Positions 1 through 53,158 of a stretch of 53,158 nt of DNA are shown piece after piece. The first letter of the stretch is position 1. Every line of letters starts with the position of its first letter. Under the pieces are notes generated by a model. That model did not search any database and was not told the origin of the DNA. It saw nothing but the letters and a program-made list of their open reading frames with translations. A program made the translations under genes and the position numbers. Origin of the DNA: a virus; IMG/VR virus record IMGVR_UViG_3300020183_000104, positions 1 through 53,158 of that record. One strand, 5' to 3'.

Positions 1-62
1 CCAAGGTGCGCATCCACTTTGGTTGAAACTCAAAGCGCAAGTCGAACCTGAGGTACAAAAGA

Positions 63-275
63 ATGGAAATGGAAGTCAAACAAGCGCAGCTTGAGGGCGA
101 CCTGAAGGCTCATGAGCGCGAGTGCGCGATGCGTTATGCGGGAATCGAAAAGTCTTTTGAGTCTGGCAGCAGGCGCATGACGCGCATTGAGTACCTGCTG
201 TACGCGACGATCATTGCCGTCCTCTTCGGCCCAGGCGTGGCCGCAACCTTCGTTAAGAAGTTCTTCGGCCTATAG
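63..275 (+). CDS. small single-TM protein of the lysis cassette
   Basis: 70 aa. The first about 40 residues are charged and probably helical (MEMEVKQAQLEG..., then ERECAMRYAGIEKSFESG). One hydrophobic segment follows at about residues 45-62 (YLLYATIIAVLFGPGVAA), ending in a short basic tail. This N-in, single-TM layout is common among small phage proteins next to holins. The gene lies directly before a three-TM holin and a lysozyme, so a holin-accessory or antiholin role is plausible but inferred from position only. A GAGG ribosome site at about 49-53 supports the ATG at 63. No enzymatic motif is visible. Confidence 0.7.
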   Translation: MEMEVKQAQLEGDLKAHERECAMRYAGIEKSFESGSRRMTRIEYLLYATIIAVLFGPGVAATFVKKFFGL

Positions 276-276
276 T

Positions 277-762
277 ATGTTTGATCTCCTTGGCGGCGGA
301 TTACTTGGCTCAATCTTTGGGGGCTTATTCAGGCTTGCACCGGAAGTCTTGAAGTTCTTGGACAAAAAGAATGAGCGCAAACACGAACTCAGTATGTTTC
401 AGCTACAGACCGACCTGGAGAAAATGCGTGGTGAGTTTAAAATGGAGGAGAAGTATGTTGATTACTCCATTTCGCAGATGGATACGATTAAAGAGGCATT
501 TAAGGAACAGGCTGTCACTGCTAAGGAGGCTGGGTGGCTTGCGTCTTTTATCACTGCTGTTACCCGTCCGGGCCTTACTTGGATTGCTTTTGGCGTTTAC
601 GTGGCTGTTAAAGCAGCCGGTCTAACAATTGCTTTCCAGACCGACGCTAACTGGGCTGAGGTACTGACCAAGAGTTATGACGAGGACGATTTCGCCATGC
701 TTAACATGATGCTCACTTTTTGGTTCGTAGGTCGCAGCATTGAGAAGTACAACAAGTCATGA
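277..762 (+). CDS. putative holin, three-TM (GTA holin-like) family
   Basis: 161 aa from the ATG at 277, which sits just after the previous stop; in-frame codons upstream would overlap the previous gene. Hydrophobic segments lie at the N terminus (LLGGGLLGSIFGGLF), at about residues 88-118 (FITAVTRPGLTWIAFGVYVA and onward) and at the C terminus (MLNMMLTFWFVGRSI), separated by a charged region. This fits the three-TM holin family found in gene transfer agents and many tailed phages. The protein would permeabilise the inner membrane so the lysozyme encoded next can reach peptidoglycan. It overlaps the lysozyme start by 4 nt (ATGA), indicating translational coupling. The family call is from memory of the pattern. 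Confidence 0.72.
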   Translation: MFDLLGGGLLGSIFGGLFRLAPEVLKFLDKKNERKHELSMFQLQTDLEKMRGEFKMEEKYVDYSISQMDTIKEAFKEQAVTAKEAGWLASFITAVTRPGLTWIAFGVYVAVKAAGLTIAFQTDANWAEVLTKSYDEDDFAMLNMMLTFWFVGRSIEKYNKS

Positions 763-1226
763 ACGAGGCTAAGAAGCTTTGCAAAGATGTTTTCATCAAG
801 CCGTTTGAGGGGTTAGCAAAGCGTTTGCCTGACGGACGAGTCCAAGCCTACCCAGACCCCGGCACACGAGGACATCCTTGGACAATCGGCTGGGGTGCTA
901 CCGGACCGAGTATCAACCCCGGAACAATCTGGACGATACAGCAGTGCGAAGAGGCGCTGGACCATCACATAGAGTACTTTGTACAGGGCGTAACCAAGCT
1001 CTCACCCAAGATTCAGACTGCGCTACCTCGACGCATTGCCGCAGTGACAAGTTGGGTCTATAATTGTGGTTTAGGAAACTATCGGGTTTCCACGTTTAAG
1101 AAACGCGTTGATGCGGGGGATTGGGATGGTGCCGCTGAAGAGTGCATGAAATGGAACAAAGCTGCGGGAAGGGTTCTTCCCGGGCTTACGCGTAGGAGGG
1201 CAGCAGAAGCTGCATTCATGAGGTGA
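759..1226 (+). CDS. endolysin, GH24 (T4-type) lysozyme
   Basis: 155 aa, the usual size for GH24 phage lysozymes, which cut the glycan strands of peptidoglycan. The expected catalytic triad is visible: Glu17 in KPFEGL, Asp33 in AYPDPG and Thr42 in the WTIGWG motif. The C-terminal half carries the conserved stretches SWVYNCGLGNYRVSTF and LPGLTRRRAAEAAF (GL-RR-AE motif). There is no signal peptide or N-terminal anchor, so release should depend on the upstream holin. No Rz/Rz1 spanin pair is seen nearby. Start ATG overlaps the holin stop. The annotation is secure. Confidence 0.95.
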   Translation: MNEAKKLCKDVFIKPFEGLAKRLPDGRVQAYPDPGTRGHPWTIGWGATGPSINPGTIWTIQQCEEALDHHIEYFVQGVTKLSPKIQTALPRRIAAVTSWVYNCGLGNYRVSTFKKRVDAGDWDGAAEECMKWNKAAGRVLPGLTRRRAAEAAFMR

Positions 1227-1230
1227 AATC

Positions 1231-1860
1231 ATGGCAGTAACGATGACTTACACTAGCCTCGCTGCAGACGTTCAATCCTACTTGGAACGCACAGATACAG
1301 CCACTGTTGATAAAATCCCGACGTTCATCATGCTGGCCGAACAGATCCTGGCGGCAGAGATTAAATTTCTTGGCAACCTTACGGTAGATACCTCAACCCT
1401 CACTGCAAGTGACCCGGTGGTGGCTAAGCCCGCGCGGTGGCGAAAAACGGTTTCGATAAATGTGACTGTTGCAGGTGAACGTAGACCGGTGCTTGAACGT
1501 CGCTACGAGTACATACGGAACTATTGGCCCGACCCCACTGAGACCGGCGTGCCGCTCTATTATGCGGATTATGACTACACGCATTGGTTTCTGGGACCCA
1601 CTCCGGCTGCAGCCTACGCTTTTGAGGTGCTCTATTATGAGCGCCCAGTGCCGCTGGACTCCGCGAATCAAACAAACTGGTTCACCGAGTACGCGCCCCA
1701 GGCTATGCTCTACGGGTCACTCCTGCAAGCGATGCCATTTCTGAAGAATGACCCCCGGATCCCGATTTGGCAGTCGATGTACGATAAATACGTCGCTGAA
1801 CTCAGGACCGAAGACAAGCTTCGCATCGCCGATCGTCAAGCCGTAGCCGTGGACACATGA
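1231..1860 (+). CDS. head-tail adaptor / tail tubular protein A-like
   Basis: 209 aa. The N-terminal helical stretch (YTSLAADVQSYLERTD, then IPTFIMLAEQILAAEIKFLG) and the middle part with WRKTVSINV, YEYIRNYWPDPTETGVPLYY and HWFLGPTPAAAYAFEVLYYE resemble the adaptor (gp11-like, tail tubular A) family, which docks the tail onto the portal ring. The C-terminal helix (QSMYDKYVAELRTEDKLR) is typical too. A second member of the same broad family lies at 49608-50684, so this phage appears to have two. It is the first virion gene after the lysis cassette. The family assignment is by pattern, not by alignment. Confidence 0.7.
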   Translation: MAVTMTYTSLAADVQSYLERTDTATVDKIPTFIMLAEQILAAEIKFLGNLTVDTSTLTASDPVVAKPARWRKTVSINVTVAGERRPVLERRYEYIRNYWPDPTETGVPLYYADYDYTHWFLGPTPAAAYAFEVLYYERPVPLDSANQTNWFTEYAPQAMLYGSLLQAMPFLKNDPRIPIWQSMYDKYVAELRTEDKLRIADRQAVAVDT

Positions 1861-1861
1861 T

Positions 1862-3058
1862 ATGCCTACTTATGTCTCTCCTTTTACCGGCGACATCGTC
1901 CAGCCTACTGATGTAAGCTATCGATCGTTCACTCTTTCGGCAAATACCACGCTCGAATGGCCCCTGGCCAATAGTAATACCGGTACTTATGCCTCGAGGA
2001 TTATGGAAGTACTGCCGACCACGGCGGGGCTCACCCTCCGGATGCCTGCCGCCAACGCCACGTCGAACGGCACGGACTCGCTGATACGGAATCTAGGCGC
2101 TAGTGCTTTTACAGTTGCCGATAATGCTGGGAATACGATAGTTTCCATCGCCGCTGGACAGGCGCAGTACATCTACGTCACCACGAATTCTACGGCTGCA
2201 GGTACTTGGGGAGTTATCGCGTTTGGAATCGGATCTTCGGGGGCTGACGCGGCAGCACTGGCAGGTAAAGGGCTCCTAGCGATTACGACCACGTTAAATC
2301 AAAGCCACCCAGTGCTTGCAGCTTCATCGGGTGGTACGTTCGCTACCACCGATCGCGCACAAACGCGACTCTGGTCAGGTGGTGCAGGGAGTTACACGTT
2401 ACCTGCCGCATCGACGTTGGGCGATAACTGGTTCGCGTTGTTTAAAAACAACGGTACTGGCGCGTTCACGGTCTCGACTACTGGTGCTGAATTAATTGAT
2501 GGGACATCCGCCAAGGTCTTCAACCCCGGGGAATCGTCTTTCATCGTCTGTACTGGCAGTGATTATATTACGGTCGGTTATGGGGTGAATGCGAATTTTG
2601 CTTTCACAGCTTTAGTGAAATCCGTCGCTCCTGGTGGCACGACGACGTTGAATTCTAGCGAAGCGACTAACAACATCCAAACCTTCACTGGCGCACTCAC
2701 AAGCAACGCAACAGTGATTTACCCCCCGGTCGTGAATCTTTACGTAGTTAACAATCAGACTTCGGGTTCATTCACGCTGACTCTCAGCACTGGCCTGGGC
2801 GCAACGACTGTGGTGGCGCAAGGTACCAGAGCCACGGTAATTTGCGACGGCACGAATTTTTTCACCGCGAGTTCGGTTTCGGTGACTTCGGCAACGGTGA
2901 CTCTATTGGACGGCACTGTCACCACACCATCGTTGTCCTTCGCTTCCGAAACCGGTACCGGGCTTTGGCGTCCCGCAGCGGGTCAATTAGCATTCGCAGT
3001 GACTGGGGTAAATAAGTTCCTTTTGACGTCCGAGGGCCTAGCCGGGGGTGCGTTTTAA
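1862..3058 (+). CDS. beta-rich tail fibre / virion surface protein
   Basis: 398 aa, rich in Thr, Ser, Gly and Ala, with short repeated beta-strand-like phrases. It contains the sequence type seen in phage fibres and decoration proteins (TGTGLWRPAAGQLAFAVTG near the end). There is no enzymatic motif. The C terminus ends in LLTSEGLAGGAF; the fibre protein at 51027-52727 also ends in GGAF, which suggests a shared C-terminal tip. The stop codon overlaps the next start by one base. Its place between an adaptor and the tail hub gene supports a virion role. Exact position in the virion is unknown. Confidence 0.6.
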   Translation: MPTYVSPFTGDIVQPTDVSYRSFTLSANTTLEWPLANSNTGTYASRIMEVLPTTAGLTLRMPAANATSNGTDSLIRNLGASAFTVADNAGNTIVSIAAGQAQYIYVTTNSTAAGTWGVIAFGIGSSGADAAALAGKGLLAITTTLNQSHPVLAASSGGTFATTDRAQTRLWSGGAGSYTLPAASTLGDNWFALFKNNGTGAFTVSTTGAELIDGTSAKVFNPGESSFIVCTGSDYITVGYGVNANFAFTALVKSVAPGGTTTLNSSEATNNIQTFTGALTSNATVIYPPVVNLYVVNNQTSGSFTLTLSTGLGATTVVAQGTRATVICDGTNFFTASSVSVTSATVTLLDGTVTTPSLSFASETGTGLWRPAAGQLAFAVTGVNKFLLTSEGLAGGAF

Positions 3059-5061
3059 TGACTTCTAAAGTCTTCGCTCTAGACACGAAGCCAGGAATCC
3101 AAAGGGATGGTACGCTTTTTGACAAGCTGTACTACACGGACGGTCGCTGGGTACGGTTCCAACGTGGAAGACCCAGAAAGATCGGCGGGTATTCGAAGAT
3201 CACCAGTTCTATTCGTGGACCAGTGCGAGGAATGTTCGTGAACCCCCAAGGGGTGTTGAACAATGTGTTCACTGGCTACTCGGGTGGTCTCCAGAAGACT
3301 CCTGTAAATAACAGTGGTGTTGGCTCCGGAGTGTCAAACATGACACTTACCGATTTCACGGCCAACGCGAATAATCTTTGGCAATTCGACTCCTTCACGG
3401 ACACACTGGGGTCTGGTCTTACTTACCTTCTTGCACATCCTGGACAGAATCTCGCGGATCTTAACAGCTCAGCTAACACCCCGGTGCTGGCCGGTGACAT
3501 TACGGGGTCCGCACTTGGGAAGATCGGAACGTTTACCGATTCGGTCACTCTTACCACTGGCTCTAACACGGGCACAATAGCAACGGCTAACCCATTAATC
3601 GGCGAAGGTCAAACCGTCTCACCGTCTACGAATTTCGCGGCCGGGACTACAGTAGTTAGCATTGTAAGTACTACGGTGACATTTTCGACCAACGCTTTGA
3701 CCACTGGCGCAGCGACCCTTACGTTCGACAATAACGTCAGCGTCTCGGGTGGCGTGGTGGTCCTGCACCCCTATGTGTTCGTCTACGGTAATAATGGATT
3801 AATACGCAATTGTTCAAGTGCTAATTTCCAGGACTGGGTCACCGCTGACGCAAACGAGGTGAACGTTGCCACTGGTAAAATTGTTCAAGGACTACCGGTT
3901 CGAGGCGGTTCAAATTCACCCTCGGGACTTTTTTGGTCGCTGGATTCTTTGGTTCGTGTCAGTCTTGCTCCGACTACGATTACCGCAGGCGCGACGACGA
4001 TCACTCAATACTGGCGCTCCGATATCATTTCGACCCAGTCTTCGATCATGTCTTCGCAATGCGTCATAGAATACGACGGTATTTACTATTGGTGCGGCGT
4101 CGATCGATTCCTATTATATAATGGAGTCGTAAAGGAAATTCCGAATTCGTTTAATCAGAACTACTTCTTCGATAATCTTAATTACACCTATCGTGAAAAA
4201 GTCTGGGTTACCAAGGTTCCCCGTTTCGGTGAGGTCTGGTGGTTCTTTCCGAATGGATCCTCCGAGTCTGAATGCAATGATGCGGTGATCTACAATATTC
4301 GCGAAAACTGCTGGTACGATGTCGGTACAGCGGTCGGAGCACGTAGATCCACCGGATATTTCTCGCAAGTCTTCGCACGACCGATCGAAGCTGGGAATGA
4401 AATCGCATCTGCGAACGGTATCGAGAGCCTCACAATCACTAATTCTGGCGCTGGATACACTAATGGAACTTACAATAATCGAGCCTTGACGGGCGGCACC
4501 GGAACTGGCGCTACCGCGAACATTATCGTCGCTGGTGGTATTATCACTTCAGCTATCATCTACAACCCGGGACAAGGTTACACGGTCGGGGACGTACTGT
4601 CTGCTTCTATCCCCGCCGGTGCTGGACTCTTGCTTACCGTCGCCACAATCGGAAATTACGTTACCATGTGGCAACACGAATACGGGACCGACGCCGTTGA
4701 TGGCGCTTCGGTGCTTGCGATCGAATCTTATTTCGAGACCAACGACCTTGGGTGGGTCTCAGGTGGACCCTCAGAACCGACAGCCACCGGCCAAAACAAT
4801 TGGTTGCACTTGGAGCGGGTAGAACCCGATTTTATCCTCTCTGGTGAGATGGATATGTACGTTAAAGGCAGGTCTTACGCGCAGGGGACTGACGATACTA
4901 CGGGACCGTACACTTTTGATTCTTCGACCACTAAGATCGATCTTCGTGAGCAACGTCGAGAGTTACGGCTGCAGTTCGTATCAAACGTTGCTGGTGGTAA
5001 TTACCAGCTGGGAAAATTACTGCTAAGCGCGGATCTAGGCGATGTTCGAGGTTATTCATAA
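3058..5061 (+). CDS. tail hub / DNA stabilisation protein (P22 gp10-like)
   Basis: 667 aa. The N terminus (KPGIQRDGTLFDKLYYTDGR, then WVRFQRGRPRKIGGY) is the hallmark of a phage structural family related to P22 gp10 packaged-DNA stabilisation proteins and other tail nozzle proteins. The remainder is beta-rich and contains aromatic stretches such as YWCGVDRFLLYNG and VWWFFPNGSSESECND, as expected for a propeller-like hub. A Gly-rich insert (NSGAGYTNGTYNNR and the related NPGQGYTVGDVLSA) looks like an inserted small repeat module. It is followed with 1-nt overlap by the next small gene. Role: closes the portal channel and builds the tail stub. Confidence 0.72.
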   Translation: MTSKVFALDTKPGIQRDGTLFDKLYYTDGRWVRFQRGRPRKIGGYSKITSSIRGPVRGMFVNPQGVLNNVFTGYSGGLQKTPVNNSGVGSGVSNMTLTDFTANANNLWQFDSFTDTLGSGLTYLLAHPGQNLADLNSSANTPVLAGDITGSALGKIGTFTDSVTLTTGSNTGTIATANPLIGEGQTVSPSTNFAAGTTVVSIVSTTVTFSTNALTTGAATLTFDNNVSVSGGVVVLHPYVFVYGNNGLIRNCSSANFQDWVTADANEVNVATGKIVQGLPVRGGSNSPSGLFWSLDSLVRVSLAPTTITAGATTITQYWRSDIISTQSSIMSSQCVIEYDGIYYWCGVDRFLLYNGVVKEIPNSFNQNYFFDNLNYTYREKVWVTKVPRFGEVWWFFPNGSSESECNDAVIYNIRENCWYDVGTAVGARRSTGYFSQVFARPIEAGNEIASANGIESLTITNSGAGYTNGTYNNRALTGGTGTGATANIIVAGGIITSAIIYNPGQGYTVGDVLSASIPAGAGLLLTVATIGNYVTMWQHEYGTDAVDGASVLAIESYFETNDLGWVSGGPSEPTATGQNNWLHLERVEPDFILSGEMDMYVKGRSYAQGTDDTTGPYTFDSSTTKIDLREQRRELRLQFVSNVAGGNYQLGKLLLSADLGDVRGYS

Positions 5062-5303
5062 TGGCGCTAGTCTACGATCCTCGTTACCATACCTGGGATT
5101 CTTGGGCTTCGCTCATGGTCGAGGCTTATGGTGCGCAGCAGCTCGAGATTCCAGAAAGTGAAGACAATTGGAAATCTTGGGCCGCAGGATTCGCTGGGAT
5201 CGATTTGTTCGTCAAAGACGCGGTACCTAGTCCCTATGTGTTTGAGAATTGGGATGACTGGGCTACGGAATTAGTTAACGTTGTAAGCACGGCGGTGAAA
5301 TAA
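5061..5303 (+). CDS. small conserved virion-region protein
   Basis: 80 aa, acidic and rich in Trp (WDSWASLMVEAYG, NWKSWAAG, NWDDWATEL). The repeated W-x-x-W pattern is the main feature. It has no signal peptide or TM segment. Its start overlaps the stop of the tail hub gene by one base, so it is probably cotranslated with it. A gene of this size between the hub and the giant ejection-type protein suggests a chaperone or minor virion component, but nothing in the sequence proves a function. Confidence 0.6.
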   Translation: MALVYDPRYHTWDSWASLMVEAYGAQQLEIPESEDNWKSWAAGFAGIDLFVKDAVPSPYVFENWDDWATELVNVVSTAVK

Positions 5304-5328
5304 TAGGCGCCATGAACGGAAGGTAAAG

Positions 5329-8300
5329 ATGAGTCCGCTCAAAAAATACGCTGAAGAGGTACGTAAAGCCGGACGCTACGGCGATACCATACTTGCGCAC
5401 ATTACTCCGCGCGAAGCAAGTATTTTGCAGCTTCTTGGCGGTTCAGGAAACGAGAATCCACAGACAGGATTGCCAGAATTTGTAACTGATGTGGATATTA
5501 AAGCGTATATAGACGCAGTGCTGGCAGGGGGTGGTTCGGACGCCGAGAAAGCAGCAACAATTAATGCAGCAGCAGAACAATATGGGGTCAGTAATGCGCG
5601 AATTTCGCAGGCGACGGGGTACAGCCAAGACGTAGTCGATGCATATCTTGCACTTCCACCTCCACCTCCACCTCCACCTCCACCTCCACCTCCACCTCCA
5701 CCTCCACCTCCACCTCCACCTCCACCTCCATCCCCTCTAGCATATACATATGACGATTATTATGGGGCTGTCTATACTCCCCCTTCTCCTTCACCTACTT
5801 ATACAGAAGAACTTAAACAAATCTACAATGATCTTGTAGGGCAAGGTAAAAGTCATGCAGAAATTCAAGAAATAGCAGATCAACACGGCGTAGGCAATAT
5901 TGATGCTTACCGTCCTTCAACACCACCTCCACTTCTATCAACAACAGGAGTATCTCAGACGACTTCTTCAGAAAATCCTTCATCTCCGAATGATCTTTCT
6001 ACTCCGGCTGTAAGTTTAACAGAAATTAAAGACACTTTTACAAGAGCGATAAAAAATCCTACGCAACAATATTCTGAAGGTCCTGAATTGGGTTTAGTTG
6101 GTCAAGATTTTGATATTGGTACGGTAGTTAGAGATTATGGATTAGATTCGGTTTTACAAGCAGTGAAAGGAAATTCAACGCTTGAAACTTTGGCAAAGGC
6201 GGCCTTAGGCGATGAAAAAGTAAACACCCCATTAGGGAATCTTTGGGCAAGAGATGCAAGGGCAATATTTAGTAATTTTGAAAAAGCCGGAATCAGCAAT
6301 ATTGAAAACATTCCTATCAACGAAAGAGTAGAGAATGTTGCAACTTTGCAATCGGGCCGTTCAACGTGGGGCTTTGATCTTGTTCCGCAAGAAAATGGCG
6401 GGCTTTCTGTTGAAAGCAGCGTTATTTACAAGGCGCCTTGGTATTCAGATTATGCGCCTATTTTGGCGATTGCATCAATTTTCCCTTCCCCAGTACAACC
6501 ATTTGCCATAGCAGCAAATGCTGCGATTGCAATAAAAGAAGGTGAACCGCTCCAAGCTATCGCTGCGCTTGCCCCACTGGCAGGGCTAGACACGGTAGCC
6601 ACCGTTGCTCGAGTCGCAGATGCTGTAGAGAAAGGAGATGCGCTTCAAGCTGCTGTGACACTTGCGGGTAGTAAAGTAGGTGCAGACATCGGGAATATAG
6701 AAATTTTTGATGGTGTAAATGTAAAGCAAGTGCTCCAAACGGTAAATACCGTCGATTTATTAAGCGAAGGGAAGACAGGTGCAGCATTAGTATCCGCTGG
6801 TAATGCGATGGGAAATCAAGAAATTGTTGCAGCGGGACAAACAATTCTTTTTGCAGATGCTTTAGAGTCCGGAAACCCTGCAGCTATGGTAAATGCTGCT
6901 GTGAATTTAGGAAATACGGTTCATCGAGCAGCAGGAACAGGTAATGCCCCAATTGATCGCAGTCTTGACACTCCATATACTGGCGACACGTACCAAGATA
7001 TTTTGCGTACGGCAGATGCAGCAAATATAGCCGACATTGATTCTCAACTTGGGTTCCAAATCGGTGACAGCGGTTACTCACGGGTCGCTGCGCTCTCGAC
7101 TGCCGATAAAGAAAGTCTAGACGTCAAGCAGGATTTAGGTGCTTTGGCCTTTGCTGCTGCTAAAGCCGCAGGAGCGGATGACCAGACCGCATTCGATGTG
7201 TCCAAAGCCGCGACTGTGGGTATTGTAGCGCCTAGAACGAGTATAACTTCGCTCGACACGACCTTCGATCCTGATCTCGTGGAGCTCACCGCAAAAGAAG
7301 CGGCGCAAATGGATGCCGGAGAAGCCATAGGTACTGGCGCACTAAATTCTTTAACAGCAAGTAACAATCCAACTGAAGATGAGCAGATTAGTCTTGCGCA
7401 AACGAATCAAGCGGTTGGCAGCTTGCTTAGAGACTTTTCAGCCATTGGCTCTACAATTGAGCCAACCGATCTTGCAGACAGTTTAAGACTACTTAAAGAC
7501 CCTTCTGGAAAACCTTTGCCCGAGTCGGAAGTTACAAGACTTGTTAGTACAGCAACCATGAATCGGACAGGCGTCGATATCATGATGCAGTATTCAAAGG
7601 TTAACCCAGAGTCCGGTATTGCACAGCTAGAGCGCAACACTGCCTTGGCGCAAATGGTGGCGGCGGGATTTTCCTCGGAGCGAGCCAATAACCTGCTTAA
7701 TGGTATTGATGCACAAAAGGCAATCGGATTAGAGAACAATCGCAGCATTCAATCTGCATATAGCAATTTCACATCTGGAAAAGGCACGGAAGAGCAGTTA
7801 CGAAACGCAATGACATCGGCCGGTTACGCAGATGCAGAAATCAATAATGTAGTTATGCAAGGCAGAGCAATCATTGAAGGTGGCAAACTCACTCCTGGCG
7901 AACGGGTTCAAGAACGTGCCGCGAACTTACCTGACATTCGAGCAGAAATCGCAGGTAAATCCACATTTAATGATGCTTATAGACTAGCCCGAGAAAAATT
8001 AGGTGCTGGAGCAACTTTCACTTGGCAGGGCAGGAGTTATAGTACCGCAACGGCGCAAGAACGACCTGACTTAACAGGTAGAACGACAACAGCAGGGCCT
8101 TCTACAACCGTATCTGAAGCAAACACATCACAGCAAGATACAACACCAACTGCTCAATCAGGTACATCACAGCAAGATACAACACCAACTGCTCAATCAG
8201 GGCAGACTGTGAAGGTTGCTGGCCCTGGAGGAAGAACTTTTACGGTAAAGCTCCCGCTTTCTAAGCAGGAAATTGCTGACAGGAACGCGACCGGCATGTT

Positions 8301-11241
8301 TAACACCGGTGTTAGATCGGTGTTAAATGAAATGGGAAGGAATTTATCAACGCTTGCACAAACAAATCACCAAGCCGCCATAAATTATCTGAAAAACAAC
8401 CCAGATAGCCCTTGGACGCAAAGCGTAAGCACAGCTTACGAAGCGGCGGGTAACACGATGCGCGACCTTGTGGGTGGTGGCGTGCTGGCCCTAGGTGATA
8501 AGCCTCTTGCCTTTAACATCATCGAAGGTGGTGAAGACCTTATTAAGCTAGGTCAGTCAATAGGTACCGGGCCGCAAGATACCGCAAATTGGGAAGAAAC
8601 AACACGACTTGTGCAAGCTACAACGAATCCTTTTGCAAAAGCCGGTATTGTCGCAGGGCGCATCTTAGACGGAAACAGCGGTTTAGCGCGTCAAGTAGAA
8701 GTTGAACTGCGTCAGGAATGGCCGGGGATTTTCTTTGGCGGTGGCACCGTAAGGGGTGCGCTCGTAGCAGGCGGGTTGATTGATGTAGGCGAAACTGGAG
8801 GTAGCGGAACAATTGAAGGCTACCAAAAAGCTATCGATGAAGGAAAAACCCATGAGCAAGCTTTGGCCGAAGGTCGTACAAGGGGTTTGGCCCAAGGTGC
8901 AACAGAACTTGTAGTTCAGGCTACGCTTGGAAAAATTACTGATGCTGCGCTCGGGCGAACAACTTCTTTTGGAGGGAGAGCCACCACGCGAGTTGGTAAA
9001 GAAACCGGTGAAGAGGCGCTTCAAGAGGGTTTAGGGTCAGTTGCTGGCGATGTTGCAACCGGACGAGCGGTTGACGCAAACACAGCTTTGACCAACGCGG
9101 TTTTAGGCGGATACACAGGAAAAGGTGGCGCTCTTACAACAACGCCTATATCAACGGCTCAAGATATTTCGGAAAGCTCACGCCCCCCAATTGGCTCAGA
9201 TCCCGAAGCGGTTAGCCGTTCGCTCAACACGATTCAAACGATTTATGGGGATTCAAAAGCTCAACAAGTCGTTAACACACTCACGTCATCTCCTGACTTA
9301 GCGGCTTCTGGGCAGCAAATCGTAACTAGCCTTTCAAATGTACTGGGCAATGACACCGCTTCACAAGTATCAAACAACTTAGTTGCGAATTTTGGACTGA
9401 GCAGCGCTTCAAGTGCTTTGCAGGACCAAGACATTAGCCTTGAAAACTTATCAACTGTCGTTGGAGAAACCAAGTCAGGCGATGACATCACACTTGGTGA
9501 TGCACTTGGCGCTGCGATTACGGGCAATGGCGAGCAAGTTTCTCCCTCAACGGTGGTAGGCACAAACGCCGACGGAACGAACTTCACGCTAGGTGATCTG
9601 ACAACTACCGTAAAGTCTTCAATAACTGCGCGACCAGAAAGAACCCTTGGTGACGACTTAACTGCAACAGATCTTGGCGGTCAAACAGAAAGAACCCTTG
9701 GTGACGACTTAACTGCAACAGATCTTGGCAGTCAAACAGAAAGAACCCTTGGTGACGGTTCAACCGCAACAGTTCTTGGCGGTCGACCAGAAAGAACCTT
9801 TGGTGACGGTTCAACCGCAACAAATATAGGTGTAAATACAGGCGCTACAACAGGGGCAACTGTTGGAGCGACCACAAATGTTAGTGCTGACACCAAGTCT
9901 GGGGTAGTAACTGGTACTGATACCAAGTCTGGGGTAGTAGCAGACACTGGAGTGAAGATCGGGGCCGGTGTTCAAGTAAATCCAGCGACCGGAGTGACAA
10001 CTGACACCAAAATCGACGCGAACACCGGGGCATCGACTACGCTGATTACGAATCCGAATACCGGAACAAAAAACACGGTCGTTCTAAACGACAGCACTGG
10101 AGTGAACAGCAGCACGGTAGTCGAGAGCAAGACTGGGGTGATTACAGACACTACTACAGACACCAATAATGGGACAACCAGCTCAGTGTCCACGGATCTG
10201 AAAACCGGTGCGGTCACAACCACCACTTCAGACAAGAATCTTGGAACTGTAACTCGAGTTACCGAAACTGTTGACGGGACCTCGACTACGACTAAGGACA
10301 CGACATCGAATGTGACGACCAATGTCACTATAAACAATAACACGAACACAACCACCGAAATTCGCGTAAACACCGACACGGGGAAAGTGGTGGTGACCGA
10401 GGTGGTTACAGGGTCGGGCGAAGTAGTAAGGACCGAAACCAAAACGGTGCAAGACCTCACCCCAAAAGAGATCGAGAAGATCGAGGTTAAAGACCCTGAG
10501 CCCGTCACCGCAGAAACCGTGCAGACTGCGCAAAAGTCGACGACCAAGTCCACTTCCTTTCGCGCGGCAGCGCCTACTAGGGGTGGCGGGATGCTTATGA
10601 GCGCTGCACCTGCGGTGACGTCCGAGATTGAGATGCCCGAAGCGGTGTGGCTAGGTGGAAGATTCCGCACCGACCTACCCTCGATCGCGGCGATGTTCCC
10701 GTTTCTTTTCCCTTCCCAAGAGCAGCAGGACACGGCGGCGGTATCCGCGCTGCGCCGCGCTTCAGGTGTCGAACCTCAAGTACCCAAGATGAGAGATATG
10801 GACTATTATGCATACGGTAAAGAACCTCAAGTACCCAAGAAGGGTGATATGGACTATTATGCATACGGTAAAGAACCATCGATCGATAGCATGCTCGGAC
10901 CGTACTTGAACGGGGGATCTGTCCAAAAGTACGCCCAGGGTGGTATAATGATGCCTTCGGCGCTGCAAGCCGCAGTCGGTGGGACACCACACAAGGGTTC
11001 GCACTACGTGCAAGGTGCAGGGGGTGGGCAGGACGACCTGATCCCGGCAAGGCTCGCGGATGGTGAGTACGTGTTCGATGCGGAAATCGTAGCGGCACTG
11101 GGCGATGGGTCGAACAAAGAAGGGGCACGAAGATTAGATGCAATGCGCGAGGCGATTAGGAAACATAAGCGATCAGGGTCGATTAAAAAGATCCCACCCC
11201 CTGCTAAAAGCCCTTTAGCTTATTTTAGAGGATCGAAATAA
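5329..11241 (+). CDS. giant internal virion / DNA-ejection-type protein
   Basis: 1970 aa, by far the largest gene. Regions in order: N terminus with a helix-turn-helix-like repeat (EQYGVSNARISQATGYSQ); 25 consecutive prolines (residues 110-134); long Ala-rich helical middle; Gly-rich hydrophobic stretch (GVLALGDKPLAFNI, GTVRGALVAGGLI) that could insert in membrane; then a Thr/Asp/Gly-rich low-complexity region with four 17-aa repeats (ERTLGDDLTATDLGGQT type); and a C-terminal module (GGQDDLIPARLADGEYVFDA, then basic tail) often seen in large phage virion proteins. It sits at the head of a run of four ejection-type genes. The middle, to roughly 9900, is visibly more AT-rich than the ends, suggesting a swapped segment. 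Enzymatic domains are not evident. Confidence 0.72.
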   Translation: MSPLKKYAEEVRKAGRYGDTILAHITPREASILQLLGGSGNENPQTGLPEFVTDVDIKAYIDAVLAGGGSDAEKAATINAAAEQYGVSNARISQATGYSQDVVDAYLALPPPPPPPPPPPPPPPPPPPPPPPPPSPLAYTYDDYYGAVYTPPSPSPTYTEELKQIYNDLVGQGKSHAEIQEIADQHGVGNIDAYRPSTPPPLLSTTGVSQTTSSENPSSPNDLSTPAVSLTEIKDTFTRAIKNPTQQYSEGPELGLVGQDFDIGTVVRDYGLDSVLQAVKGNSTLETLAKAALGDEKVNTPLGNLWARDARAIFSNFEKAGISNIENIPINERVENVATLQSGRSTWGFDLVPQENGGLSVESSVIYKAPWYSDYAPILAIASIFPSPVQPFAIAANAAIAIKEGEPLQAIAALAPLAGLDTVATVARVADAVEKGDALQAAVTLAGSKVGADIGNIEIFDGVNVKQVLQTVNTVDLLSEGKTGAALVSAGNAMGNQEIVAAGQTILFADALESGNPAAMVNAAVNLGNTVHRAAGTGNAPIDRSLDTPYTGDTYQDILRTADAANIADIDSQLGFQIGDSGYSRVAALSTADKESLDVKQDLGALAFAAAKAAGADDQTAFDVSKAATVGIVAPRTSITSLDTTFDPDLVELTAKEAAQMDAGEAIGTGALNSLTASNNPTEDEQISLAQTNQAVGSLLRDFSAIGSTIEPTDLADSLRLLKDPSGKPLPESEVTRLVSTATMNRTGVDIMMQYSKVNPESGIAQLERNTALAQMVAAGFSSERANNLLNGIDAQKAIGLENNRSIQSAYSNFTSGKGTEEQLRNAMTSAGYADAEINNVVMQGRAIIEGGKLTPGERVQERAANLPDIRAEIAGKSTFNDAYRLAREKLGAGATFTWQGRSYSTATAQERPDLTGRTTTAGPSTTVSEANTSQQDTTPTAQSGTSQQDTTPTAQSGQTVKVAGPGGRTFTVKLPLSKQEIADRNATGMFNTGVRSVLNEMGRNLSTLAQTNHQAAINYLKNNPDSPWTQSVSTAYEAAGNTMRDLVGGGVLALGDKPLAFNIIEGGEDLIKLGQSIGTGPQDTANWEETTRLVQATTNPFAKAGIVAGRILDGNSGLARQVEVELRQEWPGIFFGGGTVRGALVAGGLIDVGETGGSGTIEGYQKAIDEGKTHEQALAEGRTRGLAQGATELVVQATLGKITDAALGRTTSFGGRATTRVGKETGEEALQEGLGSVAGDVATGRAVDANTALTNAVLGGYTGKGGALTTTPISTAQDISESSRPPIGSDPEAVSRSLNTIQTIYGDSKAQQVVNTLTSSPDLAASGQQIVTSLSNVLGNDTASQVSNNLVANFGLSSASSALQDQDISLENLSTVVGETKSGDDITLGDALGAAITGNGEQVSPSTVVGTNADGTNFTLGDLTTTVKSSITARPERTLGDDLTATDLGGQTERTLGDDLTATDLGSQTERTLGDGSTATVLGGRPERTFGDGSTATNIGVNTGATTGATVGATTNVSADTKSGVVTGTDTKSGVVADTGVKIGAGVQVNPATGVTTDTKIDANTGASTTLITNPNTGTKNTVVLNDSTGVNSSTVVESKTGVITDTTTDTNNGTTSSVSTDLKTGAVTTTTSDKNLGTVTRVTETVDGTSTTTKDTTSNVTTNVTINNNTNTTTEIRVNTDTGKVVVTEVVTGSGEVVRTETKTVQDLTPKEIEKIEVKDPEPVTAETVQTAQKSTTKSTSFRAAAPTRGGGMLMSAAPAVTSEIEMPEAVWLGGRFRTDLPSIAAMFPFLFPSQEQQDTAAVSALRRASGVEPQVPKMRDMDYYAYGKEPQVPKKGDMDYYAYGKEPSIDSMLGPYLNGGSVQKYAQGGIMMPSALQAAVGGTPHKGSHYVQGAGGGQDDLIPARLADGEYVFDAEIVAALGDGSNKEGARRLDAMREAIRKHKRSGSIKKIPPPAKSPLAYFRGSK
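5656..5730 (+). repeat. (CCACCT)n hexanucleotide microsatellite coding polyproline
   Basis: A near-perfect run of CCACCT units, 75 bp long, encodes 25 consecutive prolines in the giant virion protein. A length change by one unit keeps the frame (two residues), so the tract can vary without breaking the gene. It is expected to form a rigid polyproline II rod between the N-terminal domain and the rest of the protein. Confidence 0.97.
8125..8201 (+). repeat. 39-bp tandem repeat, two copies
   Basis: Two identical copies with a 39-bp period encode TSQQDTTPTAQSG twice in the giant virion protein. This is a low-complexity linker in the AT-richer middle segment. The identity at DNA level suggests a recent duplication. 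Confidence 0.92.
9637..9840 (+). repeat. 51-bp tandem repeat, four copies
   Basis: Four consecutive 17-aa units of the type ERTLGDDLTATDLGGQT. The first two are nearly identical in DNA; the third and fourth have diverged (GDGSTAT replaces GDDLTAT). The unit ends just before another short repeat (DTKSGVV twice, about 9889-9940). It probably forms a repetitive beta or linker region. Confidence 0.93.
10771..10872 (+). repeat. 51-bp tandem repeat, two copies
   Basis: Two 17-aa units (EPQVPKMRDMDYYAYGK and EPQVPKKGDMDYYAYGK) stand in tandem just before the C-terminal module of the giant virion protein. They differ at only a few bases. Confidence 0.93.
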
Positions 11242-12272
11242 TGAGCCTTACACAAGGGTCGGCATTACCTGATGTTACCACCAAAAAGACTATCGATACG
11301 ACTGGTCCAACGTGGTACACGAATTACCTCGAAAATCTCGCCAAACTCGGAACCAGTGCACTCGGAACGTTTTCCGCAGACGGCAAGACCTTCACACCCG
11401 CGTTAGGTGAGAGTCTAGTCGCAGGTTTTGATCCGCTTCAGACCGAAGCACTTGCTCGGTCAAATGAACTTGAGGGGTACGGCGATTACTTTACCGACGC
11501 CGCTGATCTGGCCGAGAAGGCTGGGCAAGGAATCACCCCGGAACTCATCTCTCAATACCTGAACCCATTTATCTCGGGATACACCCCCGAGGACGGCAGC
11601 GCAAGAATGCCCGGGGTGGTGGATGAGATGGAGCGACTCTCGCAGCAAAACATGCAGCGGAATCTGACCCCAGCGTTGAAAGCCTTCTTCGGTGGTTCGG
11701 GCGGAACCGGGTCGCAACGGATGCTTGGTGCGCTAGGCCAGATGGGTGCGGATATTCAAGCAAATCTAACTGGTGCGCAGACTAAAGCGATGGCGGACGC
11801 TTATAACGAAGCAGTGAAAACCGCTGGAACTCAGGCTGGTCTCTACCGTACCGCAGCAGAAACAACTAAGGGTATCGGACAAGCGGATTTGGACGCGGCA
11901 ATTAAATCGATTACCGGCCAGTTCGATCTAGGTGCGAAGAACCAAGCTTTGGAGCAGTCAAAGCTACTGGCACCGATTGCTACGGCAAAAGCCGCAGGCG
12001 ACATTTTTGCGAACCTGAAAGTGCCGTCCACAGTGACCGAGGATTACAAGGGTCCGATGCCGGGTGCTTACTCTAATTCGCCCCTGTCCCAAATCGCCGG
12101 ACTCGGGTCGCTCTTCGCTGCGGGTTCAAGTGGTAAATCGGCAGTTGAAGGAATTACCGATACCTTTAAGAAACTTTTCGGAACAAGCGGCGACGATGGT
12201 GGTGGAGCGATTGCTGATTGGTGGAAGGGTTACCAAGCTGGGGCCTCCGCCGGGGATACCGAATATACCTAG
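11241..12272 (+). CDS. internal virion protein (DNA-transfer type)
   Basis: 343 aa, Ala/Gly-rich and mostly helical. Phrases such as FDPLQTEALARSNELEGYGD, YLNPFISGYTP, LTPALKAFFGGSGGTGSQR and NLTGAQTKAMADAYNEAVKT resemble a common family of phage structural proteins encoded beside ejection proteins. The C terminus carries a Gly/Ala hydrophobic stretch (SQIAGLGSLFAAGSSG). The start overlaps the stop of the giant gene by one base. Probably an internal capsid protein released with the DNA; role inferred from family pattern and position. Confidence 0.65.
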   Translation: MSLTQGSALPDVTTKKTIDTTGPTWYTNYLENLAKLGTSALGTFSADGKTFTPALGESLVAGFDPLQTEALARSNELEGYGDYFTDAADLAEKAGQGITPELISQYLNPFISGYTPEDGSARMPGVVDEMERLSQQNMQRNLTPALKAFFGGSGGTGSQRMLGALGQMGADIQANLTGAQTKAMADAYNEAVKTAGTQAGLYRTAAETTKGIGQADLDAAIKSITGQFDLGAKNQALEQSKLLAPIATAKAAGDIFANLKVPSTVTEDYKGPMPGAYSNSPLSQIAGLGSLFAAGSSGKSAVEGITDTFKKLFGTSGDDGGGAIADWWKGYQAGASAGDTEYT

Positions 12273-12292
12273 CGGTGACTTAGGGACCTAAA

Positions 12293-13909
12293 ATGGATAA
12301 TACCGTAGAAGACGCGAGCGGCTATAGCCCACTCCTGGCGCAAATGCTCAAGGTCGATCCGAACAAGCTCGAAGACGTGTCCTTGTCCGCGCTCGGAAGA
12401 CAAGCGATGGGATCGGAGACCGAAGCCTACAAGGCAGCTATGGCCGAGGTGATGGCGGCGCGGCAAGCGATGAAAGCAGCACTTGAGAATCGCAAGGGGC
12501 GAGTGGATCCCACGATGCTCGCACTCGCTCAGGGGTTCTTAGCACCTACGCGCACCGGCTCTTTTGGCGAATCGCTCGGTGCCGCAGTGGGGTCCTACCA
12601 ACAAGCTCAATCGAAAGAGGATTCACGTGCAGCTGAACTCGCGAAAATGCGCTTGGATCTTGCAAACAGTGCAATCAGAGAGGAGAAGGAGGCTGCAACA
12701 CTGGGCCTCAACATTGCATCGAAGCTCATCCCAAAGCTTACCGCTTTCCAGCAGCAAGTCCAGTCCGAAGGTATCGACCCAAGATCCCCGAAAGGCATCC
12801 AGCGAATTCTAGAGCTTCAGGCCATAAATACGGCCACGCCTGAAATGCGAGAGTTCGCGGCATCACAAGGCATATCGCTGACCGACCCCACGTTTGCCTC
12901 AAGATTCAGGGTGGCCCAGGCGAATAAACCTTTAACCGATGTCGGAGCAAGACTCGGCGTGGACCTTGCAACACCCGAGGGTCGACAATCGGCGCAAGCA
13001 GAGTTACAACGCGAGGCTTTCCGTAGAGAGAATCCTGACGTAGCGAGAGCGCTGGCTTCCTTCGGTGGAGATCCGCTCAAGATCGGCGATCGTCAACGGG
13101 CGGAGCAAATAGTTACACGCGCTCGAAATCTTGAAGAATCCTCGAAGTCCCAGAGCATCGAAACCTCAAGGCTTCAGGCCAGCCGATTGCGTCAGGAGAT
13201 CGAAGAGAATCGCCGCACTGGAAATCCCACCGCAGTCGCCGAGACCGCGAGAGCAGCCGGGGTGCCGCTGGATACAAGAGATCGGTACGCAGGGCTAACG
13301 CCAAAGGAAAGGGCTGATAAGCAGACCCGGGACCGAGAGGCTGCAGACAAATATGTATCCGAGAAGATTAATCCCTTCCTCGCGGGACTGGACGACGACG
13401 TAAATAACCTGCGCCGCGCACTTGAGCTAAATAAACAGATCAACACCGGGATAGTGAAGGGAATGGGGTACGGTATCGGTGAGGCCGCGAAATACTTCTC
13501 CGGTGACCGTGCGAAATTCAACGAGTTCGACTCGCTGGCCGCGCTGTCTGCGAAACAGAACAGGATTCCTGGCGATTCTAACGTGTCGAACATCGACGTG
13601 CAGATGATGCGCCTCGGGACGTTCTCCTCAGACAAAGAGCGAAGCAGCAATGACATGATCATTCAATACCAGCTGGCTCAAAGACTTCGTGACCGCGATT
13701 ACCAAAATTATATGTCCAATTACGCGGCGGTTAATGGTGCTATTACTCCTCATGCTACTGCTGAATGGCGAAGATATTTAGATGCCAATCCTATCATCGC
13801 TCGAGACAAAAACGGTAAACTGATCATGAACCCGAATTGGGTGCCTCACACTGTGTATTTTGCCGCTCCGCGAGTGAAGGTAGACGCTACCGGTAGGGAG
13901 AAACAGTAA
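12293..13909 (+). CDS. internal virion protein, coiled-coil rich
   Basis: 538 aa, strongly helical, with charged heptad-like stretches (ELAKMRLDLANSAIREEKEA; ARNLEESSKSQSIETSRLQA; RLRQEIEENRRTGNP). The N-terminal third contains GFLAPTRTGSFGESLGAAVG, a phrase frequent in phage internal virion proteins. It has no TM segment or catalytic motif. It is followed with 1-nt overlap by another ejection-type gene, so the set 5329-15930 behaves as one operon. Likely role: a component of the injected protein complex or internal core. Codon use at the very 3' end (about 13700 on) looks more AT-rich than the rest. Confidence 0.62.
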   Translation: MDNTVEDASGYSPLLAQMLKVDPNKLEDVSLSALGRQAMGSETEAYKAAMAEVMAARQAMKAALENRKGRVDPTMLALAQGFLAPTRTGSFGESLGAAVGSYQQAQSKEDSRAAELAKMRLDLANSAIREEKEAATLGLNIASKLIPKLTAFQQQVQSEGIDPRSPKGIQRILELQAINTATPEMREFAASQGISLTDPTFASRFRVAQANKPLTDVGARLGVDLATPEGRQSAQAELQREAFRRENPDVARALASFGGDPLKIGDRQRAEQIVTRARNLEESSKSQSIETSRLQASRLRQEIEENRRTGNPTAVAETARAAGVPLDTRDRYAGLTPKERADKQTRDREAADKYVSEKINPFLAGLDDDVNNLRRALELNKQINTGIVKGMGYGIGEAAKYFSGDRAKFNEFDSLAALSAKQNRIPGDSNVSNIDVQMMRLGTFSSDKERSSNDMIIQYQLAQRLRDRDYQNYMSNYAAVNGAITPHATAEWRRYLDANPIIARDKNGKLIMNPNWVPHTVYFAAPRVKVDATGREKQ

Positions 13910-15930
13910 TGGCTAAAGAGCGGTTGATCAATGGTGTCATCTACGAATTCCCGGATAATACGTCGGACGAGACTATCGAGCGATTCGTGGCTCGTAAATC
14001 CGGAAATGCTCAAGGTTGGACCCCTAAGACGCCGATCAAGCGCGAAGAACCAAATCTCTCCGGCATGCCTGCTGCATTCGCACAGGGACTTACAATGGGG
14101 TTCGCGGACGAAGCCATGGCTGGTGCTCGGTCGCTCTCTGGAGGTAATTACCCGGACCTCGTTAAAGCCGAACGCGAATCACTCCGCAAATACCAGGAAG
14201 AGCACCCGATTAAAAGTACGATCGCCGAGGTCGCCGGTGCTGCAGTCCCCGCAGTGATAACGGGCGGGGCATCCCTAGCTCCGCAGGTTCCAGCGAGATT
14301 TGCTCCGAAGGTAGCACAGTTCCTTTTTGGCTCCTCCCCCTCAATCCCCCGAGCAATGGGGTACGGCGCGGGGCAGGGTGCGATAACCGCTGCTGGAACC
14401 ACTGAGAAGCCACCAAGTGATCTTCCCGCCGAAATGACCCGAGGAGCTGCTCAGGGGTCGCTCTTCGCGGGTGGGCTCGGGGTGCTCGGCAAGTACGCAG
14501 TGATGCCCTCCTTCCGAGCGTTGAAAGCGAAGATGGGATTTGGCGACGATAATAAAGCGGCAGACATCGTCATTTCTCGAGCATTGCAGCAGGACGGCAA
14601 GACTCCGGATCAGGCACTAGCAACGCTTCAAGCGGTACAACGTGGTGAAATGACCCTGGCCGATATTGGAGAAGCTACCGCGAACCTGCTTCGCCGTGCC
14701 TCCCAGGCACCGGGACAAGCAAGGGACATAACCAAAAGCGCTCTTGTGCAGCGCGAGGTGGGACGAGTCCCTCGGGTGTCTGACGACCTCCGTACCTTGA
14801 TGTCAGGTAGCAAAGACTTCTACACCGACGTCCAGAACCTACTAGATTCCAGGCGAACCTCGGCCAACGCGCTCTACCAAGATGCGTGGTCAAATGCTCC
14901 TATTTTCACCCCGCAGAATTCGCAGGATCTGGCCAGACTCTCGAATCTACCCTCGTTCAAAGAGGCGATGAAAGTCGGCCAGCGCAGGATGGAAGACCAG
15001 GGGATCGATGTTTCGAAGCCCCAAAACGTGCTCCGTGGGCTGCACGAGACGAAGCTCGCATTGGATGACCTAATTGACGCGCAAACAGACTCGATCACCC
15101 GTAAAGTGTCGCACCAAGGCGTGACCTTAATGGGTATGCGAAATCGGTTGGTTCAAGAAATGGAGAAGCTCTCGCCCCAGTACCAACAAGCGCGACTCCA
15201 GTATGCCGGGGACTCCGAGATGCTCGATGCTATGGAGAAGGGTAAACGCGTGTATCAGTCCCCCGAAATGATTATGCGGCGCGAGATCGCAGATTTCTCC
15301 CGGAACCCCTCGGTTTACGACGCTTACCGTGCTGGGATCGCACAATCAATGCTCGAGAGACTCCGCGCAGGGGGCGGTGCAGCAGATCCTCTACGTACGG
15401 TGTTCCCTAAGGATAGCGAAGCCAAAATACGGCAAGCGTTCAGGGACGACCGAGCATTCGACGAGTTCAAGAGCCGACTTCTCGAGGAATCTAAGATGCT
15501 CAACACCGAGAAAGCCGGGTTCCGACGGACTGCGATCGATACCGACCTTGACTCTCAGGAGGCCTCCGGGGTGGGTAGGTCGGTCCAGGCGGCGCTGTCG
15601 GGTAGGTCGGTCCAGGCGGCGCTCGAAGCACTCCGCGCAACGTTCCCCCGGGTCACTGGGATGCCGGAACAGACGGCACAATCCGTGGCGAGTAAGCTCA
15701 CCACTCCTACCACGGGACTAGACTCGGTGATCGAGGGCATTCTGCGAAGCTTGCAAGCGGAAGAGGCGGCGTTAAAATCCCAATCCGCCCTGGTCAACAT
15801 CGGTGGAGCGCTCGCCGGAAGCCAAGCGGCAGCAAGGAAACCTACTCCTCAATATCCGGAGGACACCCAGGGGCGCGAGGATGGGTCTCCGGCTGGCTCC
15901 TTGGGGTCTCCGTTGAGCTTGCAGAGGTAG
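13909..15930 (+). CDS. internal virion / ejection protein
   Basis: 673 aa. The N-terminal motif (LINGVIYEFPDNTSDETIER) and the following block (AFAQGLTMGFADEAMAGARS, then KYQEEHPIKSTIAEVAGAAV) are characteristic of large phage ejection proteins. An Ala/Gly hydrophobic segment follows (PAVITGGASLAPQVPARF; GYGAGQGAITAAGTT). The rest is long helix. A perfect 24-bp direct repeat with 27-bp period (15573-15623) duplicates the residues GRSVQAAL. The gene ends the upstream late block; the next 517 bp hold no gene. Role inferred from family pattern and position. Confidence 0.66.
   Translation: MAKERLINGVIYEFPDNTSDETIERFVARKSGNAQGWTPKTPIKREEPNLSGMPAAFAQGLTMGFADEAMAGARSLSGGNYPDLVKAERESLRKYQEEHPIKSTIAEVAGAAVPAVITGGASLAPQVPARFAPKVAQFLFGSSPSIPRAMGYGAGQGAITAAGTTEKPPSDLPAEMTRGAAQGSLFAGGLGVLGKYAVMPSFRALKAKMGFGDDNKAADIVISRALQQDGKTPDQALATLQAVQRGEMTLADIGEATANLLRRASQAPGQARDITKSALVQREVGRVPRVSDDLRTLMSGSKDFYTDVQNLLDSRRTSANALYQDAWSNAPIFTPQNSQDLARLSNLPSFKEAMKVGQRRMEDQGIDVSKPQNVLRGLHETKLALDDLIDAQTDSITRKVSHQGVTLMGMRNRLVQEMEKLSPQYQQARLQYAGDSEMLDAMEKGKRVYQSPEMIMRREIADFSRNPSVYDAYRAGIAQSMLERLRAGGGAADPLRTVFPKDSEAKIRQAFRDDRAFDEFKSRLLEESKMLNTEKAGFRRTAIDTDLDSQEASGVGRSVQAALSGRSVQAALEALRATFPRVTGMPEQTAQSVASKLTTPTTGLDSVIEGILRSLQAEEAALKSQSALVNIGGALAGSQAAARKPTPQYPEDTQGREDGSPAGSLGSPLSLQR
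15573..15623 (+). repeat. 27-bp period direct repeat, two copies
   Basis: A 24-bp sequence encoding GRSVQAAL occurs at 15573-15596 and again at 15600-15623, in frame, inside the ejection protein gene. It is a recent-looking 9-codon duplication. Confidence 0.93.
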
Positions 15931-16073
15931 CGAGCTACGTTAATAGCCACTGGGGGTTCGAGCGCCTCCGAGAGGCTCTCCTTGCGGTTCTTGTTTTGCA
16001 CACCCGCATGAACCTTGCCCTGGCGATGACTCATGTGGCCCGTGGAGCAGGGTTGCCGTCTGGAACCCCTCAA

Positions 16074-16344
16074 GACCGTTCCGTTGTTCCACTGTGGTGG
16101 AACAGAGATGGAACAGAGTAGGAACAGCCTACTAGCTCTGAGGCTCCGTCGGACGGGCGTTCTGAGGCAGTGGTATTCATGTTCCTGTTCCACTGTTCCA
16201 TCTGATATATATACATATTCAAGTTCGAAACACGAATAATATACGTATATATGCATGGAACAATGGAACAATTGCCGAGAGGCCTTACGTGACGAGGGTT
16301 CTGGCTGTTCCACCTGTGTTCCATCATAATGGAACGGTGGAACA
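16074..16344 (+). repeat. hexamer array R1 (GTTCCA/TGGAAC) with AT-rich core
   Basis: Intergenic DNA between the last ejection gene and the primase. Hexamers: GTTCCG 16078, GTTCCA 16086, TGGAAC 16098 and 16109 (start spacings 8, 12, 11); GTTCCA 16187 and 16195; TGGAAC 16256 and 16264 (8 and 8); GTTCCA 16307 and 16318, TGGAAC 16330 and 16338 (11, 12, 8). The centre (about 16204-16255) is AT-rich with TATATATA, GTTCGAAA and ATATACGTATAT. The whole is symmetric and matches, in inverted orientation, the array at 37307-37569. Candidates: replication origin, or binding array for a phage regulator. The remaining gap sequence (15931-16073 and 16345-16447) contains a short GTAGC-GA-GCTAC hairpin after the upstream stop, and the primase promoter. 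Confidence 0.9.
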
Positions 16345-16365
16345 AGGTCGGAGCAATGCTAAGAC

Positions 16366-16394
16366 TTGCGCTCCGGGGAGAGATGTATTATAAT
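16366..16394 (+). promoter_or_regulatory. sigma70-type promoter of primase gene
   Basis: -35 TTGCGC at 16366-16371, 17-bp spacer, perfect -10 TATAAT at 16389-16394. It lies just right of hexamer array R1 and 53 bp before the primase ATG. An ATAGAGGA ribosome-site element stands in the leader (about 16431). Confidence 0.65.
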
Positions 16395-16447
16395 TATACC
16401 AGCCCACCGAGGTGGTGTCAATAGTAATAGATAGAGGAACATAAAGG

Positions 16448-18001
16448 ATGGAAGGGTTAGTGAACGACTTCGCCGATTTATTCTCGGGGAACCTGCGCTC
16501 TTACGGGCGGTGGGATCCGGTCTCCGGGAACATGTCGACGGTAAAAGGGGAGGTCTCGAACGACCAGTACCTGGAACACCTGGAGGGTGGAATCGGGTTA
16601 GGGATCGTTCCTGTCTCGGACGGTGGTACCTGCAAGTTCGGGGCGATCGATGTGGACAAGCACGAGTCGCCGGAGGATATTGATTTCAAGGCGTTGCAAG
16701 CCAAGATCAACGAGTACCGGCTTCCGCTGGTGATGTGCCGGACCAAACGCGGGGGTGCACACCTATACCTTTTTGGCGACGAATACCTCCCGGCCAAGCA
16801 GGTGCGACGGGTGCTCGGATCGTGGCGGGATGTACTGGGGATTAAGCACAAGACCGAGATCTTTCCGAAGCAGGACTCGCTCGTAACTTCGAGTGGCGAG
16901 AAGGCGCTTGGTAACTGGATTAACCTTTGCTACTTCGACGCTGAGCAGACGCTCAGGTACGGATTCGACGATGATTGCAACAAGCTCTCGTTTGATCTTT
17001 TCCTTCAATATGCGCAAAGCAAGCGCGTCACCGTCGAGCAACTCGCCGAGCTTACCCTTCGCGAGCACCTGGAGGCACCACCCTGCATCCAAAAGATGAT
17101 TCACTCCGGCGTCGAGTCCGGTGCTCGGAATGAGGCGCTGTACAACGTCACCGTGTACCTGAAGAGGGCGAGGCCCGATAACTTTTTCGACGACGCGGTA
17201 GCGCTTAACGGTACGATGTTCGATAAACCGCTCGGGAACGCGGAAGCGAAAAAGGTCATTCGTTCCGCCTCACGGCGCGACTACCTGTATCGGTGTGCCG
17301 AGGAGCCCTGCAAGTCGCTTTGCGATCGGAAGGTGTGTGTAACCCGCGAGTTCGGAATCTCGATGGATGAGAAAAAAGTACTCGACGCCCACGACGCGCT
17401 ACCCCAGTTCTCGGAGCTGATCGAATACCTGTCGGACCCGCCTCGGTGGGGTATACACGTCAACGGGCAGTTGATCTCGAACATCCCGACCGTGGTGCTG
17501 AGGGACCCGAGCCTGATGGGTACGCTCATCTTCGAGCGACTCAAGATCAACATCCCGAAGATCACCCTCGATAATTGGCGCTCCCGGGTGTTGGATCCGC
17601 TGGTACCGAATATCCGGACGATCGAGGTGCCGAAGGAGGCGTCGGCGTCAGGGATCGTGCAAGCGAAGTTCGCCGAGTTCGTGCAGAAGGCCGATCTGTC
17701 CAAGGACGGGAAGGACACCAGTGATCGTAAAGCGCTGCTGCGTAACATCCCGATCGTGCAGGTCATCGACGGGACGCGTTGCGTAGTGTTCCGGGGGACC
17801 GCCTTCTCTGAGTACTTGAAGCGGAATAAAGCCGAGGTTCAGACCGGCATGGATCTGTGGACCACGCTGCGGCGCGATTGCAACGCCTCACACGATAAAA
17901 TCCGCGTGCCGGGTGGTAAGACCCTGAACGTCTGGTACGCTCCCATCACCGAGGAATATGAGGTCAAGGTCGATGAGCCTGAATTTACAACCGAGTTCTA
18001 A
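16448..18001 (+). CDS. primase-polymerase, archaeo-eukaryotic primase (AEP) type
   Basis: 517 aa. The AEP catalytic core is visible: motif I GAIDVD (Asp68, Asp70), motif II RGGAHLYLF (His105) and motif III region KTEIFPKQ (about 135-141). It resembles the primases of TOTE and phage PrimPol families, which make primers and can extend them. A GARNEALYNVTVYLKR stretch (about 226-240) fits a PriCT-like helical domain. Four cysteines (283, 288, 292, 297) form a probable zinc knuckle. The C-terminal 200 residues are unassigned. It is the first early gene, right after array R1 and its own promoter, as expected for origin-proximal priming. AEP PrimPols also occur in the Z-genome cyanophage S-2L. Confidence 0.82.
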   Translation: MEGLVNDFADLFSGNLRSYGRWDPVSGNMSTVKGEVSNDQYLEHLEGGIGLGIVPVSDGGTCKFGAIDVDKHESPEDIDFKALQAKINEYRLPLVMCRTKRGGAHLYLFGDEYLPAKQVRRVLGSWRDVLGIKHKTEIFPKQDSLVTSSGEKALGNWINLCYFDAEQTLRYGFDDDCNKLSFDLFLQYAQSKRVTVEQLAELTLREHLEAPPCIQKMIHSGVESGARNEALYNVTVYLKRARPDNFFDDAVALNGTMFDKPLGNAEAKKVIRSASRRDYLYRCAEEPCKSLCDRKVCVTREFGISMDEKKVLDAHDALPQFSELIEYLSDPPRWGIHVNGQLISNIPTVVLRDPSLMGTLIFERLKINIPKITLDNWRSRVLDPLVPNIRTIEVPKEASASGIVQAKFAEFVQKADLSKDGKDTSDRKALLRNIPIVQVIDGTRCVVFRGTAFSEYLKRNKAEVQTGMDLWTTLRRDCNASHDKIRVPGGKTLNVWYAPITEEYEVKVDEPEFTTEF

Positions 18002-19712
18002 AGAGACGAGTATCGATTATGACCCTAAAACCGGACGATTCATCGTCTCTTCCCAGCCTTGGCTTCTGGAAAAAGTGCGACAGATTCCTAATCGTCGCTG
18101 GGATTCTCGTCGAAGAGTGTGGACTGCTCCTGCGTTGCGAGCTAATGCTGAGTATATACTCGGTGCTTTTCAAAGTCGCTGTCTTACTGACCGAGCTTCT
18201 GCTGCAGCTCAAGCGGCTCTCGAGAAATCCCGTCCTGTTCAGGGCTCAATGTTTCCGGCTGGTTACACTTTCCGAACGACTCCTCGGCCGTATCAGAGAC
18301 AAGCTCTTGATCGAGCATTCGACAAGAATGTCTTTGCGTATTATATGGACATGGGTACAGGGAAAACGAAGGTCTCTTTGGACCTGTTAGGTGCGCTGTA
18401 CCTTGACCAAAAGGTAGACCGCCTCCTCGTCGTTACTAAGTTTTCGACCCGCAGGAATTGGGAGCGTGAGGTCGGGATTCACCTGCCCTTCGAGGCGGAC
18501 ATCATGGTGCTTGATACCACGAAGCCCAAAGTGTTCGAGAAGTGGAACACGGCGGGTGATCGGTTCAAAATCCTTATCGTCGGGACCGAATCGCTCGCCG
18601 CAGGATCTGCCGTGAACTACGCGGACGCATTTCTGATGGTTTCGACTCGGGCCGCGATGGTGGTGGATGAGGCACACATGATCAAGAACCATTCGGCGGT
18701 GAGGAGTAAGGCATGCGTCTCGCTCGGCCGCAAAGCCGAGTACCGGTTCATCATGACCGGCACCCCGGTGGCGAATGGTCCGATGGACGTCTTTATGCAG
18801 TTCGAGTTCCTGGACCCGAATATCATCGGGATAGGGGATTTCTATTCTTTCCGTAATCGCTACGCGGTGATGGGCGGCTACGAGGGGAAGGAGATCGTCG
18901 GGTATCAGAATCTGGATGAACTGATCGAACTGATTTCCCCGTTCATCTTCCAGGTGCGTAAGTCCGAGGTGCTCACCGAGTTACCCCCGAAAGTGTTCGC
19001 TGTGCGCGAAGTGCAGATGACTGATGAGCAAAAAAGATTATATCGACAGATTTCTAAAGAAGACAAAGCAGTATCTGGAGATCGAGGCGTCACCGTCAAG
19101 TCAGTGCTTGAGCGAATGCTCAGGCTACAGGAGATCTGTGGCGGGATCATTGCGTACGAGCGAAATCCTGACCTTTACAATCCGGACATGTACGAGCATT
19201 GTCGTATCCCGGGTAAGAATCCGAAGGTCGAAGAGCTAAAGGCGATAATGGAGGAAACCGACGGCTCGGTGATCATTTGGTGTCGATTTCTGGAGGAGAT
19301 CGCGATGGTGAGCGAGGCCTTACGCGAGACTTACGGTCGGCGATCCGTAGTAGAAATCCACGGCGGTATTGGGGAGCTGCAGCGGGATGATAATGTCCAG
19401 GCATTTCAGCGCGGCAAAGCGCGGTTTCTAGTCGGCAATGCAGCAACGGGTGGTGTGGGTCTGAATATGACTCGGGCTGAGACTGTGGTGTATTTTTCGA
19501 ATTCGTTCTCCTTTACCGATCGTGATCAGTCCGAGGATCGTGCGCATCGGATCGGGCAGACGAAGTCGGTTACTTATATTGATCTGGTGTGCGAGGGGTC
19601 GGTGGACGAGGTGGTGCTTGATGCACTGCGAAGTAAAAAGGACGTCTCCGAATACGTGCGCCGGAGCATTAATGATGCAAACGAAGATATCTTACGCCGA
19701 TTACTCTCCTAG
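17973..19712 (+). CDS. SNF2-family (SF2) helicase/translocase
   Basis: About 579 aa from the ATG at 17973, which has a GAGGT site 8 nt upstream; the in-frame ATG at 17958 is less well spaced. The N terminus (YDPKTGRFIVSSQPWLLEKV, then RRWDSRRRVWTAP) resembles a HARP-like DNA-binding module. SF2 motifs follow: Q-type YQRQALDRAF, Walker A MDMGTGKT, DEAH box VVDEAHMIKN, motif III MTGTPVANGP, motif V GNAATGGVGLNMT and motif VI DRDQSEDRAHRIGQT. It overlaps the primase 3' end. Phage SNF2 proteins act in replication, recombination or fork remodelling. No DnaB-type replicative helicase is found in the window, so this or the UvrD-like protein may do unwinding. Confidence 0.92.
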   Translation: MSLNLQPSSKETSIDYDPKTGRFIVSSQPWLLEKVRQIPNRRWDSRRRVWTAPALRANAEYILGAFQSRCLTDRASAAAQAALEKSRPVQGSMFPAGYTFRTTPRPYQRQALDRAFDKNVFAYYMDMGTGKTKVSLDLLGALYLDQKVDRLLVVTKFSTRRNWEREVGIHLPFEADIMVLDTTKPKVFEKWNTAGDRFKILIVGTESLAAGSAVNYADAFLMVSTRAAMVVDEAHMIKNHSAVRSKACVSLGRKAEYRFIMTGTPVANGPMDVFMQFEFLDPNIIGIGDFYSFRNRYAVMGGYEGKEIVGYQNLDELIELISPFIFQVRKSEVLTELPPKVFAVREVQMTDEQKRLYRQISKEDKAVSGDRGVTVKSVLERMLRLQEICGGIIAYERNPDLYNPDMYEHCRIPGKNPKVEELKAIMEETDGSVIIWCRFLEEIAMVSEALRETYGRRSVVEIHGGIGELQRDDNVQAFQRGKARFLVGNAATGGVGLNMTRAETVVYFSNSFSFTDRDQSEDRAHRIGQTKSVTYIDLVCEGSVDEVVLDALRSKKDVSEYVRRSINDANEDILRRLLS

Positions 19713-19721
19713 TGGTATAAT
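19713..19721 (+). promoter_or_regulatory. extended -10 promoter
   Basis: TGG followed by a perfect TATAAT (19716-19721). No good -35 box is seen (TTACGC at 19692), so this is an extended -10 type. It is 29 bp before the next ATG, with the recurrent ATAGAGGA element at about 19735. Confidence 0.5.
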
Positions 19722-19750
19722 AGGAGTCTGCTACATAGAGGAATAGAGCG

Positions 19751-20098
19751 ATGTCATTCCGAGTATTCGTGACCCAAGAAGTCACTACCGCGAACTACAC
19801 CGACCTTGATCGGTGGGGGGAACCCACATTCTTAACCGCGTCTGAGGTCTCGAATGTACGAACTTCGGTCCATAACCGTAAACTGGTACACGTCATCCGA
19901 TCGAAGCTCGAGACCTTTGACCCGCAGCGTGACTATATCGCACCGTCTGGATCTCCAATTGTCACGGGGATTGTATTCGCTGTACTGGCAGCTCAGGGCG
20001 TCCGAAAGTTCCCAGTACTCAAGTGGAATAACCGAGACCGGATATACACTTTGGTCCTTGTAGAAATTGATTCGACGGAGGTGGAAGATGTCATCTGA
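19751..20098 (+). CDS. hypothetical early protein
   Basis: 115 aa with mixed alpha/beta character (RVFVTQEVTTANYTDLDRWG; RIYTLVLVEIDSTEVED). There are no cysteine motifs or TM segments. It has its own extended -10 promoter and the ATAGAGGA ribosome-site element upstream, and overlaps the next gene by 11 nt. Its place between SNF2 and other replication genes suggests a role in replication or host takeover, but no family is recognised. Confidence 0.65.
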   Translation: MSFRVFVTQEVTTANYTDLDRWGEPTFLTASEVSNVRTSVHNRKLVHVIRSKLETFDPQRDYIAPSGSPIVTGIVFAVLAAQGVRKFPVLKWNNRDRIYTLVLVEIDSTEVEDVI

Positions 20099-20531
20099 AG
20101 ACGCACTCAACGAGGAATTCCGGATCTACGACGGATTAAAGCTCACCGAGCTGATAATTCGCATGCACGAGATTCAGGGCAAGAAGGACCGGCTCGAAGC
20201 TCAGGCGAAAGAACTGAACAAGCATTTTGACTTCTTGCGAATCACCAAGATCCCCGGGCAGATGGAAGAGGAGGGGATCGACCGAATCAACGTCACCGGG
20301 GTGGGACGGGTGTCGCTCACCGCAGATATGCACGTGTCGGTCAAGGCGGACAAGAAGGCTGATTTCTACCAGTGGCTGCGCGATAACGGTCGGTCGGACT
20401 TGATCGCCGAGACTGTGAATCCGTCGACGTTAAAGGCTACGGTAAAGAATATGGTCAAGAGCGGTGAGGCGTATCCGGATGAACTCCTGAACGTTTCTCC
20501 TTTCACGCGTGCCTCGATTACGAAGGCATAA
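20088..20531 (+). CDS. conserved phage protein of the replication region
   Basis: 147 aa from the ATG at 20088, chosen because GGAGGT stands just upstream. The N-terminal half is a coiled coil (LTELIIRMHEIQGKKDRLEA, then QAKELNKHF). The C-terminal half (GVGRVSLTADMHVSV, FYQWLRDNGRSDLIAETVNP, SFTRASITKA-like end) resembles small phage proteins that combine a helical hairpin with a compact beta domain and lie beside recombination or ssDNA-binding genes. The function is unknown. Genes 20088-22768 run without clear internal promoters. Confidence 0.62.
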   Translation: MSSEDALNEEFRIYDGLKLTELIIRMHEIQGKKDRLEAQAKELNKHFDFLRITKIPGQMEEEGIDRINVTGVGRVSLTADMHVSVKADKKADFYQWLRDNGRSDLIAETVNPSTLKATVKNMVKSGEAYPDELLNVSPFTRASITKA

Positions 20532-20600
20532 GGACGAATTCGGCGCAAGCCGGGTACTGGCGGGAGGTCCCGTCTGTTAATTGTAATGGAGTAATCACAA

Positions 20601-21347
20601 ATGGCGAAAGCTAAAGGGTTAGTTGCTACCGCGAAGAGCGATTTCAATATTGTCACTACGGATGCTCCCGAGTGGCTCCCGACCGGCACGACGCGGGGAA
20701 CGGAGAACATCACGACGGACGACATGATCATTCCTCGAATCGAGCTGATTCAGGCGTTATCCCCTGCGCGGAACAAGAAGGACTCCTCCTACATCGAGGG
20801 GGCCGAAGAGGGGATGCTGTTCAATAACGTGACCCGCGAGCTTTACGGCGAGTCGGTCACCGTGATCCCGGTGTTCTACACCAAGCAGTACCTGATCTGG
20901 AAGGACCGCAAGCTCGGTGGCGGCAGCAATGGCTTTCGGGGCGCATTCAACACCCGCGAGGATGCACTGGCCGAGATCTCCAAGCTCGGTGAAGATGGGC
21001 TCGAAGCGACAGATACCGCGCAGCACTTCGTGCTCGTACATCATCTGGGGCAGGTCACCGAAGCTGTGCTTTCGATGAGCAAGTCGAAGATGAAGGTCAG
21101 CAAGCGTTGGAATTCGTTGGTGCGCATGACAAATATGGATTCGTTCGCTCGCGCTTACACGTTGTCTTCGGTTGAAGAGACCAACGCGCGGAACGAGTCT
21201 TATTATAATTTCAACATCGCACCGTTTGGATTCGTGAACAAATCGCTTTACGATCGGGCTCTCCAGCTCTTCACCACGATCAAGTCCGGTGGCGTCAAGG
21301 TCAGCAATGATTACGATGCTGCCGATGCTGGTGAATCTGAGTACTGA
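20601..21347 (+). CDS. conserved phage protein, possible DNA-binding/replication accessory
   Basis: 248 aa. The sentence-like motif MIIPRIELIQALSPARNKKD near residue 43 and the following YIEGAEEGMLFNNVTRELYG, YTKQYLIWKDR are typical of a widespread phage family next to helicase and polymerase genes, often suspected to bind ssDNA; I cannot name it securely. The middle is beta-rich, and the C terminus is acidic (NDYDAADAGESEY), as in many ssDNA-binding proteins. Its stop overlaps the start of the UvrD-like helicase by one base. A 69-bp gap precedes it, with no convincing promoter. Confidence 0.6.
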   Translation: MAKAKGLVATAKSDFNIVTTDAPEWLPTGTTRGTENITTDDMIIPRIELIQALSPARNKKDSSYIEGAEEGMLFNNVTRELYGESVTVIPVFYTKQYLIWKDRKLGGGSNGFRGAFNTREDALAEISKLGEDGLEATDTAQHFVLVHHLGQVTEAVLSMSKSKMKVSKRWNSLVRMTNMDSFARAYTLSSVEETNARNESYYNFNIAPFGFVNKSLYDRALQLFTTIKSGGVKVSNDYDAADAGESEY

Positions 21348-22768
21348 TGCACGTCCGGGCCATTTACGGTCCTCCTGGCACCGGTAAGACCACGGAGTTA
21401 CTGCGGTTAGTGCAGTACACACGCGAGACCGGTGTCCAGGCCGAGCAGATAGCGTTTCTATCGTTCACCCGTGCGGCGGCGAGTGAAGCGTTATCCAGGC
21501 TCGGTCTGAAGCGGTCCGATAACGTATCGACGATTCACGCGATGGCGTTTCGCTCTCTGAGGTTGAAGCAAGCTCAGGTGGTGGACCATATCAAGCTGCG
21601 TGAGTTCTCTAAAGTCACCGGCATTCCGATCGTCGGCAAGTCCCCCGAGGACGATGAAGAGCGCACCGACGGGGATGCTTACTTGGATCTTCTTAACTAT
21701 GCACGGAACACTTTTAGCCACCCTTCCGAAGTCTACGAGACTTCGGATCGTCCGGGCACTCGTGCGGAATACGAGATGTTCGTCTCTGCGTACGCGAACT
21801 GGAAGAAGACCTACGGTTATTACGACTTCACCGATATGCTCGAACGAGCCAGTTCGGGAGCTGTTCGACAAGGGATTGAGGTCCTTTTTGTCGACGAGGC
21901 GCAAGACCTTTCACCTCTGCAGTGGCGTGTTATTGAGCGGCTCACAAAACGCGCTCATCAAGTTTTTGTCGCGGGGGATGATGACCAAGCAATATATGCT
22001 TGGTCGGGCGCTGATCCACACGGTATGGCAAAATTCTGTTCGAAGCACAAGGGTGATAGCGTTGTGCTCTCGCTCTCGCATCGACTTCCTGTTGCAGTGC
22101 ACCAAAAGTCCCAGTCCCTCATTCGCCGAGTCCTTTTCCGCGTGGATAAGAAGTTCGATTCTTGTGGACGCTCAGGCACAGTACGGAACCATGGGTCAAT
22201 GGCGTCGGTTGATGTTGAACACGGCGAGGATACGCTGGTTTTGGCACGGACGCATTCAATCCTGCGCGAGGCTGAAAACGCGCTCATCGATCGCCGCATC
22301 CCCTATGTTCGCGAATCGGGCCGTCCGGGAATGTTCCAGAATCGGTATGCCGTTGGCCTTCGATCCTACAACAAGATTCGTGACGGAAAACGTTTATCAG
22401 ACTCTGATCGATCGGCTCTCTTTACAGTGGGATCAAGGGAGACAAAGGCAGCGCTTGAAAGAAACGATTACATGGCAGTCGTGGCATTCCCCTTCTACAT
22501 TGCGATCGAAATGCCACACCGCGTTATCGATTACTACCAGGAGGTCGACGTCGATGTGGAGCCGACTATACGACTCTCCACTATTCACGCAGCTAAGGGC
22601 CATGAGGCGAATCGCGTCATCGTACTTACGAATATGACGAACCGCGTGGCGGATAATGCACACACTAAGCCTGATGATGAGATCCGGGTGTGGTACGTGG
22701 CGTTGACACGCAGCAAAGACGTATTGGATATTGTGGAGGGCTACAATGGCTATAACCTAGATAATTGA
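21347..22768 (+). CDS. UvrD/Rep-like SF1 helicase
   Basis: 473 aa, short for the family (UvrD is about 720 aa). Motifs in order: Walker A IYGPPGTGKTTELLRLV, motif Ia FLSFTRAAASEALSRL, motif II VLFVDEAQDLSPLQWRVIER, motif III VFVAGDDDQAIYAWSGAD, motif V STIHAAKGHEANRVIVL and motif VI VWYVALTRSKDVLDIV. All ATPase motifs are present. The reduced 2B-like region explains the size. It would unwind DNA 3'-5' in replication or repair. Its stop codon overlaps the -35 box of the next promoter. Confidence 0.93.
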   Translation: MHVRAIYGPPGTGKTTELLRLVQYTRETGVQAEQIAFLSFTRAAASEALSRLGLKRSDNVSTIHAMAFRSLRLKQAQVVDHIKLREFSKVTGIPIVGKSPEDDEERTDGDAYLDLLNYARNTFSHPSEVYETSDRPGTRAEYEMFVSAYANWKKTYGYYDFTDMLERASSGAVRQGIEVLFVDEAQDLSPLQWRVIERLTKRAHQVFVAGDDDQAIYAWSGADPHGMAKFCSKHKGDSVVLSLSHRLPVAVHQKSQSLIRRVLFRVDKKFDSCGRSGTVRNHGSMASVDVEHGEDTLVLARTHSILREAENALIDRRIPYVRESGRPGMFQNRYAVGLRSYNKIRDGKRLSDSDRSALFTVGSRETKAALERNDYMAVVAFPFYIAIEMPHRVIDYYQEVDVDVEPTIRLSTIHAAKGHEANRVIVLTNMTNRVADNAHTKPDDEIRVWYVALTRSKDVLDIVEGYNGYNLDN

Positions 22769-22793
22769 CAGATAACCCCACGAGTGATATAAT
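22765..22793 (+). promoter_or_regulatory. strong sigma70 promoter of the polymerase/Z operon
   Basis: -35 TTGACA 22765-22770, 17-bp spacer, -10 TATAAT 22788-22793, with a TG extension. It overlaps the stop of the helicase gene and is 27 bp before the ATG at 22821, with AGAGGA at 22811. It probably drives the SSB-like protein, polymerase, PurZ, MazZ and DatZ. Confidence 0.88.
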
Positions 22794-22820
22794 AGACCCT
22801 TCACCACTATAGAGGACTTA

Positions 22821-23096
22821 ATGAAACAGTACGACAACACCAATTCCGGTCTGTTGATGCGGAATGAAAATCGGACCACAGACTCGCATCCCGAATTTAC
22901 TGGATCGCTTAACGTTGAAGGTCGCGACTTCTGGGTCTCGGCCTGGGTCAACATTGGCAAGCCCGGATCTAAGATCGAGGGGAAGCGCTACTTCTCGATT
23001 AAGGTCACGCCGAAGGACGCTCCGAACCGCGCGAACACGGGTCGCAAGAACGCGGCGACGAATTACGACGATATAGACGACGATATCCCATTTTGA
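22821..23096 (+). CDS. small protein with SSB-type C-terminal tail
   Basis: 91 aa. The body (HPEFTGSLNVEGRDFWVSAW, then INIGKPGSK-like and KRYFSIKVTP) is a small beta fold similar to short phage proteins of unknown function (DUF736-like in style). The C terminus is acidic and ends in DDIDDDIPF, the same tip as bacterial SSB (DDDIPF), which recruits SSB-binding partners. A role as phage ssDNA-binding protein or as a mimic that recruits host repair/replication proteins is inferred. It is first in the polymerase operon, right after a strong promoter, and its stop overlaps the polymerase start (TGATG). Confidence 0.72.
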   Translation: MKQYDNTNSGLLMRNENRTTDSHPEFTGSLNVEGRDFWVSAWVNIGKPGSKIEGKRYFSIKVTPKDAPNRANTGRKNAATNYDDIDDDIPF

Positions 23097-24934
23097 TGAA
23101 CATCCCACGCATTGACGGTCAAATCCCCTACTTGGTGGTGGACACTGAAACCACCGGCCTCAATTGGTTGGAGGATGAGGTATTTGGCGTCTCGATCGCA
23201 CTTCCTGACGGCACCGCCGGGTACTGGGATGTACGGGCGACGCCAAAGATCCTGGATTGGCTAAGCGATCTTATCGCCGAGGATCGGGTTGGGGTGTGGG
23301 TTGGGCATAATTTCAAGTTCGACCTGCACTTCCTGCGTGAAGCTCGGGTGAGCATTCCGACCGACCGGATCGATTGCACGATGATTCGGGCGGCGCTGAT
23401 CAATGAGCATGAACCGACCTACGGGCTGGATTTCTTGGCGCGGAAGTACGTTGGGGCGCAGAAGGACACGGAGATTTACGATGAACTGGCGAAGATATTT
23501 GGTGGCCGTGCTACACGCAACGCGCAGATGCCGAACATTTCACGCGCTCCTCAAGAGATCGTGGCGCGGTATGCAATCCTGGACGCGGTAGTCACGCGGA
23601 AGCTTTACCTGTGGCAGCGCGACGAGATCGAGAAGCAGAACCTGCATCGAGTCCATAGTCTCGAGCGTGAACTAATGCCCGTCATTATCGATATGGAGAC
23701 CGAGGGTGTGCGGGTCGACGTCGATATGGCCGAGAGAGCCTCCCGACACCTCACGAAGCGCATCGACGATATGCAGCGGGACTTGAATACGGAGGCCGGG
23801 TTCGAGATCAACCCGAACCCCTCCGGATCGATCGCGCAGCTATTCAAGCCGACCCTAGGGGAGGACAATGAGTGGTACCTGATCGACGGGACCCGGGCAG
23901 GGAAGACCGATGGCGGGAAGGCATCGATCGACGCTGATTGCTTGCGTCGTATGAAGCATCCGGCGGCGAAGATGATCCTTGATCTCCGCAAAATGCTCAA
24001 GACCCGCGACACTTTCATTCAGGGCCATATCCTTGGTCACCAGCAGGACGGGGTGATACACTGTAACTACAACCAGACCAAGAACGATGCGGAGGCCGGG
24101 ACCGGCACCGGGCGGCTTTCGATCACAAATCCGGCGCTGCAGCAGATTCCGTCGCGGGACGTAGCGATCAAATCGCTCGTGCGCCCGATCTTCAAGGCGG
24201 ACCACGGCGCGAAATGGTTGGGGCTCGATTGGTCGCAGTTCGAATTCCGGGTAGCGAATCACTACGGGCAGGTGCCGTCGATCCTGGAGGCCTACCGGGT
24301 AAATCCGAATCTGGACTTTCACCAGTTGGTGTCCGATATGACCGGCATCCCCCGGAACGCGCAGTACGCCGGGGGTCCATCCTCGAAGGCGATAAATCTC
24401 GGGCTCGCTTTCAATATGGGTTCCGGGCGGCTGGCCCAAGAATGCGGACTTCCCTACACCGAGGAGACGGGGCCGAATGGGAACGCGTACCTTAAGGCGG
24501 GACCCGAGGCAATGGAGCTTTTCGAGCGGTACCATGCCGCGAACCCCGGGATGCGGAACATGGCAAACAAGGCGAGTTCGATCGCCAAAGAGCGCGGGTT
24601 CGTGCATTCGATCTTGGGGCGGCATATTCGATTCCCGGGTGGGCAATTCGTGCACAAGGCGTCGGGGCTGATTTACCAAGCGACGTCGGCCGACTGCATG
24701 AAAATGAAGCTCATTGAGCTTCACCGCTATTTGACCGGCCACGGGGTGGGGCGGCTGCTGCTGTCCGTGCATGATGAGGTCGGAATCTCGCTTGATAAGG
24801 ATTCGCTGAATCACGCCGCGAAGATCGCGCAGATTTACACTACATTTGATGGTATCGATTGCCCGATCAAGCTCCGGGTACCGATTACCTGTGATTGGGG
24901 CTTGGGTGAAGACTGGTACGAGGCAAAAGGATGA
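23096..24934 (+). CDS. dpoZ: family A DNA polymerase with 3'-5' exonuclease (DpoZ-like)
   Basis: 612 aa from the ATG at 23096 (a TTG at 23093 is also in frame). The exonuclease domain has motif I VVDTETTGL (Asp16, Glu18), motif II VGHNFKFDLHF (Asp76) and motif III YAILDAVVT (Tyr159, Asp163). The polymerase domain has TGRLS, motif A GLDWSQFEFR (Asp378), motif B SKAINLGLAF (Lys431) and motif C LLSVHDEVGI (Asp560). There is no 5'-3' nuclease domain. The residue matching E. coli Pol I Phe762 is Leu435, a variant known in viral PolA. Its stop overlaps the purZ start by 4 nt; in Z-genome phages a polymerase in this position is called DpoZ. Whether it prefers Z over A cannot be read from sequence. 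Confidence 0.93.
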   Translation: MNIPRIDGQIPYLVVDTETTGLNWLEDEVFGVSIALPDGTAGYWDVRATPKILDWLSDLIAEDRVGVWVGHNFKFDLHFLREARVSIPTDRIDCTMIRAALINEHEPTYGLDFLARKYVGAQKDTEIYDELAKIFGGRATRNAQMPNISRAPQEIVARYAILDAVVTRKLYLWQRDEIEKQNLHRVHSLERELMPVIIDMETEGVRVDVDMAERASRHLTKRIDDMQRDLNTEAGFEINPNPSGSIAQLFKPTLGEDNEWYLIDGTRAGKTDGGKASIDADCLRRMKHPAAKMILDLRKMLKTRDTFIQGHILGHQQDGVIHCNYNQTKNDAEAGTGTGRLSITNPALQQIPSRDVAIKSLVRPIFKADHGAKWLGLDWSQFEFRVANHYGQVPSILEAYRVNPNLDFHQLVSDMTGIPRNAQYAGGPSSKAINLGLAFNMGSGRLAQECGLPYTEETGPNGNAYLKAGPEAMELFERYHAANPGMRNMANKASSIAKERGFVHSILGRHIRFPGGQFVHKASGLIYQATSADCMKMKLIELHRYLTGHGVGRLLLSVHDEVGISLDKDSLNHAAKIAQIYTTFDGIDCPIKLRVPITCDWGLGEDWYEAKG

Positions 24935-26034
24935 AGAAAATCGATTTGGTTATTGACCTTCAATTCGGCAGCACGGGTAAGGGGTTGATCGTCGGTACTC
25001 TTTCTACCTACGAGGGGTACGACACGGTGATTACCGCATGGGCACCAAACGCGGGGCATACGTTCATTGATGCCCGGGGGCGAAAGTTCGTACATACGCA
25101 TCTGGCCAACGGCATCGTGGCCCCCTACCTTCGTAGGGTACTGTTGGGTCCAGGCTCGGTCATCAATCCGGCGCAGCTCCTGGCCGAGATCGAGCAGTGC
25201 AAGGATATAATTGAAGAGAAGCGAATCAAGATCATGATTCACCCGCATGCAGCGGTGGTGACTGATGAACACTTGGAGGAGGAGGCGCAAAGCATGACGG
25301 CGATCGGCTCGACCAAGAAGGGCGTGGGCGCGGCGATGATCTCTCGAATCCGTCGGCAGCCAAACAAACCGGCCGTCGCGAAGGACTTCTTTGAACTCAT
25401 GGATCTGGTGTGCACCACCGAGCAGTACACGCGAGCGGTACACGATTCGACTCATATTCTAATCGAGGGTGCACAGGGCGTTGGGCTCTCTATGTACCAC
25501 GGTTTTTACCCCTACACGACCTCGCGGGACGTCAGCACCTTTCAAATCCTGGCCGATTGTGGAATTCCGGCGACGATCTTCAATCAGGCTTCCTGTCGTG
25601 TGGTCGGCACCGCGCGGACCTACCCGATCCGGGTAGCAAATCGATTCGATTCGGACGGGCGGCAGGTGGGCTTCAGTGGGCCGGGACACCTGGACCAGAC
25701 CGAGATCTCGTTCGAGCAGATCGGTCAGCCGACCGAACTCACCACGGTGACCAAGCTTCCCAGGCGCATTTTTACATTCAGTCGGCAGCAGATCCTTGGG
25801 GCGATCGACCTTTCTGGCGCGAGCGAGGTGTTTTTGAATTTCGTGAATTACGTGCAGGACGAGCAGTACCTGCTATCGATCGTGAACGCGATCGAGGAGG
25901 CCGGGGCTAGAATTAAATGGTTGGGTCTAGGTCCAGATATCCTCTCGGTGGTGCTGCTGTCCGAGGGTGAGAACTACACGGCGCGGCGCAAAGAGATCGT
26001 GTCCAAGTGGCAGCGTTACCAATTTCGTAATTAA
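24931..26034 (+). CDS. purZ: PurZ, N6-succino-2-amino-2'-deoxyadenylate synthase
   Basis: 367 aa, shorter than cellular PurA (about 430). It belongs to the adenylosuccinate synthetase family: P-loop QFGSTGKG (residues 11-18), PNAGHTF (His43), AIGSTKKGVGAA, IEGAQGVGLSMYHGFYPYTT and ARTYPIRVANR. In PurA the first loop reads GDEGKGK, with Asp13 as catalytic base. Here Ser14 takes that place, the established mark of phage PurZ, which accepts dGMP instead of IMP. The product dSMP is cleaved by host PurB to 2-aminoadenine nucleotide. No phage purB is present. It is coupled to the polymerase (ATGA overlap) and followed by mazZ and datZ, so the whole cassette is intact. Confidence 0.95.
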   Translation: MKKIDLVIDLQFGSTGKGLIVGTLSTYEGYDTVITAWAPNAGHTFIDARGRKFVHTHLANGIVAPYLRRVLLGPGSVINPAQLLAEIEQCKDIIEEKRIKIMIHPHAAVVTDEHLEEEAQSMTAIGSTKKGVGAAMISRIRRQPNKPAVAKDFFELMDLVCTTEQYTRAVHDSTHILIEGAQGVGLSMYHGFYPYTTSRDVSTFQILADCGIPATIFNQASCRVVGTARTYPIRVANRFDSDGRQVGFSGPGHLDQTEISFEQIGQPTELTTVTKLPRRIFTFSRQQILGAIDLSGASEVFLNFVNYVQDEQYLLSIVNAIEEAGARIKWLGLGPDILSVVLLSEGENYTARRKEIVSKWQRYQFRN

Positions 26035-26049
26035 GTAGGAGCTTAAAAG

Positions 26050-26568
26050 ATGGCGAGTGAATTCATAATGAACTCGTTGCTTCACACCAACGAGAAAAAC
26101 CCCCTTCCTTGGTCTATCCACCCGGATACCGACTTGGTGGTGGTGGATGCGAACGGTGCGGCGGTCGCGAACTTTGAGGTAAGGCACCAACACAAGGGTG
26201 TACTCGCGAATTGCGAGAAGAATGCAGACTTGGCTGTGCGATCCGTTAACGCATTTGCCAAGCGCGGAGGGGCAGATATCCGGCGGCTGCAGCAGGTGGT
26301 CACCACTTGGGCGGACGAAGTGTTCCCGCATAGAAAGACACCCGACATTTTGCTTAAGCTCTACGAGGAGGTGGGTGAGTACGCCCGTGATCCGAAGGCG
26401 GCGGCAGAGTTCGCGGATATAATGATTTTGTTGCTCGATCTAGCGGCGATCAATGGCATCGATATTCAAAGGGCGGTTACCGAAAAAATGGCGTTGAACG
26501 TTGGACGTAAGTGGATCGTGGACTCTCAAACCCGTATTATGAGGCATACATATGATGAAAACCCGTAA
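26050..26568 (+). CDS. mazZ: MazZ, MazG-like (d)NTP pyrophosphohydrolase with extra N-terminal domain
   Basis: 172 aa. The C-terminal part (about 75-155) is MazG-like: KLYEEVGEYARDPKAAAEF with metal-binding Glu106, Glu107, Glu110, Glu120 and Asp123 (ExxE and ExxD pattern), then ADIMILLLDLAAINGIDI and KMALNVGRKW. In Z phages MazZ converts dGTP to dGMP, the PurZ substrate. The first 70 residues (PWSIHPDTDLVVVDANGAAV and NADLAVRSVNAFAKRG) resemble a small domain common in phage proteins, so this looks like a fusion. It lies 15 bp after purZ with an AGGAG site and overlaps the next gene by 17 nt. Assignment rests on family plus context. Confidence 0.85.
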   Translation: MASEFIMNSLLHTNEKNPLPWSIHPDTDLVVVDANGAAVANFEVRHQHKGVLANCEKNADLAVRSVNAFAKRGGADIRRLQQVVTTWADEVFPHRKTPDILLKLYEEVGEYARDPKAAAEFADIMILLLDLAAINGIDIQRAVTEKMALNVGRKWIVDSQTRIMRHTYDENP

Positions 26569-26767
26569 TCAAGTATTCGAGATCTGGTACACGCGTCGGT
26601 TTGGCGAGTTACTAGGCGAACAGGACTCGCACACCAGAGAGTTCGTGCGGGAGATATGGAATCAGGCGCTCAGTCGTGCCGTGGATCACTTCGAGTTCGA
26701 GAATTTCGAACCTCTTGAAAGTGGACAGATCATCGACCGGCTTGAGCGTCTTAAAGCGATAAGGTAA
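26552..26767 (+). CDS. small hypothetical protein inside the Z cassette
   Basis: 71 aa (69-70 aa if the ATG at 26555 is used). It is helical and charged, with no zinc or TM motifs (EIWYTRRFGELLGEQDSHTR; LESGQIIDRLERLKAI). It overlaps the mazZ 3' end and ends 5 bp before datZ. Because it is embedded between two Z genes, it deserves attention as a possible cofactor or regulator, but the sequence gives no function. Confidence 0.6.
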   Translation: MMKTRNQVFEIWYTRRFGELLGEQDSHTREFVREIWNQALSRAVDHFEFENFEPLESGQIIDRLERLKAIR

Positions 26768-26772
26768 TCAGG

Positions 26773-27321
26773 ATGAGTTTTTCTCTAGCTGAACAGCTCC
26801 GTGCTTCGCACGTTAAACGGTGGCAGATCGTCAACGTTTCGCGCACCCAGAATCTCGCGGAGCATCATTTTAACGTCACCCTCATTGTCGGTCAACTCGC
26901 TCGACACTGCAGGGACAAGCGGCTGCTCGACCCCCAGTACGCGTTGAGGCTCATGTACTGGTCGCTCTCGCACGATATGGTCGAGGTTCGTACTGGGGAC
27001 ACCCCGACGCCCTACAAGCGGGTGTTAGAGCAGGTGGGTGGGCCGGACATTATCGACAAGTCCGAGGAGGTCGTGGATCCCGAGTACATTGCCGACAAGC
27101 GTCGGATCGCTGGGACGCCCATCGAAATGTATGTGGAGATCGCGGATTTGATCGAGGCGATTTGGTTCCTGAGTGACCATGGAATTGGCAAGAGCGCAGT
27201 CGCCGTCCGGGCGGGGCTCGAAGCGTCGCTCGACCGATGTGTGCAGAAGTGGCGTGGGGTTTTTAGGGAATTGGATATTGATTTCGCGGTGTGCCGCGTA
27301 AGTGAGGAGATCGGAATATGA
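26773..27321 (+). CDS. datZ: DatZ, HD-domain dATP triphosphohydrolase
   Basis: 182 aa, close to the 175 aa of the S-2L protein. HD-superfamily, YfbR-like: KRWQIVNVSRTQNLAEHHFN (His31/32), YWSLSHDMVEVRTGDTPTPY (His67-Asp68, then the GD-TPTP loop) and a second metal-site Asp in VEIADLIEA. YfbR itself reads HD-SEVLTGDLPTPVK, so the fold is secure. In Z-genome phages DatZ removes dATP so that adenine does not enter the new DNA. Here it is the last enzyme of the cassette. A general 5'-nucleotidase is the alternative, but the purZ-mazZ neighbours make DatZ far more likely. Confidence 0.9.
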   Translation: MSFSLAEQLRASHVKRWQIVNVSRTQNLAEHHFNVTLIVGQLARHCRDKRLLDPQYALRLMYWSLSHDMVEVRTGDTPTPYKRVLEQVGGPDIIDKSEEVVDPEYIADKRRIAGTPIEMYVEIADLIEAIWFLSDHGIGKSAVAVRAGLEASLDRCVQKWRGVFRELDIDFAVCRVSEEIGI

Positions 27322-27518
27322 AATGCGTTAAATGTGGCGGTATCACCCAGGTCACGACCGTGTACCAAAACGCGAATGGTGGAACGCGTCGCCGCAGGGC
27401 ATGCACGGTCTGTCAATTCCGATTCACCACGCGCGAGTATCCGTCGATCACGGATCCGAAGCTCAAAGAGTACTATTTGGAGACAGATGTTGACACAGAT
27501 ACCCCGCCCGTGATATAA
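27318..27518 (+). CDS. NrdR-like zinc ribbon protein, no ATP-cone
   Basis: 66 aa. The first 40 residues copy the N-terminal zinc ribbon of NrdR, the repressor of ribonucleotide reductase genes: CVKC (Cys3, Cys6), basic RRRR at 24-27, CTVC (Cys29, Cys32), then FRFTTRE. The ATP-cone domain that senses dATP in NrdR is absent; only about 25 residues of acidic tail follow. It overlaps datZ by 4 nt. It could bind NrdR boxes of the host and alter the dNTP supply, or regulate phage genes. No nrd genes are in the window. Confidence 0.82.
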   Translation: MKCVKCGGITQVTTVYQNANGGTRRRRACTVCQFRFTTREYPSITDPKLKEYYLETDVDTDTPPVI

Positions 27519-27519
27519 T
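27490..27519 (+). promoter_or_regulatory. sigma70 promoter of the HDAC-like gene
   Basis: -35 TTGACA 27490-27495, 18-bp spacer, TATAAT 27514-27519 with TG extension. It lies inside the 3' end of the zinc ribbon gene, 29 bp before the next ATG. The AUAGAGGA element is at about 27536. Confidence 0.85.
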
Positions 27520-27548
27520 TCGGGTCTTAACACACATAGAGGAACTTA

Positions 27549-28379
27549 ATGACCCCGATTTTTTACAATCTCCACCAGTCCTGCGACTTCGACTTTCCGT
27601 CTTATCGCAAGATCCCGATGTTCGTGCGACAGGCCGCGCGATCACTGGTTACCGATTTCGAGCCGCTTAAAGACGTCGATTTGATCACCGCGCATTCGGT
27701 TGAGTACGTGGTAAACGTGTTCTTGGGGAAGATTTCTAACGGATTCAGAAACACCGACTCGACGCTCAACGAGACACTCAGGTACACGAACGCGAACTTC
27801 TTGGCTGCAACTCGGCACGTGAGCGAGAAGAAAACGGAGGTCGCATGCTCAGCGACCCAGGGCTTCCACCACGCAGGGTTCGATTTCGGAGGAGGGTACT
27901 GCACGTTCAACGGGTTAATGATCGCGGCGCTCAGCGATGGAGTGATCAAACCGGCGCTTATTCTCGACGGTGACGGCCACTACGGGGATGGGACGGACGA
28001 CATCATCGAGGCGCTGGCTATGCGCGACCGAGTGCGGCACGTGACGAATCTTGATATGCAATCATTCGTCTCGCGCTACAAGCCGAACGCTTGTAACTGG
28101 GAAGTGTGGGCCTCCGGCTTGATTTCGTCGTCGAAGCCTAGTATAATAATGTACCAAGCCGGCGCTGACGCATGGATCGAGGATCCTTATGGTGCGGGGT
28201 ACCTCACTCTTGAGGGTCTGCGGAATCGTGACCTCGGGATCTTTCGCGCAGCCAGGAAGTCCAAGATCCCTCTCGTGTGGAATCTCGCCGGTGGATACTG
28301 CAAAGATGTTCAGCGCACGGTAGACGTGCATATTCAGACACTCAAAGCCAGCGACGAGGTGTACTATGGCGGGACCTAG
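27549..28379 (+). CDS. HDAC / acetylpolyamine amidohydrolase family enzyme
   Basis: 276 aa, shorter than the usual 300-380. All residues of the HDAC-type zinc site are present by comparison with HDAC8: catalytic His107-His108 in GFHHAG, the Tyr-Cys loop GGGYCTFNGLMIAAL, zinc ligands Asp142 and His144 in ILDGDGHYGDGTDD, zinc ligand Asp207 in MYQAGADAWIEDP, and the active-site Tyr250 in NLAGGY. The first 50 residues keep the HSVEYV motif. Family members remove acyl groups from lysine or polyamines. It has its own promoter and follows the Z cassette directly. The substrate is unknown: polyamine, host protein and modified base intermediate are all open. It overlaps the next gene by 14 nt. Confidence 0.85.
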   Translation: MTPIFYNLHQSCDFDFPSYRKIPMFVRQAARSLVTDFEPLKDVDLITAHSVEYVVNVFLGKISNGFRNTDSTLNETLRYTNANFLAATRHVSEKKTEVACSATQGFHHAGFDFGGGYCTFNGLMIAALSDGVIKPALILDGDGHYGDGTDDIIEALAMRDRVRHVTNLDMQSFVSRYKPNACNWEVWASGLISSSKPSIIMYQAGADAWIEDPYGAGYLTLEGLRNRDLGIFRAARKSKIPLVWNLAGGYCKDVQRTVDVHIQTLKASDEVYYGGT

Positions 28380-30264
28380 GAAAGCACTCACATTCTTGGA
28401 CCTTATGGGTCATGCCGGAGCGGGAACCCGAGAGTTGGCAAATATCCCGGGGGCGAAACGCATCCCGGAATCTTTCGCCAGAGCGCAGAAAGGGATGGTT
28501 CCCGCCGAGGTTATTGAGCAGTACAACAAGGATGAGATGTTCGGGAAGGACAAGAAGACGGGTGTAGCGAGGCAATTGGTCCAGTTGCCAAGCGCTAAAG
28601 CTCCCGCGTTGTTGGTGAGCGACCGGGCGCGCATGACACAAGGAAAACTGCCGCTGCACTCGAGCATAACGCAACAGGTGATAAACCCATTGGACCCCTA
28701 CAACCCGTTGTCTGAATTTTCGGCAACCCCGGGTTTCGTCACACCTCCTGCTGAGGAGCTTTACCGCCGGATGCACGATCGTGCCGAGAATGCACAACGG
28801 GCGAAAATCGTTCCGGATGATGTCGGTGTGTATGATATTGGGTCGTTGAATGCTGGTCGGTTGGGGAAGGAGGGGTTCGGTGCTATGCAGTATGCGGCAC
28901 TCTACGACCAACTTCGTGCCGCAGGAGCTTTTTCAGGTCCGACGGGCCTCACCGATATCAACGAATTACGCAGGCTGGGTAACGTGATGTCCTACGGTCT
29001 TCGGCATGGTGACTACGAGAACATCGCCCCGGTTATAAGCTTTATGAATAGATCGCCCCAATTATTTCACCGCGCGGAATATGCGGACTGGTTGGCTCGC
29101 CCCTTGATGGACATCTTGCAGCAGGGTAAAGGCGATCCGATTTTCGACGCAGCGGTGGCGTTGGAACCCGTGGACTTGGCGAACATGACACCGGACCAGA
29201 TCACCGGGGTGTTGGGTCTAAAAGAAGCGCAGTTGACTCGCGCCGCAGGTCCGGTAAGTGAACCGGGCATGCTCGAGGCGGCGGATCTTGGTCTGCTTCG
29301 CCACTTAGCGGTCCCTGCTCTTAAAAATCCTAGTGCCGGAAAAATAGCGAGGGGTATCGGTCCCAACACCCTGGGCCGTGCGGCAACGGTGGAGCAGTTA
29401 ATTGAGAAGATCCTCGCGGGTCGCACCGGAGAGGAAGCGGCGGAGGAGATTATGGATCAATCAAAGCGTCGCGGGATGAATTTAGAGGAAGGGTTTAAGG
29501 GTAGGTACAAAGGTGGTGGTTCGGTCGCTTCCTTTTCCGGTGGTGGTGGAGTAAAAAAGAATGTGGCTGAAATGGCTGCGGAACTTGCTACTAAAGGTAC
29601 CAAGACTCCGGATATGTCCAGGCGTAAATTTATGTCTCTAGGCAATGTTTTCAATTCTCCGACCTCGACGCTTAATCTACCGGTGACTGCCACCGAAGCG
29701 GCGAAGATGTCGCAAGATCCGGCGTTATCGGCTATCGAGAAAATAGCGGAGGCTCCCGTCTCCAGACGGCAGGTACTCAAGGGTGCTTTGGCGCAGGGTG
29801 CGCAACGAGTGCTACCTGAGATTTCGCCTACTAGTGCTCTATCACGTGCTATTGATGCGGCCACTGGTGCACCACAAACAGCAAGCACCATCCCGGGTCT
29901 TGTGGCTCAGGGTTTAAACATGAAGCTTAAAGGGCAAGAATTGGTCGACTTTGTAACTCGCTCGATGCCACCGAGCGACGTTCATACTCCAAAATCGCTA
30001 AAGTTTACGACGGAACTCCTAGCTTCTAACATCAAAAAGCCTGAACCCTATATCGACATGTACTATGATTATGACCCTTCTTCGATTCGTTTACAAATCC
30101 TCACCGATCAGTTGTTTCCTGAGGCTAAGAGGCCACCAAGCGGAATGGGTTTGCGACCGACGTTGCGCGAGATTCAAGAATATAATCCTAAAGCATACGA
30201 TAAGCTCGTAAAATCAGCGACTACACTCAGGGATCAAATCGCCAAGGATCTCGAAGATGACTAA
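28366..30264 (+). CDS. large protein sharing a C-terminal domain with the 39795-41045 gene
   Basis: 632 aa, no enzyme motif. The N-terminal 370 residues are helical and unassigned (KGMVPAEVIEQYNKDEMFGK; FVTPPAEELYRRMHDRAENA). A Gly linker (GGGSVASFSGGGGVKK) leads to a C-terminal domain that matches residues about 180-416 of the protein at 39795-41045: MAxELxTKGxKTPDxSRRxF, then PVSRRQxLxGALAQ, then GLVAQGLxM and a basic/aspartate-rich end. The two SRR motifs look like twin-arginine motifs but are internal. The Gly-linker style is that of virion proteins here, so a virion component or packaged protein encoded in the early block is possible. It overlaps the HDAC-like gene. Confidence 0.7.
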   Translation: MAGPRKALTFLDLMGHAGAGTRELANIPGAKRIPESFARAQKGMVPAEVIEQYNKDEMFGKDKKTGVARQLVQLPSAKAPALLVSDRARMTQGKLPLHSSITQQVINPLDPYNPLSEFSATPGFVTPPAEELYRRMHDRAENAQRAKIVPDDVGVYDIGSLNAGRLGKEGFGAMQYAALYDQLRAAGAFSGPTGLTDINELRRLGNVMSYGLRHGDYENIAPVISFMNRSPQLFHRAEYADWLARPLMDILQQGKGDPIFDAAVALEPVDLANMTPDQITGVLGLKEAQLTRAAGPVSEPGMLEAADLGLLRHLAVPALKNPSAGKIARGIGPNTLGRAATVEQLIEKILAGRTGEEAAEEIMDQSKRRGMNLEEGFKGRYKGGGSVASFSGGGGVKKNVAEMAAELATKGTKTPDMSRRKFMSLGNVFNSPTSTLNLPVTATEAAKMSQDPALSAIEKIAEAPVSRRQVLKGALAQGAQRVLPEISPTSALSRAIDAATGAPQTASTIPGLVAQGLNMKLKGQELVDFVTRSMPPSDVHTPKSLKFTTELLASNIKKPEPYIDMYYDYDPSSIRLQILTDQLFPEAKRPPSGMGLRPTLREIQEYNPKAYDKLVKSATTLRDQIAKDLEDD

Positions 30265-30283
30265 CCAAGGAGAATGATAGATT

Positions 30284-30568
30284 ATGAATGTTTATCTCAA
30301 TGCAATACTCGAGGAGCGCGGCTCCGAATATGGCGATTTCACCGCACAGGCGCAGATCTCCCAGGCGCTGCAGGACATAGCTAGGGCCGGGTGCAGCTAC
30401 ACCTCGACGGAATCCTACCAGAGGGAGGCACTCGCAATGATTTTACACAAAATCTCTAGGATCGTTAATGGAAACACACGGAACGTTGACTCATGGGCGG
30501 ATATCGCCGGATATGCCACACTCGTTGCAAACCGACTACAAAAGGGAGGGGGGATTGACAGATTGTAG
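30284..30568 (+). CDS. DUF6378-like phage protein
   Basis: 94 aa. The pattern ILEERGSEYGDFTAQAQISQ, QREALAMILHKISRIVNG and VDSWADIAGYATLVANRL is that of a small helical phage family listed, from memory, as DUF6378. Its order of conserved acidic residues is reminiscent of MazG-like helical folds, but metal-binding motifs are not clear. A strong AAGGAG site precedes the ATG. Its 3' end overlaps the -35 box of the next promoter. Function unknown. Confidence 0.75.
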   Translation: MNVYLNAILEERGSEYGDFTAQAQISQALQDIARAGCSYTSTESYQREALAMILHKISRIVNGNTRNVDSWADIAGYATLVANRLQKGGGIDRL

Positions 30569-30583
30569 CACCCGTGTTATAAT
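30555..30583 (+). promoter_or_regulatory. sigma70 promoter
   Basis: TTGACA 30555-30560, 17-bp spacer, TATAAT 30578-30583, TG extension. Its sequence around the -10 (CCCGTGTTATAATAGAG) is nearly repeated in the promoters at 34591 and 35873. It drives the gene at 30619. Confidence 0.88.
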
Positions 30584-30618
30584 AGAGTCTCCAGTAAACA
30601 AACCGATAGAGGACGAAA

Positions 30619-30906
30619 ATGGCAAAGAAGACACCAGTAATCACCGAGCAGATGGTCGACGAATTGGCGCGGGTCCGCCAGCAGCTTGCCGAGCTTGTGG
30701 CGCGGGAGAAAGCGTTGAAGGAGAGCTTTCGCGAGGCGGGTGCAGCCGTCTACAGGGGCCGACAGTTCCAGGTCGAGATTACATTCTCATCCCAAAGTCG
30801 GTTAGACTCGCAAGCGGTGAAGGATGCTCTTGGGCCGAAGTGGATTGCCGAGCACCAGAAAGCGGTGGAACTAATGAATATCCGCTCGATGGTCCTGGTG
30901 CGATAA
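30619..30906 (+). CDS. small coiled-coil phage protein
   Basis: 95 aa. The N-terminal half is a coiled coil (MVDELARVRQQLAELVAREK). The C-terminal half is a small beta domain (RQFQVEITFSSQSRLDSQAV, AVELMNIRSMVLVR). The coiled-coil-plus-beta plan resembles the 20088-20531 protein. It has a strong own promoter and the ATAGAGGA ribosome element. No function is evident. Confidence 0.7.
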   Translation: MAKKTPVITEQMVDELARVRQQLAELVAREKALKESFREAGAAVYRGRQFQVEITFSSQSRLDSQAVKDALGPKWIAEHQKAVELMNIRSMVLVR

Positions 30907-30917
30907 AGCCCCGATAC

Positions 30918-31139
30918 GTGACGACGCGTAAGGGGGTCCGGATCGGGTACACGTATGTACCCCGTCCGGTTTACGATCAAAGCGGTGACATGGACCGGCT
31001 GCAAACCGCGTTGCTGCACCGCCGTACAGACGCCTGGGTTGGGGCGAAGGATCTCCTGGCCTACGCGATCGGGATAGCGGCGCTTCTTTCTTTATTTTGG
31101 GCCAAGGACCTTTATCAATGGGTAGACAGTCTAATTTAG
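30918..31139 (+). CDS. small membrane protein, GTG start (tentative)
   Basis: 73 aa if read from the GTG at 30918, which starts 11 bp after the previous stop; no clear ribosome site is seen. A later ATG at 30990 is possible. The C terminus has one hydrophobic segment (DLLAYAIGIAALLSLFWA). The same reading frame is open far upstream, but that part lies under the gene at 30619-30906 and is probably not translated. Kept because the TM segment fills otherwise empty space. Confidence 0.42.
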   Translation: MTTRKGVRIGYTYVPRPVYDQSGDMDRLQTALLHRRTDAWVGAKDLLAYAIGIAALLSLFWAKDLYQWVDSLI

Positions 31140-31189
31140 CCGACAATTCGACCTAAGGAGGAAAGTTTAAAGAAAACAACACTTTACTA

Positions 31190-31205
31190 CCGTTCGTCGG
31201 ACGAC
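31190..31205 (+). promoter_or_regulatory. 16-bp upstream operator-like palindrome, copy 1
   Basis: CCGTTCGTCGGACGAC, with inverted arms TCGTC-G-GACGA. The identical 16 bp occur at 35844-35859. Each copy lies 12-13 bp before the -35 box and 35-36 bp before the -10 of a strong early promoter, the usual place for an activator or repressor site. Confidence 0.6.
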
Positions 31206-31217
31206 TGGCCAGATCCA

Positions 31218-31246
31218 TTGACAAGTTGTCCCACTGGTATTATAAT
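31218..31246 (+). promoter_or_regulatory. sigma70 promoter of DUF932 gene
   Basis: TTGACA 31218-31223, 17-bp spacer, TATAAT 31241-31246. It lies in a 141-bp gap that also holds the palindrome at 31190 and an AAGGAGG sequence at 31155 with no ORF after it. The DUF932 ATG is 34 bp downstream. Confidence 0.88.
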
Positions 31247-31280
31247 AGAGGTTCATCAACCACAATAGAGGACAGTAAAA

Positions 31281-32255
31281 ATGGCACACGAACTCGATTT
31301 TTCAAATGGTCGCGCGAACATGGCCTACGTCGGTCGTACTCCTTGGCACGGGCTGGGACAAGAGCTTGACGCGAATGCGACGCTCGACACCTGGATCGAG
31401 CAGGCGGGGTTTGACTGGGAAGTCAAGAAAGGCGCGATTCAGTACGAGGTGCGCGACGAGGAAAATCACCCCGTCTGCGTGAACACGGTTCCAAACCGCT
31501 GGGTGCTTTATCGCTCAGACACCGGCAAACCGCTTTCGGTCATGTCCTCGAACTACAACATCACCCAGCCGCGCGACGTGATGGAGTTCTTCCGGAACCT
31601 GATCGATATCGGCGGGTTCAAGATGGAGACCGCCGGAATGCTCCGTGATGGTGCCACCTACTGGGCGCTCGCTCGGATTGACGATTCGTTCGACGTCGGT
31701 GGCGGCGACACGATCCGCCCCTACGTTCAGGTCGCGACCTCGTGCGACGGAACGTTGGCGAACGTCGCCCAGTTCACCTCGGTACGGACCGTATGCCAGA
31801 ACACGCTGAACGACGCGCTTCGCGAGTCCCAGGGCCAAGTCCGCATCCCGCATTCGACCAAGTTCAACGCAGAACGCGTGAAAGCGGACCTTGGGCTAAT
31901 CGGCGGGACTTGGGAGCGGTTCAAGAAAGATGCGGTCGAGCTTTCGAAGCGTACGGTGTCTAAGGCCGAGGCGACCAAGTATTTCCTCGACGTGCTCTAC
32001 CCCGACCAGGAAGAGGTCGACCTCGACGCGCATCGCCCGATGCTGGAACTCGTGACTTCGATTTACTTGAACGGCATCGGCCAGAACACCCGCACCGCGA
32101 AGGGTACGGCCTGGGGACTGGTGAATGCGATCACCCGGTTCACGGATCACGAGCGTAAGGCCACGAGCGCAGATACCCGGCTGCAGTCCGCTTGGTTCGG
32201 TGCAGGTGCCCGGATGAAACGAAATGCATTGACTGCGGCGCTCGCTCTGGTATAA
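31281..32255 (+). CDS. DUF932 protein
   Basis: 324 aa. The N terminus MAHELDFSNGRANMAYVGRT, followed by PWHGLGQELD and VPNRWVLYRSDTGKPLSVMS, is the signature of DUF932 (phage/plasmid-like protein family). The middle has VGGGDTIRPYVQVATSCDGT and FTSVRTVCQNTLNDAL, also typical. Family members occur in many phages and plasmids near replication genes; biochemical function is not established. It has a strong own promoter and is followed by two hairpin terminators, so it is probably a highly expressed single-gene unit. Confidence 0.92.
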   Translation: MAHELDFSNGRANMAYVGRTPWHGLGQELDANATLDTWIEQAGFDWEVKKGAIQYEVRDEENHPVCVNTVPNRWVLYRSDTGKPLSVMSSNYNITQPRDVMEFFRNLIDIGGFKMETAGMLRDGATYWALARIDDSFDVGGGDTIRPYVQVATSCDGTLANVAQFTSVRTVCQNTLNDALRESQGQVRIPHSTKFNAERVKADLGLIGGTWERFKKDAVELSKRTVSKAEATKYFLDVLYPDQEEVDLDAHRPMLELVTSIYLNGIGQNTRTAKGTAWGLVNAITRFTDHERKATSADTRLQSAWFGAGARMKRNALTAALALV

Positions 32256-32256
32256 T
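32229..32256 (+). promoter_or_regulatory. promoter directly before a terminator pair
   Basis: TTGACT 32229-32234, 16-bp spacer, TATAAT 32251-32256, TGG extension, inside the end of the DUF932 gene. Transcription would begin at about 32263, exactly where the first terminator stem starts. It could feed the gene at 32375 through two hairpins, or yield a short RNA. Confidence 0.55.
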
Positions 32257-32263
32257 GTCAAGT

Positions 32264-32296
32264 GCGGACCTCTTCTCGGTCCGCTTTTCCTGTTTT
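32264..32296 (+). terminator. intrinsic terminator 1 after DUF932
   Basis: Stem GCGGACC / GGTCCGC around loop TCTTCTC, followed by TTTTCCTGTTTT. It lies 9 bp after the DUF932 stop. Confidence 0.82.
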
Positions 32297-32313
32297 AAGG
32301 GTTAAGGACGCTT

Positions 32314-32347
32314 CGGGGGGATCCGCGCAGGGTTCCCCCGTTTTTTT
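32314..32347 (+). terminator. intrinsic terminator 2 after DUF932
   Basis: GC-rich stem (CGGGGGGA... / ...TTCCCCCG) followed by seven T. Together with the first hairpin it forms a tandem terminator. This is the clearest transcription stop in the window. Confidence 0.85.
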
Positions 32348-32374
32348 CAGATATTAATAGAGGTCTCTACACCA

Positions 32375-32782
32375 ATGGTCACCAAAAAAGGTAAGCTTAC
32401 CACCCCGCCTATCGACGATCATGAGGCGTTGACGTTCAAAAAGCTTGACGCAAGAAAAGCGTTTGGGCAAGTCGGGCTTCCTCTCCCGCTTGAAGCCTGG
32501 ATCGAGGAGAACACCCCGGAACCCGCGAAACCTGCCCCACCCGTTAAAAAGGTTTACACCCGGGACGAGGCCATCCACGAGATCGCCTCCTTCGAGTGTG
32601 AGGGGCTGACCGCGTCGCAGGTGTACGAGATGCTCGTGGGGTCCACGATGCCGTTGCCTTTCAAGACGAACGCGGTATTGGCCAAAATCCTCGCCGAGTG
32701 GCTCGGGGTGGACGAGGTTCAGGTACACTCGACCAACGACTGCGTGAAACGCTGGTTCGTTTCCGCTGAATCCCGGGTGTGA
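32375..32782 (+). CDS. hypothetical early protein
   Basis: 135 aa. Its N-terminal region includes LEAWIEENTPEPAKPAPPVK, a Pro/Lys linker; the C-terminal half (YTRDEAIHEIASFECEGLTA, AKILAEWLGVDEVQVHSTND) looks like a small helical domain. A 26-bp stretch coding LEAWIEEN (32487-32512) is identical to 35493-35518 in the gene at 35318. It follows the tandem terminators with a TAATAGAGGT ribosome element. No function recognised. Confidence 0.62.
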   Translation: MVTKKGKLTTPPIDDHEALTFKKLDARKAFGQVGLPLPLEAWIEENTPEPAKPAPPVKKVYTRDEAIHEIASFECEGLTASQVYEMLVGSTMPLPFKTNAVLAKILAEWLGVDEVQVHSTNDCVKRWFVSAESRV

Positions 32783-32815
32783 AGAGCTACATCGTCGGTT
32801 AAAGGAGAAGAACAC

Positions 32816-33223
32816 ATGAACACATATCCATTTGCAGGAGAAATCAAAATGGAAAAAGTAATCAAAGACGGTAAAGAAGTGATTGAGTGGGAGCCTGTAC
32901 CGCTACAGTCAGATCGTTTTAATGTTGATCCTGTCACGGGTAATGTGGGCATTGGCACACCAAGTCAAGAGTTGATTGCATACACCTTCACGCCCCCTGG
33001 CAAAGAATGGGCGCGTATCGACAAAGACATGAACGTCACTCACCTTGACATGGAACTATGCGCAAAAGGCCCACACAACGCCTACAGCGCATTGGCTGTG
33101 GCAATTTGGAATAAAGCGATTGAAACTGAGCGTGAGGAGTGCGCCCAGATTGCTGATAGGTGGACTGACTACGATGTAGAGGGCTTAGCAGTAGCCATCA
33201 GAGCAAGGGGAGTTGATAGATGA
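32816..33223 (+). CDS. hypothetical protein, likely recent acquisition
   Basis: 135 aa; a second in-frame ATG at 32849 also has a good ribosome site. Sequence includes NVDPVTGNVGIGTPSQELIA and a C-terminal helical part (AIWNKAIETEREECAQIADR) of the type seen in small tailed-phage accessory proteins. Base composition and codon choice are more AT-rich and differ from neighbours, and this continues to about 34512, suggesting a block acquired from another phage. It is coupled to the next gene by an ATGA overlap. Function unknown. Confidence 0.6.
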   Translation: MNTYPFAGEIKMEKVIKDGKEVIEWEPVPLQSDRFNVDPVTGNVGIGTPSQELIAYTFTPPGKEWARIDKDMNVTHLDMELCAKGPHNAYSALAVAIWNKAIETEREECAQIADRWTDYDVEGLAVAIRARGVDR

Positions 33224-33849
33224 GCTACATCGTCGCCTCGCTTCCTCCACAGAAAGTGTTTGTGCGAAAGGAATTCCTTTATAACTTTGAGAAGGGTCAC
33301 GGACAGCTTGAGCCGGCCATTTGGATTAGCTTGAAGGCGCTACGCGGTCAGGTCTTCAGGATCGAATCCTTGCTGCCCAACTACTGCGCCTTGTATGACA
33401 AACTGCCCCTGCATGCTTATGTCTGGAAAGAGAACCATGGCGACCTGCCGATTGACATGCTGCAACTGTGGGATTGCATGGGGTACCGCTTCACGGTCGT
33501 CGAGAAGATAAGTCTACGCAATTTGAGCGCGAAGTTTTTGGACAAGCACAAGGTCTGGCACTTTGGGCGTTACCTGTTCACCGTTGATTTCTGCGCGGAA
33601 AGTATGGATCTTGACACGGGGTTTACGGAGCAAGCCGAGGAGCATAAAAGTTTTAACTTCCTTGCACTTGACAATGGTCAGTTTGCTGCTCAGCCAAATA
33701 ACCGCTGTCTATGGTACGACCAAAGTCTAACGCCCTCTGAGACAAAGACACCGGACTTTCAAGCCGCAAAAAATTTTTGGTCGGTCGATGGCACACGCAA
33801 GTGGGCCGCAGGAAGTGACTGGTTTTACGATTTCCAGGAGCGAACATGA
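33220..33849 (+). CDS. hypothetical accessory protein
   Basis: 209 aa, rich in aromatic residues. It has phrases such as VWISLKALRGQVFRIESLLP-like WISLKALRGQVFRIESLLP, LPIDMLQLWDCMGYRFTVVE and FWSVDGTRKWAAGSDWFYDF. There is no signal peptide, TM segment or cysteine cluster. Related stand-alone phage proteins exist in style, but no function is known to me. It is part of the foreign-looking block 32816-34512, with ATGA overlaps on both sides. Confidence 0.6.
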   Translation: MSYIVASLPPQKVFVRKEFLYNFEKGHGQLEPAIWISLKALRGQVFRIESLLPNYCALYDKLPLHAYVWKENHGDLPIDMLQLWDCMGYRFTVVEKISLRNLSAKFLDKHKVWHFGRYLFTVDFCAESMDLDTGFTEQAEEHKSFNFLALDNGQFAAQPNNRCLWYDQSLTPSETKTPDFQAAKNFWSVDGTRKWAAGSDWFYDFQERT

Positions 33850-34214
33850 GCAGAGAACTTATGCAGCAAGCGTTGGAGGCGTTGGAGTGGAACTACAACA
33901 CAGATTTGGACAACATCTATGCATGTGAGCAATGGGCCAAGATTCTGAAAAAAAACATAGCGGCACTGCGCGAGATGCTGGCGCAGCCGGAGCAAGAGCC
34001 GGTGGCGTGGATCAGCGAAAGCGAAAACCTGCTGTCATGGGACAAGTTCTATGACCATATGAAGCCCCTCTACACTGCCCCGAAGCCAGTACAGCAGCCG
34101 CTGAAGTTGCGAGAGATTGAAAAGTGCATCTATGACGCAAACAACGACCTTATTGTTGCTTGCAGGAATGTCGAAGCCGCCCACGGCATCACAGGAGACG
34201 CCTATGAAAGCTGA
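33846..34214 (+). CDS. small accessory protein with ALEALE N-terminal helix
   Basis: 122 aa. It starts MSRELMQQALEALEWNYNTD, and has the middle phrase EPVAWISESENLLSWDKFYD and PLYTAPKP, which are typical of a large group of tailed-phage accessory proteins with an N-terminal helix and a short conserved Tyr-Thr-x-Pro segment. The next gene begins with a similar helix (REVMQQALEALE), so the two are partial paralogues. It is coupled to the previous gene by an ATGA overlap. Function unknown. Confidence 0.65.
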   Translation: MSRELMQQALEALEWNYNTDLDNIYACEQWAKILKKNIAALREMLAQPEQEPVAWISESENLLSWDKFYDHMKPLYTAPKPVQQPLKLREIEKCIYDANNDLIVACRNVEAAHGITGDAYES

Positions 34215-34512
34215 CCGTGAAGTTATGCAGCAAGCGCTGGAGGCGCTGGAGTCCGACAACCCCGACATCCAACTACGGGCAGCAGTCGCCCTTCGCAGAG
34301 CACTGGAAGCAGAACCCGAAAGGCTCTTTAGCTTGCAGGTTGGGGCTAATTTTGTGTTGCGCCGAAACAAGAAGGCGTACACATTGGTTGAGTTGCAGTG
34401 GACCCCTGGGATGGGAACACAGTATATCTGCAAGGATCTAAAAACTGGAAAGATCGAACGACTGCACCATAGTGTCCTGGTAGAGAAAGACAAAGCTGGA
34501 AAAGGAGTATGA
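34204..34512 (+). CDS. small accessory protein, partial paralogue of upstream gene
   Basis: 102 aa from the ATG at 34204 (AGGAGAC just upstream); the frame is open further 5' but under the previous gene. It starts MKADREVMQQALEALESDNP, like the 33846 protein. The C-terminal half (LQVGANFVLRRNKKAYTLVE; TGKIERLHHSVLVEKDKAG) forms a small beta domain not present in the upstream paralogue. Overlaps the previous gene by 11 nt. Function unknown. Confidence 0.62.
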   Translation: MKADREVMQQALEALESDNPDIQLRAAVALRRALEAEPERLFSLQVGANFVLRRNKKAYTLVELQWTPGMGTQYICKDLKTGKIERLHHSVLVEKDKAGKGV

Positions 34513-34513
34513 G

Positions 34514-34594
34514 ATGGACGAAAGCCACGAGTACCAGAACATACCGTTCATCCGATCCGACGAGCGGTGGGTTCGAAATCCGCCTTTGGCTTGA
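34514..34594 (+). CDS. very small ORF, 26 aa
   Basis: Begins with ATG 7 nt after an AAGGAG site (34502-34507) and encodes MDESHEYQNIPFIRSDERWV plus six residues. Its TGA overlaps the -35 box of the next promoter. The good ribosome site and tight fit support translation, but the length is too short to be certain. Confidence 0.4.
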   Translation: MDESHEYQNIPFIRSDERWVRNPPLA

Positions 34595-34619
34595 CAAAGT
34601 ATTGCACCGGTGTTATAAT
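34591..34619 (+). promoter_or_regulatory. sigma70 promoter
   Basis: TTGACA 34591-34596, 17-bp spacer, TATAAT 34614-34619, TG extension. CACCGGTGTTATAATAGAGG around the -10 is identical to the promoter at 35873. It drives the gene at 34671. Confidence 0.9.
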
Positions 34620-34670
34620 AGAGGTTCGTTAGTAGTAAACATTAAACCCTAACCGATAGAGGAAAACGAA

Positions 34671-35318
34671 ATGAACCAAGCCACTACCACAACCGCTCGT
34701 TTTATTCCCACCGACGAACTCGTGTACGTTCTTGCCAAAAAAGGCGGCTGGTCCACTGTAGTTGATGTCGCTGGGGTAGGGCGACCCGGCCGCGAATTTA
34801 AGGTCCGCAATTCCGCGCTGCATGTGATCGTTGAGACCCCAGTCGAGCCCCCAGTCTCGGCCGAGGACGTTCCCGCACCCCAGACCGTAGTGCGCAGCCA
34901 TGATGCCGATGGCACTGGTCCTGTCGCGAAAATGAAAGCCGAGAAAGCCGCAGCTGCTGCTCGCCAAAAGCACCACGCCGCAGTCGCGAAGATGAAAGCC
35001 GAGAAAGCCGCAGCTCCTGCTCGCCAAAAGCTCCCTCTCGACCAGCGCAAGAACGGCGTGGTGGATTCGCTCTACCTGCAGTTTTACAAGAATTACAGCA
35101 AGACCGTGAACGGCCAAGTTGTCCGCTCGTTGGATAAAGGCGATTTCGTGGCGGTCGAGCTTCGCAAGTGCGAGACACTCGAGCAAGTGTACGATTTCGT
35201 CGCGAGCCAGATGGGACTCTCCCGTGTCGATTTGGTCTCCCGGTACGCTCACCTGAACACCGGCATGCAGCGCATGAACCTCGGCAACATGCTGCGCCGC
35301 TACCTCAAAGGAGCGTGA
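34671..35318 (+). CDS. Lys/Ala-repeat protein with C-terminal domain
   Basis: 215 aa. Residues 1-55 form a small domain (FIPTDELVYVLAKKGGWSTV). A Pro-rich hinge follows, then two 20-aa repeats VAKMKAEKAAAAARQKHHAA / VAKMKAEKAAAPARQK, histone H1- or HU-tail-like and strongly basic. The last 90 residues (NGVVDSLYLQFYKNYSKTVN, LDKGDFVAVELRKCETLEQV, MNLGNMLRRYLKG) are a helical domain reminiscent of small phage DNA-binding or Gp-type proteins; the end resembles the last part of the 35523 protein (AxMRIVNALRR). DNA binding is inferred from charge. Strong promoter and AUAGAGGA element upstream. Confidence 0.65.
   Translation: MNQATTTTARFIPTDELVYVLAKKGGWSTVVDVAGVGRPGREFKVRNSALHVIVETPVEPPVSAEDVPAPQTVVRSHDADGTGPVAKMKAEKAAAAARQKHHAAVAKMKAEKAAAPARQKLPLDQRKNGVVDSLYLQFYKNYSKTVNGQVVRSLDKGDFVAVELRKCETLEQVYDFVASQMGLSRVDLVSRYAHLNTGMQRMNLGNMLRRYLKGA
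34923..35030 (+). repeat. 60-bp tandem repeat, two copies (Lys/Ala)
   Basis: Copies start at 34923 and 34983 with very few differences; the second is cut short after 48 bp. They encode the basic VAKMKAEKAAA units of the 34671 protein. Confidence 0.9.
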
Positions 35319-35530
35319 TGACCACAAAACCCGCAAACGTCCGGATCCGCCTCGCGAAGGGGCGGTTTGCCGGTGAAATGCTGTACCAGGGTCGAGTCTA
35401 CAAGTTCGACTGTTCGATCTCGGGGTCGGACATCGACGCTGAATTCAGGACGGTCGGCGAGGAGCCCTTCGACCGCTGGGAGGCTTTCCGAGCGCTTGAA
35501 GCCTGGATCGAGGAGAACCTCTGTGGTTAG
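35318..35530 (+). CDS. small hypothetical protein
   Basis: 70 aa from the ATG at 35318 (AAAGGAG 5 nt upstream, overlapping the previous TGA). The sequence NVRIRLAKGRFAGEMLYQGR, then KFDCSISGSDIDAEF suggests a small beta barrel, and the end LEAWIEENLCG repeats the LEAWIEEN segment of the 32375 protein at DNA level (26 identical bases). It overlaps the next gene by 8 nt. Function unknown. Confidence 0.6.
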   Translation: MTTKPANVRIRLAKGRFAGEMLYQGRVYKFDCSISGSDIDAEFRTVGEEPFDRWEAFRALEAWIEENLCG

Positions 35531-35843
35531 CTGGCCTTTTCCATTTAGCGATCAACCCGACGGCACCTACCGCTCGATTGGGGAACCCGCTGTCGCTTTG
35601 GAAGAGATAGCCTCTCCGAGCCCTTCGGAGGTACCTCCGTTGCATTCGAAGCCTCGGGTTAAGGCTAACGTACCTGACTGGGCCTCCGATGCGCTCCGTG
35701 AGGCCGGGAAGTGCCCCGACGCCCGTTCGAGGCTCTGCGCCCAGTACGGCATCGACTACGCGACGCTCGTCGAGGGAGCACCGAATGCTGGGGTAGCTAC
35801 GATGCGGATCGTGAACGCGCTCCGCCGTTCGTCGAAAAGCTGA
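35523..35843 (+). CDS. hypothetical protein, GTG start
   Basis: 106 aa from a GTG at 35523, with GAGGAG 8 nt upstream; no ATG would fit without deep overlap. The N-terminal half is Pro/Ser-rich. The C-terminal half (DWASDALREAGKCPDARSRL, YGIDYATLVEGAPNAGVATM) is helical and similar in style to the end of the 34671 protein (QMGLSRVDLVSRYAHLNTGM), so both may share a small DNA-binding-like domain. The stop is followed by the operator-like palindrome at 35844. Function unknown. Confidence 0.6.
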   Translation: MVSWPFPFSDQPDGTYRSIGEPAVALEEIASPSPSEVPPLHSKPRVKANVPDWASDALREAGKCPDARSRLCAQYGIDYATLVEGAPNAGVATMRIVNALRRSSKS

Positions 35844-35859
35844 CCGTTCGTCGGACGAC
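35844..35859 (+). promoter_or_regulatory. 16-bp upstream operator-like palindrome, copy 2
   Basis: Identical to 31190-31205 (CCGTTCGTCGGACGAC). It begins at the stop codon of the previous gene and ends 13 bp before the probable -35 box of the next promoter. Confidence 0.6.
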
Positions 35860-35872
35860 AGGGGTTGACAAA

Positions 35873-35901
35873 TAGACAAGCTGTTTCACCGGTGTTATAA
35901 T
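35873..35901 (+). promoter_or_regulatory. sigma70 promoter
   Basis: -35 TAGACA 35873-35878, 17-bp spacer, TATAAT 35896-35901 with TG extension. A TTGACA at 35865 is too far (25 bp) to pair with this -10. It drives the gene at 35948. Confidence 0.82.
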
Positions 35902-35947
35902 AGAGGTTCGATAGTATTTAAACATCAACCGATAGAGGACTACAGAT

Positions 35948-36241
35948 ATGAAAGCATTCACACCCAGCAACCCGCGTGGCGAGCGGTACGGATTCGCGGC
36001 CTATGTTTTCTTTTTTCCGGTTTGGATTGCTCAAGACAGCATCCAGGTCCACATCGGCGTGCTTGACGACGATGGCGAATACGTCGTGATTAACCGGTGG
36101 GGGAAGGTCTCAGAGCGTCTTGAGCGCCTCCTTACCCCTGCAGATCGCAGGGAAATCGAGAGCAAGATTTCAGACCTTGTACGCGAGGAGTCGGAATACA
36201 GGCGTTGGGAGCACCTTGCGCCGAACGCGGTCAGGGCCTGA
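35948..36241 (+). CDS. hypothetical early protein, duplicate N terminus
   Basis: 97 aa. It starts MKAFTPSNPRGERYGFAAYV. The next gene begins with the same residues but carries 23 extra codons after MQAFTPSN. The leader (ATAGAGGACTACAGA) is also duplicated. After FAAYV the two diverge; this one continues with a charged helical part (VSERLERLLTPADRREIESK). A short GGGGC-TTCG-GCTCC hairpin follows the stop. Function unknown. Confidence 0.65.
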   Translation: MKAFTPSNPRGERYGFAAYVFFFPVWIAQDSIQVHIGVLDDDGEYVVINRWGKVSERLERLLTPADRREIESKISDLVREESEYRRWEHLAPNAVRA

Positions 36242-36299
36242 CATCCACCGGGGCTTCGGCTCCACACCATCACCCTTTAACTCATAGAGGACTACAGAC

Positions 36300-36686
36300 A
36301 TGCAAGCATTCACACCCAGCAACACTGCCTTCAGCGTGGTTTCCTCCGTCGTTGTGGTCGGCATCGATCCTGAATACGCGGACTACGACAACCCGCGTGG
36401 CGAGTGGTACGGATTCGCGGCTTATGTTCGTGGCTGCAACGATCGTGGCGACACCTGCGAATTGCACGTGGCAACCGATCGGGACGAGGGAATCGCGTTA
36501 GCAAAGGCTAGCAAAATGGCCGATGCGCTCAACGTCCGCGCGAAAAGCCTGGGCAAGCTCCCAGTCGGGTTCGGCTCCTGGGCCACCGGTCGCCCCGTGT
36601 ATGGGTCGGACGCCTACGTCGAGTGTGGACAGGCTGACGATGTGGCGCTCGAAGCGCGAGAATTGGCCGATGAAGGCTGGCGTTGA
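36300..36686 (+). CDS. hypothetical early protein, paralogue of 35948
   Basis: 128 aa. It has an N-terminal region shared with the 35948 protein (MQAFTPSN, NPRGEWYGFAAYV) interrupted by a 69-bp segment coding TAFSVVSSVVVVGIDPEYAD and three more residues. The remainder (RGCNDRGDTCELHVATDRDE, GKLPVGFGSWATGRPVYGSD) contains no known motif. It has the same ATAGAGGACTACAGA leader but no separate strong promoter, so it is probably cotranscribed. Function unknown. Confidence 0.65.
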   Translation: MQAFTPSNTAFSVVSSVVVVGIDPEYADYDNPRGEWYGFAAYVRGCNDRGDTCELHVATDRDEGIALAKASKMADALNVRAKSLGKLPVGFGSWATGRPVYGSDAYVECGQADDVALEARELADEGWR

Positions 36687-36751
36687 TTTACCCCGGGGCT
36701 TCGGCACCACAGATTCACGAGGTGCAAGATGGCCAGGATGAGAGCACAGCA

Positions 36752-37213
36752 ATGAGCGCGGAAAAGAACCTCTGGGGCTGGCTCGACCTGCGCCTCGGGG
36801 GTCATTGGTTCGCGCAGAGAGTCGAGAACGAAGTCGGACGCAACACCCCGGACGTGTGGTTCGCGCTGTACAAGCTCCGCGCGGTCTCGGGCTGGATCGA
36901 ACTCAAGGTCCTCACCGACCTGCCCAAGCGCCCCGGCACCCCGCTCCGGCTCCCGAAGTGGACCCACGGGCAGCGCAATTGGGCGGTGTCCGCACAAAGG
37001 CATGGGGCTTGGTGTCTCCTGGGGTTGCAAGTGCTCGAACGCCAGGAATTCTTTTTGATCCCCGGGCATGAAGCAGCACGACTGGTCGAAACGCAGGTGC
37101 CGTACGAGGAGACGCTGCACATACTCCGCGTACGAGGGCTGTGCATAGACCAAAAGACTTCACGTGAAATACAAACGCAACGACTAATTGACACGCTGCA
37201 TCAGCCGTGGTAA
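36752..37213 (+). CDS. PD-(D/E)XK nuclease-fold protein (candidate)
   Basis: 153 aa from the ATG at 36752. Motif order fits a compact PD-(D/E)XK nuclease: Glu27 in RVENEVGRNT, Pro33-Asp34 in TPDVWF, Glu50-x-Lys52 in GWIELKV and Gln74 in THGQRNW. It is close to phage Holliday-junction-resolvase or VRR-NUC-like enzymes in size. An 8-codon ORF (36729-36755, MARMRAQQ) with a good GAGGTG site ends on the start codon (AATGA), a possible coupling leader. A longer in-frame start at 36683 lacks a good site. Last gene of the early block; its 3' end overlaps the next promoter. Confidence 0.66.
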   Translation: MSAEKNLWGWLDLRLGGHWFAQRVENEVGRNTPDVWFALYKLRAVSGWIELKVLTDLPKRPGTPLRLPKWTHGQRNWAVSAQRHGAWCLLGLQVLERQEFFLIPGHEAARLVETQVPYEETLHILRVRGLCIDQKTSREIQTQRLIDTLHQPW

Positions 37214-37216
37214 GAT
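37188..37216 (+). promoter_or_regulatory. promoter reading from the early block toward array R2
   Basis: TTGACA 37188-37193, 17-bp spacer, TAAGAT 37211-37216, TGG extension. It overlaps the stop of the nuclease gene. The transcript would pass through the hexamer array R2 to the terminase genes, so R2 could control late transcription. Confidence 0.75.
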
Positions 37217-37306
37217 TCGTGGATCTGCCCTCTTCGGGCGATGTGTGGTACCCTTGCCACACTGGCCGAGATAAGTCTCGTGCCGTCTTGGCAGCAGCCG
37301 AGAAGT

Positions 37307-37569
37307 GTTCCATCGTTCCATCATGATGGAACACAAATGGAACGGTCAGAAAGCTCCCTCTCGCCCCGTACGACGCACAAGAGAGCCAAGTGTTCCATTG
37401 TTCCACGCACATATACGTATATATTTTTGGTTCGAAAACCTGAATATGGGGGGGTATGAGATGGAACGCTGGAACAGAAGAGGGTACTTGAAGAGAAGCC
37501 CCGAGAGACGGGGCTCTTGGACCAGTGGAATTGTTCCATCGCCGTTCCATTATGGTGGAACGATGGAAC
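37307..37569 (+). repeat. hexamer array R2 (GTTCCA/TGGAAC), inverted copy of R1
   Basis: Hexamers: GTTCCA 37307 and 37315, TGGAAC 37327 and 37338 (start spacings 8, 12, 11); GTTCCA 37392 and 37400, TGGAAC 37462 and 37470 (8 and 8); GTTCCA 37533 and 37544, TGGAAC 37556 and 37564 (11, 12, 8). The core 37408-37447 is AT-rich with ACATATACGTATATAT and a GGTT-CGAA-AACC hairpin. The reverse complement of R1 aligns over most of its length, including TGTTCCATTGTTCCA next to the core. The outer clusters are inverted copies of each other. Flanking gap sequence 37214-37306 holds only weak hairpins; 37570-37737 holds a small ORF and a promoter. Confidence 0.9.
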
Positions 37570-37573
37570 GGAT

Positions 37574-37750
37574 ATGACCACACCCGTACTACACCCGCAG
37601 ACTTCCAGACGACAAGATATCGTCATCCACCACGCAGGGCTACACCTCGGTATCATACGTGAACGCATGAAAGGCAAGATCGAAACATTTCCTGGAACAG
37701 TTGCGGAACGTGTCGCTTTTGTGGTACACTTTGCGTCATGGCTGGAGTGA
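37574..37750 (+). CDS. small ORF overlapping terminase small subunit start (tentative)
   Basis: 58 aa, MTTPVLHPQTSRRQDIVIHH and onward, ending in VVHFASWLE. It starts 5 bp after the last hexamer of R2 and overlaps the terminase small subunit by 13 nt. That overlap could couple translation of a terminase gene that has no ribosome site of its own. The ribosome site of this ORF is weak, so it may be chance. Confidence 0.35.
   Translation: MTTPVLHPQTSRRQDIVIHHAGLHLGIIRERMKGKIETFPGTVAERVAFVVHFASWLE
37701..37730 (+). promoter_or_regulatory. possible late promoter before terminase genes
   Basis: TTGCGG 37701-37706, 18-bp spacer, TACACT 37725-37730 with TGG extension. The predicted start is next to the ATG at 37738, so the mRNA would be nearly leaderless. 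TGGAAC (37693) and CGGAAC (37704) overlap the -35 region, with the same 11-bp spacing as in the R2 clusters. Confidence 0.45.
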
Positions 37751-38433
37751 AAATCGAACCTTTGCCGGTGGTGGACGTCGACGCGGTGGGTGAAGAAACA
37801 CTGCGGGAATACGGACGCCGCGCGGGGATAACGTACGCGATGCTTTACGAAATGGTGAAGCAGGACCGGGTTCGTTTTAAGGAGCGTGGAGTCGAGGACG
37901 ACCCCGAATCGCTCAACTTTTGCATTCCGGGTGTTGAGGGTGTCGGACGGCTGCGCCGCTACGAGCGTACCAAAGCCTACCGTATGCTGCAGATTCTGGC
38001 CGAATTCAGGGACGGACCCGCGAACGCGAAGTTTTCTTTAAGACACGCGTACACGGCGGCTGAGGTCAGTCGTGGTGCGATGTCGACGTGGAGAGCTGAG
38101 CACCCGACCTTCGATCGTCTGATGGAAGACATCCAGCTCGAAATGGTCGACACGATGAAAGCCGAGGCCTACCGCCGTTCCGTGATTGGACACGACGAGC
38201 CGTTGGTGCACCAAGGTATGAAGACGGGTGAAACGATCAAGAAGTTTTCCGACACTTTGCTGCAGTTCACGCTGATGGGGTACGACGCGAAATTCCGAGC
38301 CAAAGACGTAAACGTCGCGTTGTCGGGCTCACTTAACCAGAATGTCAATATTGAGGGACTCCGTGATCGACTTGCCCAACGATTACAGGCGGTCGCCAAG
38401 TCGAAGGTACAAGGCGAAGAAAGCGCCGATTGA
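37738..38433 (+). CDS. terS: terminase small subunit
   Basis: 231 aa. It precedes the large subunit directly, as usual. The middle holds a helix-turn-helix-like segment (FSLRHAYTAAEVSRGAMSTW, then RAEHPTFDRLMEDIQLEMVD) typical of small terminases, and a long helical C terminus that would oligomerise (LRDRLAQRLQAVAKSK). It recognises packaging sites and feeds DNA to TerL. No ribosome site is visible before the ATG. It overlaps the large subunit gene. Identification is by position and by the HTH pattern. Confidence 0.75.
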   Translation: MAGVKIEPLPVVDVDAVGEETLREYGRRAGITYAMLYEMVKQDRVRFKERGVEDDPESLNFCIPGVEGVGRLRRYERTKAYRMLQILAEFRDGPANAKFSLRHAYTAAEVSRGAMSTWRAEHPTFDRLMEDIQLEMVDTMKAEAYRRSVIGHDEPLVHQGMKTGETIKKFSDTLLQFTLMGYDAKFRAKDVNVALSGSLNQNVNIEGLRDRLAQRLQAVAKSKVQGEESAD

Positions 38434-39805
38434 TCCGCACAATTTCTTGGAGTTCGTATCCGAGATGAACGATCAAGAGGTGGTGGAGCTTTACTACGAT
38501 TGGCCGACCTGGGCTCGACCCAATCAGATAGTTCCTCCTGGCGAGGACTGGACGATTTGGCTCATTCTCGCCGGTCGTGGGTGGGGCAAGACCCGGTGTG
38601 GTGGTGAATTCGTTCGGTTTCACGTGGAACGAAAGCTCGCTTCACGCGTCGCGCTTATCGCCGAAGACGCAGGGGACGCCCGGGACGTGATGATCGAGGG
38701 TGAATCCGGGCTGCTGGCCATATCGCACCCCTTTCAACGCCCGAATTGGGTGCCGTCCAAGCGCCGTCTCGAATGGCCCAACGGAGCGATGGCGACCATC
38801 TACTCGGACAACGATCCCGAGACGCTTCGAGGTCCGCAGCACGACCTGTTTTGGGTCGACGAACTTGCGAAGTTTCGTAACGCCAAAGAAATGTGGTCGA
38901 ACTTGATGTTCGGTCTGCGCCTCGGCCAACGTCCGCGCGGTGTCGTCACTACGACGCCTAAGCCCATTCCAATCGTGCGTGAGCTGCTCGAAAGTCCGCG
39001 CGTATTCGTCACTTCAGGGACCACGCATGAGAATTTCGGAAACCTCGCCCCAACCTTTCGTGATGAAATCATCGCCCAGTATGAGGGAACACGACTCGGA
39101 CGCCAAGAGCTTTACGCCGAGGTTATCGACCCGGAAGATTACGGAATCGTCAAGCGCGAGTGGTTCAAGCTTTGGGACTCCGATCGGCCATTTCCCGATT
39201 TCATGTATATTGTGCAGTCCTACGATTGTGCTTACACCGAAAAGACTATCAATGACCCAACCGCATGTTCTGTCTGGGGAGTGTTCAGGCCGAGTGAAGA
39301 TTCACCTATATGCGTAATGCTCATCGACTGCTGGGAAGAGTTTCTCGTTTACCCCGATCTGCGTCCCCGGGTCGTGAACGAGTACAAAGAGTCTGTGTAC
39401 GGCGAACCCGGTAAAAAGACCGATTTGGTGTTGGTCGAGGAGAAAGCCTCGGGCATTTCGATTCTCCAGGACCTGCGCTACGCCGGGGTGCCTTGTCGTG
39501 GCTACAATCCGGGCAGAGCGGACAAAGTGCAACGGCTGCACATCGTGGCGAACATCGTTGCTTGTGGCCGGGTCTACATCCCCGAATCGGTCGTGCACCG
39601 GGGGCAGCCGCGCGACTGGGCGGAGAAGCTTGTCTCCCAGATCTGCTCTTTCCCCGAGGCCGAGCGCGACGATCTGACCGACACCACCACGCAAGTGCTC
39701 CGGCTGTTAAAGGACATGGATTTCTTGCGTATCGACCCGGCCGAGGTCGCGCCGGATTACTACGACGACGAGCGTCCACGCAGGGTGAACCCTTATGCCC
39801 AATGA
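38363..39805 (+). CDS. terL: terminase large subunit
   Basis: About 480 aa. A GTG at 38363 with GAGGG 5 nt upstream is the preferred start; an in-frame ATG at 38342 would overlap terS more deeply. The ATPase domain has Walker A LAGRGWGKTRCG, Walker B HDLFWVDELAKF and the coupling motif VVTTTPKP. The nuclease domain has Asp in YDCAYTEKT, Glu in LVEEKASG and Asp in DDLTDTTTQ (RNase H-like metal site). The LAGRGWGKTRxG form is common to podoviral terminases. It packages DNA into the prohead through the portal encoded two genes later. Confidence 0.95.
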   Translation: MIDLPNDYRRSPSRRYKAKKAPIDPHNFLEFVSEMNDQEVVELYYDWPTWARPNQIVPPGEDWTIWLILAGRGWGKTRCGGEFVRFHVERKLASRVALIAEDAGDARDVMIEGESGLLAISHPFQRPNWVPSKRRLEWPNGAMATIYSDNDPETLRGPQHDLFWVDELAKFRNAKEMWSNLMFGLRLGQRPRGVVTTTPKPIPIVRELLESPRVFVTSGTTHENFGNLAPTFRDEIIAQYEGTRLGRQELYAEVIDPEDYGIVKREWFKLWDSDRPFPDFMYIVQSYDCAYTEKTINDPTACSVWGVFRPSEDSPICVMLIDCWEEFLVYPDLRPRVVNEYKESVYGEPGKKTDLVLVEEKASGISILQDLRYAGVPCRGYNPGRADKVQRLHIVANIVACGRVYIPESVVHRGQPRDWAEKLVSQICSFPEAERDDLTDTTTQVLRLLKDMDFLRIDPAEVAPDYYDDERPRRVNPYAQ

Positions 39806-41045
39806 TCTCCTTAGAACGGTCGGCGAGTATTTCAACCCCGAGGACCTGCTCACCTTGGCCGGACCGTTGGCCGGGTTAAAGCCCACGGCCGGGATCACCG
39901 CCGCGTTGTACGCGCCGAGCTTGAACGAAAGCGAGGCCGAGGAGTTAGAAAAGCTTCGCGCGATGCGCCCTCCCGTCCCCGTCGCTGCTCCCGTTGCTCC
40001 ACGTGAAACAGCACAGACCCTGGAAATGCGCGATTTCATGAATCGACTCCGGTACGAGCAGTTCGTGGGAGACCTGCGCCAGAAGTACGGACAACATGCC
40101 GATTTAATTCTTCAAGGGCTGATTAAGCAAGGGTTGCAGGACGAAGCGCAACAAGCCCGGATGATCGGTCCACGTGCCAAGCCTCCCGCCCCTCCCGCTG
40201 CACGGCACGAGATGACTGTACCCGTAGGACGGTTCCGGAGGTACGCCGAGGGCGGCATGATCGAGCATATGACGCCGGACATGTCTGATGGTGGTCGGAT
40301 GATCTACACCGATTTGCTCGATTCCTACGCCGGGGGTGGTGGCGTCAAGGGAAAGACCGTACAGCAGATGGCGGACGAATTGCTCACCAAAGGCCTGAAG
40401 ACCCCAGACCTGTCCAGGCGTGGTTTCATGCGACTGCCCGATCTCGATGGTCCCAAGGAGTCAAAGCTTCCGGTACCCGCCAAAGACATGGAGCGTTACC
40501 AGACCGAGAAAACCACGGTAGACCCCCTGTCGGGGTCGGTGGAGAAAGTGGTTGAAAAAGTAGCGCAAACGCCGGTGTCCAGGCGTCAGATGTTGCAGGG
40601 CGCACTCGCCCAAGCCGCGCGAAGGGTAATGCCTTCTGTGGCTATGCAGCCTGTGAGGGATATGGCGTCCGAGGTGGTAAAGACTGTGATGAAGCCCATC
40701 CCCGCGCCCTCGATCGGTGGATTGGTGGCACAAGGGTTAAAGATGGGAATGGACGAGGACGAAATCCTGCGTTTTGTGCAAAGTGCGATGCCTGGGGCTG
40801 ACCCTGAGAAACTGGCCGGGGATTTGTACTACTTACCAGGAATTATGCGCGATCCGTACGATTACTTTGAGGACATGGGTGATGAGCCGCTCATGAAAAT
40901 TTTCGGAAAGTTGGTGTCGCCTTACCAAGAATCGCCGATGGCACTTCGTCGTACGATGCGCGACATTCGAGCGTTAGACCCAGAAAAATACGATGAGTTG
41001 AAATCAGTGGCTCGCGATATTAAAATGTCGAATCTGGAAGACTAA
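39795..41045 (+). CDS. virion-region protein with SRR-motif C-terminal domain
   Basis: 416 aa, placed between TerL and portal. The N-terminal half holds Pro/Ala-rich and helical parts (VPVAAPVAPRETAQTLEMRD). A Gly linker (YAGGGGVKGK) leads to the C-terminal domain shared with the 28366-30264 protein: QMADELLTKGLKTPDLSRRG, PVSRRQMLQGALAQ, IGGLVAQGLKMG and a helical end (RRTMRDIRALDPEKYDELKS). The gene overlaps terL by 11 nt. An unusual extra gene at this place, possibly a virion-associated protein; function unknown. Confidence 0.68.
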   Translation: MPNDLLRTVGEYFNPEDLLTLAGPLAGLKPTAGITAALYAPSLNESEAEELEKLRAMRPPVPVAAPVAPRETAQTLEMRDFMNRLRYEQFVGDLRQKYGQHADLILQGLIKQGLQDEAQQARMIGPRAKPPAPPAARHEMTVPVGRFRRYAEGGMIEHMTPDMSDGGRMIYTDLLDSYAGGGGVKGKTVQQMADELLTKGLKTPDLSRRGFMRLPDLDGPKESKLPVPAKDMERYQTEKTTVDPLSGSVEKVVEKVAQTPVSRRQMLQGALAQAARRVMPSVAMQPVRDMASEVVKTVMKPIPAPSIGGLVAQGLKMGMDEDEILRFVQSAMPGADPEKLAGDLYYLPGIMRDPYDYFEDMGDEPLMKIFGKLVSPYQESPMALRRTMRDIRALDPEKYDELKSVARDIKMSNLED

Positions 41046-41054
41046 GGACCCAAT

Positions 41055-43592
41055 ATGGCCACTAGTACTTTCCCTCAACAGCAGCCAGCGATGATTCCGG
41101 GACCGGAGGACACCGAAGGCCTGATGGTCGACTTGGAAGACGAATTCGCGGAGATCGAGGAACAGCCCGATGGTTCGGCGATCGTCCGGATGCGGGAGTT
41201 CGCGGGACCCGAGGAAGACCCGGATTTCTACGAGAATCTGGCGGAGTCGGTACCTTCGTGGGAACTCTCGAAGCTCGCGTTGAAAATGATCGACCTGATC
41301 AAGGCGGACAAGGAAGCGCGGAAGGAACGCGACAAGCAGTACGAAGAGGGGATTCGGCGCACGGGGTTAGGGAAAGACGCCCCGGGTGGTGCGAACTTCG
41401 AGGGTGCGTCCAAGGTCGTGCACCCGGTGATGGCCGAAGCCTGTGTGGATTTCGAATCCAGGGCGATCAAAGAGCTTTTCCCGCCGGACGGTCCTGTGCG
41501 GACGAATGTGGTGGGAGACGTCACCGAGGAGCAAAAGAACCGGGCTGAGCGTAAGCGCGATTTCATGAACTGGCAGCTTACGAACCAGATTGTAGAATTT
41601 CGCGATGAGCAAGAGCAAATGCTCACGCAGCTGCCGCTCGGCGGCTCTCAATTTTTGAAGCTGTGGTACGACCCGCAAAAGAAACGTCCCTGTGCCGAGT
41701 TCGTCCCGATCGACAACCTGATTATCCCTTACGCGGCGGGGAGCTTCTACACCGCAAACCGCTGCGCCGAGATGCAGGACATCACCGAGCAGATGTTTAA
41801 TGATCGAATCGAAGCGGGGCTTTACCGCGACATTTCGGTCACGAGGGTCGCCGAGGAGCCGGAGCTTACCGACCCCGAAAAGGCGAACCAAAAGGTCGAG
41901 GGCAAGACCTGGACCGACGACGAGGATGGGCTCCGGCGTGTGTACCACGTGATGGTGAACATGTCCTGCGAGTGGGACTCGTTTTGCGACGGCGAAATCG
42001 CCCCTTACATTTTGATGATCGACGAGCAGACGACCGACGTGGTCGGCTGGTATCGGAATTGGGAGGAGGGGGACGACACGCGGACGAAGCTCGATTGGAT
42101 CATCGAGTTTAAATTTATCCCCTGGCGTGGGGCGCTGGCAATCGGGTTCCCACATTTGATCGGCGGGATGTCGGCCGCACTCACCGGGTCGCTCCGGGCG
42201 CTGCTCGATACGGCGCACATCAATAATGCGGCGACGATGCTGAAGCTCAAAGGCGCGAAGATTTCGGGCCAGAGCCAAAACGTCGACGTGACCCAGATCA
42301 CCGAGATCGAGGGTGCACCAGGGGTAGACGACATCCGAAAGATCGCGATGCCGATGCCCTTCAACCCGCCCTCCGAGGTACTATTCAAGCTGATGGGGTG
42401 GCTGACCGACGCCGCGAAAGGCGTGGTGACCACGAGCGAGGAAAAGATCGCCGATATCGCCTCTACCGCTCCAGTCGGCACCACCCAGGCGCTAATCGAG
42501 CAAGGCGCGGCGGTGTTCAGCGCGATTCACGCCCGGTTGCACGAGTCCCAAAAGAGGGTACTTATGGTGCTGCAACGCATCAACCGCTGGTACCTTGATG
42601 AAATGTTAATGCACGATGTCCCGCCGGAACTTGAAGTAAAACGCGAGGACTTTAATCGCAATTCGGACGTGATCCCGGTGTCGGATCCGCATATCTTCTC
42701 CGAAACGCAACGTATGGCGCAGAACCAAGCGGTGCTGGCGCTGATGGAGAAAAACCCGGACATTTTTGATCGACGCGCGGTGGTCCACCGGGTGTTGAAG
42801 CAGATGAAGGTGCCAAACATCACCGAAATCATGCCTGCTGTGGCCGAGCCGATGGAGATTAATGCGGCAGAAGAAAACGGGGCAATGTCGATCGGACGGG
42901 CAGCGTTCGCGTACCCGCACCAGAACCACTTGGCGCACATTCAAGCGCATTTGGATTTCGCGAAGAATCCGATGTTTGGCGCAAACCCGTTGATCGCCCC
43001 GGTCTTTTTGCCGATGATGGTCGAGCACATCAAGCAACACGTGATCCTTTGGTACCTGGGTCACATGAATGGATATGTCGAGAAAGCACTGGGCAAGAAG
43101 CCCACCGATTATGATGTCGCCGGAATTACGGGCGAGGTGGATAAGCTTTACGCGTTAGCCTCACAGCACGTGATGATGGACAGCAAGGAGGCCTTCGCAA
43201 AAGTCATGCCTGTTATCCAGCAGATTCAGCAGGTGTTGCAGCAATTGAAACCCAAGCCTCCGATGGATGGTGGCGATCAAGTGATTCTCGAAACTTCAAT
43301 GGCCGAAACTAAGCGTCGCGCCGAGGAGGACAAAGCGCGACTGATGCTCGATGCCGAAACCGAGAAGGGTCGCCTCGCGTTTGATGCCGAGAAGCTCCGT
43401 CTGGATGCTTTGGCCAAGAATCGGCAGCAGCAAATCGACATCGCGCTCAATGCCAGTGATAATCTGACCGAAGAGCGAATCAAGTCTGCAGAACTTACGC
43501 ACGATGCGCAAAGGCTGAAAACCGAGCAGCTCGAAACTGCTCTCACCGCGCAGGAAAGCGCACAACGTGCACTAGGAGGCACAAATGGCTAA
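41055..43592 (+). CDS. portal protein (P22-like)
   Basis: 845 aa, longer than P22 gp1 (725). It has the N-terminal acidic region, the portal core (FEGASKVVHPVMAEACVDFE; LPLGGSQFLKLWYDPQKKRP; FVPIDNLIIPYAAGSFYTAN), the helical stem/crown, and a long Glu/Lys coiled-coil C terminus (MAETKRRAEEDKARLMLDAE onward) consistent with a barrel. The family is P22-type phage portal. It forms the 12-mer through which TerL threads DNA. It overlaps the next small gene by 8 nt. Confidence 0.92.
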   Translation: MATSTFPQQQPAMIPGPEDTEGLMVDLEDEFAEIEEQPDGSAIVRMREFAGPEEDPDFYENLAESVPSWELSKLALKMIDLIKADKEARKERDKQYEEGIRRTGLGKDAPGGANFEGASKVVHPVMAEACVDFESRAIKELFPPDGPVRTNVVGDVTEEQKNRAERKRDFMNWQLTNQIVEFRDEQEQMLTQLPLGGSQFLKLWYDPQKKRPCAEFVPIDNLIIPYAAGSFYTANRCAEMQDITEQMFNDRIEAGLYRDISVTRVAEEPELTDPEKANQKVEGKTWTDDEDGLRRVYHVMVNMSCEWDSFCDGEIAPYILMIDEQTTDVVGWYRNWEEGDDTRTKLDWIIEFKFIPWRGALAIGFPHLIGGMSAALTGSLRALLDTAHINNAATMLKLKGAKISGQSQNVDVTQITEIEGAPGVDDIRKIAMPMPFNPPSEVLFKLMGWLTDAAKGVVTTSEEKIADIASTAPVGTTQALIEQGAAVFSAIHARLHESQKRVLMVLQRINRWYLDEMLMHDVPPELEVKREDFNRNSDVIPVSDPHIFSETQRMAQNQAVLALMEKNPDIFDRRAVVHRVLKQMKVPNITEIMPAVAEPMEINAAEENGAMSIGRAAFAYPHQNHLAHIQAHLDFAKNPMFGANPLIAPVFLPMMVEHIKQHVILWYLGHMNGYVEKALGKKPTDYDVAGITGEVDKLYALASQHVMMDSKEAFAKVMPVIQQIQQVLQQLKPKPPMDGGDQVILETSMAETKRRAEEDKARLMLDAETEKGRLAFDAEKLRLDALAKNRQQQIDIALNASDNLTEERIKSAELTHDAQRLKTEQLETALTAQESAQRALGGTNG

Positions 43593-43755
43593 TACCTCGT
43601 ACGAAATCAATGCATCAAAAACGAATCTCCCGTACCACAAACGGATTGCAATGGGCGAGAAGCTCGACGGCTCGTCCCTGCAGTCAAAGGGTAGCACCGA
43701 GCCCCCCGTCAAAAAGTCAACAGGCGGTGCGCTGTCTTCTATGAAAAAGAAGTAA
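43585..43755 (+). CDS. small basic protein
   Basis: 56 aa (MANTSYEINASKTNLPYHKR to the SSMKKK end) with AGGAGG 5 nt before the ATG. It overlaps the end of the portal gene. Basic C terminus; no motif. A small gene at this place is usual in related phages; function unknown. Confidence 0.6.
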   Translation: MANTSYEINASKTNLPYHKRIAMGEKLDGSSLQSKGSTEPPVKKSTGGALSSMKKK

Positions 43756-43758
43756 AGC

Positions 43759-43944
43759 ATGCGTTACGTCTCGGACTTCATCGAGGCTCTGAAGTTCGAG
43801 CAGCAACGCTTGCGCGATGCAATGGCCGCAGGAACTCCTGCGACTTTTGAGGCCTACCAACGCCTAGTTGGACAGAACCAAGGGCTTGAAAAAGCTCTAG
43901 ATATTTTAAATAATCTTTTAAAGGAAGAGGATCCCGATGACTGA
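43759..43944 (+). CDS. small helical protein
   Basis: 61 aa, a single long helix by composition (FIEALKFEQQRLRDAMAAGT; YQRLVGQNQGLEKALDILNN) with an acidic tail. It overlaps the GroES-like gene by 8 nt. Small helical proteins here are common in podophages; possibly a minor head or assembly factor. Confidence 0.62.
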   Translation: MRYVSDFIEALKFEQQRLRDAMAAGTPATFEAYQRLVGQNQGLEKALDILNNLLKEEDPDD

Positions 43945-44368
43945 TTTACCGGAGGCTTCGAATGAAGCCGCTTTGCGGGAAGCATTTCCTGCTGTTGACC
44001 CCGGTGCTGTACCTGTAGGTGGTCGTATTTTGGTCCAGTGGCGTCAAACCCGCAAGACCGTGACCTCTGCTGGGCTACTTATCGTGGAAGAAACGAAAGA
44101 GACCGAGAAATGGAACAATCAAGTCGCGAAGGTGATAGCGATTGGACCGCTGGCATTTCGGAAGCGCGACACACTCGAACCCTGGCCGGAAGGCAATTGG
44201 GTGGAGGTGGGCGACTTCGTTCGAATGCCTAAATGGGGTGGTGACCGGTGGGAAGTTGTGTACGGCGACCCGAAGCTCGGTGAAACCGCGCTGTTCTCGA
44301 TATTTAACGACCACGAAGTGATCTCGAAAGTCACGGGTGACCCATTGAAAGTGAGGGCCTTCCTATGA
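43937..44368 (+). CDS. GroES-like co-chaperonin
   Basis: 143 aa; cellular GroES is about 95. The Cpn10 fold is recognisable: VPVGGRILVQWRQTRKTVTS, then the mobile-loop region SAGLLIVEETKETEKWNNQV, VAKVIAIGPLAF and WVEVGDFVRMPKWGG. Some phages carry such proteins to help host GroEL fold a capsid protein. It is placed right before scaffold and capsid genes, which supports that role. The extra N-terminal 25 residues and the longer C terminus are unusual. It overlaps the scaffold start by 4 nt. Confidence 0.82.
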   Translation: MTDLPEASNEAALREAFPAVDPGAVPVGGRILVQWRQTRKTVTSAGLLIVEETKETEKWNNQVAKVIAIGPLAFRKRDTLEPWPEGNWVEVGDFVRMPKWGGDRWEVVYGDPKLGETALFSIFNDHEVISKVTGDPLKVRAFL

Positions 44369-45345
44369 ACTCGACTGAAAAAGCAGAAATGCAAGTGTCC
44401 GTTGAACCGGACGGCTCGGCGATAGTCGAGATGGTTGCACCTGAAGAGGTGAATGTAGACCAAAAGCTCGAGGAGATCGGCGAACAGAACGGGTTTGTTA
44501 GAGCCGGTAACGATTCCGACGATGATCCGGAAAGGGAAGCGATTCGGGCGGCTAGGCGCGAGGAGCGGCACCTGAAGAAACGGCTTACCAAGGCCAAGAT
44601 CGAAGAGTCGGGTCACGTTATAAACTCGTTACGCCGTGAAAACGAGCGGATGGCTGAACGGCTAGCGGTCCTCGAACGGAAGACTGTGGGATCGGACCTC
44701 GCGCGACTCGATAAAGCGATCGAGGACTCGCAGGTCCGGTTGACGTACGCCAAGATGAAGATTAAAGAGGCGACCGAGCAGGCGGACGGTACTGGTCTCG
44801 CCGAAGCACAAGAGGCGTGGTACGATGCAAGAAGGCAAACCGAAGCTCTCGAAGCACTTAAACGAAAAGCCGTTCAAACCGGTCCTACTTCGAACGTTCC
44901 TCAAGCTCCGGACCCTTTACTTAAACGGCATGCTTCGGACTGGATGGCTAGGAATGATTGGTATGATCCCAATGGTCGCGACTTGGACTCGCAGATCACC
45001 ACCAAGATTGATGAAGCGTTAACAAAAGAAGGGTGGGATCCAAAGACCCCTGATTACTGGGATGAATTGGACAATAGATTGACAAAATACCTGCCCCACA
45101 GGTACAATTCGTCTAGTGTTGATCGTTCAACGTCAAATCGGAGACCTCGGTCTGTGGTAACTAGCTCTGGTAGAGAGTCCGCCTACGGCAATCGCAATGA
45201 CAGTAGCGCAGGATTTCATTTGTCACCAGAACGTGTCGCGGCTATCAAAGAAGCGGGTAGGTGGGATAATCTCGCCGAGCGCAAGAAAATGATCGCCAAC
45301 TACATGGAATATGACCGCATGCATGATTCGAGGAGAGGTAGATGA
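44365..45345 (+). CDS. scaffolding protein
   Basis: 326 aa, highly charged with long coiled coils (EAIRAARREERHLKKRLTKA; SLRRENERMAERLAVLER), an acidic N terminus and a basic C terminus (SPERVAAIKEAGRWDNLAER). This layout (helical rod with a basic C-terminal binding helix) is characteristic of phage scaffolds, and the gene stands between portal and capsid. It would assemble the prohead and then leave or be cut. No protease motif is seen. Confidence 0.72.
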   Translation: MNSTEKAEMQVSVEPDGSAIVEMVAPEEVNVDQKLEEIGEQNGFVRAGNDSDDDPEREAIRAARREERHLKKRLTKAKIEESGHVINSLRRENERMAERLAVLERKTVGSDLARLDKAIEDSQVRLTYAKMKIKEATEQADGTGLAEAQEAWYDARRQTEALEALKRKAVQTGPTSNVPQAPDPLLKRHASDWMARNDWYDPNGRDLDSQITTKIDEALTKEGWDPKTPDYWDELDNRLTKYLPHRYNSSSVDRSTSNRRPRSVVTSSGRESAYGNRNDSSAGFHLSPERVAAIKEAGRWDNLAERKKMIANYMEYDRMHDSRRGR

Positions 45346-45878
45346 GAGACGAACGAATCAAAAAGAATCTTTCGGCAGGTGGCCGTGAGTCCCGCGCAAT
45401 GCAGGACGATAGACAGTCAGCTAACGAGAGCTTGGCAAGCAGCCGCGAACGTCGTAGGATGTTCAGAGATGAGTGGATGCAAGAATCCCTCCCCAAACCA
45501 CCCGGAATTCCGGGGTTTCATCTTTGTTGGCTTTCCTCCACCAATGGCTACGATCCCATCCACAAGCGATTGCGGATGGGTTACACGCCGGTAAAGCCCG
45601 AGGAAGTTCCTGGCTTTGAGAATTATCGAGTAAAAGCAGGGGAACACGAAGGCTTTATTGCATGTAACGAAATGCTACTGTACAAGATCCCGGAAGAGAT
45701 TTACCAAGGGATCATGGAAGAATTTCACCACTACGCTCCCCAAGACGAAGCGGATAAGATCCGGGTCCAGGCCGAGCAGCAGTTGGGTCGAGATTCGCGC
45801 GGTAGATCTCTCGGCACTCTCGAAGGTGAGGGCATTGCTTCCATGGATGAAGTACGTCCCGTTCCAGTATTTCACTGA
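45342..45878 (+). CDS. hypothetical head-region protein
   Basis: 178 aa. The N-terminal 45 residues are charged and helical (NLSAGGRESRAMQDDRQSAN-like, RERRRMFRDEWMQESLP). The rest has HLCWLSSTNGYDPIHKRLRM and GYTPVKPEEVPGFENYRVKA, a phrase common in phage head-region proteins. Overlaps the scaffold by 4 nt. Probably a head assembly or minor virion protein; exact role unknown. Confidence 0.65.
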   Translation: MRDERIKKNLSAGGRESRAMQDDRQSANESLASSRERRRMFRDEWMQESLPKPPGIPGFHLCWLSSTNGYDPIHKRLRMGYTPVKPEEVPGFENYRVKAGEHEGFIACNEMLLYKIPEEIYQGIMEEFHHYAPQDEADKIRVQAEQQLGRDSRGRSLGTLEGEGIASMDEVRPVPVFH

Positions 45879-45903
45879 CGGATACTTTATTTAGGAGATA
45901 TCG

Positions 45904-46503
45904 ATGTCTGCAACATCTGCTCCGTTCGGCTTGCGTCCAGCATTTCACCCGTCGGGTCTGGACAGAGCTGCCGCGCTTGCCAACGGTATTCAGGCCGTTT
46001 CCACTTCCGGAAACGTTTCTTTGGGTTATGCCACCACCATTCTCAAGGGTCAGCCCGTGAAAATGAACACCGGTGGTTACATCGTGGTCGCTGCTGCCGG
46101 TGACGCCTTTTTGGGCGCTTTCGCCGGTGTCGAGTGGACTGATTCTACCGGTCGTCGCCGGGTTTCGAATTACTGGCCAGCCAGTGAATCGTTCCAGGTA
46201 GGCTCGGTCGTCGCCTATTATTACCAGGACCCCAACATCGTGTACGAGATCCAGGCTGACGGCACCCTTGCCCAGACCTCGATCGGTGATGAGGCTGACC
46301 TGAGCAATACTACGGCGGGTTCCACCACCACGGGTCTCTCGCAGTGCACACTGTCCACCACGCTCGCCGGTGCTGGTAATAGCGCGCAAATGCGTATTAT
46401 CGACATCGCGCCGTACCCGGACAATGCCTGGGGTGATGCATTTGTCATCGTACGTGCTCAAATTTCTGAGAGCCAGTACGTTGCCACCTCTAACGCTATC
46501 TAA
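45904..46503 (+). CDS. head decoration-type protein
   Basis: 199 aa. It starts SATSAPFGLRPAFHPSGLDR, and contains TILKGQPVKMNTGGYIVVAA and FLGAFAGVEWTDSTGRRRVS; these phrases are typical of small beta-rich proteins encoded just before podoviral capsid genes. It lacks hydrophobic helices. A role as decoration or capsid-stabilising protein is inferred. An AGGAGAT site precedes the ATG. It is followed 13 bp later by the capsid gene. Confidence 0.7.
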   Translation: MSATSAPFGLRPAFHPSGLDRAAALANGIQAVSTSGNVSLGYATTILKGQPVKMNTGGYIVVAAAGDAFLGAFAGVEWTDSTGRRRVSNYWPASESFQVGSVVAYYYQDPNIVYEIQADGTLAQTSIGDEADLSNTTAGSTTTGLSQCTLSTTLAGAGNSAQMRIIDIAPYPDNAWGDAFVIVRAQISESQYVATSNAI

Positions 46504-46516
46504 GGAGGGTTAAGAA

Positions 46517-47431
46517 ATGGCAGCCCCGATGCGCAGTACCGACTTTCGGTCGATAGTCGAGCCTATCCTTAACGAATGCTTCGACGGAATCTACGAGCAA
46601 CGCAAGGACGAGTGGTCGAGAGTCTTCCGCCAGGAACAAGGCATTCCTCGTAATTACCACGAAGAACCAGTCCTGTACGGATTTGGTGCCGCACCCCAAC
46701 TGCCTGATGGCACTCCGGTGACTTATCAGCAGGGTGGCGTGCTCTTCCTGAAGCGCTATGTGTACAACGTTTATGGCTTGGCCTTTGCGTTGACCAAAGT
46801 GCTTGTAGAAGACGGTGACCACATCCGGATTGGTCAGGTTTACGCCAAGCACCTCGCACAGTCTCTAATCGAGACCAAAGAGACGCTTTCGGCGAACGTG
46901 CTTAACCGTGCTTTCAACAGCTCCTACCCGGGTGGTGATGGCGTCCAGTTGAACTCGGCTTCACATCCGATCGTCAACGGCACCTTCAGCAACCTGTTGT
47001 CTACTGCTGCGAACCTTTCGCAGACCTCGCTTGAGCAGATGCTCATTCAGGTCCGTCAGGCCGTGGACAACAACGGCAAGAAGATCCGTCTTGTGCCTCG
47101 CCAATTGGTGGTCGCATCCGGTAATGTCTTCCAGGCCGAAGTGTTGCTTAAGTCTGTGCTCCGTGCAGGTACCGCGAACAACGACATCAACCCGGTCAAG
47201 TCGATTGGCTTGCTCGACGAGGGTGCCGCAGTTCTGTCGCGTCTTACCTCCGCTACGGCTTGGTGGGTGCAGACCGATGCTCCGGAAGGTATGAAACTGT
47301 TGATGCGTCGTGCACTTGAGAAGACGATGGAAGGCGATTTCGAAACTGACTCGATGCGCTACAAGGCGACCGAGCGTTACGACGTCGGCTTCACCGATCC
47401 TCGAGCCATGTACGGCACTCCAGGCGTCTAA
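46517..47431 (+). CDS. major capsid protein
   Basis: 304 aa, HK97-fold size. It has typical phrases for this capsid group: SIVEPILNECFDGIYEQRKD, VYNVYGLAFALTKVLVEDGD, NRAFNSSYPGGDGVQLNSAS and HPIVNGTFSNLLSTAANLSQ, LRAGTANNDINPVKSIGLLD, TSATAWWVQTDAPEGMKLLM. A strong AAGGAGG ribosome site fits high expression. It is followed by a perfect hairpin. The family resemblance is to major head proteins of Mu-like and related podophages. Confidence 0.88.
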   Translation: MAAPMRSTDFRSIVEPILNECFDGIYEQRKDEWSRVFRQEQGIPRNYHEEPVLYGFGAAPQLPDGTPVTYQQGGVLFLKRYVYNVYGLAFALTKVLVEDGDHIRIGQVYAKHLAQSLIETKETLSANVLNRAFNSSYPGGDGVQLNSASHPIVNGTFSNLLSTAANLSQTSLEQMLIQVRQAVDNNGKKIRLVPRQLVVASGNVFQAEVLLKSVLRAGTANNDINPVKSIGLLDEGAAVLSRLTSATAWWVQTDAPEGMKLLMRRALEKTMEGDFETDSMRYKATERYDVGFTDPRAMYGTPGV

Positions 47432-47437
47432 ACCGAA

Positions 47438-47457
47438 GAGGGAGCGAAAGCTCCCTC
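47438..47457 (+). terminator. hairpin after major capsid gene
   Basis: Perfect stem GAGGGAGC / GCTCCCTC with a GAAA tetraloop, 6 bp after the capsid stop. Only a short T run follows, so it may be a weak terminator or an mRNA-stabilising hairpin. Confidence 0.65.
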
Positions 47458-47476
47458 GTCTTCAAGGAGAAAGACG

Positions 47477-47869
47477 ATGGCGTACAACAATTCGGTGACT
47501 AACATCGCGGGAGTACTTTCCGCGATCACGACCACTATTGCTTATACCGATACTTCTGCGGTAACGATTGGAACTCTTCCGAAGAATGCACAGATCGTGG
47601 ATATTAATATCGACGTGACCACGGCATTTAACGCGGGAACCACCAATACCGTTACGGTAGGGAAAACCGGATCTGCTGCGGCTTTTGTCGCCGCGACTTC
47701 GGTAGGTTCAGCGGGTCGTGTTTCAGTGGCTACCACTGGGGTGTACAGCGCTTGGGCGGATGTTGGAAACAGTGACGTGGACTACGCTACTGTGATTTAC
47801 AGCCAAACAGGTACTGCCGCTTCCGCTGGTGTGGCTCGTGTGACGATCGTTTACAAATCCTTCGCGTAA
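47477..47869 (+). CDS. small beta-rich virion protein
   Basis: 130 aa, Thr/Ala/Val-rich with alternating hydrophobic strands (QIVDINIDVTTAFNAGTTNT; VTVGKTGSAAAFVAATSVGS; YSAWADVGNSDVDYATVIYS). Style fits a head fibre or decoration protein. It has an AGGAGAAAG site and follows the capsid hairpin. No enzyme motif. Confidence 0.62.
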   Translation: MAYNNSVTNIAGVLSAITTTIAYTDTSAVTIGTLPKNAQIVDINIDVTTAFNAGTTNTVTVGKTGSAAAFVAATSVGSAGRVSVATTGVYSAWADVGNSDVDYATVIYSQTGTAASAGVARVTIVYKSFA

Positions 47870-47878
47870 GGGGACATC

Positions 47879-48724
47879 ATGGGCCAATTCAAACCGATGG
47901 TCAAAATGATGACTACCGAGCCTTCGGTCATTCTGAAGCTGAAGGATGGTGGTTCTGCCTCGCATAAGCGGCTCATGAAAGAGGGCGGCGAAATGGGGCA
48001 TAAACCCATGGGAAAAGCGATCGGTGGCGCGATGGGCGCTTTAGCGGGTTCACCCCCTCCGACCACCCCAATGGGAAACCCTGTAGCAGCTAAGGCTATG
48101 GCGGCTCGTCGTATGGCGAAAATGCCTACCCCTCCTGCGGCTTCGGTACCCCGAGTTGGACCTGCTCCCGTGCCACCAGCAATGCCAATGGGTCGTCCGA
48201 TGATGCGCAAGAATGGCGGCGCATTAGAGGCACTCAAAGCACATGCGGGGAAACCTGCCTCAAAAGCTCACAAGGGGTTGAGGACTGGCGGAGTCGCTAA
48301 GTCGACGAAACCGGGTGAGTATGCTACCGGTGGTGTGGTAGATGGGCAGGGCGGTTTCAAGAATGGTGGTATCATCAAGACGATGGCCAAGAAGACGACG
48401 AAGGTGGTAGAGGCTAGGCCTGACCACAATTCAGCTCCGACCGGTGACGTCAAGATGGGTAATGCTGGTGGCTACAAGAAGGGTGGCATGGCCATGGTCA
48501 AGAAAGATGGCAAAAAAGTGCCAGCATTTCTTGCTAAGGCAAAGGGTATGATGGGTGGTGGTATGGCTTATGAGAAAGGTGGTTCCACAAAAAAGTGCTA
48601 CGCTACGGGGGGTCTTGTTGATTCAGGCAAACCCGTAGCGATGCCGAAAAAGGCACCTTCTGAACCTGTCGCGACCTCCCAGGAAGCTGGGACGTTCAAG
48701 AGGGGCGGTGAGGTAGCCTGTTAA
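47879..48724 (+). CDS. basic Gly/Lys/Met-rich virion-region protein
   Basis: 281 aa of very low complexity, rich in Gly, Lys, Met and Pro (KPMGKAIGGAMGALAGSPPP; KKGGMAMVKKDGKKVPAFLA; GFKNGGIIKTMAKKTTKVVE). Overall it is strongly basic, so DNA binding is possible. It contains repeated GGxxK segments (ATGGVVDGQGG; MGGGMAYEKGGS). Similar Gly/Lys-rich proteins are common next to phage head genes; no function is proven. A GGGGGC-TTCG-GCCCCC hairpin follows the gene. Confidence 0.6.
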   Translation: MGQFKPMVKMMTTEPSVILKLKDGGSASHKRLMKEGGEMGHKPMGKAIGGAMGALAGSPPPTTPMGNPVAAKAMAARRMAKMPTPPAASVPRVGPAPVPPAMPMGRPMMRKNGGALEALKAHAGKPASKAHKGLRTGGVAKSTKPGEYATGGVVDGQGGFKNGGIIKTMAKKTTKVVEARPDHNSAPTGDVKMGNAGGYKKGGMAMVKKDGKKVPAFLAKAKGMMGGGMAYEKGGSTKKCYATGGLVDSGKPVAMPKKAPSEPVATSQEAGTFKRGGEVAC

Positions 48725-48729
48725 TAGTT

Positions 48730-48745
48730 GGGGGCTTCGGCCCCC
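48730..48745 (+). terminator. UUCG hairpin
   Basis: Perfect GGGGGC-TTCG-GCCCCC stem-loop just after the 48724 stop. No T tract follows. Related but imperfect GGGGC-TTCG-GC hairpins occur at about 36250 and 36697 after two early genes. Confidence 0.6.
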
Positions 48746-48764
48746 ACTAACTCTGGGGTAAGCG

Positions 48765-49046
48765 ATGAGCACCTTAACAAATGTTTTTTCGGCCCACGCA
48801 GATGCGACCGGAACCGTGTATAGTGGGGCGACTAACCTCGGCGGCTATCAAGTAGGACCCGGAGGTGTGGCTGGCGAGATCGTCCTCCGTGACGGTGGCG
48901 CTGCAGGAACTGTTAGGTTAAGATTCAATTTAACGACGAATACTGCAATTATTTCGACTTTAATTCCTGGTAATGGAATACGTTTCAATTCAAATATTCA
49001 TGCGACTCTGCCTGCTAATGCAGCAATCACCATATTCTGCGGGTAG
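48765..49046 (+). CDS. small beta-rich virion protein
   Basis: 93 aa, no TM segment, with repeated strands (VFSAHADATGTVYSGATNLG; GEIVLRDGGAAGTVRLRFNL; HATLPANAAITIFCG). Style of a small head or tail decoration protein. The 3' half is more AT-rich than neighbours. It stands 3 bp before the next gene. Function inferred from neighbours only. Confidence 0.6.
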   Translation: MSTLTNVFSAHADATGTVYSGATNLGGYQVGPGGVAGEIVLRDGGAAGTVRLRFNLTTNTAIISTLIPGNGIRFNSNIHATLPANAAITIFCG

Positions 49047-49049
49047 GTT

Positions 49050-49598
49050 ATGCCTGCCAAATCCAAGGCTCAATTTCGACTAATGAAAGCGGCGGAGAGC
49101 AATCCCGCTTTCGCCAGAAAGGTCGGAATTCCGTCTACGGTAGCTGCTGAATACACCGCTAGTAACGTCAAAGGAAAGTCCTACGGTAAGCTTCCTGAAA
49201 AGATGGCTGAAGGTGGTCTTTATGCGAATATTAATGCTAAACGTGCTAGAATCGCTGAAGGCTCTGGCGAGAAAATGCGGAAGCCCGGTTCTGCTGGTGC
49301 TCCGACGGATAAGGCCTTCCGAGATTCTGCGAAAACTGCAAAGTTTGCGCGCGGCGGTGTTGCACTTGCTGTCGGGCGTGGTGAAAAGCTTGCGACATCT
49401 GAGGGCGCGGGACTCACGGCAAAAGGAAGAGCCAAGTACAACCGAGAAACCGGATCGAACCTCAAAGCCCCACAACCTCAAGGGGGTTCACGGAAGGATA
49501 GTTTCTGTGCTAGAATGTCGGGTGTCGTGAAGAACGCATCGGGTGATGCACCACGGGCTAAGGCGAGTCTCCGCAGATGGAAATGCCCCGGATGGTAA
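49050..49598 (+). CDS. phage protein with DUF3008-like and DUF6321-like parts
   Basis: 182 aa, basic. The N terminus (PAKSKAQFRLMKAAESNPAF, PSTVAAEYTASNVKGKSYGK) resembles DUF3008-type phage proteins. The C-terminal part (GLTAKGRAKYNRETGSNLKA, RKDSFCARMSGVVKNASGDA, KASLRRWKCPGW) matches a conserved phage domain, from memory DUF6321, with two conserved Cys. Function unknown; found with virion genes in aquatic phages. Family names are from memory. Confidence 0.72.
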   Translation: MPAKSKAQFRLMKAAESNPAFARKVGIPSTVAAEYTASNVKGKSYGKLPEKMAEGGLYANINAKRARIAEGSGEKMRKPGSAGAPTDKAFRDSAKTAKFARGGVALAVGRGEKLATSEGAGLTAKGRAKYNRETGSNLKAPQPQGGSRKDSFCARMSGVVKNASGDAPRAKASLRRWKCPGW

Positions 49599-49607
49599 AG
49601 GACTTTA

Positions 49608-50684
49608 ATGACGACTTCGGGTACAGTCGGCACCACAATAGTAACAGTTCAAGAGTTCATAGACGAGGGTGCTCGCAAGTGCGGTAAACTTGCGGAAGAG
49701 CTTACCAACGAACAGACTCGATCGGCCAAGCAGAATCTTACTTTCCTGCTTTCGGCGCTGATAAACAAAGGTATCCAGTATTGGGCGATCGACAAGATCG
49801 TGATAGGTCTAAAACCCGACCAGTACCAATACGAATTACCGTTAGGCTCGAATGACGCGCTCAACGTGCTTTACCGCACGATGAATCGGCCCTCGGGTAC
49901 GTACGCGACCTCGGCGGGTGGGACGGCGGCTTTCGCTTTCGATAGTGATACGAGTACTTTCTGCCAGCAAACGTCGACGAATGGTAACATCTCGGTTCAG
50001 TACGGGTCGGGGAACCCCCAGTACATAGGCTCAATCGGACTTCTCCCTTACGTTTCGGGCGGCGGTGATGCGGTTTGGACGTTGATCCTTGAATACTCGA
50101 ACGACCTTGGGGTTACCTGGAATACACTCGAAGACCTGGGGACTGTGACCGTCACCGATGATCAGTGGTTATGGACCGATATAGATCCGGGGCAGAATGT
50201 TACCGGATACCGCGTCCGGGCCTCCGGAGGTACCACGCTTGCACTTAGAGAGTTCTATCTGGGTAATAATAGCCGAGAGATTCAGATGGCCCGTCTGAAC
50301 CGCGACGACTACACGAACTTGCCTAATAAAAACTTTACCGCGAACCAGCCCTACCAGTATTGGTTCGATCGCACAATTCCGAAGCCCACGCTCTACTTGT
50401 GGCCAACGCCGAGCGATGCATTCATCCAGATGACCGTTTGGTACTCGCGGCTCGTTCAGGACGTAGGTAAGCTTTCGAACACGCTCGAGATCCCCGATCG
50501 GTGGTGTTTGGCCATTCAGTACATGCTCGCGCAGCACATGTCGCTTTCGCTCCCTGGAGTCGCCGTAGACCGTGCAAAGTACCTGAAAGAACTCGCTGAT
50601 CAGTATTTTAACGAGGCTGAGCAGGAAGAGCGTGACAAATCCCCGATTTACTGGGCACCAAACATTGCAGTGTACACTCGGTAA
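49608..50684 (+). CDS. second adaptor / tail tubular A-like protein with inserted beta domain
   Basis: 358 aa. The ends are adaptor-like: the N terminus has FIDEGARKCGKLAEELTNEQ and LTFLLSALINKGIQYWAIDK, and the C terminus has QMARLNRDDYTNLPNKNFTA, PTLYLWPTPSDAFIQMTVWY and ADQYFNEAEQEERDKSP. Between them (about residues 95-225) is an inserted beta-sandwich-like domain (FAFDSDTSTFCQQTSTNGNI; ILEYSNDLGVTWNTLEDLGT; TGYRVRASGGTTLALREFYL) resembling a discoidin/carbohydrate-binding module. It may expose a binding domain at the head-tail joint. Overlaps the next gene by one base. The insert type is inferred from pattern. Confidence 0.7.
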   Translation: MTTSGTVGTTIVTVQEFIDEGARKCGKLAEELTNEQTRSAKQNLTFLLSALINKGIQYWAIDKIVIGLKPDQYQYELPLGSNDALNVLYRTMNRPSGTYATSAGGTAAFAFDSDTSTFCQQTSTNGNISVQYGSGNPQYIGSIGLLPYVSGGGDAVWTLILEYSNDLGVTWNTLEDLGTVTVTDDQWLWTDIDPGQNVTGYRVRASGGTTLALREFYLGNNSREIQMARLNRDDYTNLPNKNFTANQPYQYWFDRTIPKPTLYLWPTPSDAFIQMTVWYSRLVQDVGKLSNTLEIPDRWCLAIQYMLAQHMSLSLPGVAVDRAKYLKELADQYFNEAEQEERDKSPIYWAPNIAVYTR

Positions 50685-51025
50685 TGCCAATCTTTCTGGA
50701 TAGTACCGGAAATTCTTCGCTCGCGATTGCGATTTGCGATCGTTGCAAGATGAAACGTTATTATTCGGTGATGCGTAAGGACCCTAATTTCCCGGGACTT
50801 CGAGTCTGTGACCAGGGTTGCGCCGACCAGTTCGACCCGTACCGATTGCCAGCTAGAAAAACCGAGCGGATCAACCTCCGATTTCCCCGACCCGACGAGT
50901 CGGTGGCAGATACGAACGAATATTTAGTTACTAGCACAGGGAACAATCTGCAAATCTCTTCTACGCAGAATAACAACACTCCGGGCAATAACGGTAATAT
51001 AAACCCCTTGACTCCGAGCACCTGA
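50684..51025 (+). CDS. small protein with four-cysteine zinc site
   Basis: 113 aa. Cys18, Cys21, Cys42 and Cys46 ([10 protein letters not shown] and [13 protein letters not shown]) form a likely zinc site. The following segment [20 protein letters not shown] is conserved in a small phage family of unknown function. The Asn/Thr/Pro-rich C terminus ([20 protein letters not shown]) is a flexible tail. Start overlaps the adaptor stop by one base. Possibly a minor tail protein. Confidence 0.65.
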
Positions 51026-51026
51026 T

Positions 51027-52727
51027 ATGGCCGCACAAATCCCCATTAATCAGCTCCCGCCAGCTGGTCCAATCACGGGTCAAGAGCTAGTACCGATTGT
51101 CCAAAACGGGCAGACGGTGCAGACGACGACATTCGATATCTCGTCTTCGCCGAGTCAAACGCAATCGTTTTTAACAGTAAATCAGGAACTCTCGCTCGCC
51201 AACAGCCGTTATTTGGCGGTAAATACTGGTCTCGGACTTACTAACGGTGGATCGGGCTCTTTCCTGCGAATTTCGCTCAACGGTGCTTCCGGGTCGCTCG
51301 AGGCAGCGGGTAGCGGCATAATCGTTAAGAATTCGGCCAGTACGGTAGTAGCAAGACAGATCGCGACTTCCGGTGCAGGTCTTTCGGTCGCTGACGCTGA
51401 CGGTACTGGGGCTAACCCCACGCTTTCGCTTTCAGGTCTTGCTGCGGCTTTTGCAAACCTGGGCGGTTCCGGGATTCCTTACGTTAATGCGGGTACTACC
51501 ACCGGATTACGATTAATCGCGGGGACCGCTGGTCAAATCGACGTCGCGAATGGCAACGCAGTAGCAGGCAACCCGACGATAAGTATTACAAGCAATCCAA
51601 CCATTCCAGGAACAGCGGGAATGCTCGTTCCGGCTGGTACAACTGGGCAGCGAACCGGATCACCGTCAAATGGGATTGTCCGGTATAACTCCACAACGCA
51701 GACCTTTGAGGGTTATGCGAACAGTGCCTGGAGGGATTTTGCGCTCACAGGTGGGGTTACGTCTTTCGATGCCGGAACCACGGGCTTAACGCCTGCGGGG
51801 GCTACCACCGGTGCTATTACGCTTGCTGGCGTACTGATTGGCGCTAACGGCGGTACGGGCGTTGCTAATACGGGTAAGGCCATTACTTTAGGCGGTTCGC
51901 TGACGCTTTCTGGTGCGCATGACTTAACGCTCACGCAGACCGGCGCAACCAATGTTACGCTCCCCACCACGGGAACCTTGGCGACGCTGGCGGGTTCTGA
52001 AACGCTGACTAATAAAACGATCAGTGGCTCTAACAATACGTTTAGCAATATTGGCAATTTAAGTCTGACCAATTCCTCGATGACTATTAACGGTTCCTCG
52101 GTAAGTCTCGGGGGGTCAGTTACGGTCACCGCTACTGCATCCAATGCGTTAACAATCAGCACAGGCTTAAGCGGCACGAGTTACAACGGCTCAACGGCGG
52201 TAATAATCGCAATCAGCAACACGGGGGTTGGCGCGGGTTCATATGCCCCGATGGGTCCCTTAGGTGCTGCATATGTACCATCGATTACCATCAATGCTCA
52301 GGGGCAGATCACGGCGGCTACCGATAGCCTTATAGGGATTAATGCTTCGCAGGTAACGGAAGGCACGCTTATTATTGCTCGTGGAGGCACAAACGGCTCC
52401 GCAACACCAATCGCAGGCGCAGTGCCTTACGGAAATGGAACGGCGTATGCGTTTTCGGTTGCAGGTAATGCTTCAGAGGTCTTGCTTTCTGGAGGCACGG
52501 GTTCGCCAACTTGGGCTGCGCAAAGCACGCTTTCCGTAGGAACGGCCACCAATGCAGTGAATATCGGCATCACTGATGACACGACAACCAACGCAACAAT
52601 GTATCCCGTTTGGGTGACTGCAAACACCGGAAACCTTCTGGCCAAAGTTTCTTCAACGAAGTTAAGTTTTAACCCTTCGACGGGTATTCTTACCGCCACT
52701 GGTGGCATTGCTGGCGGCGCTTTCTGA
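51027..52727 (+). CDS. tail fibre protein
   Basis: 566 aa. The N terminus ([20 protein letters not shown] and [14 protein letters not shown]) is a common phage fibre attachment region. The body is repetitive beta-rich ([60 protein letters not shown]), as in tail fibres that share TLTNKTISG repeats. The C terminus is [14 protein letters not shown], ending in GGAF as does the 1862-3058 protein. From about 51700 the base composition shifts toward another style, a sign of fibre gene exchange. It binds host surface, by inference. Confidence 0.8.
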
Positions 52728-52736
52728 GGAAAAAAC

Positions 52737-53158
52737 ATGGCACAAGCAGGCTTTACGCCCATTCTTATTTACGGCAGCAGTACAGCTTCAGCAACCCCAA
52801 CGGCAGGCAACCTTACGTCGTCGGCTAATGGTGTTGAACTTGCACTAAACTACGCCGATGGGCGCTTGTTTTACAAGGATAACGCTGGTACTCCAGCCGT
52901 GCAGATCATTGGCGCGAGACTTGGCGCGAATGTAACAGTTGGTGGGACTATAGCCGCTGGGTTTGGAACAGCAACAGGCGTAACCGGAAGTGGGGCATTC
53001 GTGTTCGCCGCTTCACCCACGCTCACGGGAACTGTGTCGGCGGCAGCGGCCACGCTGTCTGGGAACCTGACGCTCAACGGCGGCACCGCCAACGGCGTGT
53101 TGTTCCTGAACGGCAGCAAGGTAGCGACATCTGGTAGTGCGCTGACGTTTGATGGGAC
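52737..53158 (+). CDS. tail fibre protein, partial (runs off the right edge)
   Basis: 140 complete codons, still open at the window end. It starts MAQAGFTPILIYGSSTASAT; the phrase GVELALNYADGRLFYKDNAG is a very common phage tail fibre motif, and the end has fibre repeats (GSGAFVFAASPTLTGTVSAA; NGSKVATSGSALTFDGT). An AGGAAAA site precedes the ATG. The gene is not complete, so its end and receptor-binding part are not visible here. Confidence 0.78.
   Translation, partial: MAQAGFTPILIYGSSTASATPTAGNLTSSANGVELALNYADGRLFYKDNAGTPAVQIIGARLGANVTVGGTIAAGFGTATGVTGSGAFVFAASPTLTGTVSAAAATLSGNLTLNGGTANGVLFLNGSKVATSGSALTFDG

What the first reader, a model, noticed from the sequence alone, without database searches (positions are those of the whole stretch)
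22821..23096. 91-aa protein with an SSB-like DDDIPF tip
The last residues DDIDDDIPF equal the partner-recruiting end of bacterial SSB, on a body that does not look like a full OB fold. It may be the phage ssDNA-binding protein, or it may compete for host SSB partners.
Basis: partly seen in the sequence, partly recalled or inferred. Interest (0 to 1): 0.52.

Follow-up and report, generated by a model that had tools for sequence, protein, structure and literature searches.

The report
Phage protein with host-matched SSB tail
A tiny phage protein, made just ahead of the phage's own DNA polymerase, ends in a copy of the tag that bacteria use to call repair and replication proteins to single-stranded DNA; in relatives that tag tends to match the tag of the particular host, on a body that does not look like the usual single-strand-binding fold.

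Summary
The 91-aa gene (22821-23096) ends in DDIDDDIPF, and the ending is conserved in a large phage family: 114 of 120 distinct members end in PF, against 9 of 4351 other ORFs in the same loci. The window is a 2-aminoadenine (Z) phage: DpoZ-like polymerase, PurZ, MazZ- and DatZ-like genes follow. The gene has a perfect sigma-70 promoter and overlaps the polymerase start.

Databases call the family 'ssDNA binding protein', but the label seems to rest on the tail: phage VP2's member matches solved SSBs only over its last 38 residues. No Pfam SSB domain is found, and AlphaFold gives a four-stranded sheet, not a five-stranded OB fold.

New evidence: in 13 bacterial genomes carrying a member with a tail, the tail resembles that host's own SSB tail more than other hosts' (permutation P 5e-6 for 11 residues, 0.0036 for 6; 0.004 and 0.14 without the three best pairs).

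Best reading: a phage stand-in for SSB that recruits host SSB partners to phage ssDNA. ssDNA binding is untested.

The parts
22821..23096 (+). 91-aa SSB-like protein (whole gene with stop)
   Evidence: PHROG 7364 E 7.3e-14, PHROG 18154 E 1.3e-13
22821..23015 (+). conserved body (residues 1-65): YDNTN...N15...P24..G28...G34...W42...S59...K65; predicted four-stranded sheet (9-14, 26-32, 35-46, 56-64)
23016..23066 (+). variable, predicted disordered linker (residues 66-82)
23067..23093 (+). SSB-type C-terminal tip DDIDDDIPF (residues 83-91; hexapeptide DDDIPF 23076-23093)
22765..22793 (+). perfect sigma-70 consensus promoter TTGACA-17-TATAAT with TG before the -10; identical hexamers in the six relatives aligned
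   Evidence: one of six such sites in the window, 0.02 expected
22811..22816 (+). AGAGGA ribosome-binding-like stretch before the ATG at 22821
   Evidence: read from the sequence
23096..24934 (+). DpoZ-like family A DNA polymerase; its ATG (23096-23098) overlaps the stop of the SSB-like gene (TGATG)
   Evidence: best PDB match phiVC8 DpoZ 7pbk, E 5e-140; Pfam DNA_pol_A; overlap
24931..26034 (+). PurZ (2-aminoadenylosuccinate synthetase), start overlaps the polymerase stop; FGSTGKG with Ser where PurA has the catalytic Asp
   Evidence: PHROG 1211; phiVC8 PurZ 6fm1 E 1.3e-81
26050..26568 (+). MazZ-like dATP/dGTP pyrophosphohydrolase
26773..27321 (+). DatZ-like HD phosphohydrolase
21347..22768 (+). 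UvrD-like helicase just upstream

Best explanation
It is a small phage protein that works like SSB. The N-terminal body, a four-stranded sheet that is not the SSB OB fold, coats or touches single-stranded phage DNA (inferred). A flexible linker then carries an SSB-type tip (shown by sequence) that docks in the SSB-tip pocket of host replication and repair proteins, such as RecO, PriA, RecQ/RecG, Exo I or the chi clamp-loader subunit (inferred from the known role of the tip). The tip is fitted to the host: in genome-borne members it resembles the tail of that host's own SSB (shown statistically). In this phage it is made from its own consensus promoter in one overlapping block with DpoZ and PurZ (shown by sequence), so SSB, Z-polymerase and Z-precursor enzyme come together when Z-DNA is copied. 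Not shown: ssDNA binding, partner binding, oligomeric state.
For: Tail kept in 114 of 120 distinct members while linkers diverge. Tail-to-own-host match: 13 pairs, permutation P 5e-6 (last 11 residues), 2e-4 (8), 0.0036 (6); own SSB ranks first of 20 host tails for 6 of 13. Striking pairs: RNDDVNDDIPF with host RNDDMNDDIPF (G028), RNADMDDDIPF with RNSDMDDDIPF (G072), PADLDDEIPF with PADMDDEIPF (G027). Among named phages, VP2 (Vibrio) and VLCpiS6a (Klebsiella) end EPPMDFDDDIPF, as do the E. coli and 7f2n SSB chains in PDB. Replication or recombination setting: Z polymerase/PurZ in 15 of 166 family loci, Erf annealing gene in 45 of 166. No PF00436 SSB gene in the window or in 32 of 32 records with the gene. 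Two bodies with one tail in VP2/phiVC8/K300. Body net charge +2, linker +3, tail -5 in the window protein. A phage precedent: the last six residues of the HK620 SSB are needed for its partner Sak4 (PMC5928155, abstract and passages).
Against: No ssDNA-binding data. Foldseek found no PDB match with E under 1; the PUR and PC4 ssDNA-binding folds that recur among the VIA rows score only Z 2.6-4.4, mixed with unrelated sheets. Mean body charge of the family is only +0.8 (range -4 to +7). Some members carry residues after DDIPF (phiVC8, L089, L184, L186, G072, L194), which should spoil a tip that must be C-terminal; genome-borne members in G034, G535, G292 and G1489 have no PF tail. 11 of the 13 pairs were the discovery set, two of the best pairs are related to each other, and without the three best pairs the 6-residue test fails (P 0.14). 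Many host SSBs share DDDIPF, so for several pairs the own host is not special (rank 13-16 of 20 for G026, G029, G030, G033).
Confidence: 0.58

Rival explanations
1. Decoy: the protein does not bind ssDNA but saturates the SSB-tip pockets of host repair proteins (for instance RecO, RecQ, Exo I), protecting phage replication intermediates from host enzymes.
For: Host-matched tail; small body; strong early-type promoter.
Against: A decoy needs no conserved 65-residue body, yet P24, G28 and M1 are invariant and D5, N6, N8, N15, G34, W42, S59, K65 nearly so over 65 diverse members, and the body is duplicated behind one tail in VP2/phiVC8/K300. Constant position beside Erf or the polymerase fits a replication or annealing factor better.
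Confidence: 0.2
2. The tail serves phage-encoded partners (the adjacent UvrD-like helicase, DpoZ, Erf or primase), as the HK620 SSB tail serves Sak4, and likeness to host SSB tails is incidental.
For: Precedent in HK620 (PMC5928155); fixed neighbours.
Against: Neighbours differ between phages (Erf or PolA/PurZ) while the tail stays, and the tail follows the host.
Confidence: 0.17
3. A DUF736-like protein of other function (RNA or dsDNA binding, or regulation) that happens to carry the tip.
For: 15 of 65 members have a weak DUF736 match, best E 0.0031; the family-body profile picks up true DUF736 proteins (G646 E 2.7e-5, G136 E 4.3e-4, confirmed by Pfam); plasmid relative annotated DUF736.
Against: DUF736 has no known function, so this names a relative, not a rival activity; the two true DUF736 hits read here show no PF tail (last 150 residues shown).
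Confidence: 0.1

Closest known systems
PHROG 7364 / 18154 'single strand DNA binding protein' (Vibrio phage VP2 p29, phiVC8 p31, Acinetobacter phage SH-Ab 15497, Chaseviridae such as phiEcoM-GJ1 gp15)
   Same: Same family by profile (E 7e-14 and 1e-13, all 65 members of A2 match both), same tail, same neighbours DpoZ and PurZ in the Z phages
   Different: One body here, two in VP2/phiVC8/K300; 38-40% identity to its isolated-phage relatives, none above 60%. The family's function is annotated, not demonstrated in anything I found.
Bacterial SSB (PF00436; E. coli SSB)
   Same: C-terminal tip DDDIPF on a disordered linker
   Different: No PF00436 match; four predicted strands instead of the OB barrel; 91 instead of about 178 residues
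DUF736 (PF05284)
   Same: Weak profile likeness over the body
   Different: Below Pfam's cut-off for the window protein, which has no Pfam match at all; no tip in the two true DUF736 hits read
PUR-alpha / PC4 / T5 PC4-like ssDNA-binding sheets
   Same: Four-stranded antiparallel sheet; recur in the VIA rows of both models: 8 of 50 rows counting MRP1/2 and 10 of 50
   Different: Z only 2.6-4.4, no C-terminal helix in the model, no sequence likeness; may be a common sheet shape only
Phage HK620 SSB with Sak4
   Same: Phage-coded SSB whose last six residues load a recombination partner (PMC5928155)
   Different: Called a bona fide SSB there (section heading); its partner is phage-encoded

Membership tests
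PHROG 7364/18154 phage 'ssDNA binding protein' family | Significant match to the family profile over the body | tested here: met
   phrog_7364 residues 1-79, E 7.3e-14; phrog_18154 residues 3-51, E 1.3e-13
PHROG 7364/18154 phage 'ssDNA binding protein' family | ssDNA binding (the name) | not testable with these tools
   no experiment found; label traced to tail likeness
Bacterial SSB (PF00436) | OB-fold SSB domain by profile | tested here: not met
   0 Pfam matches at E up to 10; no PF00436 in the window record
Bacterial SSB (PF00436) | five-stranded OB barrel by structure | tested here: inconclusive
   AlphaFold2 monomer shows four strands, but it is a prediction without oligomer or DNA; OB folds were not among the listed rows, which does not exclude them
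Bacterial SSB (PF00436) | conserved acidic tip ending in PF | tested here: met
DUF736 (PF05284) | score over Pfam's gathering cut-off | tested here: not met
   window protein has no Pfam match at E up to 10; 15 of 65 members match weakly at E up to 1, best 0.0031
PC4/PUR/whirly-like ssDNA-binding fold | clear structural match | tested here: inconclusive
   Z 2.6-4.4 in VIA rows; Foldseek PDB best E 1.4
Z-genome (2-aminoadenine) phages (the window) | PurZ with Ser in place of the catalytic Asp, beside DpoZ and DatZ/MazZ | tested here: met
   FGSTGKG identical with phiVC8 PurZ 6fm1; Ser rule from PMC8515928 (passage); DpoZ 7pbk E 5e-140; DatZ/MazZ-like. The DNA itself was not analysed.

The most novel reading that the evidence does not exclude
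A widespread class of phage SSBs that arose independently of the OB-fold SSB: a minimal four-stranded ssDNA-binding sheet (perhaps of PUR/PC4 kind) onto which phages graft, and keep re-tuning, a copy of their host's own SSB tail, so that the host's SSB-partner proteins accept phage (here Z-containing) ssDNA as if coated by host SSB.
Probability: 0.38. Interest if true: 0.68.

Novelty: new variant of a known kind. Interest (0 to 1): 0.47.

Why it matters
If right, the C-terminal tail of a phage protein records which host's SSB partners it must use, which makes tails a readable host signature and names a small, testable SSB substitute without an OB fold. It also shows that a function label carried by about a hundred phage records rests on a short tail rather than on the domain that would bind DNA, and it adds an SSB-like candidate to the replication module of Z-genome phages: none of the three Z papers searched for SSB terms treats a separate phage SSB.

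Tried and rejected
Rejected: that the gene is a frame artefact (conserved with start, stop and promoter in seven relatives L002-L008 at 92% and in L009/L010); that it is a general part of the Z machinery: in four other PurZ phages looked at (Arthrobacter Wayne, cyanophage S-2L, Bacillus vB_BpsS-140, Gordonia Ghobes) no ssDNA-binding protein is annotated within about 9 kb of purZ (annotation only, not searched by profile), and its Z-phage members are not one clade (11 rows, 5 changes; few columns, long branches); that PHROG hits count as family members in bacteria: of 98 of 398 Pseudomonadota genomes with a phrog_18154 match, the 30 loci fetched were host SSB genes in 28 and true family members in 2, so that route gave almost nothing and the body-only profile A6 was used instead (4 of 399, 6 of 385, 3 of 369 genomes, centre genomes included).

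Led nowhere: Pfam, NCBIfam and PDB sequence searches with the window protein; PDB profile search, best E 0.24 to the Shiga-like toxin B subunit as a listed chain, an OB fold by my recollection, not followed; Foldseek against PDB; the OB fold does not stand among the listed VIA rows; Erf query for SSB displacement, 6 records only, none with a canonical SSB annotated beside Erf in the two regions read.

Rows dropped in the tail test: of 13 genome-borne members, G034 (member has no PF tail) and G036 (SSB cut by the contig end); of 9 further genomes, G535, G292, G1489, G863 (member without PF tail), G646, G136 (DUF736), G1111 (spurious short match); 13 pairs of 22 genomes used. Tails with residues after PF (G026, G028, G072) were cut at PF before scoring. 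Where a genome had several SSBs the best-scoring one was taken. Three tail lengths were tried and all are reported. The bins are partly metagenome-assembled and may be mis-binned.

Full report
What is there. The window is a 53,158-base virus record, 54% G+C. At 22821-23096 (+) lies a 91-codon ORF ending DDIDDDIPF. It sits between a UvrD-like helicase (21347-22768) and a family A DNA polymerase whose ATG shares a base with its stop codon (TGATG at 23094-23098); the polymerase stop overlaps in turn the start of the next gene at 24931. That next gene is PurZ: best solved match phiVC8 PurZ 6fm1 (E 1.3e-81), with the FGSTGKG stretch in which Ser stands where PurA has its catalytic Asp (the Ser rule is from a passage of PMC8515928). 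The polymerase is closest to phiVC8 DpoZ 7pbk (E 5e-140). MazZ-like and DatZ-like genes follow. So this is a 2-aminoadenine (Z) phage by gene content; its DNA was not analysed.

Expression. Directly before the gene stands TTGACA-17-TATAAT (22765-22793), a perfect sigma-70 promoter preceded by TG at the -10; six such perfect sites occur in the window where 0.02 are expected, and this one keeps both hexamers in the six relatives aligned. An AGAGGA stretch precedes the ATG; the polymerase start has no evident one and overlaps the stop, so the SSB-like gene and polymerase are probably coupled in translation (inference).

Family. tblastn finds 133 phage records, all under 60% identity; PHROG 7364 and 18154, both named single strand DNA binding protein, match at E 7e-14 and 1e-13, and all 65 members of alignment A2 match both. 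Three more scans of IMG/VR gave 80, 21 and 58 loci, some of them overlapping. Of 120 distinct proteins with a stop, 114 end in PF; of the six others, four carry DIPF followed by 1 to 14 residues (L032, L151, L154, phiVC8), L089 carries it before 11, and L090 has lost it. Positions -4 and -3 are D in 108 and I/L/V in 110 of 119 members aligned at their last PF, whereas positions -7 to -10 are loose (PF is fixed there by construction).

Where the label comes from. VP2 p29 was annotated 'similar to Vibrio cholerae SSB', phiEcoM-GJ1 gp15 'similar to' VP2 and VP5, phiVC8 p31 similar to phiEcoM-GJ1, and VpV262 ORF24 'similar to single strand DNA binding protein C-terminus'. Searched against all PDB sequences, VP2 p29 matches E. 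coli SSB (E 0.022) only over residues 121-158, that is linker and NEPPMDFDDDIPF. The PHROG 18154 profile behaves the same way: of 30 loci fetched from 98 matching genomes (of 398), 28 are host SSB genes and 2 are family members. The name is thus a claim inherited from a tail, not evidence about the body.

The body. Invariant or nearly invariant residues over 65 members are M1, D5, N6, N8, N15, P24, G28, G34, W42, S59, K65 and the final PF. AlphaFold2 predicts four strands (9-14, 26-32, 35-46, 56-64; pLDDT 91-93 for residues 11-60; pTM 0.56) and no helix; with L046 first, the same four strands at lower confidence (mean pLDDT 71). Foldseek finds no PDB match with E under 1 and, among viral models, mainly uncharacterised phage proteins, one DUF736 protein and Vibrio phage JSF9 SSB. 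Realigned PDB rows are weak (best Z 4.0 and 4.6); PUR and PC4 proteins, including the T5 phage PC4 homologue, recur in both lists (3nm7, 4bg7, 3n8b, 4usg, 6ycs, 1pcf, 4agh and the MRP1/2 entry 2gia; 8chu, 8chv, 8cht, 4bg7, 3nm7, 3n8b, 4agh, 4usg, 6ycs, 5a4n), among beta-propellers, phage coats and designed sheets. That is a lead, not a match. Distant kinship with DUF736 is likely. In VP2, phiVC8 and K300 two bodies precede one tail.

Company it keeps. Across 166 family places (window and named phages included) the held stretch has PurZ in 15, an Erf-type annealing gene in 45, PolA without PurZ in 2, an SF2 helicase alone in 1, and none of seven marker profiles in 103, many of them short contigs. 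PurZ is in 7 of 32 whole records searched. None of these 32 records, nor the window, has a PF00436 SSB, while the control rings in 10 of 14 genomes; how often phages in general carry PF00436 was not measured.

Tail and host. If the tip docks on host proteins it should follow the host. A scan of 84,980 genomes gave 13 with a member; all 13 have an SSB gene. For 11 usable pairs the summed BLOSUM62 score of the last 11 residues was 365 against a permuted mean of 286 (P 0.00014; 8 residues 0.0014; 6 residues 0.005). Searching 399, 385 and 369 further genomes (overlapping draws) gave nine more genomes, of which two had a member with a tail; in both the own host's SSB ranked first of 20 tails. All 13 pairs: P 5e-6 (11), 2e-4 (8), 0.0036 (6). 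Without the non-Pseudomonadota pairs G035 and G037 (assigned by record title): 1.5e-4, 0.0095, 0.044. Without the three best pairs: 0.0039, 0.012, 0.14. The own SSB ranks first of 20 for 6 of 13, and 13th to 16th for 4 of 13. In G027 the matching tails differ by several synonymous codons, which speaks against fresh copying of host DNA; in G028 the DNA is closer. Cautions: few pairs, G028 and G072 share a linker and are not independent, the permutation ignores phylogeny, and some genomes are metagenome bins.

Reading. The tip has a known job: host replication and repair proteins dock on it (start of abstract of PMC10164576 in the listing; the partner list RecO, PriA, Exo I, chi is partly recalled). 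In phage HK620 the last six residues of the phage SSB are needed for its annealing protein Sak4 (PMC5928155, abstract and passages). I commit to an SSB-like recruiter: the body holds phage ssDNA, the tip calls host partners. Shown: conserved tip, tandem bodies, operon with the Z polymerase, absence of canonical SSB in the records searched, host-matched tails. Inferred: ssDNA binding, partners, benefit. The decoy and the phage-partner readings remain open.

Papers searched for experiments on this family. PMC4802629 (passages) discusses phiVC8 ORF31 as SSB by similarity only. PMC12884076 holds none of the terms SSB, single-strand, ssDNA; PMC8599892 and PMC8065100 mention ssDNA only for templates or a VirE-like domain. 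The library holds open-licence papers only, so subscription papers were not seen.

Noticed in passing
window 16393-16421 (-), 22765-22793, 27490-27519, 30555-30583, 31218-31246, 34591-34619 (+): Six perfect TTGACA-N17/18-TATAAT promoters, five of the spacers ending in a TG just before or near the -10; 0.02 expected by chance. They share spacer features and may be the phage's early promoter set.
   Followed up: partly
window 20601-21347; phiVC8, SH-Ab 15497, VLCpiS6a loci L016, L015, L018: A Pam3 gp34-like protein of unknown function (PHROG 2402, Pfam PF23977) stands upstream of the SSB-like gene across these Z phages.
   Followed up: no
L016 (phiVC8 p31), L089, L184, L186, L252 (G072), L194: Family members in which the DDIPF tip is followed by further residues (5 to 28 aa, for example APE[VF]R in two members), although a free C-terminal Phe is thought to be needed for docking (recalled); either the tip is used internally or the ends are processed.
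   Followed up: no
L178, L016, L180: VP2, phiVC8 and Vibrio phage K300 proteins carry two body repeats before one tail, as multi-domain SSBs do.
   Followed up: partly
L253 (G885), L193, L194: Genome-borne members with long Gly/His/Gln- or Pro/Ala-rich linkers between body and tip, like those of host SSBs.
   Followed up: no
window 16448-18001: Primase with an AEP-TOTE domain (Pfam PF22548 E 5e-12; PHROG 21866 primase), beside an SNF2-type helicase.
   Followed up: no
PHROG 18154 profile: The profile named ssDNA binding protein matches bacterial SSB genes through linker and tail (28 of 30 loci), so automatic annotation with it can name proteins by their tail alone.
   Followed up: yes

Follow-up and report, generated by a model that had tools for sequence, protein, structure and literature searches.

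The window, that is, the whole 53,158-nt stretch of DNA analysed here (IMG/VR virus record IMGVR_UViG_3300020183_000104), in which no tRNA was found, carries an ORF for an HDAC-fold zinc deacylase that is preceded by a purine-rich ribosome-binding region, lies directly after the genes of a Z cassette and is overlapped at its 3' end by a gene termed o632. The phage clade concerned is uncultured and has 2-aminoadenine in place of adenine. The features of this locus are the following.

23093-24934, + strand: family A DNA polymerase, upstream of PurZ
24931..26034, + strand: PurZ, 2-aminoadenylosuccinate synthetase (PHROG 1211, 4e-83); context, outside the HDAC/o632 module
26050..26568, + strand: MazZ-type dGTP pyrophosphohydrolase (PF04447, 9.3e-7; phrog_801, 2.3e-9); context
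26552-26767, + strand: 71-aa ORF (o71), matching no family; kept within the Z cassette of the clade
26773..27321, + strand: DatZ-type dATP triphosphohydrolase (phrog_7076, 3.1e-25); context
27318..27518, + strand: NrdR-like zinc ribbon, 66 aa (PF22811, 2.5e-7), left flank of the module
27490..27519, + strand: sigma-70-type promoter TTGACA-N18-TATAAT of the HDAC/o632 unit, 0 mismatches
27549..28379, + strand: HDAC-fold zinc deacylase, 276 aa, ATG start, of a class IV/cluster 5-like branch
28366..30264, + strand: o632, 632 aa, overlapping the HDAC stop by 14 nt and matching no known family
29569..30258, + strand: o632 C-terminal extension, aa 402-631, with homology to the C-terminal end of the ORF at 39795-41045
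30284..30568, + strand: o94, right flank of the module, which adjoins the zinc ribbon directly in the related phage L065

The first-pass annotation had placed the enzyme next to purZ, mazZ and datZ, and PHROG and Pfam matches confirm that all three lie just upstream, the PurZ of the window reading GSTGKG with Ser at the Asp position of PurA. These are the PurZ, MazZ and DatZ types, in order, of the Z cassettes of S-2L, phiVC8 and SH-Ab 15497 (PurZ, MazZ/DUF550, DatZ, DpoZ). The NrdR-like zinc ribbon (27318-27518) is a small ORF kept within the Z cassette across the clade of related phages. The overlapping downstream gene o632, which that annotation did not mention, accompanies the HDAC more constantly than the Z genes do.

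The HDAC ORF matches the Pfam model PF00850 (Hist_deacetyl) over its full length (2.3e-21, 77 bits for a cut-off of 28 bits), and a matching model is absent from PHROG, NCBIfam and PADLOC. Its catalytic elements are complete, namely H107/H108, D140/D142/H144, D207 (in GADAW) and Y250 (in GGY), and they fall in four segments.

27858..27872, + strand: Q104-G-F-H-H, with His107/His108, the foot-pocket gatekeeper Phe106 and the clade-specific Gln104
27966..27980, + strand: D140-G-D142-G-H144, with zinc ligands D142 and H144
28158..28205, + strand: A204-G-A-D207-A-W209...D-P-Y214-G-A-G-Y-L219, with ligand D207, the clade-specific W209 and the A216 insertion
28287..28298, + strand: A247-G-G-Y250, with the catalytic Tyr250

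These residues are invariant in 28 relatives, and with hardly an exception the 155 non-redundant homologues surveyed, which comprise 28 Z-clade, 52 other phage and 75 bacterial proteins, also have H107, H108, D140, D142, H144, D207 and Y250. The tandem His is present in 28/28, 52/52 and 75/75 of them, respectively, the zinc ligands D142, H144 and D207 are invariant in all three groups, and Tyr250 in GGY is found in 28/28, 52/52 and 74/75. An AlphaFold2 model built on the 28 relatives has a pLDDT of 92.8 and a pTM of 0.92, and Foldseek searches with it retrieved HDAC-fold enzymes (arginase/deacetylase fold) at E 1e-11 to 1e-16. The intact zinc site of an HDAC fold that had been read from the sequence is therefore borne out, and dN/dS values of 0.10-0.22 in comparisons with four close relatives indicate that the gene is under purifying selection.

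The comparison with HDAC8 and acetylpolyamine amidohydrolases made in the first-pass annotation calls for a correction: by both profile and predicted fold the phage enzyme is nearer to class IV (HDAC11-type) deacylases than to either. The best matches are class IV/cluster 5 deacylases (VcHdaH, 9gkv/9gky; Leptospira HDAC11, 9gz5; human HDAC11), with TM scores of 0.80-0.83 and E values of 1e-14 to 1e-16. Among solved structures, Vibrio cholerae HdaH with decanoic acid comes first (TM 0.82), Leptospira HDAC11 with cis-5-dodecenoic acid matches at TM 0.80, and HDAC6 and HDAC8 come next. In VcHdaH and liHDAC11 alike, the foot pocket was seen to contain a carried-over carboxylic acid. Profile scores follow suit, at 137 bits for VcHdaH, 106 for liHDAC11 and 105 for 9rje over nearly the whole protein, but only about 60 for single HDAC6 domains, 54 for ApaH (partial) and 49 for HDAC8. 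The phage enzyme and the class IV/cluster 5 deacylases have the same zinc site, a Phe/Tyr before HH, a GGGY/AGGY motif (AGGY in the phage HDACs, as in liHDAC11) and no RPP motif, a feature of robust deacetylases (PMC11532494) in place of which the Z clade has T/S-Q-G-F-H-H. The phage protein differs from them in being 22-23% identical and some 30-40 residues shorter, in having Gln104 and Trp209 fixed in the Z-phage branch and in its constant pairing with o632. In loop 1, moreover, the HPFD motif that marks clade B is not seen, the consensus of the Z-phage proteins reading DFISVxKIPEF in this segment, and for this reason the enzyme is not filed as a member of HDAC11 clade B.

Pocket residues give further clues to the substrate, residue equivalences with known enzymes being drawn from pairwise alignments. 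In class IV clade B, acyl-lysine deacylase activity depends on a bulky Phe/Tyr before HH and on a small side chain where Ser94 stands, while clade A enzymes have Thr/Ser and Arg at these two positions and deacylate peptides poorly or not at all (PMC13325672). As VcHdaH, the closest solved relative, is among the latter, this counts against an acyl-lysine substrate. The gatekeeper Phe106 directly before HH, present in 28/28 Z-clade and 51/52 other phage proteins, aligns with the Phe122/Phe141 gatekeeper required by clade B HDAC11s. Ser/Thr80, present in 28/28 Z-clade proteins, aligns with Ser94 and not with the clade A Arg, in a register that follows from an ungapped alignment and an inferred construct offset of 3. 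The Z-phage branch has in addition its own fixed residues, Q104 (Ser in other phages), A208 and W209 (His elsewhere), together with a one-residue insertion at 216; Gln104 and Trp209, fixed solely in this clade, may mark a different substrate. Taken at face value, the pocket residues fit a deacylase of acyl-lysine, its pocket altered, better than an amidohydrolase of polyamines. In a bacterial relative from a Spirochaetaceae MAG (L145:9258-10846), a sirtuin gene (PF02146, 3.3e-42) overlaps the HDAC start, so that two unrelated deacylases sit in one apparent operon, an overlap that points to protein deacylation.

It is nevertheless conceivable, if unlikely, that the enzyme hydrolyses amides of small molecules. 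It might, for instance, deacetylate acetylpolyamines and so supply free spermidine or putrescine with which to package DNA, or it might be an acylase of N-acyl amines or acyl-homoserine lactones. Viral acetylpolyamine amidohydrolases are known, active ones being encoded by giant viruses (PMC9992855), and M. ramosa ApaH (3q9b) and the APAHs of Imitervirales share the superfamily fold and catalytic chemistry with the phage enzyme. Moreover, clade A class IV enzymes seem to use non-peptide substrates (PMC13325672) and proteins as short as the phage ones may leave an open pocket. However, ApaH is matched over part of the protein and with a much lower score than VcHdaH, no long insertion is present between H49 and Y79, the extended L2 loop for polyamine specificity being, like a head-to-head dimer, a feature of cluster 4 enzymes, and the RPP motif is likewise missing (PMC11532494). 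This active-site comparison weakens the polyamine substrate that had been put forward, and polyamine genes were not recognised among the neighbours of the HDAC.

The position of the gene invites a different reading, in which the enzyme would serve the Z pathway, by taking an acyl or similar group off a purine nucleotide or in some other way, and this we consider improbable. PurZ relatives and HDAC relatives from IMG/VR, which are metagenomic fragments, were compared after grouping into distinct stretches, using the best 80 loci per pattern-limited search. Among the matches listed, the HDAC of the clade is found in 65 distinct stretches, it is preceded by PurZ-MazZ-DatZ in 39/39 of those with more than 4.7 kb of upstream sequence, and the order PurZ-MazZ-o71-DatZ-zinc ribbon-HDAC-o632-o94 is identical wherever it is covered. 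Distances between HDACs are closely correlated with those between PurZ proteins (Mantel r 0.90), DpoA (0.92) and o632 (r 0.93), which implies that the block has been inherited vertically, and the co-occurrence of HDAC and PurZ within the clade is thus not independent evidence of a link, all the more so as the nearest HDAC relative among the matches listed, L016, is without PurZ. In the PurZ tree (all trees are FastTree or other quick trees), the HDAC-bearing phages form one supported group, within which a nested pair (L036, L065) has no HDAC. A third locus, L052, had at first sight seemed HDAC-less and was set aside, as it ends before the HDAC position.

Outside the clade the association dissolves. 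No HDAC was found in the 204 INPHARED PurZ records, which include Vibrio, Arthrobacter, Acinetobacter and other named phages and all of which also lack o632, nor in the records of the PurZ sister clade that were searched, which rules out the HDAC as a universal gene of Z cassettes. Conversely, some 50 other HDAC-bearing virus contigs are without PurZ, with the exception of one 370-kb phage (G026) whose PurZ-like GSCGKG protein is encoded far from the HDAC; the adenylosuccinate synthetases read in two HDAC-bearing large phages (G004, G005) are true PurA, with GDEGKGK. On the 370-kb contig (G026 / L287 / L239), the HDAC has genes for a nucleoside deoxyribosyltransferase-like and a macro-domain protein in its neighbourhood. 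The scan of PurZ phages for this family that the first-pass annotation had proposed thus gives a divided answer: the HDAC-PurZ link is strict within one clade and, bar one 370-kb phage, absent outside it. The nucleotide reading can still point to the place of the HDAC right after PurZ-MazZ-DatZ in every informative stretch listed, to other phage HDACs near ThyA, YfbR-like HD, dCMP deaminase, RNR or ThyX genes or within 10 kb of PurA, to the one phage with both genes, and to the aromatic W209 and Y214 near a zinc ligand, which could stack on a base. Against it stand the named PurZ phages, the sister clade and the two in-clade phages that do without the enzyme, the PurZ-less L016, the promoter that the HDAC has of its own, and the gene triad of S-2L, reported to be sufficient for Z-DNA without an HDAC (PMC8342488). 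The claim that such an enzyme is not part of described Z cassettes is upheld, as no mention of an HDAC beside one came up in the PurZ papers found or in a search of full texts; an intact deacylase in this position is unreported in the literature searched.

Evidence from the downstream side of the gene is more consistent. Among the matches listed, o632 lies directly 3' of the HDAC in 65/65 distinct stretches, and a search with o632 listed none without HDAC, its matches being either known HDAC contigs or loci cut inside o632. The gene has no cultured-phage homologue in INPHARED and matches neither an NCBI nor a PADLOC family. Where the pairing is broken, both genes go together: in L065 the whole unit of promoter, HDAC and o632 is missing, with o94 within 5 nt of the zinc ribbon, and neither gene is present elsewhere in the 56-kb record (G010 served as positive control), while in its sister L036 both are also missing and the flanks are intact. 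In L037 (13532-16351), an apparent 1.5-kb insertion between HDAC and o632 is really a second copy of o632, so that two copies follow the HDAC in tandem.

The Z-phage proteins group together in the HDAC tree (support 99), and their sister is L016 (98). In the L016 group (L016, L340, L341), the HDAC ends a nucleotide-metabolism run (ThyA and a YfbR-like HD protein in L016, dCMP deaminase in L340) and converges with an o632-like gene, which in turn stands after a gene for an SLT ejection protein. The o632-like protein of L016 scores 36.2 with the o632 profile, against a mean of 12.7 (sd 2.5, max 21.8) for 537 background ORFs, and as this likeness spans about 70 residues homology is likely, not total; the L340 and L341 proteins are clear relatives of the L016 one and, taken alone, fall below the o632 profile. 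Since there are Z-phages without HDAC and since the PurZ-less L016 group has an o632-like neighbour, the stable partner of the HDAC is o632 rather than the Z pathway, and the HDAC/o632 module is probably older than Z-DNA synthesis and separable from it.

What o632 does can be approached from its C-terminus. Over its last 230 residues, o632 shares 36% identity (9e-32) with the C-terminal end of the ORF at 39795-41045, which lies between terminase and portal, and because this domain is common to a protein of the structural module, o632 is probably a virion or ejected protein, as judged from gene context. Twin-arginine-like motifs are present in both copies of the C-terminal domain (29569-30258 and 39795-41045), those of o632 reading SRRKFM and SRRQVLKGA. 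An aromatic-x-K/R-x-GG-hydrophobic motif, as at the end of the o632 core, also occurs in structural-region proteins at 5329-11241, 47879-48724 and 49050-49598. An exchangeable C-terminal domain and a weak LPD37 match liken o632 to phage polyvalent proteins (Iyer et al. 2017, PMC5512222); however, LPD37 scores 16.5 bits on o632 for a curated cut-off of 27 bits, stays below it in every member tested, and no catalytic domain was identified.

The core of o632 was modelled with a pLDDT of 83 and gave no firm Foldseek match, the many weak hits to GNAT-fold structures having a probability of at most 0.25 and E values of about 1 or more. A comparison of the o632 profile with five phage GNATs by hhalign was at background level and PF00583 has no match in the window, so that we do not claim o632 as a GNAT. 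We rate as improbable a scenario in which a degenerate GNAT-like acyltransferase domain of o632, taken to be a virion protein, marks host or phage proteins and the HDAC erases the mark after entry. In such a write-and-erase scheme, o632 would be injected with the DNA, the HDAC would be made after entry from its own promoter, and the pair would be older than its lodging beside the Z cassette.

The promoter itself deserves a comment, as it had been singled out as a strong one belonging to the HDAC. It is indeed a consensus element without mismatches, and a TATAAT promoter occurs at the same place 5' of the HDAC in nearly all clade members with upstream sequence; it is real, yet not special to the HDAC, because perfect TTGACA-N17/18-TATAAT promoters number six or more in the window, well beyond what chance would give. 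With up to two mismatches allowed, 13 N17 matches are observed for two expected. Perfect consensus promoters lie at the following positions.

22765, 27490, 30555, 31218 and 34591, + strand: perfect consensus promoters, 27490 being that of the HDAC/o632 unit
16393, - strand: perfect consensus promoter

A stretch like CACCGGTG/CCCGTG precedes the -10 box in many of the perfect promoters of the window.

Beyond the Z clade, the first-pass view that this fold is uncommon in phages applies to isolates and not to metagenomic viruses: INPHARED yielded three weak matches in 50,697 records, all of them uncultured megaphages outside the PurZ set, whereas relatives of the phage HDAC were found in at least about 190 virus stretches. 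In one group of large phages they adjoin tail sheath and tail tube genes (tail identities by eye), the HDAC lying just downstream of both in L217-L230 and L253. Several of these phages also have a full-length PurA-type gene within about 10 kb, with GDEGKGK in the two that were read. Other relatives lie near RNR and ThyX in one group and near DnaB-like genes (by eye) in others. The relatives in bacteria, examples being Polaromonas, Rhodoferax, Leptothrix and Spirochaetes, occur at scattered points among the phage ones, a pattern that a gene moving singly would be expected to leave.

Another reading is counter-defence, in which the HDAC would remove acyl groups put by a GNAT-type toxin or defence enzyme of the host on tRNA-bound amino acids or proteins. 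The module is moron-like, with its own promoter and a joint presence or absence between conserved genes, and two bacterial relatives (L141, L160) lie near WYL-type-regulator-like genes (by eye); however, PADLOC families match neither the HDAC nor o632 and a matching host defence is not known for these uncultured phages, which leaves this reading with a low probability. That the HDAC is a passenger in a conserved block, its function not tied to its neighbours, would agree with the vertical inheritance of the block (see the PurZ and DpoA correlations) and with the one lineage without the module, but is improbable given the low dN/dS, the catalytic residues that stay invariant at 49% identity and the constant overlap with o632.

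The reading that we prefer, and to which we give about an even chance, is that of an active acyl-lysine deacylase working with the virion-type partner o632 during infection, its activity and substrate being suggested by sequence and model. In the proposed mechanism, Zn2+ held by D142, H144 and D207 would polarise a water molecule, which His107/His108 would activate, while Tyr250 would hold the oxyanion. The most likely substrate would be a protein acyl-lysine whose acyl group fits the foot pocket closed by Phe106. The enzyme and the overlapping o632 would be expressed jointly from the HDAC's own promoter, as one accessory module in which o632 may be a substrate or recruiter of the HDAC, or in which both may interfere with a single host protein at an early stage of infection. 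The first of these roles is not favoured by the sequence, the candidate lysine, the K of the o632 RYxKGG motif, not being invariant among relatives. The enzyme adjoins PurZ-MazZ-DatZ but would not be needed for making dZTP.

HDAC-fold enzymes have hardly been described in phages, and the survey reported here reveals a sizeable phage and bacterial family, in one branch of which, that of the Z-phages, the enzyme is locked to a single partner gene, o632. It also corrects a tempting inference, as a gene beside PurZ-MazZ-DatZ need not belong to Z-DNA synthesis. Two questions are made testable in this way: which acyl mark a phage must erase in the course of infection, and whether or not o632 is the target of the enzyme.
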